Origin: Marchantia polymorpha subsp. ruderalis
Taxonomy: Eukaryota > Streptophyta > Marchantiopsida > Marchantiales > Marchantiaceae
Assembly (NCBI GenBank): GCA_037833965.1
Contig: AP031355.1
Coordinates: 30,777,501 to 30,841,500, forward strand
DNA: 64,000 nucleotides
Reading direction: 5' to 3'
The position numbers were made by a program, and so were the translations under genes. A model generated the notes under the pieces. The model saw only the letters and a list, made by a program, of their open reading frames with translations. It had not been told where the DNA came from and ran no database searches. This document shows positions 1-64,000 of the stretch, one piece after another (position 1 is the first letter of the stretch; each line of letters opens with the position of its first letter).

Positions 1-3000
1 GGCATTGACGGCAGTCAAAAGATTGTTTTTTGGAGGTCCCAAAATCTATTTTTCAAGGTATGAACGATTGATTTGTACTAGAGTAGGCAAGAGACAAGCA
101 ATTGTTGGATCATCCTTGATTACGGAGTGTGTGGCCAGTGTTTGGAGAAGAAGACATGACTATTCCTATGTTTGCTAGCATGAAGTATGAAGACCCACAG
201 ACGTTCTTTAGAAGTTACAAAAGAGCATACATAAGCATAGGCGTTCGGACTTCTAAAATTAGAGCACACTTGTGCTGAGGCTTCTTGAAGGGAATGCATC
301 TCAATGATATGATCGACAATCTAATAGTACCAAATACTCTTGGAAACATGTGAGTATAGGTTTAATTAGAGAATTTGGAAGGACGGACTCATATGAATAC
401 CCACTTGCGAGCTAAGTCAAGTAAGGCAGATGTTAGGAAAAAAGGTGAAAGACTATATTGATAGAGTGCAAAGTTTGTCAGATAGTATAATGAGATATTT
501 GCGTGCTCAACGTCATACAGTTGATAATCCGATCTTTGAGGGAATAAAAGTGTTGGAAGTGAAACATTTCATGATTGGATTGTTGCTCCAATTGCTACAA
601 CAAGTTAAATATGAGGGTGTAGATATTTTTGAGCAAGTTATTTGTATTGCAAAAAAGAAGTAGGCAAGCTTAGACGACAGCAATAGTGTCATAAGACATT
701 GCAACAAAGAGTTTTCGTAAGCCACATGATCTTTCTTCCTTGTCATGAATATTACCTTGTACCACGGAGAGTACTTCACAAATGGAGTTGCTATGATAGA
801 ACTAGTGTCTCAAATGACACAATTGAGTGTTCATTTACTTCAGCCTTGAAGCTGTGTAGAGCGGGACTTAAACAAGCTACAATCCTATGCTTGCAAGAAA
901 ATGGGTCAGATTTCGAGAGATTGGTCTAGTCGGGATGCATCAAGCAGTCGTGAAGGACAGAAAGGACTTTTGCCAAGACGGATATCATTTGCAGATGAGA
1001 GTGGAAGGGATCGATTGAATTTGATTGATATTCAAGATGAATTTTGGTAGAAAAAAATCGGTCACTTTGACCAGTCTTTACAAAATAAGATGCATGTAAT
1101 GGCAGCAAAGAGACTTCAAGAAGAATCTCAACCTGAAAGCGTGAAGCGGATGAAGGAGATGGCTAGAGAGAAAGGACAAAAAAAAGTCTTGACGTAGAAG
1201 AATTGATTTATTTATTCTTTCCAATCTCAAATAATCACGGTTCATATTCAATCTTGAATGACGTGAGAGGAAAGAATGCAGACGTTATTATTGGCTAACT
1301 GGTGGTAATGGTTCCATATGTTTGTAAGGAGTTGAAGAATAGTTTGTTAGCATATAAGTATCCATCTATCTCTAGGTCCCTTAATACTATTGCAGTTGAA
1401 TAAGAATATGATCCGATAATAGATGTTGGATGTAATGAGTCTATGTTGAGAGGTGTCCTAGTCGATGGAGGAGTGGGTGTCCATGTAATGACTATATCAG
1501 CAATGAAGTATTTGGTTTTGAAATTGAAAGATTGTCACCCATTAGCTTGAAAATGGCCCAAAAAAAAATTTGTAAACCTCAAGGTATGATTTCCAATGTT
1601 TGAATCAACATTTTAGATATTTCCACTAAAGTAGATTTTCACGTGCTGTTAGAAGCAATTGAATCATATCCCATGATCTTAGTACGACCGTGGTTGACGA
1701 AGTCACATGTACTGAATTATTTGGCCGAGGGATACATGATGATTGAAAAGGGACCACATCGACAGCGCATTCCTTTTGTTCCTCTAGGAGGTGCACCAGT
1801 ATCTAACAAATTCAACTTGGATTCAAGAGAGTCTAACTATTCAAAATTAGAAGAGATTTACACCGATGATTCCTCAAACGATGAAAAGGGGCTCTACGCA
1901 ATTGAAGAGGTTCCAAAGGGAGAAGTTACTCTACAAAGGAAGTTATCAACAACGCCAACCAGGAAGAAGCCGATTTTGACAGATGAGGAGATAGCATGGA
2001 GACTGAATCAGATTTGACTCGACGCAAGATTGTCTCTTCAAGAGCTGGAATGTTTTCACTACCTGCTACGTAAGTTCATTCATCTATTTGTCTTCAATTA
2101 CAAGAATTTACGGGAAGTTACTTTAGAAACACACCGAATTGAGCTTGTCCAAAATGCGAAGGCGGTGCGGCAGAAACCTTATCGTATGAATCCCAAATAT
2201 GCCGATGTAGTGAAAGTAGAATTGAAAAAACTACTAGAAGTCGGCTTCATCCAACCGGTGAAGAACATTGAGTGGGTATCTTGTATCTAAAAAAAATTGG
2301 CAATTTTCGAGTTTGTGTGAAATACAAAAAACTCAACAACGTCACAAAGAAAGATAGGTGACTCATTCCGTTTTACAACAAAGTTTTTGAGGAGGTGGGG
2401 GCATGAACTTTAGTATTTTGCGGATGGCTACAGCGTATATCATCAAGTGAGAATCGCGGAGGAAGATCAACTGAAGACCACCTTCACATCATCATGGGGT
2501 ACTTTTGTTACGAGGTAATGCCATTTGGACTCTGCAATGCTCTAGCTACTTTTCAATCACTTATGAATAAAGTTCTAGAACCCTACTTAGGACATTTTGT
2601 ACGAGTATTTATGGATGATTTTGAAATTTATGAAGATCGGGCTTCACACTTGGAGAAGTTAGAGAAGGTTTTTGAGCGCTTTGATGAATCAAATATCACA
2701 CTAAGCGCAAAAAAAACAAAGATTGGAATTTTGTCTAGTAGATTGATGGGTCACATTGTTTCCAAGGAGCGGATCAATACTAATGCGGAAAAAATAGAGG
2801 CTATTTTAAGAGCATCGTTTTCTACCATCAAACGTGGAGTTAAATACTTTTTGAGAATTACTGACTATTATCGTAGGTTCATTCAACGATACGCCATGAT
2901 TGCCAAACCTTTAACTAGGTTCTTAAAGTATGACAATTCACCTCCTTTAGCCACACCATAGGCATTAGAGGCTTTTGGGACACTAAAACAATCATTATTT

Positions 3001-3718
3001 TCAACATCAATTACACTGACTTCAGGTTGGGAAAAACCATATTTTTGTTTTACAGATGCATCCTGAGAAGAAGTGAACGCAACCTTCGCACAATTGGATA
3101 CAAAGGAATATGACCACCCTATATATATTGCTAGTAGGCAACTCACATCAGCAGAAATAAACTACACAGTCACAGAACAAGAAGTTTTAGTTGAAGAAAT
3201 TTTGACATTACTTGCTTGGGACGCGAACGATAGTGGTGACAGATCACCAAGCCTTGATTTATCTTCTCAACAAACCAAACGTGACGGGAACGATAGTACG
3301 GTGTATCATTTTACTTCAAAAATTTGACCTGAAGATTGTACATCGCACAGATACAAAACATGACAATCTTGATTTTCTTTCATGGATGGAAAAGTAGGTG
3401 GGCGTTGTTTTCGAGGACGAAGACTTTCCTAACTCAATTTTGATGTGAGTCGACATTGACAACTAACCAAAGGAGTACAAAGATATCATCCAATATCTCC
3501 AAGGTATGAATGTTTGGGAGGGTGCAATCAAACAAGTTAGGACATGAATTGCACATAAGAGTCGGTCTTACACTTTGATTGATCAACTGTTGTATTTTTG
3601 CGGGAGAGATGGTATCCTCTGACGCGCGATGGGAAGAGCAGAGACACCACAGTTCATGAAGGATTTTGTGATGGACATTTTGCGGGATGCATTACAATAT
3701 AATAATCTTGACGGCCGG

Positions 3719-4578
3719 TAAGACCGGGTGTTGCACATATGTACTAAGTCCTAGAAGTGGTCAAGTGATTAAGTACGATTAGCCAAGGCATAGCTAAGTC
3801 CAGCTAGTTATGACTAAACTAGTTAGTTATAACTAAATTTATCTAGTCATGACTATGTTTGGCTACAATGTCTATAGTTGGCGGATTAATTAGCGGAGTT
3901 CTAGAAAAGTGGAGTGAGCACTTCTATTTTGTCTTTTACAAGGAGTGAGCACTTCTATTTTGTCTTATACAAAAGTTCTAGATTCCAAAGGATTAGATAT
4001 TTGACTTAAAGCTCGGAGTTGATTGGTTAGACTAAAATGTATGAAAGATGATTGGTTAGACTAAGTCTAGTGTTGACTTAGTGGCTAAGAAGCTTGTAGA
4101 AGTTTAAAAGTTTCCAATGGCATGTCGCCACCTCAACCTTGGATTTTGGAAACTTCTAGAAGGTTTAGCTAAACCAATGGCATGTTGTCACATAGAGAGG
4201 ATTAGTCAAACTTACCTAGGTAAAAGTAAGTTATGAGAAATTACCACATGTTACTATGGTAACTTCTCAAGTAATATAAATAGAGAGGTAGAGTATCAAC
4301 TCTCAAGCAAGTTTAGAGAGACATGTGTGAGGACTTGTTTCAGGAATGAAGGAGTGAAGTTTTTGAGTATCTTGGAGTATTGACGTGTGTTTGCGTTTAT
4401 GTGAAGAGAGTGATGTGAGGAGAGTTTGTGTGTAAGTTGAAGTGATACATGGAGAGTTTGTGAGAGAAGGTGTTTGGGACATGAGTGTGAGGATGAATCC
4501 TAGTCTTCTAGAACCATGATACGCTACCGCAAAGCCATCAGAGGTAAACCTGAGTGAGAGTCAGCCCGGAGGTTGCAA
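3719..4578 (+). mobile_element. LTR-like insertion (probable solo LTR) inside the old gypsy integrase
   Basis: An 860-bp block interrupts the integrase coding sequence. GCCGG stands on both sides (3714-3718 and 4579-4583), and integrase similarity stops at one junction and resumes at the other, which fits a 5-bp target duplication. The block has no coding potential. It carries a TATAAATAG box near 4275-4283 and a pyrimidine/purine-poor R-U5-like tail, as expected of an LTR. A tandem 31-bp duplication lies inside at 3911-3972. The ends are not the usual TG...CA at the duplication edge, so the exact termini are uncertain by up to about 10 bp. Confidence 0.6.
3911..3972. repeat. 31-bp tandem duplication in the U3-like part of the solo LTR
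   Basis: Two adjacent 31-bp units (3911-3941 and 3942-3972) differ by only one or so bases. Each starts GGAGTGAGCACTTC. Small tandem units upstream of the TATA box are common in LTR U3 regions and often act as enhancers; that role is inference here. Confidence 0.7.
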
Positions 4579-5623
4579 GCCGGATACTATTGGCCAACTA
4601 TGTTCAAGAATAGTTTTGAATATTGTAAACTTTGTGAGATATGTGAAGCGTTTGCCAATAAATCTACGGCTAGCGGCAACTTGCATGCCATTCCTTCATT
4701 AGACCCATTTGAGAAATGAAGTATCAATTTGATGGAACCTTTGCCTGTTACAAGAAAGGTACACCGTTTGATTGTAATTGCCATGGATTATTTGACAAAG
4801 TTTGTGGAGGTTTAGGCGTTGAAGACTTTGATCAAGACAGAGGTAGCACGATTTTTGTGCTACCTCTGTTAGCCACTTCGGTATTTTGTTGGAGATGGTA
4901 TCTAATAACGGAACTCAATTCACAAGTGATGTGTGGACAGATTTGATGGTACGATTAGCAATTGAACATAGGTTTACGACTATGTATAAACCAAGTAAAA
5001 ACGGACTGGTAGAACAAAGAAACAAGATACTATGTTCTCTGATTGCAAAGGAAGCGGAAACTAGCCATTGGGATCTCAAGATCCATCATGCAATGTAGAT
5101 TTATAACTCGACATTCAAAACGGCTACATGATTCTCTTCATTTTGTTTAGCCTATGGCATTGAGACTTTACTTCCGATGGAATATGAACTGATGACACTT
5201 AGCACCGTTTTGAACGCATGTTTGAATCTGGATGAGTCACAACGAAGAAGGCTGGTACAACTTAATGAATTGGACAATTTCTGATTTCCAATTGCGGGCG
5301 AGACTGGCAATTGAGGTGGCTCAAGCGAAAATGAAGAAGTTGTGGGATGCAAAGGTAAAGAAGCGGGTGTTCAAGACGGAAGAATTGATGATGTTATACG
5401 ATTCTCGGCACTTTCGAAGTGCTCATAAGAAACTGCTAATCAAATGTTTTGGACCGAATGATGATAATGAGGTCTTCGCGTCAAACAGTACTTATTCCCT
5501 ACTCAATTTAGATGACACAAACTATCTGGATACAATTAATCATGATAAATTGAAGAAAGCTTATGTAGACTTGTTAGACTAGTAAACATCCGAGGACGGA
5601 TTTGGCTATAAGTGTGGGGTGAA

Positions 5624-5850
5624 TGTTAAGTAGCTGGGAAGCTTCTGGACTTTCTCTATTTGTTTCTTAGTGGAGATTAGTTATTTAGTAGTTTATGTCG
5701 AAGATAGTAATATCAGGTTTCGCTGGAAACTTGCGAGGGTATTTAACATTCTAGCTCGTGTGAGTCAACACCTCTGATTCATTCTTCGTATGCACTGGTA
5801 GAGAGGGTGCTGAAGGCATCCGGAAGGTCAAACATTGTAGTAAAGCTGGA
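5624..5850 (+). mobile_element. Probable start of the 3' LTR of the old gypsy element
   Basis: Just after the pol similarity a purine-rich GTGTGGGGTGAA is followed by TGTTAAG at 5624, the usual arrangement of polypurine tract and LTR start. A TATTTAA stretch follows near 5738. I cannot see the other LTR, so the right end (about 5850) is a guess. Confidence 0.4.
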
Positions 5851-8800
5851 TGGTCATGTTGGCATCCAAGGTTTATTCAGGTTAATTTGCGCTTCATAGC
5901 GTACTTTCTTGGCATTTCCAAACGGAACAACATATTCATGTGCAAACATTTCACGATGAACTTAAAGCTGCGAGTGACCAGCGACAAGACGATCGTTACT
6001 TTCAACTCCGTAAGGTAGATACTCCGTCCGCACTTATCGTAGATCCTGCCCACGATTGCATCTGCATCGATGAACCGACTTTGCCTCTTGATCTTCTCCG
6101 TCCGATCTCTCGTGGATTAGAGAGGAAGCAAGAGAGGAGCGTTAATGGATATGAACTCTTCTCTTGTATGCAGGGCCTCTTCGGGTCATCTGTCACAGTT
6201 TGTTTTATATTTGATCACTTTCTCGGACAAGATAAGTGATTCTAAAATCAAGCTTGATCTTTAACATGTAAGGCTTCAAACCTCTCGTCACGAACTGGCT
6301 TATACTTCATTGTACTGTGTTAACCGCAACTTGGTTCCCGCTTCCACGTTTACAAATGACGTCTCGCCCGCTGGTTCTTCGTAGCGTATCGTCGTCCTGT
6401 CAACATTTATATGGACTTCCAGCGTACGATCTATCTGCGCTCTGATCTACAGAACTCGTACACGATTCGAGTCGTCAATCGCAGACGGTGCACAGAAGAC
6501 GCTGTCTAGCCGAAGCGATCCGATTGCAACAATGCTTGTCCAAGCTTTTAATGCGGATCTCCAATGGCAGGTACAGCGTCTGGATAGTCACTTCTCACTA
6601 TGCAGACATTAGACCTGCCATGGGAGATCTGCTGTCCCAGCTTCATTGCCTCGCCATCGCAACAATCGAAGATCGGTCGCTCCGCCCATCTTCTTCTCAA
6701 TGCCCTCCATAGATCTAGAACTTATTCATCGACCCCTACACAAGCCCATTATTCTGGAATATCTCATTTCTAGCAAGATCTCTAGAGACGCAACGTTATC
6801 GAGAATTTCATAAATGCGCTGGAAGAGATAGGGTTCTCATATATCAGAGTCCGAGCAGCCCTAGCTAGGGCAGATCCCTGAACACACCAAGCAGATGTCT
6901 GCCATGTCCAAGGCTCGATAGAAAGCGAACAAGTTAGCATTCGCTAACGTAAGAGCCTGGTTTAGTTCGAAGGAATGGATTCTGCCGGAAAGGAGATCGC
7001 ACACGATACGCGACGAGTATTTGCAGACGAAACGGAATGATATACGAGTCTATTGAACTACTTCTGAACTTAAAGGCATGGACTTACATATGCTAACATC
7101 AGGTGGAAAAATCACAGCCCCACAAATCAATCTAATGATCGACCATTCCACTAGATATTGCAACTTCAAGTTCCTCAAAAAAAGTTTGTACGTAGGTCTA
7201 AGCAGCTCGGTGCACAATGGTCCATATCTTTAACTCCTCTCATCGCCTCCATCGTCACGGCGGCCACTAATCCGCTCGATGGAGATGTCATAGCATGGTT
7301 ATTCCCTTAAAGTGCACCGAGAGCGCATTGCAATATCACTGCCACAGATCACCTCATCCTCGCAATGGAACCCAGATCCAGCCTCACGGGGCTTCTCCAC
7401 ACGAGCATGAGCAGGTGAAAGTCTTCCAAGCCGCTAGTACGGTGTGCACAGATCTAGAGATCGATGTCAGAAAGAAGGTGCAAGTCTTCCAAGACTGTTG
7501 TTTGCTGATTTGATTCTATGAACGCAGATGCAGAGCACCACAACCCTCGGTTTGCCTCCTCTTCCCCCCGAGTCTCTACTTATGTGAAGAAAGTGGCCAT
7601 GAGCAGGATTTCTTGCACAAAACGTTTCATCGCATCGCCAAGTCAACGAATAGCAGGACCGTATTATCCACACAAAAAATCCCTGTGTTTCACAGTGTTC
7701 GTATTCTGCAGTGACTCAAGGATTCGAATCTGCATGATTTTATTTACCCATCCGAAAGACGAGAAGGCTCAGCACAGCACCAGAATATTATCTTCTTCTG
7801 CTCACTCTTCAAATATATTTTTTCAAATTTGTACATATATAGCCATGGATTATACGTACGAAAGCCAGCCCTTTCGGTAATAAAAGTTCGTGCCTATTCG
7901 TACATATATAGCCATATAGTCATGGACGGACTAGAGATATGCCTAGCGCTTGCCGAAAACATGGACTGTAAATCGTCTTTACATGATGACGATAGAGATC
8001 ACGTGAACTGCTCAAGATGTCAGTATTCAGTTTTGTGGAGCTCAGGACCGAGTTCGCTTTGGAGCGATTTTTGCCTGGTGCAGATGATTGGATGGAGATA
8101 TGAGTAAAGTTCTGAAATGGAAGACGAAAGCTATTTTACTTGCAAATGCACGAGGTTAGCCTTGCGACGAAGTTCATAATGAAAATACGCTGGCAACACA
8201 TGCTATCTACGGATGATGACAGCTGCAACCAAGTGCAACCTTTGTGTGGAGATTCGCTTTGCCAGAACAACTTGCATTTTGCAGCTATTGTTGGAATGCA
8301 CTTCAGCCATTTCAAATGATCACCCATTCCAACAAATGTTGAAGTTTTGAGCAACAGGTTTTTGAACAATGTGCAACAGCGGAATGCGATGAGGCTCTAG
8401 AAGGAAATGATGTTTAATATTAGAACGAGTAGAATATAACAGTGCATCATACAAATAAGGTGCTACCCTGCTGGTTGCCATATTGGACTCCTGGCCTCCG
8501 GACATGCTATGTGATATTACGCGTACAACGTGGGTTCTCCAATTCATTGTACATGCCGCTGAATATATTGTACTCTGGAAAATTCCTGGAGAATCACAAG
8601 AGCATGAAGATTTTGGAAAAAAGAGGAGCACCGTGACTTGGAAAACCTGTAATTATGTTGGATATTTGAGTATAACTAGACTCATGAAATAGGACTAAAG
8701 CAGATAGAATTATATATATTCCTTCCTTCATCGTGCATATTATATATATTCCTTCCTTCATCGTGCATATTTATAGGGTACCCTTTCACCTATGTACAGC

Positions 8801-10764
8801 GTTAGTCAGTTGAACTTAAAGCAATAGAAACACGATATCTAAAATCACTTACACAATAGGCTCGAGAAATTGATACACATGCTGGTATAATAGGTTTTAG
8901 TGTACTAACTGAGGAACATGTAAAATTCCTCATCCGTAGATGTATGTAACTCTGATGTTAGGACAACAACTAGCTGATTCATCTCCATAGCCCTTTACTT
9001 TAAGACATGCCGTCGCCACATTTCTCATCCATGATGGTAGGTTATCGACTCCCGATAAGCTCTATCAGTTGCGGTAACTACAACCACCACATATGCAACC
9101 GAAATTTAGTTTTCTCAAACCAAATCTCTACGGTATTCACTCTCATCTGACATACACCAACACTCTCTTTAAGTTTAATGCATAATTTCACCTGCCATCA
9201 ACACATTAAAATTCTAATGCCATCGAGTATTAATGTACTTTGATTTTCAAATGAAAATATAATCAACTCAACCCTTGTGTCATCAAAAACATCATAAGCA
9301 ATTATGCTTACGAAGGGTTATTGACTACAATGATCACATTCGCACGAGAACGATGGAGATGTGAACCAACTTGATGTGAAACCTCATGGATGTAGTAAAA
9401 GTAACAAGTGCGAATTGGAGAAATTTTGAGATACTGAGAAATTATGAGACAATATTAAAACTAGCTCCATACATGCGGAGCAAAGATTATATCACTGCAG
9501 TTTTGAGGAGGGAGCATTGCCCAAACGAGATGGCCTGGCCAACATAAATAACTTATCTGCTTCCTCTATTCTGTACGTGCTCTGTGAGGAATGGAGCATT
9601 GCCTTGGCTTCCAAAACTGGAATCACATTTGGAGTTCACACAAGTCACAACCATTTCGCTACGCAAAATGACAGTCATTCGACCAGGTAAACAAGATTTA
9701 AGACCAAGATTCAAGACCAGGTAAACAGATTTAAGACACGTAGTATGAAATCCAAGCCAATGATCCACCAAAGACAGTAAGCGTGTGAATGTTTGATACA
9801 GGAAGAACGATAGCAAAATAATCATGAAATTAAAATATACATTGGTTCACTACAATTTTTTGAATATAGATCTAGGATCGAAACAGTGAGATAAGTCTAG
9901 GATCGAAAATGTTTGATCTCACCGTTACAGATTATCAAGAATCAATCAGAAACCTTCATAAGTATTTCCAGCAAAAGTCACGAGTGCAGAGGTCATATGT
10001 TGAAGTTGAATAGCATCCTCTATACGAGTTGGTCGAGCCAAAGTAGGTCGTATTCCACTCATGAACCAAGACGATTTTCCAACTCAATCCAGTCCCAATT
10101 ACATCAATCGTGTCAATTCACGATCTGAAGTAAAAACAAAAATCACTCTTCAGGCTTGAGCAAAACAAGATGGGATGACGATCAGAAGTTTCAGGACCTA
10201 TAATCTGGTACCGTATTTACAATATCGATCCTTGCAATGTACATCATGAATAATCTGCCAAGACTTTGTGGGCAACTACTCAGGCAGCTCTGTTAAGCTC
10301 GGACCTACGGCATTACAATACGATAGCAGTTGCAAGCTGTATAGCTCTTTCCCACTCTACTATGACCTACTTGGAGATAGAGTAAATCAGTCCCATACAA
10401 GTTGGGATAGATTCTATCTAGAACCTCAATCGCCAGGAATCGATTCGAGTGAAGAAGATCGTTTCTTCCCACTCTGGTATAGTCCAAATCCTCGGTTTAC
10501 TTCTGTACATCAGGGAGGTTGTGGATGCTCTGGAGCTCAACCCGAGGAAGCACGTATTAGAAGATGTGAACATTCTGCCCGAATGTTTCGGGCTATCTAC
10601 TGATATAAGTACCATTTCCCAGCTCTACAATGAACGTGACTGAAGGTATTGAGGAGATAAACTATGGTTGCTGATGACTTCTACAAAATTGAATGGTGAC
10701 TATGCGTTAAGGTAGATGATCTCGCTTATCAAATGAACAGCTACATCGTGAATGACTACAATGA
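5851..10764. other. Intergenic region, no recognised gene
   Basis: Only short open frames on both strands (for example 5940-6239 plus, 7518-7880 plus, 8320-8631 minus), none with a recognisable domain, conserved motif or convincing splice pattern. The part just left of 10765 must hold the CTR9 3' UTR and polyadenylation site, but I could not place them. Minor repeats: a 30-bp tandem duplication at 8711-8770 and a short repeated ACCAGGTAAAC near 9685-9725. Confidence 0.6.
8711..8770. repeat. Perfect 30-bp tandem duplication
   Basis: Units 8711-8740 and 8741-8770 are identical as read; each starts TATATATATTCC and ends TCGTGCATAT. No function is apparent. Confidence 0.9.
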
Positions 10765-13700
10765 CTAATCTTCATCACTCTCAGACAGCCTCGTCTTCTT
10801 TCCTCTTCGCCTGCTAACGGGGCGCTGCTCTTCCGTATCAGAATCCTCGAGTCCTTTCGGATATTCCATCTCGGCCTCACTGTCTGCCAAATGTTCATCT
10901 GCAACAGCTCTCCTCCTACGAGAACCATCTTCATCATCTGATTCTGAAAGGGCTCGTCTCAGCCTTCCTTTCTTCGGTGGCGGATCCTCTCTTCTCTGAA
11001 ACCATAGTCACAAATTAGGTGAAAATGGCAACAACTCTGTCCTAGATGTCGACTCCAGTGCAGAGCGGCACCAAAAGCGGGGATGGAGGGGTCACGGCCA
11101 TCACATATATATATAGAAACTGGTAGTATATATATATATACTACCGGTTTCTTGACTTAGCGAGGGTTACAGCATGATTGTCGATATAAGGCTCACCAAG
11201 TAGGATTTGTAAATCTAGACAATGAACAAGTACTGAGCATCAACTATTTATGTCCAAAATTCAAAACAATAATGAGTAGACGTAGAACTTACCATGTCCT
11301 CTTCGTCCGACTCTTCTAGCAAACCCGCAGCAGCAAGAGCATCTTGCGCATCTTCTTCTTCAGGTGTGGGACTTCTGTAGTTTCCTTCCTCCTCGGGCTC
11401 AGAAGACTGCTCTCTCTTCTTCTCTTTCTTCTTTCTCTTCTTCTTTTCCTTCTTCTCTTTCTTCTCACCACCGTTGTCATCGTCATCATTGTCACCACCA
11501 CCTTTCTTGGTGTTCCAGCCCGCCTATAGGTTGCGATACAAAATTTAGGAATATCATCATGCCATAAACAGTAAACCATTGCTAAGACGATTCTGTTGAC
11601 TACCGACGAGCCGGTGATCGGCTCCAAACCTTTTTCTTCCCGAATCCACTTATCCAGCTGTAATATTAGCCTTTGACCATTTCATTCCTAGAACAGCATT
11701 TGGATCCATGCGGAAATATATTACCATGAGATGCCTAAGCTTCTCCTCTTCTCTCTGTAGCCTCCTAGCTTCTTCTTCCCGAAACCTTTTCTCCATCTGC
11801 CCAATCGGAAATACGAAATTAGTGGTGCATAAAAGCAAAATACTTATAGGACCTAAAGTCAAGGTCATGATAGAAACAGTATACAGCATGGGGCACTTTT
11901 CATATAAGGCGGCCCTGTATACACAGGATGTATGGCACAATTTGAAACCTGCTGCTTTCGCTCTTCTTCAGCTTTGCGCCGAGCTTCTTCTGCCTGGTGC
12001 AGCTGACGTGCAACTTCCTGCTTCTGGCGATTTTGTTGCTCTTCACGCTCAGCTGCCTCTAGATGAACCTTAGCCGCATCTAGAAGATGTTTGCAGTACT
12101 CCACGTGCATGTCAATTTTCTTCTCATCGAAGCCATGACCATGACTTGCGGCAACCCCAGATAACTGGCTAAACAGTCTAAGAGCGTTTTTTAGCTCCGC
12201 AACTGACTGCCGCACCTGTGCTCATCAAAATGAAAACGACTGCATGTTACCAGCACGTAATCTACTTTGTACCGACTCTATTTTGACCGTAAATCTGCCT
12301 CAAGACAACTACTTTAGCTACACGACAAGGATTGCAAACACACAGTAAATTCCTGCAAACTTTGAGCATAACAGATATCAATCAGTAACGAATATGAGCT
12401 GTGTCACTAGGCCGTGTAATGTGTCTGCGCTCACATACCTCATCGGCTGTGCGCTTCGGCTTTTGTAAAGTAGCCGTGGAAAATTTTTGCATTGCAATTG
12501 CAGCGTCAAATCTTAAGGTGTAGTTAGATGGTGCCAGATGAATTGCTCGAAGAAGAGCTCGTTTGCAATCTTGCCACTGTTCGGCTTCATAATGCGTCCT
12601 TGCCAGATAAAGGAGGACTTGACTCTCTGTGTTGTAATAAAATCTTCTAAGACAGTTTTGATACTGCAGCCCACCCAAAATCAGTTAGCAAAACTAGCCG
12701 GAAGACAGACGTCCAGGACAGCAACATGCATACCTCAGAACCTGAGTAATCTAACATGCAAAAGGTGGGAATTCAACATTCCTAGACGAGTCCTGGTGGA
12801 AATTACGTAAGCAAAGCAAGCAATAAATGTAACACAAGTTGAAAGTCAAGTTTCTGACCATCTTTATCGCCAGGGCGAATTGCCCTTGTGCGAGATAGAT
12901 GTGGGCAAGATTGATCCAGACATCTGGCATTTCAACGGTAACGTTTCCCGCAGCTGCCTCTTGTACCTGGAAACACATATGGGTAATGAGGTTAAGGATT
13001 GGAAACATGAGATGAGGATCTATGGGCCAACACCTTCGCTTGGATGGAAAATAGTCTTCTACAGTGAGCATTGGAAAGAACTGACGACGAAAACTCTACT
13101 CTACTCGGTTGTGTAGAGGCAAACGTAGATTATTAAACTGGAAAGCAAGCAGGCAGTTTTGAAGCAATGCATGGAGATGATAAATGTGTAATGAATTGCA
13201 TCAAATTCAGACGGATCAACGTCGATGTGCAAAAGGCAGTGCATGGGCCACATGCCCTAAAAAAGAGCAAGTGCAAGGGGCGCTACGCGCACCGATGCCC
13301 TTGCACTTGCTCTAACAGCTTTTGTGTTTCACTGCAGGGTTGGAGCCGGCCCACCGGACTTAATTTTGTCGGACACCACAAAACCCAAAAACTGTCCGAC
13401 AAAATAAAGGGAAAGAGTTGACTGTCCGATGTCTTGTATACACACAAACGCAGAATGTCCACATAACACAGATGGTCAGGATGTAGTACTCAAGTGGAAT
13501 ATGTAACAACTGCAGTACCATATTCTGGTTTGCATTAAGGTTGGTGGCCCGCGATCGAAGAGCAGGATCTGCAGCTAGAAAAGATTTGATTTGAAGCAAT
13601 TCAAAAGTAGACTGCATCGACGAGTTACAGGGATGATGGGGAGTACAAAATGTAAGGATCTGGAGGAGAAAAACCTAGCAGGGTCTGCATATACACATGA

Positions 13701-16700
13701 GGTGTGACCCAAGTCTGTAAGGAATAGGTCGCATAGACATGGATCATGTATATCCTGTATGCGCAGTCACAAAACTGTTCAGAGGCAGTAATCAATCTTT
13801 ACCAACAAATATGATTTCAAACACGCCAGTACTCCGGCACAGACTGGATGCAAAGCATTGCTCTATCATTAGGAGGCCTGGTGATAAACCCTGACATTGT
13901 TACAGATATGACATAATTATGTGACACCTTGCGTAAACTCCAGAGATGCAGCATATGAACGAGACCGAAAACATACAACATGAAGGGCGGACACAGGGCA
14001 AAGTCAAGCAGAAGGATATTGACAGTTGAGGAGCAACACGGAAGCAATGAATGTGACAAGAGAAGAAAATTAGATAAGAAAGGACAAACTGTTAACAAAA
14101 ATAAACATCTGAAAGAGCATTAACACATCAGTCAGTCCGTAAACGGAACACCACTAACCATGTATTGAACGACCATCCCCAACACATCAATTCTTTATCA
14201 ACTATTACGGAAGGTACAAGTATTCCCGAGGACAAAAGTAAGAGAAAAACAATAAGAAGATACATAACCACACGTCAGACAGCTGCATAATTGCATTGAC
14301 TCTTCTCAAATCCAGCACAAATGTACCTGAGTGAAGACCTCTTTGGAAAGATCAAAAATTCCTTTCTCAGCCAGCACAATCCCGATTCCATTTGCAGCAT
14401 ACATGTTATTCGGCTTTTGCACCAAAACCTGCGACCATTTCATTTACAATTTGAGTAATCAAAATAAAGGTACACGGGGTTTGTGACAACTTTGATAAGT
14501 TCAAAACGGGAACAATGATCAGTTCAAAGCGATGATCACTAGGAGGAGTATGCACGAAGAGGCTATTGGGCATCCATAAAAAGGAAAAAGTTTTACAGAA
14601 ATTGGCAAATTGAGACTGGTTAGCTGAGTGCTCTGACAATTATTATTGTTTTCAATGACCTCAACACGGTTACTAACCCTGATTTGAGACACTCGGAGAG
14701 GCGCTGACGAGCAAAGGAACTAAATAACAGGAGAGCAGCAGGTGTAGAATTCGATCATACCTTGTTGTACAACTCTTTAGCTTTTTCCAAATGAGTTGCT
14801 TCCAATTTGGGATCCTTCCTTTCTCCTCTCACGGCTGCATAGTAATTCCAGTTGCCCTGCATGATCGGCAAATATCTTCTTTAACACCATGCAAAGCACT
14901 ATATTGCGTAAAGGAACGTTCACGAGAACTCTTGCGTGATGTGCACGGTGTAGTTGCAAAAAAGGGACCGACGTGTGATCTATACACTTGTCACTGCTTA
15001 AATGTTGTGTTGCAACGAACTGCAATAAACCTAAATCCCCTGAAAGCATCGAATAAATGATGGAACTTACCAGGGCTAATAGAGCATAGCTATCTTTGCC
15101 GTCTGTATTTTGTATGCTCTTGTACGTCTCCTTGGCTTTCAACCAATCGTCCGCTTTAAGTTCCAGACTGCCTCTCATGGACAGCGCATCGGCGTGAGTT
15201 TCCATCACCTTCAGCACTTTGGAGACCTACCAACATTGTCCGGAAGAGTTGAATCCAGAATTAGAGACATCTTCAGCTGCAGGCTTGGAAACTGAAAACA
15301 ATTCAGGAGAAATTTATCCTCACTTGAAAACGTGTTAATAGGCTCGACTAAGTGCAATACAAATAGTAGATTTGATTTCCGAGCACAGGTACTGCTTCAG
15401 CAACACAATTTTCAGCCACTTGAGACAGTGGCAGGTACCCACATCTGGTGCAGAAATAAAAAAAGAAAACTGGAACATACCAACTCCTGACTTGATGCCA
15501 AATCATTTCTCGCGAGTGCCATGGCTGCCAGCCGCATGTATGCGTCCACATACTGAGGATGCTGAAATCATTTTGTCAATGCGCAAATCGTCAGCTAATT
15601 TCCTTCCAGAAAGTAGATTTGAGGTGGCACCCACACAGCTCATGTCAAAACGTCAACAACCGTAAGCAGTTTACTTGACAGCAACACACCCGTGATCGCC
15701 AATTGACTGCTTCACGGTCAATACCCCTCTTTCCAACAAATTATTATGCAATAATGCGTTGGTATGCACATTCATCCAAGGCTCCAGCTTTACAACCATT
15801 TCAAATTCAAAGCTTTAGGAGAAAACAACACTTAAGATGAAAATGTGCAATCCAGGAGTTCTTTTCCGGTTATACCTTACCAGGAAATAACAATAAAAGG
15901 TACACCTTAGATGCATACATCTTACATAATTCGTACTCAGCGATCGACCCAATACTGCTCTTCCATCCACATACCCAGAAGAGGTTATGCAGAAAAAAGT
16001 GAAAAACAGAACAAACGCATCTTATCGCACATCATGACAACTATTTTGTGCCCGTAACCTCTACGAAGGAGATATGGATGGGCATATCACCTTATGTATA
16101 ATAAGCTGATACAAGATAACTGCCTTTTGAGTCTCATGCTGCTGCTCATGAAGCCTTGCGAGATTGAAAAGAACTGTGACTTTCTCGGCTGGAAGTTCCA
16201 AAGAAAGGCCTTCTTCTTCCAGATGCTCAAATTGAGAATTCTCAGCAGTAATACTGATAGGTAGCCCACCTTCACGACCAAGTGAAAGAGCTCTTCCCTC
16301 ACTAAAGTCGACCCAGATACCCTCACCCAAGGCATCTCTATAAGCTTGCAGTGCAGACTGGGAACATAAAAACCAACACCCGAACTCTAAATCAGTTGAA
16401 AAGAGGAGGATATAAAACTTGAAACATGCATGTCTACACCCATGGTAGGGTGGCGTTCTGGATTGACCTCACATGAAAGACGAAGACTTGATTTCAGGCA
16501 GGATATTGCGCCCGATGATATTCTTATACTATTGTCTCATACACATAGGCTGAATCTAGACGTCGGGCTACATCCCCATGGATATAGCAACTCGACAACA
16601 AGAGTAAAGCTTTCTTACCTCCATCTCGCTTCGTTCGAAGTGAAGGACACCGATATTGTTGAGCAGACCAAACGGAATAGGTTCTTCGCTTTTGGTAAGA

Positions 16701-19700
16701 AGAGCATGTGCCTGCCAAACCCCCAAATATATGTTATTCTTCCTTCAAGAAGGCGAGATGAACTTGTGCTGAGACAGTAATCCTCACCGCAGCCTTGGAC
16801 GAAATAGTAGCAAGCAGAAGACTTGAAGCCTCAAGATAAATTCTTGCCTCATTTCAGCTTAAAGTACTCATCCAGAGACAAAATAGGTATCAAAAGACAG
16901 TCATGTTCCTAAGCACTAAGGAGGATAAAACTAGCCTTGTTTTGTGGTACACGAATCTCACCATCAAAACTCACCCAGACTCGCGTCCTAGAATTGTAGG
17001 TTCCCTCATGTAAAGAATACAGTAAACTCACTACGCTTGCCCCACAAAAACCAGGAAAGAAAATCTTTAAAATCAAACTTACGGTTTTGAATGCCTCCAA
17101 TGCTTGTCCAAAATCAGTGGAAACGAGAAGTTCACCCAACTCTACCCAAGCCTGTATGGTTTTAAACATCCACAAACTGATCAGAAGAAGATTGCCATAA
17201 TATAATCCCGATCAGATAACATTGGATGAGGATCACCAGGTGCAAACACGCATTTCTTGCATCAAAGTTTAGTCCGAAATCTTCCTTCATCTCCCGAATA
17301 TTGTATCCTCCTCGGCTGACTTTCACCTCTCCCAAGAAATTGACGTGGGCAATATCTTTTCTTCTAGATCCTACGAATATCATATTTATTGTTCAGAACG
17401 ATAAAAAATTTCAGAAGATGAAGGGAGGTCACATAAGCTCCACCCACTAGGGAAGAGTGCGAGAACTCTTACATCGACATCGCGAGGATTTTGCTTGGTC
17501 GCCTTCTTAAAATTCTCCAAAGCTTTGTCCGTGCGGCCTTGCTGTAAATAAATTATTCCAATGGCCTACACACGTATGCAAAATACATGTCACAAAGAAG
17601 CGTTACAAGAGCAAGAAACTGAACGGCGCGGTGAAGTATAGCGAAAGAGAACAAAGAGTGGCTCTTAAAGATAAAGGATAGACAATCGAAAACACTTTTT
17701 TCACGCTTAAAACACACCTTCACAGTTTCACAGTTGTCCGGGTGAATTTCCAAAACTTTCTCAAAATGGGACAAAGAAGTCCTCAAGTCGCCAAGTTTTA
17801 AGTGCACCTGGCCCAAACCTGTAATTAACCACCTAAATATGGTAAAACAGAGGCAGTCGCATTTACTGGCTTTGTAATCAAAGCTCTCAGAGATTCGAAC
17901 TTCAAACAATACCAATAGTATATGGATAAAAGTTCACTTCGTTTCCAGGAATGCGAGGACATGACGAAGAATAGAACCAACCGTAATAAGGCAGAATGAA
18001 TTCACGTGGATCTTTGAGCTCTGAGATTGATGCTCTGTAGTATACAGCCGCATTGGTATAGTCACTCTGCAAACACCATCCAAGCACTCATAAATATACA
18101 CCAAGCTTCTGAAAACTGACGCAATAAGATTCACATTTTTCAGCTGTCTTGAAACGGAATCCAGCTGTATCAGGAATTAAATGCAACGATAATTCGTAAA
18201 AAGCGGCCCCGCGAATGTTGGAAGTCGCTTTCAATCTGTACTATAAGGAAGTCTAGAGAGCAGAAAATGGACTCCAGAACTAACAAGAATGTATAAAGGT
18301 GAACAAGTTCCTCGTAGTATCCTTTTCTAAGAATTCCACAAGAGCGTAACATGAAAGCGGTCATAATGACCGCCTCCATATGCTACATAACGTGATGAAG
18401 AATTGACAAGCTCAAGTCTGCAGAACATTGCACAAGAGGGCACTTCATATTTTCAAATTTCACATCAATTACGACTTCTTTAGTTCATGGTCCTTGAAAA
18501 TATTAACCTTTGTGTGATACGATCGGGCGAGGTTGTAATAAGACACTGCTTTGATTTTTGATTGGTCCGTCGCGGCAAGCGCAGCATCCATGAGTTGATC
18601 TACTATGTAATGTTGCCCCGTGAAGAAGAAGTGGTTTGCCAGGTGATTCAAAGCCATTGCACAATAAGGGTAAATTTCGTAGGCCGCCTTCATGCTCTCC
18701 AAGCCTTCGCGGACCCCATCGGCTGCACAAGTGGAAGAATAATCGGACTGGAGTAAGTTCCGAAGAAACAACCTAGCTGAACCCGTGGACAAACTCCCTG
18801 ACCAGAAACCACTACCTCAAAAACATATACGGATTTTCAGCTGCCCTCGAACATCCTCATCAAGCAAAACTTAGTTAGATATTCAAGGACGTGGTTTGGT
18901 GTATACGTTCATTGGTGTTTATGTTCATTACACCCAACGCCACCAATGCTTCTACATTCTCCGGGTCGAGCTGAATCACAAACACCAACCATTATCCGTT
19001 AGAACGGGCTCGTACTCGAATGAAAGACCTAAATATACAGGATCTAGGATCACTCAATACTAATAGTCCTGAACATGGCCTCATTACCTAAGAAGACTTA
19101 ACAACTATAAAGCGTTGCTCCATGCTGACAGTAGGTAGTAGTTCTCTCGTCTTTCATCGTAACCGTAGCAGCTCGTGTTTGCGCGAGGCAATGCTTTCCG
19201 GACATTTCTAATGACAAACCTAACAGCATCATGACATACAAAAAATGCTAATCCAGTTGGAGAGCTTAGCTCGTCAAGAGGAATTACAACAGAAAGTTAA
19301 CTTTGTAGGGAAATACCTTCAGGACACGTTCAAAGGCTTGCCTTGCCTTCTTCATCTGTCCGAGACGATATCGGCATAATCCTAAACCAAGCCTGACCGA
19401 AGCTGGGCACCTTGGGTGAACTTGCAAGGCCCTCTACAGTCACAACGTCTGTTATTAGTACTATCGGAAACAACTGAAATAGACGTGATCAACTAAGTTT
19501 TATCGGTCAAAACTTATCACTAAGCGAAGAGGCACTGGCGTCAGTAATATACACAAAGTTTCGTGTAAAAGAAGAAGCAAGAGAGAAAGGTGCATTACAA
19601 GCAGGAAACTTCTGTGTCTGATTACTCTTCAAGTCACGCTGTTAATCCGGCTAAACCAACTATCGAATCCCACATTTTGTTCCAATCTAAAATGAAGAAG

Positions 19701-21180
19701 CCAGTGATCCACATGACTGTAATGTACATGAAAGTAACCTACAACGTCATATCGTCTAAGCATAATTCTAAAATTGCTGAAGAGTGCCTCAAACAAGATT
19801 GGTACAAACAAATACCTTGTATAAGTTGAGTGCTTCTTGAAATCGACCGCGATTGAACTGAACACAAGCCTGTCAACATTAAAAGAGCAAACTACATTAG
19901 ACACGAAGTAAAGAAGCTGCTCTGATGAAACTGAGTTTTGAAGGCCTCGTTTCGTCAAGATTACAAGCCACCCAAAACTTTTCAGTTCTGCTTGAATACT
20001 CCAGGTTACGAACCTGCCCAAGTACAGCTGGCACATTGTCGGGTTGTCCATCCAGGACAATCTTGAAAACCTCGTAGGATTGGTCCAGATCACCTTTAGC
20101 CAGCAGCAGCTGCCCTGTGGATCCGGTATTGTATTTCAAGAGTAATTTAACAACCGAATCAAGTGAACATAGAGGATGAAACGTGTACTGTCACAAAGCC
20201 TAGACCTTGTGGCGCAATAGGATGAAGGATCGTTTGCACCGAAATGATGGGTCATGGGATATTTTAGTGACGGTACCTTTTCCAACCCAAGTAGTAGGTT
20301 CATCCTGGTCGATTCTGGATGCTCTATTATAAAATTGTGTTGCACTAATGAAATGTTCATCCTTCTCTCGTTGCTTTTGCTCCACCTTGCCCAAATTGGT
20401 ATAATAAGCTCCCAAGGCATTTAGGATTGCAATTCGGTCGTACTTAACGTCACTATAGTACTCATCAATCTCTGTGAAAAGCGTAACAACGAGTGAGAAG
20501 TGGAACCTCTCAACGTCGAGGCTTCTTAGAGCTCAGCAGGAAAGTGAAACGGACACCTTTCCACGCATCAATCCTCTGCTAAGCCATTTCCTTCAGGCAT
20601 ATTCCTTGCCACCATCGGGCAATTCATACCTGGACTCGATCCCTCTCGCAGAATCAGCAAAAATTCATTTATCTTCCCTTGCTTGAAATACTCTCTCTGC
20701 ATTTGAACAGAGGTTGCGAATTTAAAATTTATGTGCCACGAACGTCTGTCAAACCTGTCAGTTATACAAACCACTCTGCTACAAGATGGGCATTTGATAG
20801 CATTCAAAATAACAACGACAAAACATGCACACAGACTTACTCTCGGGTTTCACTAGGACTGTAAATTTGTGTCAAATAGCAACTCTCGACCTCACTTCTA
20901 CAACTGCTGAGAGTACGACAGACACTATAGCAAGTAGTCCCAAGCTCTCCTGATAAGAAGTTCATTGCTTCAACAATTTAAACACGTTAAAAACTCTGCG
21001 CATGTTCGGATTAAATGAAGGAATGGAGGGTTTAAGTACCGCAAATGTAAGCCACAAATTAAGAGGAGCTTGCTCAGCCTTGAGGATGTCTAAAATATCT
21101 GTGGCATCTCGTGGGAGTTGGTCCAAAGCGACTCGCACCTCCTCAGACGAATTCTGCACTGGGATATAAACAAAGGCCAT
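10765..21180 (-). CDS. CTR9: CTR9 (VIP6/ELF8), Paf1 complex TPR subunit, 25 exons
   Basis: Host gene for CTR9, the TPR scaffold of the nuclear Paf1 complex, which rides with RNA polymerase II and promotes H2B ubiquitination and H3K4/K36 methylation. Coding exons (plus coordinates, read right to left): 21040-21180, 20630-20696, 20277-20471, 20014-20114, 19816-19869, 19317-19433, 18907-18970, 18508-18722, 17982-18066, 17718-17818, 17473-17565, 17083-17151, 16619-16711, 16091-16357, 15481-15561, 15071-15226, 14761-14856, 14327-14428, 12859-12966, 12439-12663, 11949-12215, 11725-11796, 11604-11657, 11293-11523, 10765-10995. They sum to 3285 nt, 1094 codons plus stop, close to the Arabidopsis protein as I recall it. 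All introns are GT-AG and frames match throughout. The start is supported by MAFVYIPVQNSSEEVRVALD, the conserved plant N terminus. TPR repeats fill residues 1 to about 810; then comes a charged helix (KAEEERKQQ, FREEEARRLQREEEK), a Lys/Glu-rich stretch and an acidic Ser-Asp tail ending SESDED, typical of CTR9. No break is seen. Confidence 0.96.
11116..11151. repeat. Near-perfect AT-rich palindrome in CTR9 intron 24
   Basis: GAAACTGGTAGTATAT on the left pairs with ATATACTACCGGTTTC on the right around a TA-repeat centre, with one mismatch. It lies in the last intron (10996-11292) and could form a hairpin in the pre-mRNA or be a very small inverted-repeat element. Confidence 0.75.
13264..13313. 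repeat. Hairpin 1 in the longest CTR9 intron: 16-bp perfect inverted repeat
   Basis: AGAGCAAGTGCAAGGG (13264-13279) is the exact reverse complement of 13298-13313. The 18-nt loop itself contains GCGCTACGCGC. The whole 50-bp unit sits in intron 18 (12967-14326). It may be a tiny MITE-like remnant or a structured intronic RNA; no target duplication is certain. Confidence 0.85.
13363..13405. repeat. Hairpin 2 in the same CTR9 intron: 13-bp perfect inverted repeat
   Basis: ATTTTGTCGGACA (13363-13375) is the exact reverse complement of 13393-13405, around a 17-nt loop. It starts 49 bp after hairpin 1 ends. Another TGTCCGA copy follows at about 13423. Origin unknown. Confidence 0.85.
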
Positions 21181-21600
21181 CGTACCCGAATGCAGTCTGC
21201 CGTTGTTAATGACTCGTGATTGCGCTCTCGGGCGCTGTCAACGGGAAGGGTTTATTCTCCTAGTCGCCGTTCTAGAGTCGCGCGAAGTCCAGCACTTGCT
21301 TGAACACGTAGTCGCCACGCACACCTGCATAAAGAAGATGGTGCGCGCTCCATGGCCAAAAGAATGAATCAAGGCTTCTGATCTACTAGATTGATTCAGG
21401 CTTCCTGTAAGACGATGGACGAGATAAACAACGAAAAACACATCGATCGCGTGAAAAGATTCCTCGAGGAGACGGGAACGAGAGAATGAATAGCAAGAAG
21501 ATTTTGAGCCCATTCCTACGACCGCTTGAAACCGAGTCCCGCCGGTCCGGTTCAAAGTGCAGGACAGAGCCTGCGGAGGACCGACCGCTATATATTTCAT
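21181..21600 (-). promoter_or_regulatory. CTR9 5' flank (5' UTR and promoter, not resolved)
   Basis: This stretch lies directly upstream of the CTR9 start codon and is more GC-rich than the decayed DNA to its right. It must hold the transcription start. A TATATATTTCATATA stretch sits near 21590-21605, but I cannot say it is the functional TATA box. No other gene is evident. Confidence 0.45.
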
Positions 21601-24600
21601 ATAGACAGTATATACAACATTTTAATGGATATACACATTGTATCCACTATAAATTCAAGAAATTCAATGGTTGATATTGATTATCATATCTTTTTGTATC
21701 AATCATGTCGTCTAGGCTAACTTGAAGAAATCAAATTCATTTGAGTTATTTTTGTTTTTAAACATGCATGTTGTGACACCACCTATAATGAAAAAACGTA
21801 TAAAAAATAAAGTCAAAAATCTTCTAACTACTTTCAAATGTAGCCACAATTATCTAGGTTAGTCCCATGTATTTGGTTTCACCACACTGTCACTAACGAA
21901 GTTTCATACTGTCGAAGAAAAACCGATTTTTACAACTTAACCTAATGAAAGCAATGTGTTAGATAAATATACTACATACTGTGTTGTATCGTACTATCGT
22001 AGGCAGAATCCTGTTTTATGAATACTTTATCTACTAATGCCATTTATAATCAAAATATCGTAAACAATGAACTCATTGAACTCAATGATACAATATAACC
22101 CAAGACTAAGAAAATTTTATAAATAAACGATTGTTGTAACAAAATATATGATATGATGAACCTTATTCAATAAAATTTCCAAGAAAGATTTAAATCACTA
22201 TTGGCAATATAATTTTCTCATTTATGAAAGTGTAGGTCATTGCTAATTCCAAGAATAATTTGAGACTCCAATCAATTCATGAATTGATACAAAAATTTAG
22301 GAAATGTTTTATTTTATTTTATTTTATTCTTCACTCAATCACATGAAAGAATTAAAAAATAGATAAGATTATTACATGTCAAACACTAACTTCTTCAAAA
22401 GTATTATCTAGATTCAAACACTACTCTAAGAATACATTTTATAAGTCCAACATAGAATGAAAGACCACAAATTTATTGATTATATAAATAATTTATAATC
22501 TTTCGATCATATTTAAATATAATATTTGATCTTTAAAATTTTTAAATTTAATTTTTTCTTTGAAATGTCATCAAATTACATCATGATTGTAGTGAGACTA
22601 ACATAGAGCTACATCACGTTCAGAAGTTAGTAAAAATCGTCACCATTAACGTTTTAGTACAAACAATGCAGTAAACATGAAGTCTTCAAGCGTCATCTTT
22701 CGTTTATTGAACAATTATCCTTCTGCCCCAAACATCATTCCATTTGATGATTAAAATTTAAGCATAAATTGTATCATGATGTTATATTATCTACAAAAAT
22801 TATCTACATATTGTATGTTCTTCAATGAAATAAATACACTTTATAAAGAAATTCTTGTGAAAATAATTATGTATGTTATATTTAAAACAGATTTTAAAAT
22901 AAACCCAATATCAAAATTTTTATTTCCTTAAAAAATACATAAATCATTATTATTGTAGCATCATCATCAATATTTAGAGAGTTTAAAATTTGAAACAAAG
23001 TACATAAGAAAAAATGTATAAGTATGACTTTTGAAAAGAAAATGAAAAAAATCAAGAAAACTGCAGCCTATCTATAATGAAAATTGAATACTTATTTATA
23101 TATTTTATAAGATTCAAGATTCATATCCCACTTCTTATATTCAAACTGATGGTTTTTAATCTGCTATTTATTCCAGAAGAACTAAATTGATTGCAATATA
23201 TAATATTTATAAAAATCAACATTATATAAATATATTTTTTAAATTTATAAAACATATATTATAATTATAATATTTTTAAAATTATATATTATATAATGTT
23301 ATCAAACCTTGTTGATAGAAATATCTCACATTTTTTACATTTATGTTCAAAATAACTAAAATGTGTTAAATTTATCAGTACACAATACACGAGATGTCTA
23401 TGTGTGTAGCTTCAATCTTGCAAAAATTGAAAGTTAAGATGAAAATTCAATCTAAAAGCTTATCACTCGAAGCTCATTGTCATCTAACTTTCACAAGATT
23501 TTGAAACTTTTACACGTGACATTAGTAGTAACATGAAGCTTATTAATGTTAGTGCTAACCCAATGTTGTTTGGATCTTTTAATTCATTTGGAGCTCACTA
23601 TCAAGTAATTTGTAGCTAAATTGAAAACTCACATTCATCATCACATTAACTAGTAATATATGTATCAAGTAGCATTGATTGTATTTTTTGAGCTCTGGCC
23701 GGCTTTACGATTTCCTTCGTCGAAATTGCTGAGAAAGAAGGGTCCGGAGACTTCTTTGGTTTTACAGAACTTGGTGTTTTATATACCCAGAAAACTTTTT
23801 GTCATGAACTAAGCGACCAAGCTCTGCCAATACTATGACCCGCTTCATGCAGCTAAACGCCAAAATCGGTAGTATCACCCGATAAAACTACTGCAGAACT
23901 GGGAGACTAGCCGCCACTGGTCTACCTAGATGCCTTTGATCATTCCTCTAGTCTCCTATGGGAGCCGGATGAGGGAACCGCAGTACGAGCGTTTCGTTTC
24001 GGTCCCTGAGAACCGAAATGAAACCTCAAAATTATTTACACATAATTTAGAATTTTAAAATATAATATTCCATTTTCAAAAAAATAAAATTCTTTTATAT
24101 GTTTCATTATTTTAATTTTTAAGTCTTTTGAAGTTCATTCACACCTAACATTTGGTACAATGACAAACAACTCTAACATAAAAATTAAACTTCAAGTTTT
24201 ATTGGATATCTAGAATTTTAAGCAACAAAATTTGCAACAATTGATCTAAATGCAATCAAAATTTATTCATTGCAGCTAATTATGTATCAAATATAACCTG
24301 GTTGATATACTAAATGTAAAAAGATGTCATATCAATAAATTCATCTAAACATGATGTAATGCTATTTTGCAAAAAACCATATATACAAGACTCTTGTTGC
24401 GAAATGTTTAAAACATAATGTAATTTTATCTCAAAAGTTTGATCATCTGCTCAATGACGTAGCATAAAGTCAAAAAAATCATATGCAATTTTTAAAATTG
24501 ACAATGTATGAATTTTATATTATATTCGTTGTTATCATATTTGTTGCATTGAAAGATAGTTTGATAAATTTAGATAAATTTAAATTTATTCTATTTATTT

Positions 24601-24999
24601 ATATTTTTAAACAACATGATATTAAATTCTATATTATATCCAGTTTTTTAAATAATTTACTATTCAAAAATTATTATTCTCAAAACATAAATTAAGAGGT
24701 AGATGGTTGTAAATTTATTCATGTATGAATTGAACATTGATTATTTTGATATTGGTTAGATAAACTATTTTAGATTTATTTATTTGTCATATTTTAAATC
24801 AGCTGACCATGGCATTTAGTAACACAATTAACAATTTTAATTAAATTGTAGTGATAAATCAAATATATTTTATGTTTGAATATATATTTGTGGGCGTCAA
24901 AAATTGTGTGCAATGCTGTTTGTTTATCGTTTTATGATTTTTTAATGTATTTTCTTTTAGCAAATGGTATTAGAGTGTTTGTTTCCGTAGATTTTTTTT
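21601..24999. other. AT-rich decayed DNA without recognisable genes
   Basis: Base composition drops sharply to AT-rich right of the CTR9 flank. Open frames are short and of low complexity (for example 24483-24695 plus). I see no domain in it apart from the GC-richer island at about 23690-24020, listed separately. Most of it is probably very old transposon sequence. Confidence 0.6.
23690..24020 (+). other. GC-richer island with a group II intron domain V-like tail (possible organellar insert)
   Basis: About 330 bp of balanced composition stand out in the AT-rich block. Near its end is GGGAGCCGGATGAGGGAA (about 23958-23975), which resembles the first strand of a group II intron domain V as seen in plant mitochondrial and plastid introns. 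The second strand of the domain is not well conserved. This could be an old nuclear copy of organellar DNA; equally it could be chance. No protein-coding similarity was recognised. Confidence 0.25.
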
Positions 25000-27900
25000 G
25001 ATAGTGCTATTTTTTGAAATGTTATCTTGTTTGTGATGATTTAGCGTATTTTACGCGTGTGATGTGATGAGTAGTGTAAATTTTGGGAAGATTAGAGGCG
25101 GAGTCACGATAGAGGAATTGGGATTTTGCGCTGTAGATGAGAAGTCATTGCGTACATAGTTAAAATTAAGCTTCTATTAATAGCTTCTATCAAAAGTTTC
25201 AAAACTTTTCAACTTGATTTTTGGAAGATACGTGAAGTCTTGAGCCTGAAATTGATCATGTCATCTTAATCTAGATGGTATAACTGAGAACATCTAGGAA
25301 AGAAGATTTGAATTTGTATGATTTTTGCACATGTGATGAAAATGCTTAATAAAATGAATATCGCTGTAGCCATCACCTTAGCATATAAGAAGCGTTTGCA
25401 AATGAAGTGGATATTTCATAATCACATCAACAAGCCAAAGCTGGTTGTCATTTGAGAAATGATAATTGTTTGAAAGTTAGAGAATGAAGTATATTTATTT
25501 ACTAGTGACTTGAGCTTCAATACATGTGTGAAGGAAAATTATGTATCTATGTTATAAGAGAAAAATGATGTTATCAATGATTTCAACTTTTCTGTGCATT
25601 AGAATTTGAATCCGACTACTTCTTTGAAATATACACTAGTTTTTGAGATTTAAAAGTTGTTAAGTTGAAGTTGCGTATGATCCGAACTTGTTGACGGCAG
25701 TATGGTAAAAAGTAGCAGACATTGCCAGAACTTGACACGGAGAAAGCAAAGTTTTTATCTCTTGTATATAGTTGAGTATACCATCATAATTTTATCAAAA
25801 GTAGGACTTTCAACGTAGCAAGCACCTTCGCTTTTACCGTTTAAAGAATTTGCCTACCTTACATTTGAAATTTATTGAGCTTTTCATCTAAAGTCATCAA
25901 GTATGTACTTATAACTTCCAAATTAATCTATTCTCCATCAATCTATTAATGAGTGAGTGGTGAGAGTGAAAACTGTGATCGATTTGCAGTAACTAACAAT
26001 CAATAAATAGACTAGCATTCATATCCTTCTCTAAGAAAAAACACTAGCAACAACGGAAGAAATTTGCACCATACATGATGATACATGATTTTGCCTTTTC
26101 TCCCATTACAATCATTTCAAAATTAGCACCAAAATATTTAGAGCGGTTCAATGAAATTATGCAGATACAAGTGTTTTTTTTAATTACATATTCTACTTTG
26201 CTTAACCTTTTGAAACCCATTGCATTCTTTGCTTGTTTTGATAAATTTTGTGTCATGATATTACAACATTTTTTAAAGAGTGTAGTGATTTTTGTGTATA
26301 TACACCCAAGCAGTGGCATTTCTTGGGTGTATAGAGTGGCATTTCTGCGTGGGTGTGTGTTGGGTATATATACACTAAAATCAATATCACCTTTTTTTAA
26401 CAAGCGTAGAATTTTTCTTAAAAATGCTACGTCTGCAATTTTTTAAAATGCTACAGTTTTGAGGAAGCAAGAACTCCTTAGTATTCCATGAATGAAGGAA
26501 AAAGACTTTTACACTACAAGGTCACAAGTAACAACTTTGAGTGTTGTATGGAAGGAATTGGCGATTACAAAGTTTGACCGAGCAAGATTTGAGATAATCA
26601 AGTATGATGAACGTGATTACTATTTCTAGATTGAGGCCAAAATCTTTCACTATAACAAAGACAACTATTATTAAAAAGCAAGTTATTCAAAAGCAAGTTC
26701 TGAGTAAAGTCATATTGCATTTACAACGTTTGATTTTGAAGCAAATGGATGATTATGACAATTATAATTTGAGTCTCTTGAATGAAGATTTCATGGGAAT
26801 GAGTTATCAAATAGGTCGTATACTTTCTTGAAGTTAATGAACTTCAAGATAAAAGATTCTAACACAGAGATTCCAAATCACATTGATGCATTTCATCATC
26901 TTTTTTATTCATTTTTAGAATATCAAAGAGTAGATAAGATGAGAATCAAACTCTTCATTTTATGATCTTTTCATTGTCTGTCTCATATCAACCACTATCA
27001 CTTATGTTACTTTATTGTGATAGGTAAAAAAATACTTATAACAAAGTTGTAAGCGTATGACTTACGACAAAAAATGATATTGTGAGCTACTACATACTCT
27101 TTTTTGTTACGGCCGTAACAAAATTGAATTCGATTTGATATTTATTATATGTATGGCGTGAAAAAAATAACAAGACTTTTTTATACAACTAGTATATACA
27201 AATTTAGTTATAAATTACTAGAAAAAAATACAATGATATGTTGAAAATTTTGCCAATTGTGGTCATATAAAAAAGGCACAGTTGTGTGAAGAATAAAGAG
27301 ACTAATGCTCCTTTAGCCAACATGATTCGAGAGTTTGATTCATAAGAGCATGACTTGCTCATTAATGAATTATGATGTAAGACATATGCTCCATAACACT
27401 TATCAAGGTATAATGATGATGTATGGATTATAGATAAAAATTATTCTTATTATATATATTACATTTAATAGTTTTTTTGAACTTTCACATTATCAAGCGG
27501 TTTAGTTTTATGAAAAATGATCACCATTTTAAAAGTGAAAATATTGGATTTGTTAAAATTCAAAGGTTTGATTGAGTACAACATATACATACAATATATT
27601 TGATAAAGTTATGGCTTTCATAAATTAATTTGTTGACACTGTTTGAATGGAATCACAAATGTATGACAGATAATAGTCGTTTAAGATTTTTTGATTATAT
27701 GGCTTATACTTTTATATTGAACAAAAGTAGAAACAGATTGAATATTATATTCAATAATTGTCATTTTCTTGAATATGGTAGAGGTGTGAAGGATTTAAGG
27801 CTATGCAACCAAGTAGTATGTAAAATTATTGTAAGTATGAATGTTTATTTCAACAAGTTTAAACTATTGAAAGATAAGAGAATTCTAAGACTTGATTTAT

Positions 27901-30900
27901 TGACAAGGACAAATCTTCATTCACATATGCTAATGAAGAGTAGATTGATCATTATATTATTAATGATGTGACCAAACAAACAAATAAACCGTAGTTTTAA
28001 AAAGTTAAATTAAATTAGCAAATTATTGTTGATGAGCTTGAAATATCTACATAAATGACAGAAATTGACCATGATTGTATACTAAATGATCATCAAATCA
28101 AATAATATGAGCTTGTAAAATATGAATTATGGTGTGATTCATTTATTACAAAAAATTGTGATATTAATATTGAAAATGATGATTTTGTTGCCTTGATCTT
28201 GAAAGAAGAATTTTATTTATTTTAAAAAGCTTACGAATCTATCAATGAAATTGAATAAATTGTTGCTATAGAGGTAGAAATCTCATTTTTTATGAATAAC
28301 AAGACTTGAGAGCTAATGAAACTTCCAATAAATCAATCTTTAATTGATTACAAGTAAATGTACAAGGTGAAAAAGAATCCTGCAGATGACAATAATATAA
28401 TTTTTTAAAGTCAACTTGATGACTAAAGTTTTTACACAAGAAAATTATAACAAAATATATTCATATGTAACAAAGTATGCTACAATTTGATTAGTATGGG
28501 CACTTGCAACAATAGATAGTAGAATTATAAATTAATTCAATACAGTTTTGCATTTTTTCTTAGATCTCTTGAGTTAAAAATCTAGATGAAACAAATAATT
28601 GATTTTAAGAAAAATTTATAAGTAGATTGTTGAAATTATTATATGGATTGAAAAAAGTTTTTAAGTAGATGAATGAAAGGTTTGATAAATTCATACAAGC
28701 ATAAAAAATTTTACAAAGTTGATGAGGCATGGATGACACTTAAAGGCATGGATGTAACCAAAGGGGTTCAAGATGGTTTTTCTTTTAAATTTCCATCATT
28801 AGGCTAGATGATTTCAAGCAAGAATCAAAGTGATGGTGCAAGCAAGAGCTTGAAGAATCTAAAGTTATTTTCAGCCTTTATAGCATGAAAGGTTATATTT
28901 AGTCAATTAGATTGTTTGTTCATAAATAATTGTATTAAATTTGCCCAACTAAATGGAGCTAAAATTAAGCTTTGAAGAGCATAAAACTTTTCATAATATA
29001 TGACTTTCATACAAAAAGAACATGTAGAAGCTTCCACATTATCTACTAAAAAATGTATTTAAAATTTCAAGCTAGACAATGAGTAAGTAATCAAAGTAGA
29101 AAAGTTGCACAATTATCTTTGTGGCTACTATATTTGATCCAATTTTGGAGCCCCTTAAAGTTTTGGCAAAGAGTTATTAAAAATTGCGAGTGGATCAATT
29201 GAAAAGTCTACAAGACTTTTAACAAAAGTATAGTGAGAATCTGCGTGAAGCATATTTTCAAATGATAAAACTGATTGTGGCAATTGATGTTGCGACCAAG
29301 ACACAATCAGTTTACTTTTGATTTGCTATGCTATAAGTTGAGTGAGAAAGTGAAGATTGTCATATTGATCAAATCAAAAGCTTCTACTTTATAAAACGTA
29401 TTTGAATTGATTGAACTAATGAAGCTTGATATAAGTTTAAATAGAAGGAGCAATTGCATGCAATAGCATCTTTGAGTATGGCACTACTAACTCACAATAA
29501 AAAAAAGAATTGGTGCGTTAAAGTCTTATCAGCAAGAGAAGTATTTAGTATCAAGAATTTTCTAATATATGTTGTACAAACAATGAAGTTTGTTATTAGT
29601 GTGACGGTTATGATAATAATGTTTAAGATAGTTCAAAGAAAGTACAACAAGTATTAGCAATTTTACAACAAGAGATTGTTTAATGTGATGATTGCGTGAA
29701 ATAAGATCATACACAATATTGATGTTTTGAGCTATTTTCACAATTGCACACTTAGATGTGTGAAGAATGTCAACAACAAAAGAAACGAGTTGGCAAAAGC
29801 ATTAGAGAAATAATATCAAAAAATGGTTTGTTTCATGATGTCTATGAATCAAATGTGATAGCAAAAATTAAAATGCTAGAAAAGAAGTTGGATGCTTCTT
29901 TTCTGCAAGATGAATCATCTGATTTAAGAAATGATTGGATGATGATTAAAATTGCACAAATAGAGTCAATTAAGACTAATGCGATAATGACTCATGAAAA
30001 GAAAAATGCCTAAAAGTCAAATGATGTGGAAGTGGAATTGAAACCACAAACTGGAAAAGTATGACAACAATCAAGACTTCCTCAATCTCTTTCATTGTCA
30101 AAAGTTGCTAAAACATCACCTACAATGTTAAGTATTATAGAATCTAAGAGTTTTTTTCGGTATTGATGTTGGGCCAACAAGTAAACATGTTTAAGATAAA
30201 CTCAATTCTACTAGAAAGAATAACTCAACAAGTATCAACATTAGAGATAATCTTGACTGGAGTGCACTTGACATGACAATTGATGTTACACTTTTAGTGT
30301 TCACTACAATGTTTTTAGCAACTTAAGTGCAAAATATGAACTTTGAAGTATTCAACTGAGCATCAATATTTTGCAAAGGAAAGAAGAGTATTGAAATTTA
30401 TCTTGATCTTCTAATGATCAAGTGATAGAAAGGCCATATGAAAAGCAATTTTTCATAGACATATGGCATGTAGCAATGATTAAGTAGGTGAATATATTAA
30501 CCAGATCTAGTATCTGGTATTGAGTCACAAAAATATTGCCAAATATGATTATCTTGGATAATCAAAACAAGATATTTAAGATACTTGATACTCAAGAAAA
30601 AAATCTTACCTAGAAAGGGTGATGTTAGATTCAGGTGCTGAAACTTTAATGTAATAAAGAAAAACTTTTCATGGATTGGACATAAAGATGTTAGATGTGG
30701 AAAAATATTCTTTTCAGATACAGATTTCATTTGATGTTGGATCAAGCAAGTAATTTATCTAGACTTCTTTATGATTAAAATTTATAGTAGATCATCTTGT
30801 TGATAAAACAACAATATAAGTTGCAGCAATGATGACTTGAGTTGAATCTTATTATGTTCATGTTGATAAAATAGTGCTATATCCTTTGTTATTTGTGTTG

Positions 30901-31014
30901 GATTATTGGGAACAAAGCATGTGTTTTTGACTCAATTGATAGTATGATGATGTAAAAATGACATAGCTATCCTCCAACTTCTTTGTAAGTTCCAAAAATT
31001 GCAAGATGGGCTCG
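25000..31014 (+). mobile_element. Old AT-rich Ty3/gypsy remains (gag and protease side), probably PHD-type
   Basis: Decayed Ty3/gypsy sequence. A gag-like patch is seen about 26840-26960. The protease active-site motif MLDSGAET is encoded at 30622-30645, and the pattern VLYPLLFVLDYWE follows near 30870-30915, which matches the region after protease in plant gypsy elements that end in a PHD finger. The block stops at 31015, where family member A/D begins. The matching RT, RNase H, integrase and PHD parts lie at 50.2-55.7 kb. It is heavily broken and AT-rich, consistent with long methylation and deamination. Boundaries on the left are not visible. Confidence 0.55.
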
Positions 31015-31533
31015 TGTGATAGTGCAGTTTTTTTTGTTTTTCAGAAATAAAGTAGTTAGAACGGGAAATCCATGCAGTTTTTAACTTTAAGGTACTAGTA
31101 ATTAGATTAGAGTAGAATAGGCCTTTTTACCGTAGAGGTTAAGAAGGGATTGTAAGCCTGAAGGATCTTCAGTAGAAGCGGTCGGTCTTCGGAGGTCGAC
31201 GGATCGGGAAGACCCAAGTAGCAATAGGAGATACAAAGATCTAGCTCCTCCGAATACTTAGTAAGGTATTCGGGAAGGGGTATTTGCTATTCAAAGATGA
31301 TGAGATTGGAATTTCCGCGGAAACCCAAGCAACGAAAGATCCACAAGAAAGTAAAAGATAGCGCCGCACGGGAAAGAAGTTTGAATGGCGGCACCTTCAA
31401 TTCACACGAATGAGAAACCGTTGCGACGGTGGGCTATACCCGAGGGAACAAGAGTTTGGTGCTCACATTTCACGAACACATTTCGCAATTGATGGGAGAT
31501 TGGGGTGCGGAAGGTCGAATGAGAGGAAGCAAC

Positions 31534-33379
31534 GATGGCGCGTCCAATTCGATTATCCGCTCTGAAGGTTCCCGAGGCAGAATTGCAAGCTCATCATTGC
31601 AAAACTAATGCTCGTGAAAATGGACTTTTTGTTGTGGATTTGGAATTGGGCGAGGGCAGCGATAGTGCAAGAGTGGGATAACAATGGTTTTCCGAAGCCA
31701 CCAGGCTATCGAGAAAATCCCGAGACGTGGCAAATTTGGAATTGAAAAAGGGTCATGGGACGATGCGCAGGTGACGATGGCGATCTTACCTTTGACATCG
31801 AGAGTGTCAAGGTATCGCGAGAAGAGAAAAAGACCTACGCAATTTTGTTCAAGCACCCGCGCACCAGGAAGAATGGCTATTGTACAATTTGGTACTAGGA
31901 CAAACTCAGAAGAAATGCCGCGATGGCGTTGATGTAGATTCTTCGACCAGCTCGAACCACTTACATGATGATTTGGCAGGTTGGATTCATGGAACGAGCA
32001 CTGCGAGGAGATCGCATTCACTGGGCGCACATCTTCTGGACGGCTACCAGGCAACACATCGAGCTGGTTTTAAGAGGATCAGCCAGTTATTTGTCCCCAT
32101 TCTTGATTAATTTCTATAGGGGTATGGGATTGCTAACTGCAGAAGAGAGAAGAAAATTCATGTTGCAATCCGAGGCTTAGGAAGGAGAAGAGGTGGTGAG
32201 TGCCAATGAGGTCAACACGGATCCAGAGAACGAGCCAATTAGTTCGTCTCCGCAGAGAAAAAAACGGCCCTAAGGCAGACTGGAATTACAATCAAGGAAG
32301 AGAAGGAGGATTGATGAGGTCGATGGGGCAGAAGAACGTTTACGTTGGGCAGCTTCCATCAAATTGCGATCACCGAATTCTCGGGCCAAGTCGAAGATGA
32401 AAGCCAAGCGGTTGATATTGGAAGCGGACAGTAGCACGGAGAGTAGAGCTGCTGTGGCAAGAGGGCGTCCCACTCGAGAAGCGGGAGCAGAGGTGAACAC
32501 AGTGAGAGAGAATTAAGCACCGGTGGAGAAGTAACTTCTGACTTTTGAGGTAAGGCCGAGGCCAGTAGTGCCAAGCCGGGCTACGAGTAAAAAAAAGGGG
32601 AAAGCTATCTTGACGGAGGAAGTACCTTCGAGACGGGATGAGGTTCCTTTGGCGGGTATCAGGATGAATACCCCTTTGGAGAAAATCGCTAAAGTGTTGA
32701 AAGTGTCATCGGACATTGAGAAAGACCTTGTGTTCATGGAGATAGTTATTGAGAAGGCCATAGAAAATGCAGGTGGAGAAGCGTATGGACCACAAAAGGT
32801 GGGGTCACCCCGGACGTCCACCGGGAGAGTCATACTGGAGACGGGCGAAGATCCTTCGACACAAGAGGCACAGTTGCAGGTACGTAGTGCCGGCGGCGTT
32901 TTGTGTGGGCAAGTGCTATTGTTACTTCAGTACCTTGACCGCAAGAGGGAGAAGTATGCAGGAGCTACCACCGATGGATCTTACGTGGAGCTAGTACGTA
33001 ACAGGATGCGGACAAAGGTGACAACGACTTTTGCGGCTACAGCGAAGGCACGGCAGAACATGCGCCGGAGGCGAAGTACGAGGTACTTCGGAAGAGACTG
33101 GACGAGGAAGTCGAGAAGCGGAGGTATTCGAAGAAGGCTTGTGAGGGTCTTCGCGAAGATGTTGAGAAGGCCAAGTGTGTAACAGTGGATCTCCTTAGTA
33201 GGCTGGAGGCATCTTGGACCGCCTATAATGTTGAAACGCTGAGGGTGGACGAGTTGACGGCAACATTAAAGAAGAAGGATCAGGAGTATGCAGCTGAGCT
33301 GGCAGCTAAGGCGAAGAAGTTGGCAGAGTGTGAAGACTCAAGGATCTTGGACTTAGAATTGTTCAAGAAGCTGGAGGCT
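31534..33379 (+). pseudogene. Family gene, copy A (N-terminal and middle part), broken
   Basis: Encodes pieces of the family protein. The conserved core is seen in MIWQVGFMERALRGDRIHWA and SPFLINFYRGMGLLTAEER (about 31965-32160). Further on come the YLDRKREKYA and YVELVRNRMRTKV motifs (about 32930-33020) and then a helix-rich coiled coil up to 33379, where member B begins. The likely start is the ATG at 31534 (MARPIRLSALKVPEAEL), matching [10 protein letters not shown] in copy B. It is broken by several changes. Function unknown; see copy B for the full domain order. Confidence 0.6.
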
Positions 33380-33612
33380 TGTAATAACCCACCAAAGGTT
33401 AAAACTGCAGTATGGTGGTAAAAAGATCGAACCCACAGGGACAGAGGCAACACACATAGTAAAAAGTGTCACGTTTAACAGACTTTTGTAGAGTTTGAAT
33501 TCTCAGGCGACTGTCACTCCCAGAAATACTGCAGTGCTCGACTCGGAGGCCACTCGGAGGATGCTCAACTCGGAGGTCACTCGGAGGATGCACAGTGCAG
33601 CGTAGGTCACTC

Positions 33613-33633
33613 AACACACACACACACACACAC
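33613..33633. repeat. (CA)n microsatellite in the tail of member B
   Basis: About ten CA units. Just to the left, at 33540-33600, ACTCGGAGG is repeated several times in short tandem units. Confidence 0.85.
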
Positions 33634-34266
33634 CTGAAACTGGAAAAGCACAACTCAGAGATCGGTCATGACCTCCGCTTAGGATTTCAGGGGGAAAGTA
33701 TTTCAAAAGTTCACTCAGAGGCTCTGCAGGTAGTGACTCCCACTCCGGCTTTTACAGCCCTTCCGCCAGGAACTAGCGTAGGGAACCCGGACTGGACTTC
33801 CCACTTCGGAACGAAGTCCCTCATACGCCGCGGACATCACCATCGACTCACACCAAGCGCAGAGAGTACAGGCCCGACTGAGAACTTAACTGAGACACAA
33901 TCCAGTAACACACACACAACCTGAATTGCAAACCAAGGTTTACACGAAGTAACAAAACTTCACTTTGGCATTCAGGGGAAACTTCCCGTAGGAGTACAAT
34001 CAGGATATATCACTCGAAGGAGTAAGGGGGAACTGTTCAAGTCTCTAACTCGCAGCCGGCTCTGAGCATCAGAAATCACCCGCAGGTGCAGATCCGCACT
34101 ACTCAAGTCTCTAACCGGGTACTAGCTCTGAACATTCAGCCGAAGGCCTTCAGCTACAACATACGGTAACTTCGCTATGCTGCAGCTTCTCTACGTGGTG
34201 CCAGGACCAAATGCACAAACACGCCAAGATCTGCACTGATCTGCACTTCCAAAACTGGAAGAGTCC

Positions 34267-34295
34267 CAAGGCAAAACGCCTTGAACTACTTTATA
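34267..34295 (-). promoter_or_regulatory. TATA-like box and hairpin of member B
   Basis: On the minus strand TATAAA (34295-34290) is followed by CAAGGC-loop-GCCTTG (34283-34267), a 6-bp stem with a 5-nt loop. The same pair of signals lies at the same place, after the family gene, in member C, and in variant form in E. Position and order fit an LTR promoter driving transcription outward into the tail. Confidence 0.55.
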
Positions 34296-34438
34296 CCCTC
34301 TAAGATCCTGACTAACACTACGCTACTCTATCTGCTATTCTGAACTCCTGCACGAAACCAAACTACACTACTGCACTCTATAGATCCGGTGCTGCGCCTC
34401 CTGCGCGCCGGACTGCCTCGCACCCTATCTCTACCCTG

Positions 34439-37400
34439 TCAATCTTCCGACCGGGTGCGCAACCCCAGTCGCCGAAGGGCTGCAGTCACTTCCGACTCTA
34501 AGTGCGCCATAGTGTCGCGCGCACCCGACAAGAAGGCTTCTAATTTCCTTGCTACTCGCCGCCGACTCCGACTGTCACCCTCCGTCAATGCCGCCGCCCG
34601 AAGCTCAAACTTCCTGAGTGTGATCTTCTCTTGGGCTGCCACCTCCCAATGGGCGTATACTTTTAGATAGTGAGTCACCCGCGTCACCAACTCTTCTCGT
34701 GTCCGGCTGCTGCCTTCCACCTCTGCTAGCTGCATCTCCGCATCTGCGTGCTGCGCCCTCAAATCCCCGCACTCGGATTGCAAGTTGCGCAACAACTCCT
34801 CATCCTCCTTGCGCGAGCTTTGACTTTCCTCTAATGCGCGCTTCTGGCGCGCAAGCTCCTCTGTTAGAACGCGGTTTTGTCTCCGCTCTTCCTGCAATTC
34901 CGACTCGATCTTTGCCCGCATTAGCTCAGCATCCGCCTGAGCTTTCGTCGCCACATCCTCCCGCTGTTGTTGCAGGGTTTGGTGTAGCCTCTGCGTGATC
35001 GCCAGGTGCTGTCGGAGGGCAATATACCTCTCCTGCCATGTTTGGCACCTAGAGGCCCAAGTGGCCACCTTGCTCCTCATCCTGCGCTTGACAATCTCCA
35101 CATAAGACTGCGGTTTTGTGGAACTCAAGTACTTGGATGTCTTGCGATCCAAATATCGCAGGAGTGGAACTATCTGCTCGCACAATACCCATGTTGGCGT
35201 CTTCTGCACAGAGTCCGCTTCCTGCTCTTCCGAACTCGTCTCATCCTCTGTTTCGAGGATTTCAGTCGCCACAGGATCTCTTGGCGACTCCCTTGAACTG
35301 TGGCGCGCGGCAGCTTCCGCTGCGACTGCCGCTCCACTCCATGCTAAAATATCCAACGCAGTGGGGGATCCCACTGCTTGAGCCCCTGTTCCGGCTCGAT
35401 CTTCGGTTCCCGAAGAGGTCGGCGCCGCAGTAACTTTTGTCACCCTTGCACCGCCCGCTTCTACTGCCTGCTTGTAACCATCTTTAGTTAGTTAGAACTA
35501 AAGTAGAGGTTACTCTGAATATTGATGTAGATACTTTAGTGTGCACTAGTCATAGCTGCCACGTCAGCGATCCGCGCACTTTGTAGGTACAGAGTGGATG
35601 TGTTAGTTGACAGTGCCACGTCAGCAATCCGTGTGCTTGTAGGTAAGGATTGAGTGTGTTAGTTAGTGTGTTAGTTGGGTGCGCCACGTCAGCGATCCGT
35701 GTGCTTGTTAGGGTTATCCGCCACGTCATCCATCCACTAGGAGTGGTATGGATGGTGGGGATTAGATCTTATCACCTTGTACTTGTTGGTGAGAGCTATA
35801 TAAGGGAGAGGAGAACCATTGTTGGTATCTCTCATCTTCAGAGTTTACGTTTCTATCTTCGAGTGAACTTCTCTCTAAACCCTAGTGTTACAATGGTATC
35901 AGAGCGACCTTGCTCTTTCCTTGAGTGTGGATTACCCCTCATGGAATAGCAAGTGAGTGATGATGGAGTGTAGTCTTGAGAGTGTATAGAGGCTGGCAGA
36001 GGTCATTCATCTGCATGTAGAGAGAGGTGGAAGGGGGACATTGTGTTTTTGCAGATATGGACGGGATTGACAGGAATCCAGTACCGCACTGGCCAATTCC
36101 TAACCTATTCGATATTCACCTTCGTTGCATGGAGAAACATCATTTTCGGATGTACCTTGTGGCTTGTTGAGGTGCAGATTTTATGACTAGAGTGATGGAG
36201 TCAAGAGTGCCACTGATTCTTCCAATAGTTACTTATGGAGAGACTTGGGATTGTACTATATACATTCTATACTGATTGTTTCATGGATTTGAACCGCGAA
36301 CCACCTGTCCCGGTTCGATTCAGCACTTATGTAGAGATTAGAACAGTATATAGACAGAAGAGGATATGGAGAGATTTTCTTGTGAGGAATTATGGAGAGG
36401 AGTACTATAGAGCTGTGATAGAGTCACCTGCACCTTTTGTGACTCCTTTGTTGAGAGGTCACATAGTGATTATACTCACTTTGTATTAGAGGGAGTGTGA
36501 AAAAGCATGGGAACATCAATTGATATGGGTGAGGTTCTCAATGCAATCATGGCGGAGATGAAGGAGTTGAGAAAAGCGATAGTAGATGGGCATACCAAGC
36601 AGCAAGCCATGGAAGATAAAATCTTTGCATTAGAGAGTGAGAAAGTAGATAGAGAGAGAGTTGGAGAGATGGAAGTTGAACCTCAAGTTCAAGCTTCCCA
36701 AGTTCAGCCAGAACCAACTCCTATTGATGCAGCAGAGGCAAATAGGAGACGTCTTCAAGAGATTGAAGATCAAGCAAATCTTTTGCTTCGAATGGGAAAA
36801 TCCTGTAAGGTGGAAGCTTACAAAGGGAGTAGAGCAATGGGAGTGTTAGAGGGATGGATTATGAGGATGAATATTCATTTATCCCATTTTCATGTTTCTG
36901 ATTATATTGCAGGAATGTTCATGAGATCTTATCTTACGGATAAGGCTCTCACATGGTACACAACATGGGAGAGAATGCTTTCAGAACGAGGTGCTACCAT
37001 TTCGTGGAGTGGAATGCAGGAAGGACTTCTGCAAAATTTTCAAGCGGTGGATTCTCTTCAAACTGCAAGAATGAAGTTGTGGGATCTGAAGCAGAAAGGA
37101 GGTATTCATGAGTACATTGAAGAATTTCGTGATCTTCAAGTATCTATCATGGATATGAGTGGAGCTGAAGCCTTGGACGTGTTCAAACGAGGCTTGAAAG
37201 ATCGAATTCGAAAGGAGGTGATGGTAAGCAATCCATCTACTGTGAATGAAGCAATCGCAATTGCTCAACGAATTTCAGGTGCTTTTGGTGTCACACACGG
37301 TGAGCCAGTGAGCAATTTTAGAGATCCATCTGGTCCAACACCGATGGAGTTGGGAAACCTTCGACGTAGAGAAGGTTTTGCACCAACAAGAGGACCACCA

Positions 37401-40400
37401 CCAAGATTTGGAGGAGAGATTAGGCGACCAGGAGTTCCAAATTTGCAAGAAGGTTATGCAAATAATGGAATGGTTCGAGGAGGAGCTGGAGTTCGTGACA
37501 ATCGCCAATGCTATGCATGTGGACGAATGGGTCACATAGCCAAGTTTTGTCGAGTTCGGCCGACACAACAAGGAGGACGGCCCATGCAGCGACGACCGTT
37601 CAACAATATGGAGGGGATAGAGTATGAAGAGGTGGAGGAAGCAGTTTCGGGAAACGAAGATCACCAGTAATCTTGCCTCGCGGCCTTACTGGTTCTACAA
37701 AGCGAAGAAAAGGCGAGGTTGGAAGAAAGCAATGGTTGGGAGCTCATGGAAGGAGTAAGAAGCAAGCTCAACTCATTGTCACTGATGGTTTCATGGAAGG
37801 ACACAAGGTGAGAGTTTTAATTGATCCTGGAGCAACTGAGAATTTTCTATCAAGGAGTGTTGCTATGAAGTTAGGTTTGATGTTGATGAAGGACGTGAGT
37901 GAAGAAGTTGAATTGCCAAACGGGCAAACTGAAGTGATAGAAACACTACCACGGAGTGTAGAATTATCCATAGGTAGATACAAGGAGAGCATTGAATGGA
38001 GAGTAATTCGTTTAGCTCGGTATGATGTCATCCTTGGAATGCCATGGATGGAACAATATAATCCGAAGGTAGATTGGAGAAGAAAAGTGATTACAAGTAG
38101 CGGATGGAAGATCTATGGAGATAGAATTAGATCTCAGAATAGGAATTTACCCCTCTTTGTGATGGGTACAGCATCCATTTCTAGAGATGATGTATGTTTC
38201 CTTGGACTTATAAGAGATATTGGGTCCACGGACAAACCTTACATCCCGGAGTCCTTGAACGACATTTTTATGGAGTATAAAGATGTTTTTCCAGATGATC
38301 TACCTGCAGGATTACCACCAAAGAGGCGAGTTGATCACAAGATTGAGGTGATACCTGGAAGTACACCAACTTGCAAAGCTCCATATCGTTTGGCTCCAAA
38401 CGAATTGGAAGAATGCAAAGCTCAAGTGGAGGAGATGTTGAGCAAGGGATTCATTCAGCCAAGTGTTTCACCTTATGGAGCTCCAGTACTCTTTGTGAAG
38501 AAGAAGGATGGATCCATGAGACTATGTATCGATTATCGCGGGTTGAATCAGCAAACGGTGAAAAACAAATATCCATTACCTCGTATGGATGATTTGTTTG
38601 ATCAACTTCAAGGAGCGAAGAACTTCACCAAGCTAGATTTGAGAAGCGGCTACAATCAAATTCGAATTGCAGATGAAGATGTTCACAAGACAGCTTTTCG
38701 TACTAGGTATGGACACTTTGAGTATCTGGTGATGCCTTTTGGTCTCACTAATGCACCAGCTACATTCATGGGATTGATGAACGATATCTTTCGCCCTTAT
38801 CTAGATAAATCTGTCATTGTTTTTCTAGATGATATATTGGTGTATAGCAAAACTTTGAGTGATCATAGAAGTCATTTACGAGAGGTACTTCAAGTTTTAA
38901 GAGACAATCAATTGTATGCCAAAGCTTCAAAATGTGAATTTGGCAAGTCAGAAGTAGATTACTTGGGTCATAGAGTTACAGCTACAGGAATCCAAGTGAT
39001 GAGTGAGAAGATAGATGCCATTCAGAAATGGATAGCACCTGAGGATCAAACTCAATTGAAGAGTTTTCTAGGGCTCACTGGATTCTATCGTAGATTTGTG
39101 AAAGGTTTTGCTCGACTAGCTCAGGCCTTGACTTCCATGTTAGGGAAAGGTCAGAAGTGGAGATGGGGAACAGCTCAAGAGTTAGCTTTTCAAGCATTGA
39201 AAGATGCTTTGTTACACGCACCTATTCTCAAGTGGTATGATCCTAACCGTTCTATCAAGTTGGCCACTGACGCATCAGGTACAACAGTAGGTGGCATACT
39301 TCAACAAGAATGGGAGGATGGATGGCATCCAGTTGCTTTCTATTCTCGAAAGTTGGTGGCGGCGGAACAAAATTATCACACGACAGAACGGGAGGAGTTA
39401 GCTATCGTGTTGGCAACCAAACATTGGAAGCATTATCTGGGTGATAAGGAGTTTGTGGTGGAGACTGATCATAAACCCTTGGTTTATTTGGAAACTCAGA
39501 AGGATCTGTCCAAACGACAAATTCGATGGGCAGAGTGGCGTCAACGCTTCAACATGAAGATTGTGTACGTGGAGGGAAAGAAGCAACTTGCAGATGCTCT
39601 CACACGCATGCCTTGTTTGAATCATGTTGCAGAAGTGAAAATTCAGGCGGATTGGTGGAGCAAGATGTCACAAGCCACAAAGGAGGATGAAGAGATCACT
39701 CGAGCACTACAAACTGGAAAGGCAGAGAAATCTCGAGGTTTGGCGTTTTACAATCAGCGTATATGGATTCCACAAGATCACGATTTGCGCACAATGATTT
39801 TGGCAGAAAGTCATGATACAGCCATTGCAGGTCATGTGGGAGTGGAGAAAACCGTGGAGAGTATACAACGAGTGTACTATTGGCCCAAAATACGTGAGGA
39901 TGTGGAGTCTTACGTTCGAAGTTGTGTTGCTTGTCAACAAAACAAGGCAAGTAATCAAAAACCAGCGGGTTTATTACAACCTCTTCCTATTCCCGAACAG
40001 CGGTGGGAACATGTCACCATGGATCTTGTATGTGAGTTACCAAGGACTTCGTTAGGACATGATTCAGTGGTGGTTTTTGTGGACAAATTGAGCAAGATGA
40101 TTCACATCAGGCCAACCACAAAAACAGTAACAGCTCCACAACTAGCTCAATTGTATCTAGACGCAGTTTTTGTGAATCATGGCTTAAGCAAAGTGTTAAT
40201 CACGGATAGAGGTACTCACTTCACTAGTTTATTTTGGAAAACTTTGTTTAGTTTTTTCAAAACAAAACTAGCAATGTCAACGGCCTATCACCCTCAAACT
40301 GATGGACAAACTGAGAGGGCAAATAGAACCATAGAGGATATGCTACGAGCATTCACATTAGAAGAGCAAGAAGAGTGGGACAACCTTTTGCCACTTGTGG

Positions 40401-43033
40401 AATTTGCATATAACAATTCTGTTAATGCATCCACAAAAGTGTCTCCATTTTTTCTTATGTATGGAGCTCATCCGATAACTCCTTCAAGTTTGATGAGACT
40501 TCCGAAAGGAGAGGAGTTTTCGACCAAAGTTGCAGCAGTCAACGAATTCGTGGAGCATATTCACCGAGGACTACATCAGGCCAAGGAGAAGTTGGTGATA
40601 GCTCAAAATCGGCAAAAGCAGCATGCCGATGCTCATCGTAGAGAAGTGATTTTTGAGGTTGGAGATCATGTTTGGTTATCTACAACGAATTTGTCTCTTG
40701 TAGGAACACCAAAGTTAAACCCTAGGTACATTGGTCCATTTTTGGTTTTGAAGCGTGTTGGTGAAGTGTCATACAAGTTGGAACTTCCGTCACATATGAA
40801 AATACATCCAGTATTTCATGTGTCACGATTGCGAAAACATGTACCACGACCAAAACAATTCACCAATCAACCAGCACCACCTCCTCTTCCAACCTTGATA
40901 GCAGATCATGAGGAGTTTGAGGTAGAAAAGATACTCAAGAAACGTATTCGAGGTCATAAATATCCCAAAGTACAGTATTTGATTCAATGGAAAGGCTATC
41001 CATCGTATGAATCAACTTGGGAACCAGCTAAAAATTTAGCAAATGCACCTTTGATAGTTCAGGAGTTTGAACGTATGTGCAACGAGGACGTTGCATCTTA
41101 AAAGGAGGGAGGTTTGTAACCATCTTTAGTTAGTTAGAACTAAAGTAGAGGTTACTCTGAATATTGATGTAGATACTTTAGTGTGCACTAGTCATAGCTG
41201 CCACGTCAGCGATCCGCGCACTTTGTAGGTACAGAGTGGATGTGTTAGTTGACAGTGCCACGTCAGCAATCCGTGTGCTTGTAGGTAAGGATTGAGTGTG
41301 TTAGTTAGTGTGTTAGTTGGGTGCGCCACGTCAGCGATCCGTGTGCTTGTTAGGGTTATCCGCCACGTCATCCATCCACTAGGAGTGGTATGGATGGTGG
41401 GGATTAGATCTTATCACCTTGTACTTGTTGGTGAGAGCTATATAAGGGAGAGGAGAACCATTGTTGGTATCTCTCATCTTCAGAGTTTACGTTTCTATCT
41501 TCGAGTGAACTTCTCTCTAAACCCTAGTGTTACACTGCTCTTCCGGCGCGATCTGCGTGGACGGTGTCTTCGCCGGAGGTATGTCCGCCGAAGGCCCCCG
41601 CACAATGGTCGCCGGCCCTGTCCGTCTCGCAGTCGGCGAATCTGGCCGACTCTTAGTTGACCGACTAGCAGTTGTCCGACTGGCAGTCGGATCTACCCTG
41701 CGCGTCTTCACTCCGCTCGGCCTGATTGCTGGCGGCGTTTTCCCAGAAGCGCCTTCTGCCGAAGGCGATCCTCTGGGGTTGTTGGCTCGTCAGTCAAACT
41801 CCCTTCTGCTTCCGGCCTGCTATCCAGTTCAACGCGCTGCTCAGTTGGCCGTACTTCAGTTGGCCGACCTTCAGTCGTCCGACTCGCAGTCGGCCGACTG
41901 TCAGTTCGCCTGTCTTCTTCTGGAGGCATCGGTGCCTTCTGCGCATAGGTGTTAGCCGACCTCCCTAGAATCTGCGCGATGATCTCTTCTTGCGTGGGCA
42001 GGATACTCCGTCGGACCGAAGTACGCCCGGTCTCCTCAGTACTAGTTGGCAACGCCACTTTGCGTGCCCTCTGTTTAGGCCGGCTGTGAGGCTCGTTGGT
42101 TGGCCGACTCCGAGTCGGCGCAGCGGGAGCTTCCGGCTGCCTGTCTTCAGGCCTCTCATCCCATTTCCGCTTTCGCGGAGCGCGCTCACTTCGACGCTCT
42201 TCTGTTGCTCTTGCTGGAGCCGGAGCCGGAGCTAGACTGGCAGGTGCTTCGTCCGGATCTGTGTCCACTTCGGCCTCCCGCAAGTATCTACATGGATAAC
42301 TCCGGGTCAGTAGCGGAAACCGTGTCCGCTCCGAAGTTGTCAAACATCCCATCGCTCGATAAAACACAATCAGGTAAGGCGAATGATGATTGAGGGTCCC
42401 TCCTCTCTCTTCTTGCGCATGTTGGCGCGTCACCTTCCACAGGAGCCGTGCCCAATGAACCGGAGCTCCTGACAACACTAGCTCCAAAAATCCCACTTGC
42501 CAACCATGCATGTATGCGGTCTTGGTCGGTTGCAATATCTGCAGCAATGCAGTCGCGACATTTCTCCGCAATCGATCTTTGTAATCCCGTGTCCGAAAAC
42601 CGTTCTTGGGATGCCTGGCCACTTTGAAAAGGTCATTGTAGGAGATTTCTTCCTCCTTGGACACCTTCACGCTCTCGGCCTCGAAGAGTAGAAACCCTTC
42701 CTCGCCTGCACACCTTCCTAACACCTGCGCCCAGTCACTAATGTCCCACCTATCGGGATGTGGGCGGAATCCGCGCGAGGGCTTGTGTTTCTCCTGCAGA
42801 TACTCGCACACCATCTCCGGACATGTCCAGTTCCATCTCCACAGGAGGAAAGCAAGCTTCAGCCTTGTTAGCACATCTTGGAATGCGCGCAGACCGATCT
42901 GCGGCACTCTGAGTGGGGACACTCGCAGCTGGGGGACCTTCGACATCTTTCTGGCTGTTCCTGCAAACACACAGACGTTCTCCCTTCCGCTCGCTCTCTC
43001 ACAATTGCCGCTGCGCGTCGGTCGCTTAGACAC
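34439..43033 (-). CDS. Family gene, copy B: unknown coiled-coil protein, interrupted by chromovirus
   Basis: Best preserved copy of the family gene. N-terminal part 42946-41708 (or from the ATG at 43033): a globular domain of about 230 residues with [20 protein letters not shown], a WNW motif, [21 protein letters not shown] and [19 protein letters not shown]; then a long Arg/Pro/Thr-rich charged linker. C-terminal part 35443-34439: [28 protein letters not shown], a heptad-rich coiled coil (about residues 120-260 of this part) and a conserved end with [20 protein letters not shown] and [12 protein letters not shown]. The chromovirus lies between the parts at 35473-41534. No RT, integrase or zinc knuckle. 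The P-x-W-G-L-SP-Y-G spacing loosely recalls plant transposon-associated proteins of the gag-like kind, but I do not recognise the family. Which start is used is unsure. Confidence 0.65.
35473..35892 (+). repeat. 5' LTR of the young chromovirus
   Basis: 420 bp from TGTAACCATC to CTAGTGTTACA. The U3 has four CCACGTCA sites (35559, 35616, 35684, 35721) embedded in imperfect direct repeats. A TATATAA box lies at 35797-35803, followed by R and U5. Confidence 0.95.
35894..35905 (+). other. Primer binding site (initiator-Met tRNA)
   Basis: TGGTATCAGAGC starts one base after the 5' LTR and matches the complement of the 3' end of plant initiator methionine tRNA, the usual primer of plant Ty3/gypsy and Ty1/copia elements. 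Confidence 0.93.
36507..37670 (+). CDS. gag: Gag polyprotein of the young chromovirus
   Basis: 387-residue Gag, the particle-forming protein. A short coiled N-terminal segment (residues about 10-60) precedes the capsid-like region (about 90-265: [50 protein letters not shown]). A single CCHC zinc knuckle [14 protein letters not shown] is at residues 335-348, then a basic tail. The first ATG after a 600-bp leader is used. Its last about 40 nt overlap the pol frame. Normal length for plant gypsy Gag. Confidence 0.93.
37649..37718 (+). promoter_or_regulatory. Probable -1 ribosomal frameshift signal between gag and pol
   Basis: GGGAAAC at 37649-37655 is read G-GGA-AAC in the gag frame, the X-XXY-YYZ form of a -1 slippery site, and a -1 shift lands in the pol frame. 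After a 7-nt spacer an 8-bp perfect stem follows (ACCAGTAA 37663-37670 with TTACTGGT 37686-37693). Loop bases CCTCGC (37676-37681) can pair with GCGAGG (37713-37718), which would make an H-type pseudoknot. Frameshifting is a known Gag-Pol strategy in LTR elements; its use here is inferred. Confidence 0.7.
37673..41101 (+). CDS. pol: Pol polyprotein of the young chromovirus (PR-RT-RNaseH-IN-chromodomain)
   Basis: About 1142 residues in the -1 frame relative to gag; this frame is open from about 37628. Aspartic protease with [10 protein letters not shown] (about residue 50), reverse transcriptase with LCIDYRGLN and FLDDILVYS (about 380), RNase H with LATDASGTT (about 530), integrase with an HHCC zinc domain ([12 protein letters not shown] ... 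CVACQQNK, about 710-760) and DDE core residues in [16 protein letters not shown] and DGQTERANR, then a chromodomain ([13 protein letters not shown] ... [17 protein letters not shown], about 1082-1133). Chromodomains are thought to steer integration to methylated-histone chromatin. No own ATG at the start suggests expression as a Gag-Pol fusion. Confidence 0.94.
41100..41114 (+). other. Polypurine tract
   Basis: AAAAGGAGGGAGG followed by TT sits directly against the 3' LTR, overlapping the pol stop codon; this is the expected primer for plus-strand DNA. Confidence 0.85.
41115..41534 (+). repeat. 3' LTR of the young chromovirus
   Basis: 420 bp; I found no difference from the 5' LTR on reading both through. 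It is followed directly by the second CTGCT target copy. Confidence 0.95.
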
Positions 43034-43739
43034 TGACTAAAATCGCTCTCTCTTGCGCGCTCAAGTTCGCTGCTCGCAAACTCTCTGCAAGGTCTGTCAA
43101 GATCCTCGCGCAACTCGTCTCCGCACTCTCTCTTCTCATTCCAAGATTCCGCCCTTGCGCGTAATCTTGGAAGCTGGAAAACTCACAATCAAGAATGAGA
43201 GAATGAGACTCGAGAGCAGTCTTTTCTTCTCCGAATTCAAGATCGCCCAACGTTCTCACTTGTTACAATCAAACTTGATTACGCAGCCGGCTATACGGCC
43301 TAACGGTTCTCCCTCGCATGCTCGAATTCACGTCTCCGCACTGCGCGCATTCGCATGCGTGAACGTTGAATTCTCCCGCTGCCATTGTCTTCCGGACTCG
43401 AGTTCGCCGCAGTGGAGCGTATGCTTCGACTAGGTTGTCTTTTCCTAACCTGCCCATCGCCGGAGGCGTATCGCCGCTGGCGTATTCCTTCCCCGTCGGC
43501 GCCTCGCTGGAGGCGCGCATCAAGTCGGCGCGAATTACGCCGGCGCGTATTCGTAACACTTGTTTTGTCCGTTCTGCCCCGCCTGTCGCCGACGGCGCAT
43601 ATCCCGCCGGAGCAAATCATGCCGGCGCACCCGCCTATCCGTGCCACGTCGGAGGCGTACATCCGGCCGGCGCTTCTCTTCCGTTGCGCAGCCATCAAAG
43701 GCGCTTCCGCCTCCGAATTGATCTCCTCCCATGAGCGCG

Positions 43740-44170
43740 TGGTTCCGCCGAAGGCGCATCGCCGAAGGCGTACGGAAGTCCTTCCCGACGGTGAACCCTA
43801 GCGTGAACAGCGCATGTCCGGATGCGAGTTTTCTGACGCTCATAACTTCTTCGTCCCTAATCCATCTCCAGCGCTCTTGAGCTCGTTAGAACGAGCGTCC
43901 CGAGCTCTTTCCAATGCAACCTCAACCAACTGGAACGACCGTGAATCCTGATTGTTATGAAGGTTTCCCTCCCGCGCTAGCGGCGCATCGCCGAAGGCGC
44001 ACTCATGGTCGGAAGCCTTCAGAGGTCCTTGCCGGCCTCTGACGTCTTCAGCGAGATCTCCTCCGGAGGTGTCTGTGCCGGAAGCGTATCTTCTCTAAAC
44101 GCTGGAAGCGCGTTAGTAGAGTCACCTCAGCAAAGGAGATCTTGCCGAAGGCGCCGAAGGCATTTGGCGC
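43740..44170. repeat. GCCTTCGGC-type motifs and 130-bp module in the 5' part of member B
   Basis: Contains scattered GCCGAAGGC/GCCTTCGGC motifs and, at about 43845-43975 (minus orientation), a module with CATAAC, GGTTGAGG, GGAAAGAGCTCG, ACGAGC and GAGTTATGAGCGTC-like blocks. The same module is found at 44615-44745 in member C and four times in tandem at 56974-57845. Confidence 0.7.
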
Positions 44171-44325
44171 TGGTACGTCCAACTTCGCGCTTCTTCGTGA
44201 CCTCGTGACGATCTCCTCAATCCACTCTATTTAACGTACCATTTCCTAAGTACAGACACTGCTTCGGTACTTGTTTTCTAAAATTGTTTAAATTTTGCAA
44301 AAAAAACAAAAAGTGTGTTACCACA

Positions 44326-44342
44326 AGACTCAATGGAGTGAG
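44326..44342. other. 17-nt target remnant between members B and C
   Basis: The spacer consists of AGACT (duplication of B), CAATGGA and GTGAG (duplication of C). It is therefore leftover sequence of the older unit A/D, and B and C are two separate insertions placed head to head. Confidence 0.7.
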
Positions 44343-44614
44343 TGTGGTAACCCACTTTTTGTTTTTGTGCGGAATTTAAAACATTTTTGGAAAACAGTAC
44401 CGCAGCAGCAACTGTAAATAGTAATCGGTACACTAAAATACAATGAAAATGAATGATCGCGGGTCTCGTAGAATCATCGAGAATCATAGAGTTGGGCGCA
44501 ATGTCCGAGACAGGCGTCATGGCCCGAACGGACGGTTCCTACTGAGGGGAAGCTCCTTCGGCGCGAGCCGGAGAATACGCCTTCAGCGCTAGACGCCTTC
44601 AACGCTAGAGAAAT

Positions 44615-44745
44615 TCCTCATGACTGTTCCAATTTGTAACGCCTTGACTTGGTTAGGATCTTGTTGAAGAGAACTCTACACGCTAACGAGCCCAAGAACT
44701 CTTGGAATGGATAAGGGATCATTGAGTTACGAGTGTCGGAAGTTA
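44615..44745 (+). repeat. 130-bp shared module in member C
   Basis: Contains CTCATGACTG, CGCCTTGACTTGGTTAGG, CGAGCCCAAGAACTCTTGGA and TTGAGTTACGAGTGTCGGAA. It matches the inverted copy at 43845-43975 in B and the four tandem copies at 56974-57845. No coding potential. Confidence 0.75.
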
Positions 44746-44749
44746 CTGA

Positions 44750-45240
44750 TAGGGAGCGCCTTCGGCGACGAACGATACGCCTTCGGTTGAAGCGCCTTCG
44801 GCTCAAGGGTCAACGCCTTCGGCGCTGTAATCCTTCGCCTGAATGCCTTCGGCGCCAGCACATCAAGATTAGGTCAACGCCTTCGGGGCAAGCGACTCCG
44901 TACGGTCCGCCTTCGGCCGAACGTCTTCGGCGATATGTCCTAGTCGGACACGTGCGCCTTTGGCGGAACGGAACTCCTGCGGCGAGAGCGTCTTCGGGGG
45001 GACAACACAGATCAACGGAAAGGACAAGACGAGTTGACTTTGGTCAACGCCTTTGGCGATGCACCTAAGTCGACGGACATCTTCAAGGGTACGCCTTTGG
45101 CGCTGCGGGTCAAAGCCTTCGGCGGAAGATGTACGCCTTCGGCCGTGCGCCTTCGGCGGTGCGGAAAGGGAAAGAATCGGGAATCGGCCAGAGGCGAAGG
45201 CCTCCGTCGCCACGCCTTTGGCGTTGCGCGAGCAGGGCTA
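44750..45240. repeat. Cluster of GCCTTCGGC motifs, member C upstream part
   Basis: CGCCTTCGGCG and close variants recur every 15-40 bp, with loosely similar spacers. The motif is self-complementary (GCC-TTC-GGC) and could form many tiny hairpins in RNA or single-stranded DNA. Confidence 0.8.
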
Positions 45241-45639
45241 AGTCGACGGACGACTGTGGAAATTGAATTCAATTTTCGAGTGTGTGAGCCCGCTTAACGG
45301 CGGAGCGTGAAGCTGAGCGTGCGAGATGGGGGCCGTTACGCTTCCAAGCCGGCGCGGCAATCAAGTGGGTCGATCCTCACGCCCAAGTGTCGACGATGAA
45401 ATCTTGTGTGCTGAAGGCGGGTGTCTCATTCTTGGAATTGCAATTTCGATTTCTCGCGAGAATTTGCGGAGAGAAATCGGAGAGAGCTTCGATACGCGGG
45501 GAATTGCAGGATAGAGCGAAGCAGCTGAGTGCGCGGCCGAGGGAATTGCTAGGGAGTGAGAGTGAGAGCTCGCGGAGAGATCGCGTCCGTGTGCTAGAAG
45601 CGTGGAGCTAGCAGAAGACAGTTGCGGACTTCTGAAGTG

Positions 45640-48192
45640 CGCGGGGAATTTCAAGAACGCGACATCGAAGGCGACGTTGCTGCGGATGATTCCGCTGAAG
45701 CTACCGCAGATTGGGTTACGCGCATTCCAGCACGAGCTGACTGCAGTGAAACTCGATTTCCTCCTGTGGGGATGGAATTGGGTGTGCCAAGACATGGTGC
45801 GCGAGTGGCAGAAGGGAAGGGACCAACCTACGCGCGGATCTCAACCGCACCCGGAGCGATGGGACGTCAACGACTAGGAGCAGGTCCTAGAAAGATGCGC
45901 GGGAGAAGGTCATTTTCTGTTTGAGAGTGAGAGCATCAAGGTCACGAAGAAGGAGGAGATTTCCTTCGCGACCCTATTCAAGAGCAACAAGTCCAGCAAG
46001 AATGGGTACAAGACCCGAGACTACAAGGATCGATACCAAAGAAATGTCGCGGTAGCACTTATTCAACTCTTGCAGCCGCAAATGACCACCTACATAACTT
46101 CTTGGCACGTGGCATTCGTGGAGCTGACGTTAGCCGGAGCTCCGATTCATTGGGCTCGCATTCTGTGGAAGATAACGAGGCTGCATGCGTTCGAGGAGAA
46201 GGGAGGATCGATCAATCACCTCTCCCCCTTCTTGATCAATTTCTATCGGTCGATGGGTTGTCTGACCGCGACCGAGCGAGTGCAATTTCCATTGCTGTCA
46301 CGCAGCAATCCGGGGCGGTATGTGAAGGACGTCGAGGTTGACACCGACAAAGACGAGACCCCTGCCTGCACGCCACCAGCCCAACCGAGGGCCGAAGGAG
46401 AATCGCTCGCAGCACGAATGCCGCGGAAGCAAAGATGGGAAGGAGGAGCAGAGAAGGGCCAGCAACGCGAGGCTGCAGCTCTCAAACGGAAGCGGCCACT
46501 AACAGAGCTTTGCAGTCGGCCTAAGCAAAAGGCACGCAGGCTCGTGTTGCCTGCAAGCAGCGCGGAGACGGGGCGTGCTGCAAAGGGAAGGAACTCACCA
46601 TCCTCGAGGGAGGATGGGAGCGCGCGGACTGCAGAGAGGTCAGCTAACCTCCCTACGCTGAAGGCACGTACGCCTTCGGCTAAAGCAAGACGGCATTCGG
46701 GTCAAGAGAAACAACACGCGGCACCGACGAATGTGCCGGCGACGGACAGGTGCTTCGCTTCCGAGCAAGTACCGTTCGATGACTTGACCTCGGGTCAGGA
46801 GCCTTCGGCGCAGCAGAAAAGTGGAAAGGAGCCTTCAGCTCAAGGGCCTTCGGTCTAAGAGCTTTCGGGTAAGGAGCTTTTAGGGCAAGAGCCTTCGGCT
46901 GAAGCACCTTCGGCTAAAGGGCCTTCGGCCTAAGGGACTTCGGGTCAACGGCCTTCGGGTGAGCCGCCTTCGGCACAACCGCCTTCGGCGGAAGCATCTT
47001 CGGCACAGACCCCATGCGAGAGGACGGTCGACGAAGAGAAGGAGGAGGCACGTGTGCCTTCGGCATAGCCGCCTTCGGCTCAAGCGCCTTCGGCGGTGGA
47101 TGCCTTCGGCACTGCGCCTTTGGTAGTGACAGAACAGGCGGGCGGTGCGGGCTTGTCGGGAACAGGATCCCCCACCGCATTAGACATTTTGGCAGGGAGT
47201 AGTGCGGCGGCAGCAGCAGCAGAAGCTACGCAACCCAACTACCGGGAATCGCCAGGGAATTCCGTGGCGACCAAAATCCTCAATTCGGAGGATGACGAAG
47301 ACGAATCGGGCTCGGAGGAGGAGGAGCAGTCGGTGAAAGGCACGCCGACGACGGCATTGTGCGAACAGGTGGTACCTCTGTTGAGGTACCTCGATCGCAA
47401 GGTGGCAAAGTATGCTGACCCCCGCCAGCCGGGGTCCTACGTTGAATTGGTGCGCAGGCGAACGCGCACCAAAGTCAGGACTAGTAGCTTGTTGGCCTCC
47501 TTGGACGAGGACATCAAGGACCTGCGGTTAAAGAACGAGGCCCTCCGCGGACACCTCGCAACCGTGTGGAAATTGCAGAAGGTAGTTGACAAGACGCGGG
47601 ACGAGAAGTTCGAGGAAGCGAAGAAGGAATTTGCAAAGTAGCAAGCGAAGCTCGCGGATGAGCTCGATTTTGAGCAAACTTAGAATCGCATCTTGTCAGA
47701 GGAGCTCGTGCGACAAACACGGTTACTAGAGCAGTGTCAGCTCGCACGCCAAGCCGATGAAGACTCAATTCGCCGCAACTGCAATCGCAGTGCGGCGAAT
47801 TGAGAGCGCAGCGTGCGGAGGCAGAGATGGAGCTGGTAGTAGTTGAAGACGATCGCCGGCGGGAGGCAGATTGCACACGAGAAAAGTTGGTGGAACAATT
47901 GAACCACTGTCTCTGAGGTTACACTCTCTGGGAAGTGGCTACGCAGGAGAAAATCACACTGCGCGAGTTAGAGCTTCGTGCGGCGGGCTTGATGTTGGGT
48001 GACAGTCGGAGCCGACGGCGAGTGGCAAAGCGATTAGATGCCTTCCTGGCAAGGTCGCGGGACGCCATTGCGAACCTCAAGGCGGAGGTGACCGCGGTGT
48101 TGCGGCGGCTGGGGTTGCGTAGTAGAGCCGAAGACTGGTCGGGTAGGGAGTTAGCGCGCGGCACTCCGTCGCGCAGGAGACATAGTAAATGA
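45640..48192 (+). pseudogene. Family gene, copy C, broken
   Basis: Same domain order as copy B. N-terminal domain from about 45660 ([20 protein letters not shown], then TSWHVAFVELTLAGAPIHWA and SPFLINFYRSMGCLTATER near 46080-46280); charged linker with PSA/PKA runs made from GCCTTCGGC motifs (46680-47115); [14 protein letters not shown] and SYVELVRRRTRTKV (47360-47480); coiled coil; C-terminal helix with EKITLRELELRAAGLMLGDS and LRRLGLRSRAEDW (47947-48140). It is broken by a few changes. Similar to B throughout but clearly diverged, so neither is a recent copy of the other. Confidence 0.65.
46680..47115. repeat. In-gene cluster of GCCTTCGGC motifs
   Basis: About 20 copies of CCTTCGGC or one-base variants, spaced roughly 10-25 bp, inside the linker-coding part of copy C. 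In one frame they add Pro-Ser-Ala steps. The same motif fills non-coding parts of members B, C and the insertion at 56.7-58.9 kb, so it behaves as an invading short repeat. Confidence 0.8.
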
Positions 48193-49249
48193 CCTGCAGC
48201 GTCCTGCAGTGTAGTGCAGCGTAGGGTAGTGTGTAGTGTTATTTAGGACTGAGAAGGTATAAAGTAGTTCAAGGCGTCTTGCCTTGGGATTCTTCCAGTT
48301 TTGGAAGTGAAGATCAGGAACTCATTTTCTCTACGTGTTTGTGTCCTTAGTTCTGTCACCGCGCAAGAGGAGCTACAGCTTGACAAAGATACCGCATTTT
48401 GAAGGCCTTTGGCCGAATGTTCAGAGCTAGTGTACTGGTTAGATACTTGAGCAGTTTGGATCTACACCTGCGGGTGATTGCTGAATGCTCAGAGCTAGTA
48501 ACTAGTTAGATACTTGAACAGTTTGTCCCTACACCTTCGAGTGATTGTTCCTGTTTGTACTCCTTCAGGATGTTTCCGCTGAATGCCAAAGTGAAGTTTT
48601 GTTACTTCGAGTAAGCCTTGGTTGTAAATTCAGGTTACGCTGTAGAAGGCACCCTCGGGGCAAACCTCTGCAGTATTTTTGGGAATGACTAGTGCTTGAG
48701 AATTCAAACTCGTCAATAGACTGTTATGCTGTGCCACTGGATCTTTTCTCAGTTGAGTTTCTAAGTTTGGACCTGTATTCTCTGCGCGTTTTGTGAGTTG
48801 AGTGTGTTGTTCACCGCGTGTGAGTGACTTCGGTTTGACGAAGATACCGCATCCGAAGTAGGAAGTCCAACCCGGGTGCCCTACGCTAGCAGAAACTAGT
48901 GGAAGGATTGTAAAAGCCGGAGTTGGGAGTCACTACCTGCAGATTCGCTGAATGTACTCGTGAGAGATTTTCCCCATGAAATCTTAAGTAGAGGTCCTAA
49001 CCGACCTCAAAGTTGTGTTTCTATAGTTTCAGGTGTGTGTTGGGGTGAACTACGCTGCACTGTGCGTCCTCCGAGTGACCTCCGAGTTGAGCACTTGCAG
49101 TATTTCTGGGAATGACAGTCGCCTGAGAATTCAAACTCTTCAATAGTCTGTTAAACGTGACACTTTGTACTCTGTGTGTTGCATATGTCCCTGTGGGTTC
49201 GACCTTTTTGTTGCTATACTGCAGTTTTAGCATTTGGTAGATTATTACA
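48192..49249 (+). other. R-U5-like tail of member C
   Basis: About 1 kb with no open frame, closely similar along its length to the tail of member B (33380-34438 on the minus strand). It contains internally duplicated blocks (TCAGAGCTAGT at about 48421 and 48490) and ends with CTGTGGGTTCGACC, then GCAGTTTTAG and GATTATTACA. A (T/G)TGGGTTCGA-type motif near the 3' end is known from LTRs of plant Tat/Athila-like elements; that link is from memory and is not proof. Confidence 0.5.
48258..48286 (+). promoter_or_regulatory. TATA box and hairpin of member C
   Basis: TATAAA at 48258-48263, then CAAGGC (48270-48275), a 5-nt loop and GCCTTG (48281-48286). Located 66 bp after the end of the family gene. 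Matching signals in B and E support function rather than chance. Confidence 0.6.
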
Positions 49250-49254
49250 GTGAG

Positions 49255-49671
49255 TTGAGGTTGCAACGGATGCAAGCCGAGGAGCAATTATGCGAGATGG
49301 AGACAAGATTGTCGGAGGTAGAAGAGAAGAACCGGTAGTTATCAGAGCAAACGAATGACGCCTTGATTGTGAGGGTGAATCGATGCATGCGAAGGTTTGT
49401 ATTATGGCAGGTCGAGACGCATAAATGGTTGTAGTTACGAGATCTTAAGCGCCGTGCGACGGAAATGATAGCATTGAGTGTTAGAGGGCAACACCAGTTA
49501 ATCAAGAAGCTTGACGCATTTTTAACAAGGTCGCGCGACGCGGTAGTGAACTTGGAGTTAGAGCTAGCGGCCGTTTTGCAAAGGTTAGGTTTAGATCGGA
49601 AGTTAGAAGGGAAGGCAACCACCGACTCCGCAAGAGTAGGACCTATTTGGAGCTCGCATCAGAGCGAGTGA
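49255..49671 (+). pseudogene. Family gene, copy D (C-terminal part of the A/D copy), broken
   Basis: Coiled-coil residues (ELRLQRMQAEEQLCEME) followed by the conserved C-terminal helix: KKLDAFLTRSRDAVVNLELE and AVLQRLGLDRKLEG (about 49500-49600). It lines up with the end of copies B and C. It lies immediately right of member C and probably belongs with copy A on the other side. Broken. Confidence 0.6.
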
Positions 49672-50216
49672 CAGTTTTGAGTAAGTTAGAAATAAGGAGG
49701 TCCAAGGCATTGTCCATGGGGTCTTTTCTCAAATTTAGTTTCTCTTAGTTTTGAAGTCTGCGTTCTCCGCGCGTCTGTGAGTTGGATGTTTTGTCACCGG
49801 GGAAGAGTTACTTCGGTTTGTCAAAGATACCGCATCCGAGGTAGTAGCACAATTCAAATGTTCTAAATAGCGATTGGCTAGAATAAGGATTTAAGCAAGT
49901 TCACGATTGGCAGCTGCGTGTAGATCCCTGAGTGTAGGCTTTGGGAATTTTCTCCCTTGAATACTAAGACAAGGTTGCAATCGACCTTTGTGATGCTACA
50001 TTTGAGAATTTCAAGATTATTGTGTGTATTACGCTGCATTTTGTGTCCTCTGAGTTGAACACCTGCAGTACTTTTGGGAGTGACAATGGTTTGAGAATTC
50101 AAACTCCTCAATAGACTGTTAAATATGTGACACTTGATACTCTTTGTGTTGTTTCTGTCCTCGAGGAATCAGATCTTTACCATTATGCTCCATTCTAGTA
50201 TTTATCTGTCATTACA
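49672..50216 (+). other. U5-like tail of member A/D
   Basis: 545 bp without coding potential, ending CTCCATTCTAG ... CTGTCATTACA. It shares the final TTGTAATGACAGA-type terminus (read in reverse) with member E and has a weak CCAAGG/CCATGG hairpin near 49702, where B, C and E have theirs. About half the length of the B/C tails. Confidence 0.5.
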
Positions 50217-52711
50217 ATTGGGTTTCAATTTGGTAGCATTTTCTGCAATCTCAAATTTAACTTGATCAAAAGATTTGGACAATGATGTTCATTCACAATT
50301 TTTTTGTTTCTTGAGTAACAACATGCAATAGCCACAATACAAATGAAGGTGGTTGATAACTCATTTAACAAGCATATTCATGGCCGAAGTAAGGGTCAAA
50401 ATACTCTTGATACTATCGCCTTGCAATTTTCAGCTCATTTTTGTTCGAGAAAGATTTAAAAAAGGCTTTTACTTTAGTAGCTAACACATTTGTGGAGAGT
50501 ATGAATGATGCTCAATTAATCATACATAAATTTCTGAACAACGTTCATTACATGATAGTATCCAAAGCAAAGTGTTAGTATGTTGGATATGTTTGATGGA
50601 ATAAGTATCAAAAAAGCATTCAATTGCAATACTACTTATATAACGAGAAGTATGAGATTGCTCAAAGAACACCTGTTAAAAATTATTCACATATGATGCA
50701 TATGTATCATGGGTTGCTTCCAATATCAGCAGTACAAGCATATCAACATAAATTGCCACACCATATTTTTCTATTGGAGGTGCAAGAATTGCTAAAAGTA
50801 GATGAGATTAGTTTGGTTATTGCATGATGATCATGTCCATATCATTCTACTACAAGAAAAGGTGATGAACAATAAAACTATCAATCTGACATGTTTTGAG
50901 AAATGATGAAAATCATTTGTCATCTCCAAGACAACTAGATGCATTTTCCAATGTACATGTTGAAAAATGTTTCCTTGTTAGGTGATGCTTGATCCAGAAT
51001 CGTGTCAAGCATGCATCAGGTTCAATAGTGGGTTGGATCAACAATGTTATTGCATGCGACTAGTATGGATTCATGTGCGCATTGTCCATAACTATGATGA
51101 ATCAAACTAATTCCTCTAAACATTTTGAAGATGCCATAATTCTAAGTGATTAGGCCACTAGGATTGATTGTAGATGATATACTTGATGTTAGTAGAAGAT
51201 ATTTCAGTAAGTGGAATATGAAGATTTAACATCACTAGCAAAGGTGAATAAAATGGATTCACATAGGGTAGGATTGTTTACCTTTTTAATTCTTCAACAT
51301 TTCACGCTTATTGAAAAGGTGAATTAAGTCTTGTATGAAATGAAGGTCTACAATAATTGGTTGAACCTAATGCTCATGAAATAGATCATGCCATGACATT
51401 TTCATCATGCATCAATATATTACCTGGCTTTTGTATGATCCACACTTAGGCACATGCTTTGACAAGTCATATATTTGAATTGCTTGAGTTGGATTTTGAG
51501 CTTGGAGTGCGTAGAGCAAAGAAAAATGTCATATAATGTTGTTTCTTTCATATCAATTATGAGCTTGCAGCCCAATTATATGATACAAGTTGGAGCTAGC
51601 GCGCACATCATTCAAGGATTGAACTCAATTCCTATATCATTTCAACAACATCCATGAATATCCATGAAATATCACGCTACAATGAAGTCAATGGGTGTGA
51701 TAAAAAAAATGCTCCGAAGATTTGAAATAAACTCAACCTCATAAGACAAAACAACGTCTTCAATTTTTTTGGAGCATTATTTTTTATATGAGAAGGGTTT
51801 TTGATAAACTCAATACTTTTCATTGATGATTGAAATAATCTTGACTTTGCTAGCATCTTTGAAACGGATGTTAGTTAGGTTTATTATTCCAACTCTATTC
51901 ATTTGATTGATGCATAACAAACAATGTTGACGTATTATTTGCTTAAGAAATTAATACATGAATGTTCGTAGCCAAATTTAATATCTAATTCACATGTGCA
52001 AAAAAATATAACAATTTTTGAGCAGTTACGACAATTGTTTTTCATTCAACATAGCAAATTTGTATAGGCTCAAAGGATTTAAAATATGAATAAATTTGAT
52101 TGTGATAGCATCCATATTCCAAAGATCATACAAAAATCTAAATATGGAGAGTACAATGATTGAAGCTAGATGCCAAGATCTTATTAGAGCAGAGTTGGTA
52201 AAAATTTCATACAATGAATATGCTTCTGCCATTGTTATGCATGCCAAGAAAAACATGCATGTCAATTGATTTGAAAGTCAAAACAATTGCAGATAAGTGT
52301 GTTATGCTCACTTTTTAAATTTTTTTTAATATTATTGGCATGCAAAGGTTTTTAGTTTATTAGACCTTCATAAGTTTTCATTCATATAACACAATAAGTA
52401 TAAGAATGCATTTTGTGGTATTGATATTTTTGAAAAGTATTGCTTATACTTATGATTGTTCTTGCCATTTTAACTAAAACATGCAATTGTCAAATTAGAG
52501 CTAATAATGCACAGGATTCTAGCTAGGTATAACTTTGTGCAATGTTACATAGATAACATTGTAGTGTAAATTAAGTATCTAGAAGAACATAAGGAACACC
52601 TAAAAGATTGTTTGAGCTCATCATGACATATAGATTAAAGTTTCACCTTGAATTGCAAGTTTTTTAAAGAGCAGATTGAGTACTTGGAGCATACAATCTA
52701 TTCAGTAGGAT

Positions 52712-53262
52712 TGTAGCCATCTTTAGTTAGCTAAATCGAAAGTAGAGTTTACTCAATATGGAGATATAGTTAAATCTATAGTCACCGCGTCAATGATTTG
52801 TATGCTTGGTAGATAAAGAGCAAATGTGTTAGTTGACAGCGACACGTCATCAATTTATGTGTTTGTTAAATAATGATTAAGTGTGGTATTTTATTGTGCT
52901 AGTTGGAAGCACCACAAGCTTAAGGTAAGGTAGCTTCAAGTTAGTGGAAGAGCAGAGGGGGGGGGGGGGGGGGAGGGTGGGGCAAGGGGGCATGTCCTTC
53001 CAAGCCCAGGAAGGGTCTACAAATTGTGAGCTACATATTGATTCTGATTGTGAACTACAAATTGAAAACGCGGTGGAGAAATTTTTTATGCATGCGGCGC
53101 TAAAGAAATACCTAGCGGATTCTCGTCCCTCCATCAGAAAAATCTTCTCTAGCTAGAATATTAAACAAATGTGCACACTTAAGAAATATTTTAGGTATCT
53201 ATCATCTTTAGAGTTTAAATTTAAATTTTATATAAACTGTTTTTCAAAACCTTTGTGTTACA
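52712..53262 (+). mobile_element. Old solo LTR of the same family as the young chromovirus
   Basis: Both ends match the 420-bp LTRs of the young chromovirus: start TGTAGCCATCTTTAGTTAG, end CTTTGTGTTACA. The flanks are a perfect 5-bp duplication AGGAT (52707-52711 and 53263-53267). The middle (about 52915-53180) is unlike the LTR and is a later replacement or insertion. The family has thus been active in this genome both long ago and recently. Confidence 0.85.
52915..53180. other. Foreign segment with a 17-G tract inside the old solo LTR
   Basis: About 265 bp with no match to the LTR family. It contains an uninterrupted run of 17 G at 52957-52973 and further G-runs to 52990. An open frame at 52944-53156 covers it but looks like chance coding. 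CTTAAG occurs near both edges. Its source is unknown. Confidence 0.5.
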
Positions 53263-55665
53263 AGGATTCAACAAACCGAAATTAAGGTCATTAGACATAT
53301 TTCTAGACGTATTCATGTTAGTATAGTTTGTGCATTCATGAGATATATAATAGCCAATAATATTTGTTAACTATTATTGGCAATACATGAAATACTTTAG
53401 TGCAATGATAAAACCTTTCACCACATCGACAAGGAAGAAAATCATGAATATCAAATGAAGCACAAGAGAAAGAATTTGAGGAGTTCAAAGATAGATTTTT
53501 CACAACACTCAATTTGAAAAAATCTATTTGATGACGATCATTTTAATTGCTATTGACTAAAGTATGTTTGGATTGAAAGATGTGCTCATCTAGTTTGATG
53601 ATGAGGAGAAGGAAGTTGTTGTGACATTGATAGCTTTTTAATATTGTTGTAGTATCAAACCGTGGTTCATATGAAGCAAAATGTTTGATTACAGTGTGGA
53701 CGATGATCACTTTTAAGTGTTTTCTATTTGAAAAGTCTTTGACGATCATCACATATCATTTGTGCTTGAAGTAATTAACAAACTTACTGAAAAGTTTGCT
53801 AGATGTACTTTGATATTGCAAGTGGTTTATTGTGCAAGTCAATTATACAAAGATGTGGATGGTTTAAATCATAATTCTACAGTGTTGAGTAAGATTTAAC
53901 TAGTGATAGATGACATGGTGAAAACAACAAGAGATGATACTTGGATGACATGCTTCTACATATATGTGTATGTTGATTGATGAGGAGAAGATTAAAATAA
54001 TTTTGACAATGTAATGAATTTCAAATATTTTGACATTTGACAAAGATTACCTTGCATGTGCTGTTGTGACAAGAAGAAGGGTCTAGATTATCTAATTTCA
54101 TGTGCTGTTGTAACAAGAAATAGATCAAGATTATTTTAGTCAATGAATACAAAGCCAATAAAGTGTAGATTTAAATTCTAGTGGAGATTTAACTAGTGGA
54201 TGTGACATCTATGAAAATATACTTGTTATGAAGTAACTAGGCAATGGTACTTTGACAAGCATAATTAATGCCAAGTAGCATGATCAAATTCTTCCAAAAG
54301 CAAAAAGATTCAATTGGAAGGTAACACATATGCTTAGTTTATCAAAGAATGGATATGTGTGATTGATATTACAACTCTCTAAAAAAACCAGGTTAGTGTG
54401 ACATGTTAATGAAAAGTTGAGACACTTTAGATTGAAGCGTACATATAACCTACTGCAAGGGCAGTATTAATGGCTTGAAATGCAAATTGATGTTAAACGA
54501 TTTGTTATAAAATGCTTAGTGTGAGATCAGACAAGAACATTATTTAACGCTCCCAATCCACAATTGCATCTATTACTAATTATAGATTATATTATGGATG
54601 GAGTTTGTACTTTGTACCTTGTAGAATCTTTGTCAATGACATCACGTCACAATAAATATACTCTGATTATGATGAAACATTTTTTCAAACTTTTCTAAAA
54701 TGGATTGAGTTTGCATCATTGTCTCAAAAGGATAGTGAAAAAGTTACCTCTGCATTGTTGGATAAAATAGTTAGTCGCTTTTGAGCTCCTGCCAAAATCT
54801 TGAGTAACCATGATTGTGAATTTTTGGGTGGATTTCAAAACTTGTTATACAAAGTTTTGATAGACCACTGCGTTAAATCTAAAGATCATTCAGAAGCATA
54901 TGGTTTGATGGAAATGTTGGTGCAAATACGATAGAGGATTTAGCGCAAGTATGATTTGCAAATTAGATAAGTAAGTAATTAGGATTTAAAATTGACATGA
55001 TTGATCATGAAAATAAGTTCAATAAACAAACATCGTTGGCCTACTTTTTTCAATATATGTTGCTATTAGGTAGAGAGACTACAATAATTAAACGTAAGCT
55101 TATTGAGTTGGTATAGTTTGATAAGCATAATGTGTGAATCCAAGTATGTTTTAAAAAAGCTGAATTTTTTTGAAGGGTAATTCCTATGACATTTCAGCAA
55201 CTAGCGATTGCATAACAAAAAGCTTTTTTTTTGGTATGCAATCATTTGAGAAGGCGTATGTAGATCCAGCATCAAGAGATTTCTTCCCGATGAGTTTGTG
55301 TACTTGCAGCAAGCTACATCAACTACTTTTGATATGATTGCAAGACGCACTTTATTAAATGTATAAAAAGTTTTACCATTGGAAAGCTTATGTTGGAGGA
55401 CCGTAACGGTATGGTGTGTCAAAGTATCATGATCGCAATTGTCCAAAATTATTTTTCAAATGTGGATGATACTGTTTATCCAAGTTTGTTGATAATTCTT
55501 GTTGTATTGAAATGTATGCTTTATGGCTTGGCTATGGCTGAAGCCATAGTGTTAATTTGTGATAGTTGTTCAAATTGTTGGCATATGTTGTGTTTGACGT
55601 CATTTGTAAAGAAGATGATTTCCGAGCAAATGTCATGTCCTAGTTGTGCATCAATATAAGTTAAA

Positions 55666-56724
55666 TATTAATTTCACCTTAAGTAGCTAGTATAAGGCTA
55701 CAAGATAGGACTAGCTAGAATTAGAAAGATCTTAGTGCCGACTAATGAAATATTGCAAGTTTAAATGAATATATGAATATTTCATTAGACTATGCTTAAA
55801 ATCATTACTAAAAGTTGATAAATCAAAAATCATCAACAATAAGTCATTCCAACAAAGCTTAATTCAACACATAAGACATAAAAATATAACGTGGTTCATG
55901 CTTCAGAGAACTAAGTCCATAAGAAAGAAACGCGCATGTGAGTGAATTTTTCTCAATACGTGAGAAACATTCTACAACACAAAAACCTTGGAGTATTTAA
56001 CCTTAGTTTAGATGATCGTCAAAGCTAAAAATAGCTAGAACCCGAGATTACTCCTTAGCCGGAGTTGATCTCAACAATCTCTCCCCTAACTCATGTTAAA
56101 GAAATAGTAACCTCTATAACCTATATTATTACTCTGCGGTAAATCAAAGATAAAAATCTAACACAAGGTTTCTTTTTACACAAGAGATAATTAGAACTAA
56201 ATTGTAGCCATAACAAGATTTAATAATAACATAAAGAGGTAACACAAAACCTGCTAGCATAGAGGAAATAAAAACCTTATAACCTTTTAATCATTCCTCG
56301 GAAAGTTCTAGAAAGAAACCTAATACAAGACTCCTTTTTACACAAAAATTTAATTAAAATCAAATCGTAACTATTAGAAGATATAGTAATATTACACACA
56401 AATAACTAAAGATACTATGCTAGCAAATTCTATATGTGCTTTCCATGCACAACTTGCATAGTAGCACAATGTCGTCTGAAGCTATTCAAAGAAATAAATT
56501 TGATCACCGCATCAGTTTAATTGAATTTACCGTCAATCTTGACTAGTTCAATCATTTTATTAGACATTGCTTGTCTGATAAAGTGACAATGTTGATATGC
56601 TTCACTCTACTATCCATAACCTGGTTTGCAGTCAGATGTAAAGCACTTTGGCTATCACAATAAAGATTGACCACGCCTTGTGTGAATCTCATCTTCATGA
56701 TAAGTTTGACCAACCATATAGCTT
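55666..56724 (-). mobile_element. Ty1/copia remnant: RNase H part and 3' LTR
   Basis: On the minus strand, copia RNase H is visible at about 56555-56724 (AIWLVKLIMKM, VVNLYCDSQSALHLTANQV, DSRVKHIN). Further along, GGGGAGAGAT is followed by TGTTGAGATCAAC at 56076, the classic polypurine tract and 3' LTR start of plant copia elements. The LTR runs left to roughly 55700; its end is not resolved. Broken and AT-rich. Confidence 0.75.
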
Positions 56725-56973
56725 GAAAGCACAAAACTGTGCTCACATGTCTTTTTACCCTTATGAGAGTTAAAAGTTTGGATTTAAGCTCTTGCAAAAT
56801 TATGCTTGGGGTTTTTTGAAAGTTTCTGCAAGATTAGGAGTTGGTGTGATGGTTAGGGGGCAAGAGGTGCGGAAGGAGACCTTCGGGGCAAGGTCTTCGG
56901 CGAAGTGCCTTCGGCAAAGTGCCTTCGGTGAAGTCCCTTCGGTGAAAGGCCTTCGGCGAAGGAGTGAAACTCT

Positions 56974-57845
56974 CATAACGTTTTCAATGTGTGACGCCTT
57001 GACTCAATTAGGGTCTTGTTGGAAAGAGCTCGCGACGCTCGTTCCAACAAGACCAAGAACTCTTGAAACGGATAAGGCAGCACCGAGTTAGGAGCGGCGG
57101 AAATTTCTGATATTAAAGGCCTTCGGCGGCCTACGCGTAGGCCGCCTACGCGTAGGCGGGTTGCGCATAAGCGGCCTGCGCTTAGGCGGCCTGTGCATAG
57201 ACAAACGCCTTCGGCGGAAGGTTAAAACCGTGATAACGTTTTCAATTCTTAACGGTTTGCGTTGGTTAGGGTCTCGTTGGAAAGTGCTCGACAAGCTTGT
57301 TCAAACGAGCCCAAGAACGCTTGGAACGGATGAGGACTGAGGGAGTTATGACTATCGGAAGACACGTAGACGTTCACCTTCGGCGGAAGGAGTTCGCCTC
57401 CGCCGGGAATTCCGCCTACGCGGAAGGGAGTTCAACTTTTGTCCTATGCGCGGACGAACGCCTCCGGCGGTTGTAGGCCTTCGGCGAAGCAGTAAAACCG
57501 GCATATCTTTTTCAATTCTTAGCGGTTTGACTTGATTTGGGTCTCGCTGAAAAGAACTCGACGCGCTGGTTCCAACGAGACCAAGATCTCTTGAAACGGA
57601 TTAGTCATCACTGAGTTATGAGCGTCAAAGGCGGCCTGCAAGTAGGCGGACGCCTGCGGGTAGGACGCGGACGCCTACGGATAGGCAAACGCCTTCGGCG
57701 GAAGAGTAAACACCGTCATAACTTTTTCAATTCTTATCGGTTTGACTTAGTTAGGGGCTCGTTGGAAAGAGCACAACACGCTTGTTTGGACGAGCCCAAG
57801 AACGTTTCAAACGAAGCAGGGATCCGTGAGTTATGGGAGTCGGGG
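56974..57845. repeat. Four tandem copies of the shared 130-bp module with GCCTTCGGC spacers
   Basis: Copies start near 56974, 57231, 57501 and 57715. Each reads roughly CATAACGTTTTCAATTCTTA, then GGTTAGGGTCTCGTTGGAAA, CGAGCCCAAGAAC, and GAGTTATGAGCGTCGGA. Between them lie GCCTTCGGCG or GCCTACGCG motifs. Single copies of the same module lie in members B (43845-43975) and C (44615-44745). Confidence 0.85.
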
Positions 57846-58278
57846 TGAATGTTATAGATAGGCAAAGGTGCAGAAGAGTGTTTTCGGCGGGGGGATGCCT
57901 TCGGCGGTGCGCGGAAGACAATTTCGGACGGCGGATGTTGACGTGATCATAAATAAAGACTGTACAAGTGTGGCAGCGTGGGGCATGAAGTTGCACATGG
58001 GAGCCAGGCCGTTGCCCATCATCACGGGAACGTCATTTACGCGGGCTGTGGGTGACTCGGCCCTTGAACGTTGGAGAGGAATTTTCGGCCTGAGATTAGA
58101 GTTCGTGTGGTGTGCCATTGTGTGGAGACGCTGGTGGGATCGGTAGGAGGATAGAGTGTGGACGTGAGTGATTTTTGCAAGGAAGTGTTGAGGATTAGGA
58201 GAGGAGTGTGGAGTGTTCGAAGAAGAAGGAAGCAACCTCTCGTGGGTGGAGAGTGGTATCGGGGAGTGAAATTAGATT

Positions 58279-58545
58279 GGGATCTGAGATTGAGGTGCGA
58301 CATCTGTGAGTGGGATCTGAGATTAAAGTGAAATCTGTGAGTGAGATTTGAGAATGAAGTGTAAAATCCGTGAGTGGGATCTGAGATTGAAGTGTAATCT
58401 GTGAGTGGGATCTGAGATCGAAGTGCAAAATCTGTGATTGGGATATGAGATTGAGGTGCGAAAATCTGTGAGTGGGAGCTGAAATCCGAGTGGAAGATTT
58501 GTGAGTGGGAGCTGAGAGTGAAGTGAAATCTGAGACTGAAATCTG
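58279..58545. repeat. Minisatellite, about eight 32-33-bp units
   Basis: Units begin near 58279, 58312, 58343, 58376, 58408, 58440, 58474 and 58506. Each is close to GTGAGTGGGATCTGAGATTG plus a dozen bases such as AAGTGCAAAATCT. The open frames across it on the minus strand are repeat artefacts. Confidence 0.85.
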
Positions 58546-58896
58546 ACAGTCGGGATCTGAATTTGAAATTGAAAAGGGAGAGTGGAATCTGAGTAGGAAT
58601 TGGGAGTGGAACTCAAAGCTAGGATAGACCACAGCGGCTGTGGTATTGAGAAAGTAACCCAGAGTTGGGTTAGATCTTTATGTAACAAAGAGCTTGTCTG
58701 CTGCTCTTGTGGAGATAGCAAACAGCAAGTTATTATTTTCAGTTTTGGATAATTTGTCTGTGAAAGAGCAAGTGTTTATGATCTCATTGTCTTGAATACA
58801 CTTTGACCACATGGTTGAGATCAGAGAAGTTAGATTATGGGAGCTCGAACCCCCACCTGGACTACAAACGCTGAAGGGTGGGGAGTTTAGGCTCAC

Positions 58897-59227
58897 ATAG
58901 CTTCTTTTGACGTTTCTACTGCTGCTGCATACTCAACTTCTGTTGTCAACTGCACTACGCACTTTTGCAAGAGCAATAACAGTTCTAATGCACATCATCA
59001 AATACATGAGGTTGCCAACAACTTGTTCATATGGACATTCTATCTTTTTCAACAACATTGGTATCACATTGAGCTACAGATAGTTTGAAATGTGTTGTCA
59101 AAGGAGTCTGTACTATTTTAGAATCAACCATGTTGAACTTGTCAAATATACTTGCACTAACTCAATCATAACTTTTTTTTTTCAAAATCTTTATGAATAT
59201 TCATGCCCAATATACTCTTTGATTCCT
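58897..59227 (-). mobile_element. Ty1/copia remnant: RT end and RNase H start
   Basis: On the minus strand: SILGMNIHKDFEKKSYD (about 59215-59160), FNMVDSKIVQTPLTTHFKLS (about 59135-59075), then LTTEVEYAAAVETSKEAM (about 58955-58900). These are the RT-to-RNase H motifs of copia elements. The same element continues at 56724 beyond insertion F. On the right it stops where member E begins. Broken. Confidence 0.7.
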
Positions 59228-59737
59228 TGTAATGACAGACAAATACCAAAATGGAGCATAATGGTATAGATCCGATCCCACAAGTACCGAAACAACCAAA
59301 AAAGTCACGATTTGTCACAGAATAACATTCTATTAAAGAGTTTCACTTCTTAGGCCAATGCCACTCCCAGAAGACACTACCCAGCTAGAGCTGAAGATCC
59401 GCTAAGTAATGCATAACCACAACCACAGCCTGAAACTTTTCCAATCAATGCATGTAGGAATCGGAATCGCTTGCAATTCCACATGTTTATTTCAGGGGGA
59501 AAACTTTCCAGTATTGTATACATCCCGACACACTAACCCGAATACTTAGACTTGAACTTGCTCAAATCCCAAGGAGACTCGACTACTCAGAACATTCAAG
59601 CTGAATACACACAACTCCCAATGCGGTAACTTTGACAAACAGGAGCGCACCGTGCTCAATGTCTGGATCACACACCAGCACACAGACACAATGAATACAG
59701 GTTTACAGCCAAGACAAGCCAATTGACAGAAAAGGCC

Positions 59738-59768
59738 CCCAAGGAAAGAGCCTTGGGTCTATTTATTC
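59738..59768 (-). promoter_or_regulatory. TATA-like box and hairpin of member E
   Basis: On the minus strand AATAAATAG (about 59768-59760) is followed by CCCAAGG-6-nt loop-CCTTGGG (59757-59738). Same order and position as in B and C although the surrounding sequence has diverged. Confidence 0.5.
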
Positions 59769-62373
59769 ACAACGGCAATTCTGGGATATCAACCGCCTGA
59801 GGCAAATTGGTCTCAGGGGCTGTGCCGTCCGATGTAGCGGTTACGATGTCATCTGAACTTACATCTACTCCTAGCCTACGCAACACATTTACAATCTCTA
59901 CTTCTACATTCTGGCGCGCCTCATTCAATTCCTCTGAAAATGTGTTAACTAACTCTACAATATGTTTGTGTCCGGCGGATCCGCTGGTCATGGCGCTCAT
60001 CAACCGCCGCTCGAGCGAATCTAACTTCAGCCACTTCACCGTTTGCAATCCCCACATCGCGAACCCGTTTAGACACTTCTTCAACCGCAACTTCAATCCG
60101 TTGGTTGTCACGTTCCGCAGATGACGGTAGGCCTCCTCTGCCTTTTCCATTTTCCTTTGCGACTCCTGCGATCTCATGTCCGCCTTACCTAACTGCTCCC
60201 GCAACCGTCGACATTCCGATTCAACCTTCAATTTAAATTTGTCCTCCAAAGTTCTGGTCGATTCACAATCCATCAATTTCTTGGCCCAATTCGCCAATTA
60301 CTCCTCATGCTTCCGGACCTCCTCCGTCAAACTTGCTGATAGCTCCTCCGCACGTCGGAATTCAGCCTCGCACTTACCCTCAATCTCTGAAACCTTGCGA
60401 CGAAGATCATCTTCCGCCGTCTACGCCTTTGCAATTTTGGCCCGAAGTTCTTCGGCGATGCGAACTTCTTCAGCTCTTGGGACCTCCAATGTAGCAAGTT
60501 CCTTGATATGTTTCTTCTCTCGCTTCTCCGCAGGTGATCAGTCGCTCCAATCGCTTAACTGCTTCATCATATGCTTCCTTGGATTTATCCAACCTCGTGA
60601 GCAAATCCACTGTCATCTTCTGCCCGTTCTCGTTAGAGTTGCGAAGTCCACCACAGGTCTCCTCCAACTCTGCACATCGTCCGGATTCCTTCTCCAGATT
60701 CAATTGCAGTACTTTGCACTCAATTTTCTTCTCTCAAAGTTGGACTTCTCGCTCCTGCAATGTCACTTCACTGCCGCGCACTCGGTTGCCAAGTTTGCCG
60801 CTCGCTCCCGTGCCAATTCAGTCGCGGAATCCCACTCCCTCTTTACTGCTAGTGCTCTCTTGAGCTGCGGTATATTTCTTATCATCTCTACATAAAATAC
60901 TACCTCCTTGGACACAACATACTTCTCTCTCTTCCCATCCAGATACTTCAGTAATGGGACCACACTATCTTGCAAGAAGTCGGGGAAAGAAACGACTAAC
61001 TCCTCCGGTTCCTCCTGCGAAGTCTTCGCCTCTTTTGCCGGCCTCACTTCTTCCGTAGGAGATGACGACAATGCACTGTTTGAGTCATCTACCACCGTCC
61101 CTCCAACCTGCGCAACAATCTGTTCCAATACTTCGTCGCTTAATGTTAGCTCATTTACCAATTCTTCGCTCTTCTTCGGATGTGGTATTCCTTCACTTCC
61201 CGCAGTTTGTGTCCGGTCCAAAGACAGAGAGTTTGGACTAACTCTTTCCATTCCCTCCTTCAAAGGTTCCGCCAGTGTTTCTGCTGAAACTTCAATCAAT
61301 ACCCACAAAGATCCTTCCCTCCCTACAGGCTATGTTGACTTGCCCACTGCGACTTTGGGTGTACTCACAATCGGAGCAACTGTCTTTTCTACGCTGCTAT
61401 TCGATACTTCTGCTAACCTGTAACTCATGATTCACCCTTTTCTTTGGTCTTGCGCGAGTTCTCGACTGCCTGATCACATCTACTTCTGTTTCCGTTCTTC
61501 TTACTTCAAGTGCCAAATCTCCTTCGTCATCTCTCACTACTCGCCTTCTCTTCGCCACTCGTCTCTCCGACTTTTCCCCGTCTCCGCACAACCTCCACTT
61601 GAACTGGTCCTTGGGCTATCGTCTGTGATGGAATGGAGGGTCGACGGGTATCGTCCTCGGTCCCTTTGCTGGACTTGATCGTCAAGATTTCCCGCTCCTT
61701 CGGATATCGCTTCTTCTCCTCTCTCGTAAGCAACCCCATGCCTCGGTAGAAATCACCAAGAAGGAAGTGAGATGATTGACCAATGGTTCTGTCCACCGAT
61801 CGGACGCATTCACCTAGACAAGATCGTGAAAGATCCTTGTCCAGTGTACTCCTTGTCCCTTCAAGATTCGTTCAAAGAACCCTACATGCCAGGCCGTCAC
61901 ATACGTTGTATAGCTGGTCGCAATATGTGCATAATTCCCAACGCTATCGCCCTTCTCTTCGGATCTATGTAATCCGCTGTCTTCCACCCGTTCGTTCCCT
62001 GTCTCCCAGAACTGAAGAGTGGTCCGTAAGAAAATTCTTCGGTGCACGTAAGTCCCACGCTACTCTTCTCAAACACAAGGTCTCTGTCGCTACCTACGCA
62101 CGGTCCCATCATCTTCGTCCAATGCTCGATTGTCCAGAGCATGGGATTACTTTGAAGCTCCACGCCCTCGGTCTGGTTCTTATCCATTATCTCCTTATAG
62201 ATACTCGCCGAGACGCAATTCCAATTCCAAAAGAGGAATTCAAGTCGCAACTCGCTCAGCTCGCGTCTGAAGGGTCGCAATTCATCGTAGGGCACCTTCA
62301 TGAGAACCAATTTCCGCACCTTGTCACTCTTCTTTGGCCCCATGACTTTGATTCGCGTCTTTGCTGCTAGCAA
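59767..62373 (-). pseudogene. Family gene, copy E, broken
   Basis: The N-terminal domain begins about 62340 (KVPYDELRPFRRELSELRLE, FWNWNCVSASIYKEI), with AWHVGFFERILKGQGVHWTR (about 61890) and HFLLGDFYRGMGLLTREE (about 61760). Then come a linker, LLKYLDGKREKYV (about 60950), a long coiled coil (60890-60100) and a C-terminal segment ending NVLRRLGVDVSSDD (about 59860). Same module order as copy B but well diverged, with several breaks. The coiled coil is the longest of the four. Confidence 0.6.
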
Positions 62374-62761
62374 GGTCGGTCAATTTCGCTCTTTCTCTCG
62401 CTCGCTCGTTCTTGCTCGATATTGCAATGTCGGCGCAAGGACTCCTCGTACTGCCCTTACCCTTGAAGCCCTAACATTGCCTCCTCACCTGCCCACTAGA
62501 ATTTCCGACGCGTGCGAATGTCTCCCGGCCCGTTGCGCGATTTGAAATTGAATCCTATGTCTTCGCCGAAGACGCAGCTCTTGCAAGGCCCAAAAAGACG
62601 GCGATGAAGATCCAAAGATCTTCGGACGTAGACGAATTCTAACTAATCCTGTCATATCTCCTCCTAAGCTGCTCATTCTAACTCGTACAACTACTTTCTA
62701 GACAAATATCTTTTAGTTTTTTTGATTTTTAAAGAGAAAAACAAAAAACCTAGACACCACA

Positions 62762-64000
62762 TCCCATCATCATGTAGACTACTTACTCATGTGAATCCCT
62801 CCATTCAATGTCGTTGATGTTCACAAACTTATCTCTTGGCCAACATAGCGAGGCCCATGGATCTCAATTTGTCTTAAACTTGCTTTCATCAAAGCAAGTA
62901 ATCATCTTGGCCATTTAAAGTTATGATGCTATACCATGATTTAGAAACCTATCTTGATGCCATCGCCTTCCGTTGAAAGCTAGAACCAATAGCAGCTTTC
63001 GCGGTAATTTTGTCCTTTTGAGTAATTTTTTAATGAGTCGCGTTGAGAGCTTTTCGATAATATACAATTTGCTTAAATTCCGACAAAGATTTTATCGGAC
63101 AAAATATTTTGGGATAGAATATTTTTTCAAATAAAATATATCTTACATATGGAATCTTTGTTTGAAAGCTATTCACGTTTGCCCGACTTGCCCGCCGCGC
63201 TTGGCAAAAACTGACCGTCACGTGTTAGCTTACGTGTCAAGCCATGTGTGTCTCTGTGCCATGTGTTGAGTCGTATATGTCATCCATACATACGTGATGT
63301 TAACCTCTTTTGTGAGCACCACATATTGACTGACAATTAGACTGCATCGCACCTCACATCATGAATCTGCAATGATCCTGACACGTGTCGGCTCCTCATC
63401 GTTTCCTGGCCTGCGTTACCTTCATGCTTTGATGTGGCGGAGCCACACGTCAACACCTCACGCGTTTGGATGTTGACATGGTGCTTGGAGGGTGACATGT
63501 AGGGTTGGAGGCAAGACCAAATTTTTGAAGGCATGCCCGTGCCCCCATGCATGCCTGTATCACAATATGTATATTTCCAATATTTACAAAGTATACATAA
63601 ATTAAGTATAATACGTGATCATACATATAGTAAGTAACTTTAACTAAAATATAATCAATATACAATTAGTTATAGTTAGAGTATACTGAACGATGCTTTA
63701 CAATTTATAGAACTTCCCACCATATACTTTGAGATGATCTCCACATGCACTATACAACTACATCACATTCTAAGTACTAGACCACTACACGAGAGAGTTT
63801 CCACATTTTCACTACACCAGATTCTGAGTGCTGTTTCAGATCTCGCAGACATTTCATTGCTGCAGACCATATTTAAGACCTGGGATTGAGTTCATGAAAA
63901 GTTTTGCACCTGAATAGAAATAAAAAAATGACGCATATACGAATATTCCAAAGTTACATTATGATTAATACGTATATACATACAGGCATGCCCCGTATAC
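62762..64000. other. No recognised gene
   Basis: AT-rich sequence with short open frames only (63030-63221 minus, 63337-63552 minus). ACGTGT/ACACGT-type motifs recur between 63210 and 63450. I found no domain, RNA gene or clear repeat end here. Confidence 0.55.

What the first reader, a model, noticed from the sequence alone, without database searches (positions are those of the whole stretch)
44343..49249. A gene carried inside what looks like a giant solo LTR
Seen: unit C has TG...CA ends, a perfect 5-bp duplication GTGAG, a TATA box after its gene, and a 1-kb U5-like tail, but no second LTR, primer site or pol. Members B, A/D and E share these ends and this order. Established: integrase-made 5-bp duplications and TG...CA ends mark LTR elements, and solo LTRs arise by recombination. 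Inference: these are solo LTRs of a giant-LTR retrotransposon whose U3 encodes a protein of its own. LTR-encoded genes are rare (retroviral sag is the known example); I know of none like this in plants.
Basis: partly seen in the sequence, partly recalled or inferred. Interest (0 to 1): 0.87.

Follow-up and report, generated by a model that had tools for sequence, protein, structure and literature searches.

The report
Giant retrotransposon LTR carrying a gene
The segment is a lone end repeat (solo LTR) left by a very large family of retrotransposons in a liverwort genome (probably Marchantia), whose 5-kb end repeats can carry a protein-coding gene of about 950 codons, a place where genes are hardly ever found.

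Summary
Unit C (44343-49249) is a solo LTR with a perfect 5-bp duplication. In the same genome, relatives of it occur as LTR pairs around Ty3/gypsy gag-pol: the LTR end ATTACA is followed by a leader, a primer site 22 nt downstream and gag, and the second LTR is preceded by a polypurine tract. Exact junctions genome-wide: 1,274 (LTR-leader) and 188 (PPT-LTR). A young element on contig C4 has LTRs of about 5.37 kb that agree at 2,660 of 2,663 compared bases. Its 3' LTR holds an uninterrupted frame of 1,049 codons (956 aa from the conserved Met), ending about 40 bp before the LTR's TATA box; the two sampled parts of the 5' LTR are open too. The gene shows dN/dS 0.21-0.37 in 17 of 18 computable pairs. 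Named homologs are all from Marchantia polymorpha; no Pfam family or known fold was matched. Function is inferred: a trans-acting accessory protein, like the extra ORFs of plant OTA elements but inside the LTR. Gene-less LTRs with clean duplications exist too. I saw no LTR-encoded plant gene in the paper listings searched.

The parts
44343..49249 (+). Unit C: solo LTR, 4,907 bp
   Evidence: TG...CA ends, flush 5-bp duplication, homologous to LTRs that flank gag-pol elsewhere in the genome
44338..44342 (.). Target-site duplication GTGAG, left
49250..49254 (.). Target-site duplication GTGAG, right
45680..48213 (+). LTR-encoded gene in U3 of C, degenerate (several frames and stops)
   Evidence: tblastn of the L093 LTR protein: residues 7-805 at 45680-47776 (46%), 805-949 at 47776-48213 (64%)
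48256..48264 (+). TATA box GGTATAAAG, the presumed LTR promoter
   Evidence: Same position relative to the gene end in C and the intact LTR L093; also present in A/D
48285..49249 (+). R-U5-like tail; start inferred from the TATA position
   Evidence: Best conserved part (about 90-95% between many listed copies), also kept in gene-less LTRs
33380..44325 (-). Unit A/D: related LTR, about 5 kb when the nested element is discounted; duplication AGTCT/AGCCT
41765..42946 (-). A/D gene, N-terminal part
   Evidence: 46% protein identity to L093
34343..35404 (-). A/D gene, C-terminal part
   Evidence: 49% protein identity to L093
35472..41413 (+). Ty3/gypsy chromovirus nested in A/D (identical 300-bp repeats; gag, RT, RNase H, integrase, chromodomain); limits approximate. 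Not part of the finding
31566..33065 (+). Unit B gene, N-terminal and central part, before the A/D insertion
   Evidence: 37% and 43% protein identity in two pieces
49252..50160 (+). Unit B, gene C-terminal part and tail, after the C insertion
   Evidence: 34% protein identity at 49252-49644; DNA match to the LTR tail at 50021-50160
59848..62313 (-). Unit E gene, distant subfamily
   Evidence: 25-36% protein identity in four pieces

Best explanation
Unit C is a solo LTR of a Ty3/gypsy retrotransposon superfamily with giant LTRs of about 5 kb. The U3 part of the LTR holds a sense-oriented gene of about 950 codons, followed within about 40-45 bp by the element's TATA box and a 1-kb R-U5. SHOWN by sequence: LTR - 22-nt leader - primer site - gag, and pol - PPT - LTR (read in separate copies); the gene in the compared parts of both LTRs of a young copy; selection on the protein; 5-bp target duplications; gene-less LTR derivatives that also inserted. 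INFERRED: RNA starts just after the TATA box of the 5' LTR and runs through gag-pol into the 3' LTR, so the gene lies at the 3' end of the genomic RNA and is expressed from the 3' LTR copy (spliced, or from a TATA-less promoter). Reverse transcription copies U3 to both ends, so each insertion makes two copies of the gene. Recombination between the LTRs then removes gag-pol and one copy, leaving a solo LTR such as C that keeps the gene, which decays. INFERRED function: an accessory protein of the element's own life cycle (mostly helical N-terminal domain, low-complexity middle, C-terminal coiled-coil-like part), acting in trans. The confidence given is for the structure; for the function I would say 0.5.
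For: LTR pair around pol in L021; PPT-LTR junction in 10 of 10 sampled copies and 188 exact sites; LTR-leader junction at 1,274 exact sites, both subfamily spellings among the 100 listed; gag with Retrotrans_gag E=2e-13, RT, RNase H and integrase domains; C4 element LTRs 1101/1101, 1098/1101 and 461/461 identical; 1,049-codon frame in L093, against a longest frame of at most 385 in 300 base shuffles of that LTR; dN/dS 0.21-0.37 in 12 of 14 comparisons of the gene with L093 (the other 2 had saturated synonymous sites, pN/pS 0.48 and 0.53) and 0.22-0.29 in 3 of 3 between A/D and C types; TSDs 11 of 15; gene-less 2.4-2.7-kb LTRs with clean TSDs L013, L028.
Against: No transcript, protein or transposition data: expression and function are untested. 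No TATA[AT]A motif lies upstream of the gene in C or L093 and splice sites were not searched for, so its expression route is open. The 22-nt gap between LTR end and primer site is odd for reverse transcription. In C's own subfamily only 1 of 17 predicted partner positions (of 26 exact PPT-like sites) showed the junction, and that element's LTRs are rearranged; the C-type gag in L018 contains a stop. The clean C4 pair sits in a tandem array, so its outer duplication could not be read. Selection is weaker than on gag (0.08 in one pair), one C-type pair gave dN/dS 0.54 (upper limit of pN/pS 0.92), and synonymous sites are near saturation between subfamilies (pS 0.55-0.78), so those ratios are rough.
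Confidence: 0.93

Rival explanations
1. DNA transposon: the unit itself is a mobile element with terminal inverted repeats and a 5-bp duplication, and the gene is its transposase or an accessory gene.
For: 13-bp imperfect inverted ends; gene in every subfamily seen except the short gene-less type; 43 of 44 sampled 3' ends lack the internal leader; gene-less deletion derivatives move.
Against: 1,274 LTR-leader and 188 PPT-LTR exact junctions; near-identical unit pairs around gag-pol; no transposase domain in the LTR protein. Short inverted ends are normal for LTRs (recalled).
Confidence: 0.03
2. The gene is a host gene captured by the LTR by chance and carried as a passenger without function for the element.
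For: No Pfam relative and no named homolog outside Marchantia; gene-less LTRs transposed, so it is dispensable in cis.
Against: Same gene in the same place in subfamilies ii, C and A/D, and remnants of it in B and E at 25-43% identity; dN/dS well below 1 between subfamilies. A free host copy was not searched for.
Confidence: 0.12
3. Origin (compatible with the best explanation): the gene is the usual OTA-type extra ORF between pol and 3' LTR that came to lie inside the LTR when the PPT/LTR boundary shifted upstream; function as in those elements, that is, unknown or env-like.
For: OTA elements commonly have extra ORFs, and many large non-chromoviruses have LTRs up to about 5 kb (PMC6317226, passages); here only about 40 bp separate the integrase frame from the LTR in L021 (frame, sequence); same orientation as pol.
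Against: Athila ORF-1, plant mobile domain and Transposase_28 do not appear among the Pfam matches of 40 homologs at E up to 10, although HMMER's filters lose weak matches.
Confidence: 0.5

Closest known systems
Plant Ty3/gypsy OTA superclade (Athila, Tat, Ogre, Retand)
   Same: gag-pol elements with 5-bp duplications, LTRs up to about 5 kb, extra ORFs; primer site of the tRNA-Asp type (the match to plant tRNA-Asp is recalled; its use by 6% of plant elements is from PMC6317226, passages)
   Different: The extra ORF lies wholly inside the LTR, so it is in two copies per element; its protein matched none of the extra-ORF domains named there
Mouse mammary tumour virus sag, and retroviral nef overlapping U3 (recalled)
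   Same: Gene located in U3, sense orientation, gene before the promoter
   Different: A different kind of element, far larger gene (about 950 codons), no sequence relation known; no superantigen role can be meant in a plant
Large-LTR and miniature non-autonomous elements (LARD, TRIM; recalled)
   Same: Gene-less short-LTR derivatives of the family exist
   Different: The units studied here carry a gene and have gag-pol partners

Membership tests
LTR retrotransposon (solo LTR for C) | TG...CA ends and short fixed target duplication | tested here: met
   11 of 15 complete units with perfect 5 bp, 1 with 4 of 5, 3 without a clear one
LTR retrotransposon | Two direct LTRs around an internal region | tested here: met
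   L021 97.3% over 594 bp; C4 element 2660 of 2663 compared bases
LTR retrotransposon | Primer binding site after the 5' LTR | tested here: met
   TGGCGCCGCTGCCGGGGA, 22 nt downstream in 5 of 5 loci; tRNA assignment recalled, no Marchantia tRNA was aligned
LTR retrotransposon | Polypurine tract before the 3' LTR | tested here: met
   GAGGAGGGGAGCA in 8 of 10, one-base variants (GAGGAGAGGAGCA, GAGGAGGGGAGAA) in 2 of 10; 188 exact genome sites
Ty3/gypsy | gag, RT, RNase H, integrase in that order | tested here: met
   order read from L069 (gag) and L021 (RT to integrase) in separate copies; a full internal region was not read
OTA superclade, Athila clade | RT/RH/INT phylogeny within OTA | not tested
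   No reference set of clade sequences at hand; only the primer type, giant LTR and extra ORF point there
OTA, Tat clade | Archaeal-type second RNase H | tested here: inconclusive
   No second RNase H in the Pfam scan of the RT and integrase frames of one internally deleted copy; other copies not read
Solo LTR (unit C) | Single LTR with matching duplications and no internal sequence | tested here: met
   GTGAG on both sides; unit B's gene continues after C
TIR DNA transposon | Encoded transposase, no PBS/PPT | tested here: not met
   PBS and PPT junctions present; no transposase domain in the LTR protein
Works like MMTV sag (U3-encoded accessory gene) | Protein expressed from the LTR | not testable with these tools
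   No RNA data

The most novel reading that the evidence does not exclude
A protein gene under selection has become a constituent of a plant LTR. Because it sits in U3, every insertion of a gene-bearing element makes two copies and every solo LTR keeps one, so the gene outlives gag-pol and has become one of the commonest genes of the genome (perhaps thousands of copies, many broken; the exact C-type LTR end alone occurs 2,355 times, gene-less LTRs included). Its product acts in trans, for example as a regulator or packaging factor on which gene-less LTR derivatives live as parasites, and LTR-derived copies could be taken over by the host to control the element.
Probability: 0.3. Interest if true: 0.85.

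Novelty: new variant of a known kind. Interest (0 to 1): 0.73.

Why it matters
LTRs are regarded as regulatory ends. A gene of about 950 codons that is selected as a protein inside a plant LTR, in a very abundant repeat of a liverwort genome, changes what a solo LTR can carry and bears on why some plant LTRs are so large. It also suggests that many 'hypothetical proteins' in the Marchantia annotation are LTR genes: all hits with a name in three protein searches were Marchantia polymorpha proteins called hypothetical in the NCBI names. A young copy with nearly identical LTRs makes the function testable in a plant that is easy to transform (recalled).

Tried and rejected
DNA-transposon reading: my first idea, after seeing the 13-bp inverted ends and 43 of 44 3' ends without a shared downstream sequence; dropped. 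My sampling had been biased towards copies with the highest identity to C.

TGG within 0-6 (126 hits, 100 listed) or 0-5 nt (189 hits, 100 listed) of the LTR end, with 20 copies looked at, showed no shared primer site; this was a false negative, because the primer site is 22 nt away.

L016:9820 as a gag start: rejected, since in 10 of 10 sampled copies (of 40 listed) no LTR end precedes it; that unit is inserted in another element.

C1:2506636-2512421 (internal 5,785 bp by coordinates): the LTR ends were not where predicted, probably because of nested material.

Fusion of integrase and LTR protein in P0055: taken as a gene prediction across the pol-LTR junction or a nested copy (inference).

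Literature searches: (one search was rejected for a term of more than four words). Searches listed only 15 of 960, 8 of 13,535, 10 of 110 and 12 of 392 papers. In the listings I saw no LTR-encoded gene of a plant element; the library lacks most subscription journals. Seen in papers: PMC6317226, PMC9985172, PMC5784723, PMC1560396 (passages), PMC11899658 (abstract and outline).
Full report
WHAT THE SEQUENCE SHOWS. Unit C lies at 44343-49249, with ends TGTGGTAACC...ATTACA and the flush repeat GTGAG on both sides. It is inserted in unit B: B's gene is seen at 31566-33065, is interrupted by A/D (33380-44325, minus) and by C, and continues at 49252-49644. A/D is split by a Ty3/gypsy chromovirus at about 35472-41413. 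The window is part of a 241-Mb genome in nine contigs. All named protein hits are Marchantia polymorpha, so the organism is probably Marchantia (inference).

COPIES. A search with C listed 66 matches (29 of 8,371 candidates scored); 11 of them, C included, cover at least 4,905 of 4,907 bases. The exact 17-base 3' end TTTGGTGGGTTATTACA occurs 2,355 times, against 0 for the reversed control. Of 15 complete units picked out of the held loci, 11 have a perfect 5-bp duplication (C, L003, L004, L005, L006, L008, L013, L017, L020, L027, L028), A/D has 4 of 5, and L002, L009 and L015 have none that is clear. Two shorter LTRs without the gene (L013 2,678 bp, L028 2,420 bp) also have perfect duplications; a third (L009, 2,664 bp) does not.

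THE PARTNER. In the first 44 distinct 3' ends examined, only one (L018:5001) is followed by the sequence that later proved to be the internal leader, and of 32 distinct 5' ends only one (L021:594) is preceded by the polypurine tract (counted by eye). L021 gave the key: on its minus strand, two LTR starts with 97.3% identity over 594 bp enclose reverse transcriptase-RNase H and integrase, and the second is preceded by GAGGAGGGGAGCA. Ten further pol ends, of 40 listed, all run into this tract and the LTR (tract exact in 8, one-base variants in 2); the exact junction occurs 188 times. At the other end, L069, L070 and L071 show ATTACA, TAAGAAGCCGACAACTTCTTTT, then TGGCGCCGCTGCCGGGGA and a gag frame (Retrotrans_gag, E = 2e-13). 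The same junction is in L018, whose LTR is of C's type (90% identical to C over its last 1.2 kb; gag 80% identical to that of L069 and with one stop), and in L086. The exact LTR-leader junction occurs 1,274 times; of the 100 listed, 46 have the TTTGG spelling of C's type and 54 the TTTAG spelling of subfamily ii (counted by eye). Among the first 100 TTTGG ends listed, all on contig C1, 17 carry the leader (by eye); the rest would be solo LTRs, 3' LTRs or decayed copies. C1 also contains large duplications, so this is a rough sample.

C'S OWN SUBFAMILY. A search for a PPT-like tract before a C-type start gave 102 sites with up to one mismatch, 26 of them exact. At 17 of the 26 I looked 5.8 kb upstream, and 1 of 17 had the expected LTR-leader junction (C6:2208603-2214390, internal 5,786 bp). 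Its 5' LTR is interrupted by an A/D-type unit and its 3' LTR is rearranged. C-type full-length elements therefore existed; the one traced is old and broken.

A YOUNG COPY. On C4 an LTR starts at 14483002, ends at 14488360, is followed by 5.8 kb of internal sequence (by coordinates; only its ends were read), and the second LTR covers 14494160-14499533. The compared parts of the two LTRs are identical at 1101/1101, 1098/1101 and 461/461 bases. The 3' LTR (L093) contains one frame of 1,049 codons, 1,040 aa from the first Met and 956 from the Met conserved in relatives. It ends about 40 bp before the TATA box GGTATAAAATAG. In 300 base shuffles of this LTR the longest frame was 385. Two sampled 1.1-kb parts of the 5' LTR are open in the gene's frame. 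The 5' LTR is itself preceded by the PPT, so the element lies in a tandem array and its outer duplication was not seen.

THE PROTEIN. Twenty pairs were compared. dN/dS was computable in 18: between subfamilies (ii, A/D, C types) 0.21-0.32, within ii 0.30-0.37, L093 against L016 0.22, within A/D 0.28, within C types 0.26 and 0.54. In 2 pairs synonymous sites were saturated (pN/pS 0.48 and 0.53), and between subfamilies they are close to it. gag between C and ii types gives 0.08 in one pair. So the gene is under purifying selection, weaker than gag. No Pfam family passes its cut-off for the LTR protein in any scan (one homolog, P0102, has a sub-threshold coiled-coil match). AlphaFold2 with 40 sequences gives a mostly helical N-terminal domain whose core (residues 71-170) is fairly confident, without a match in PDB or viral models. 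A low-complexity middle and a coiled-coil-like C-terminus follow, as read from the sequence; no tool tested this.

HOW IT PROBABLY WORKS. Shown: architecture, recency of one copy, selection, gene in the compared parts of both LTRs, gene-less derivatives. Inferred: the TATA box drives the genomic RNA; the gene at its 3' end is expressed from the 3' LTR; the protein serves the element in trans; solo LTRs form by LTR-LTR recombination and keep a decaying copy. In C the gene is broken in several frames, as expected for a relic.

COMPARISON. The survey of plant LTR elements PMC6317226 (passages) reports extra ORFs in most OTA elements, LTRs up to about 5 kb in many large non-chromoviruses, tRNA-Asp primers in 6% of elements, 5-bp duplications in 93.4%, and extra-ORF proteins that are highly heterogeneous. 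[quoted passage not shown] the passages seen do not speak of ORFs inside LTRs, and the words 'in LTRs' and 'within LTR' do not occur in its main text. U3-encoded sag and nef are recalled. PMC9985172 (passages) counts 222 full-length LTR elements in M. polymorpha ruderalis; the word 'solo' does not occur in its main text. Hence: a new variant of a known kind. Tandem LTR-element arrays are known from other plants (PMC11899658, abstract).

LIMITS. Genome counts are exact-match counts and therefore lower bounds.

Noticed in passing
L069, L070, L071, L018, L086: after the LTR end: The primer site is exactly 22 nt from the LTR end in 5 of 5 loci, yet solo LTRs with duplications and the 3' LTR in L093 end at ATTACA without this spacer. 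By the standard model (recalled) the spacer would be reverse-transcribed and would have to be trimmed before integration; unexplained.
   Followed up: partly
G000:C2:31351110-31384690 (minus): Four LTR-leader junctions spaced exactly 11,184 bp apart: a tandem array of LTR-internal units; other pairs 11.1-11.2 kb apart on C2, C4 and C5.
   Followed up: partly
   Followed up: no
G000:C1, about 2.18-3.27 Mb: The pattern of LTR ends repeats with offsets of about 393 kb and 366 kb: large segmental duplications on the smallest contig (perhaps a sex chromosome) or an assembly effect.
   Followed up: no
L015:4823-5001 (minus) and L016:9821-9893: The last 72-90 bp of the LTR are tandemly repeated at the 3' end of some copies.
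   Followed up: no
window 44326-44342: A/D and C are inserted head to head only 17 bp apart inside unit B; among fetched loci, several units likewise insert into one another.
   Followed up: no
window 44600-47100: Many copies of a short palindromic motif like CGCCTTCGGCG in the U3 region and inside the gene's low-complexity middle (by eye).
   Followed up: no
window 35472-41413: Ty3/gypsy chromovirus with identical 300-bp terminal repeats and long open gag and pol frames with a chromodomain: a recent insertion.
   Followed up: no
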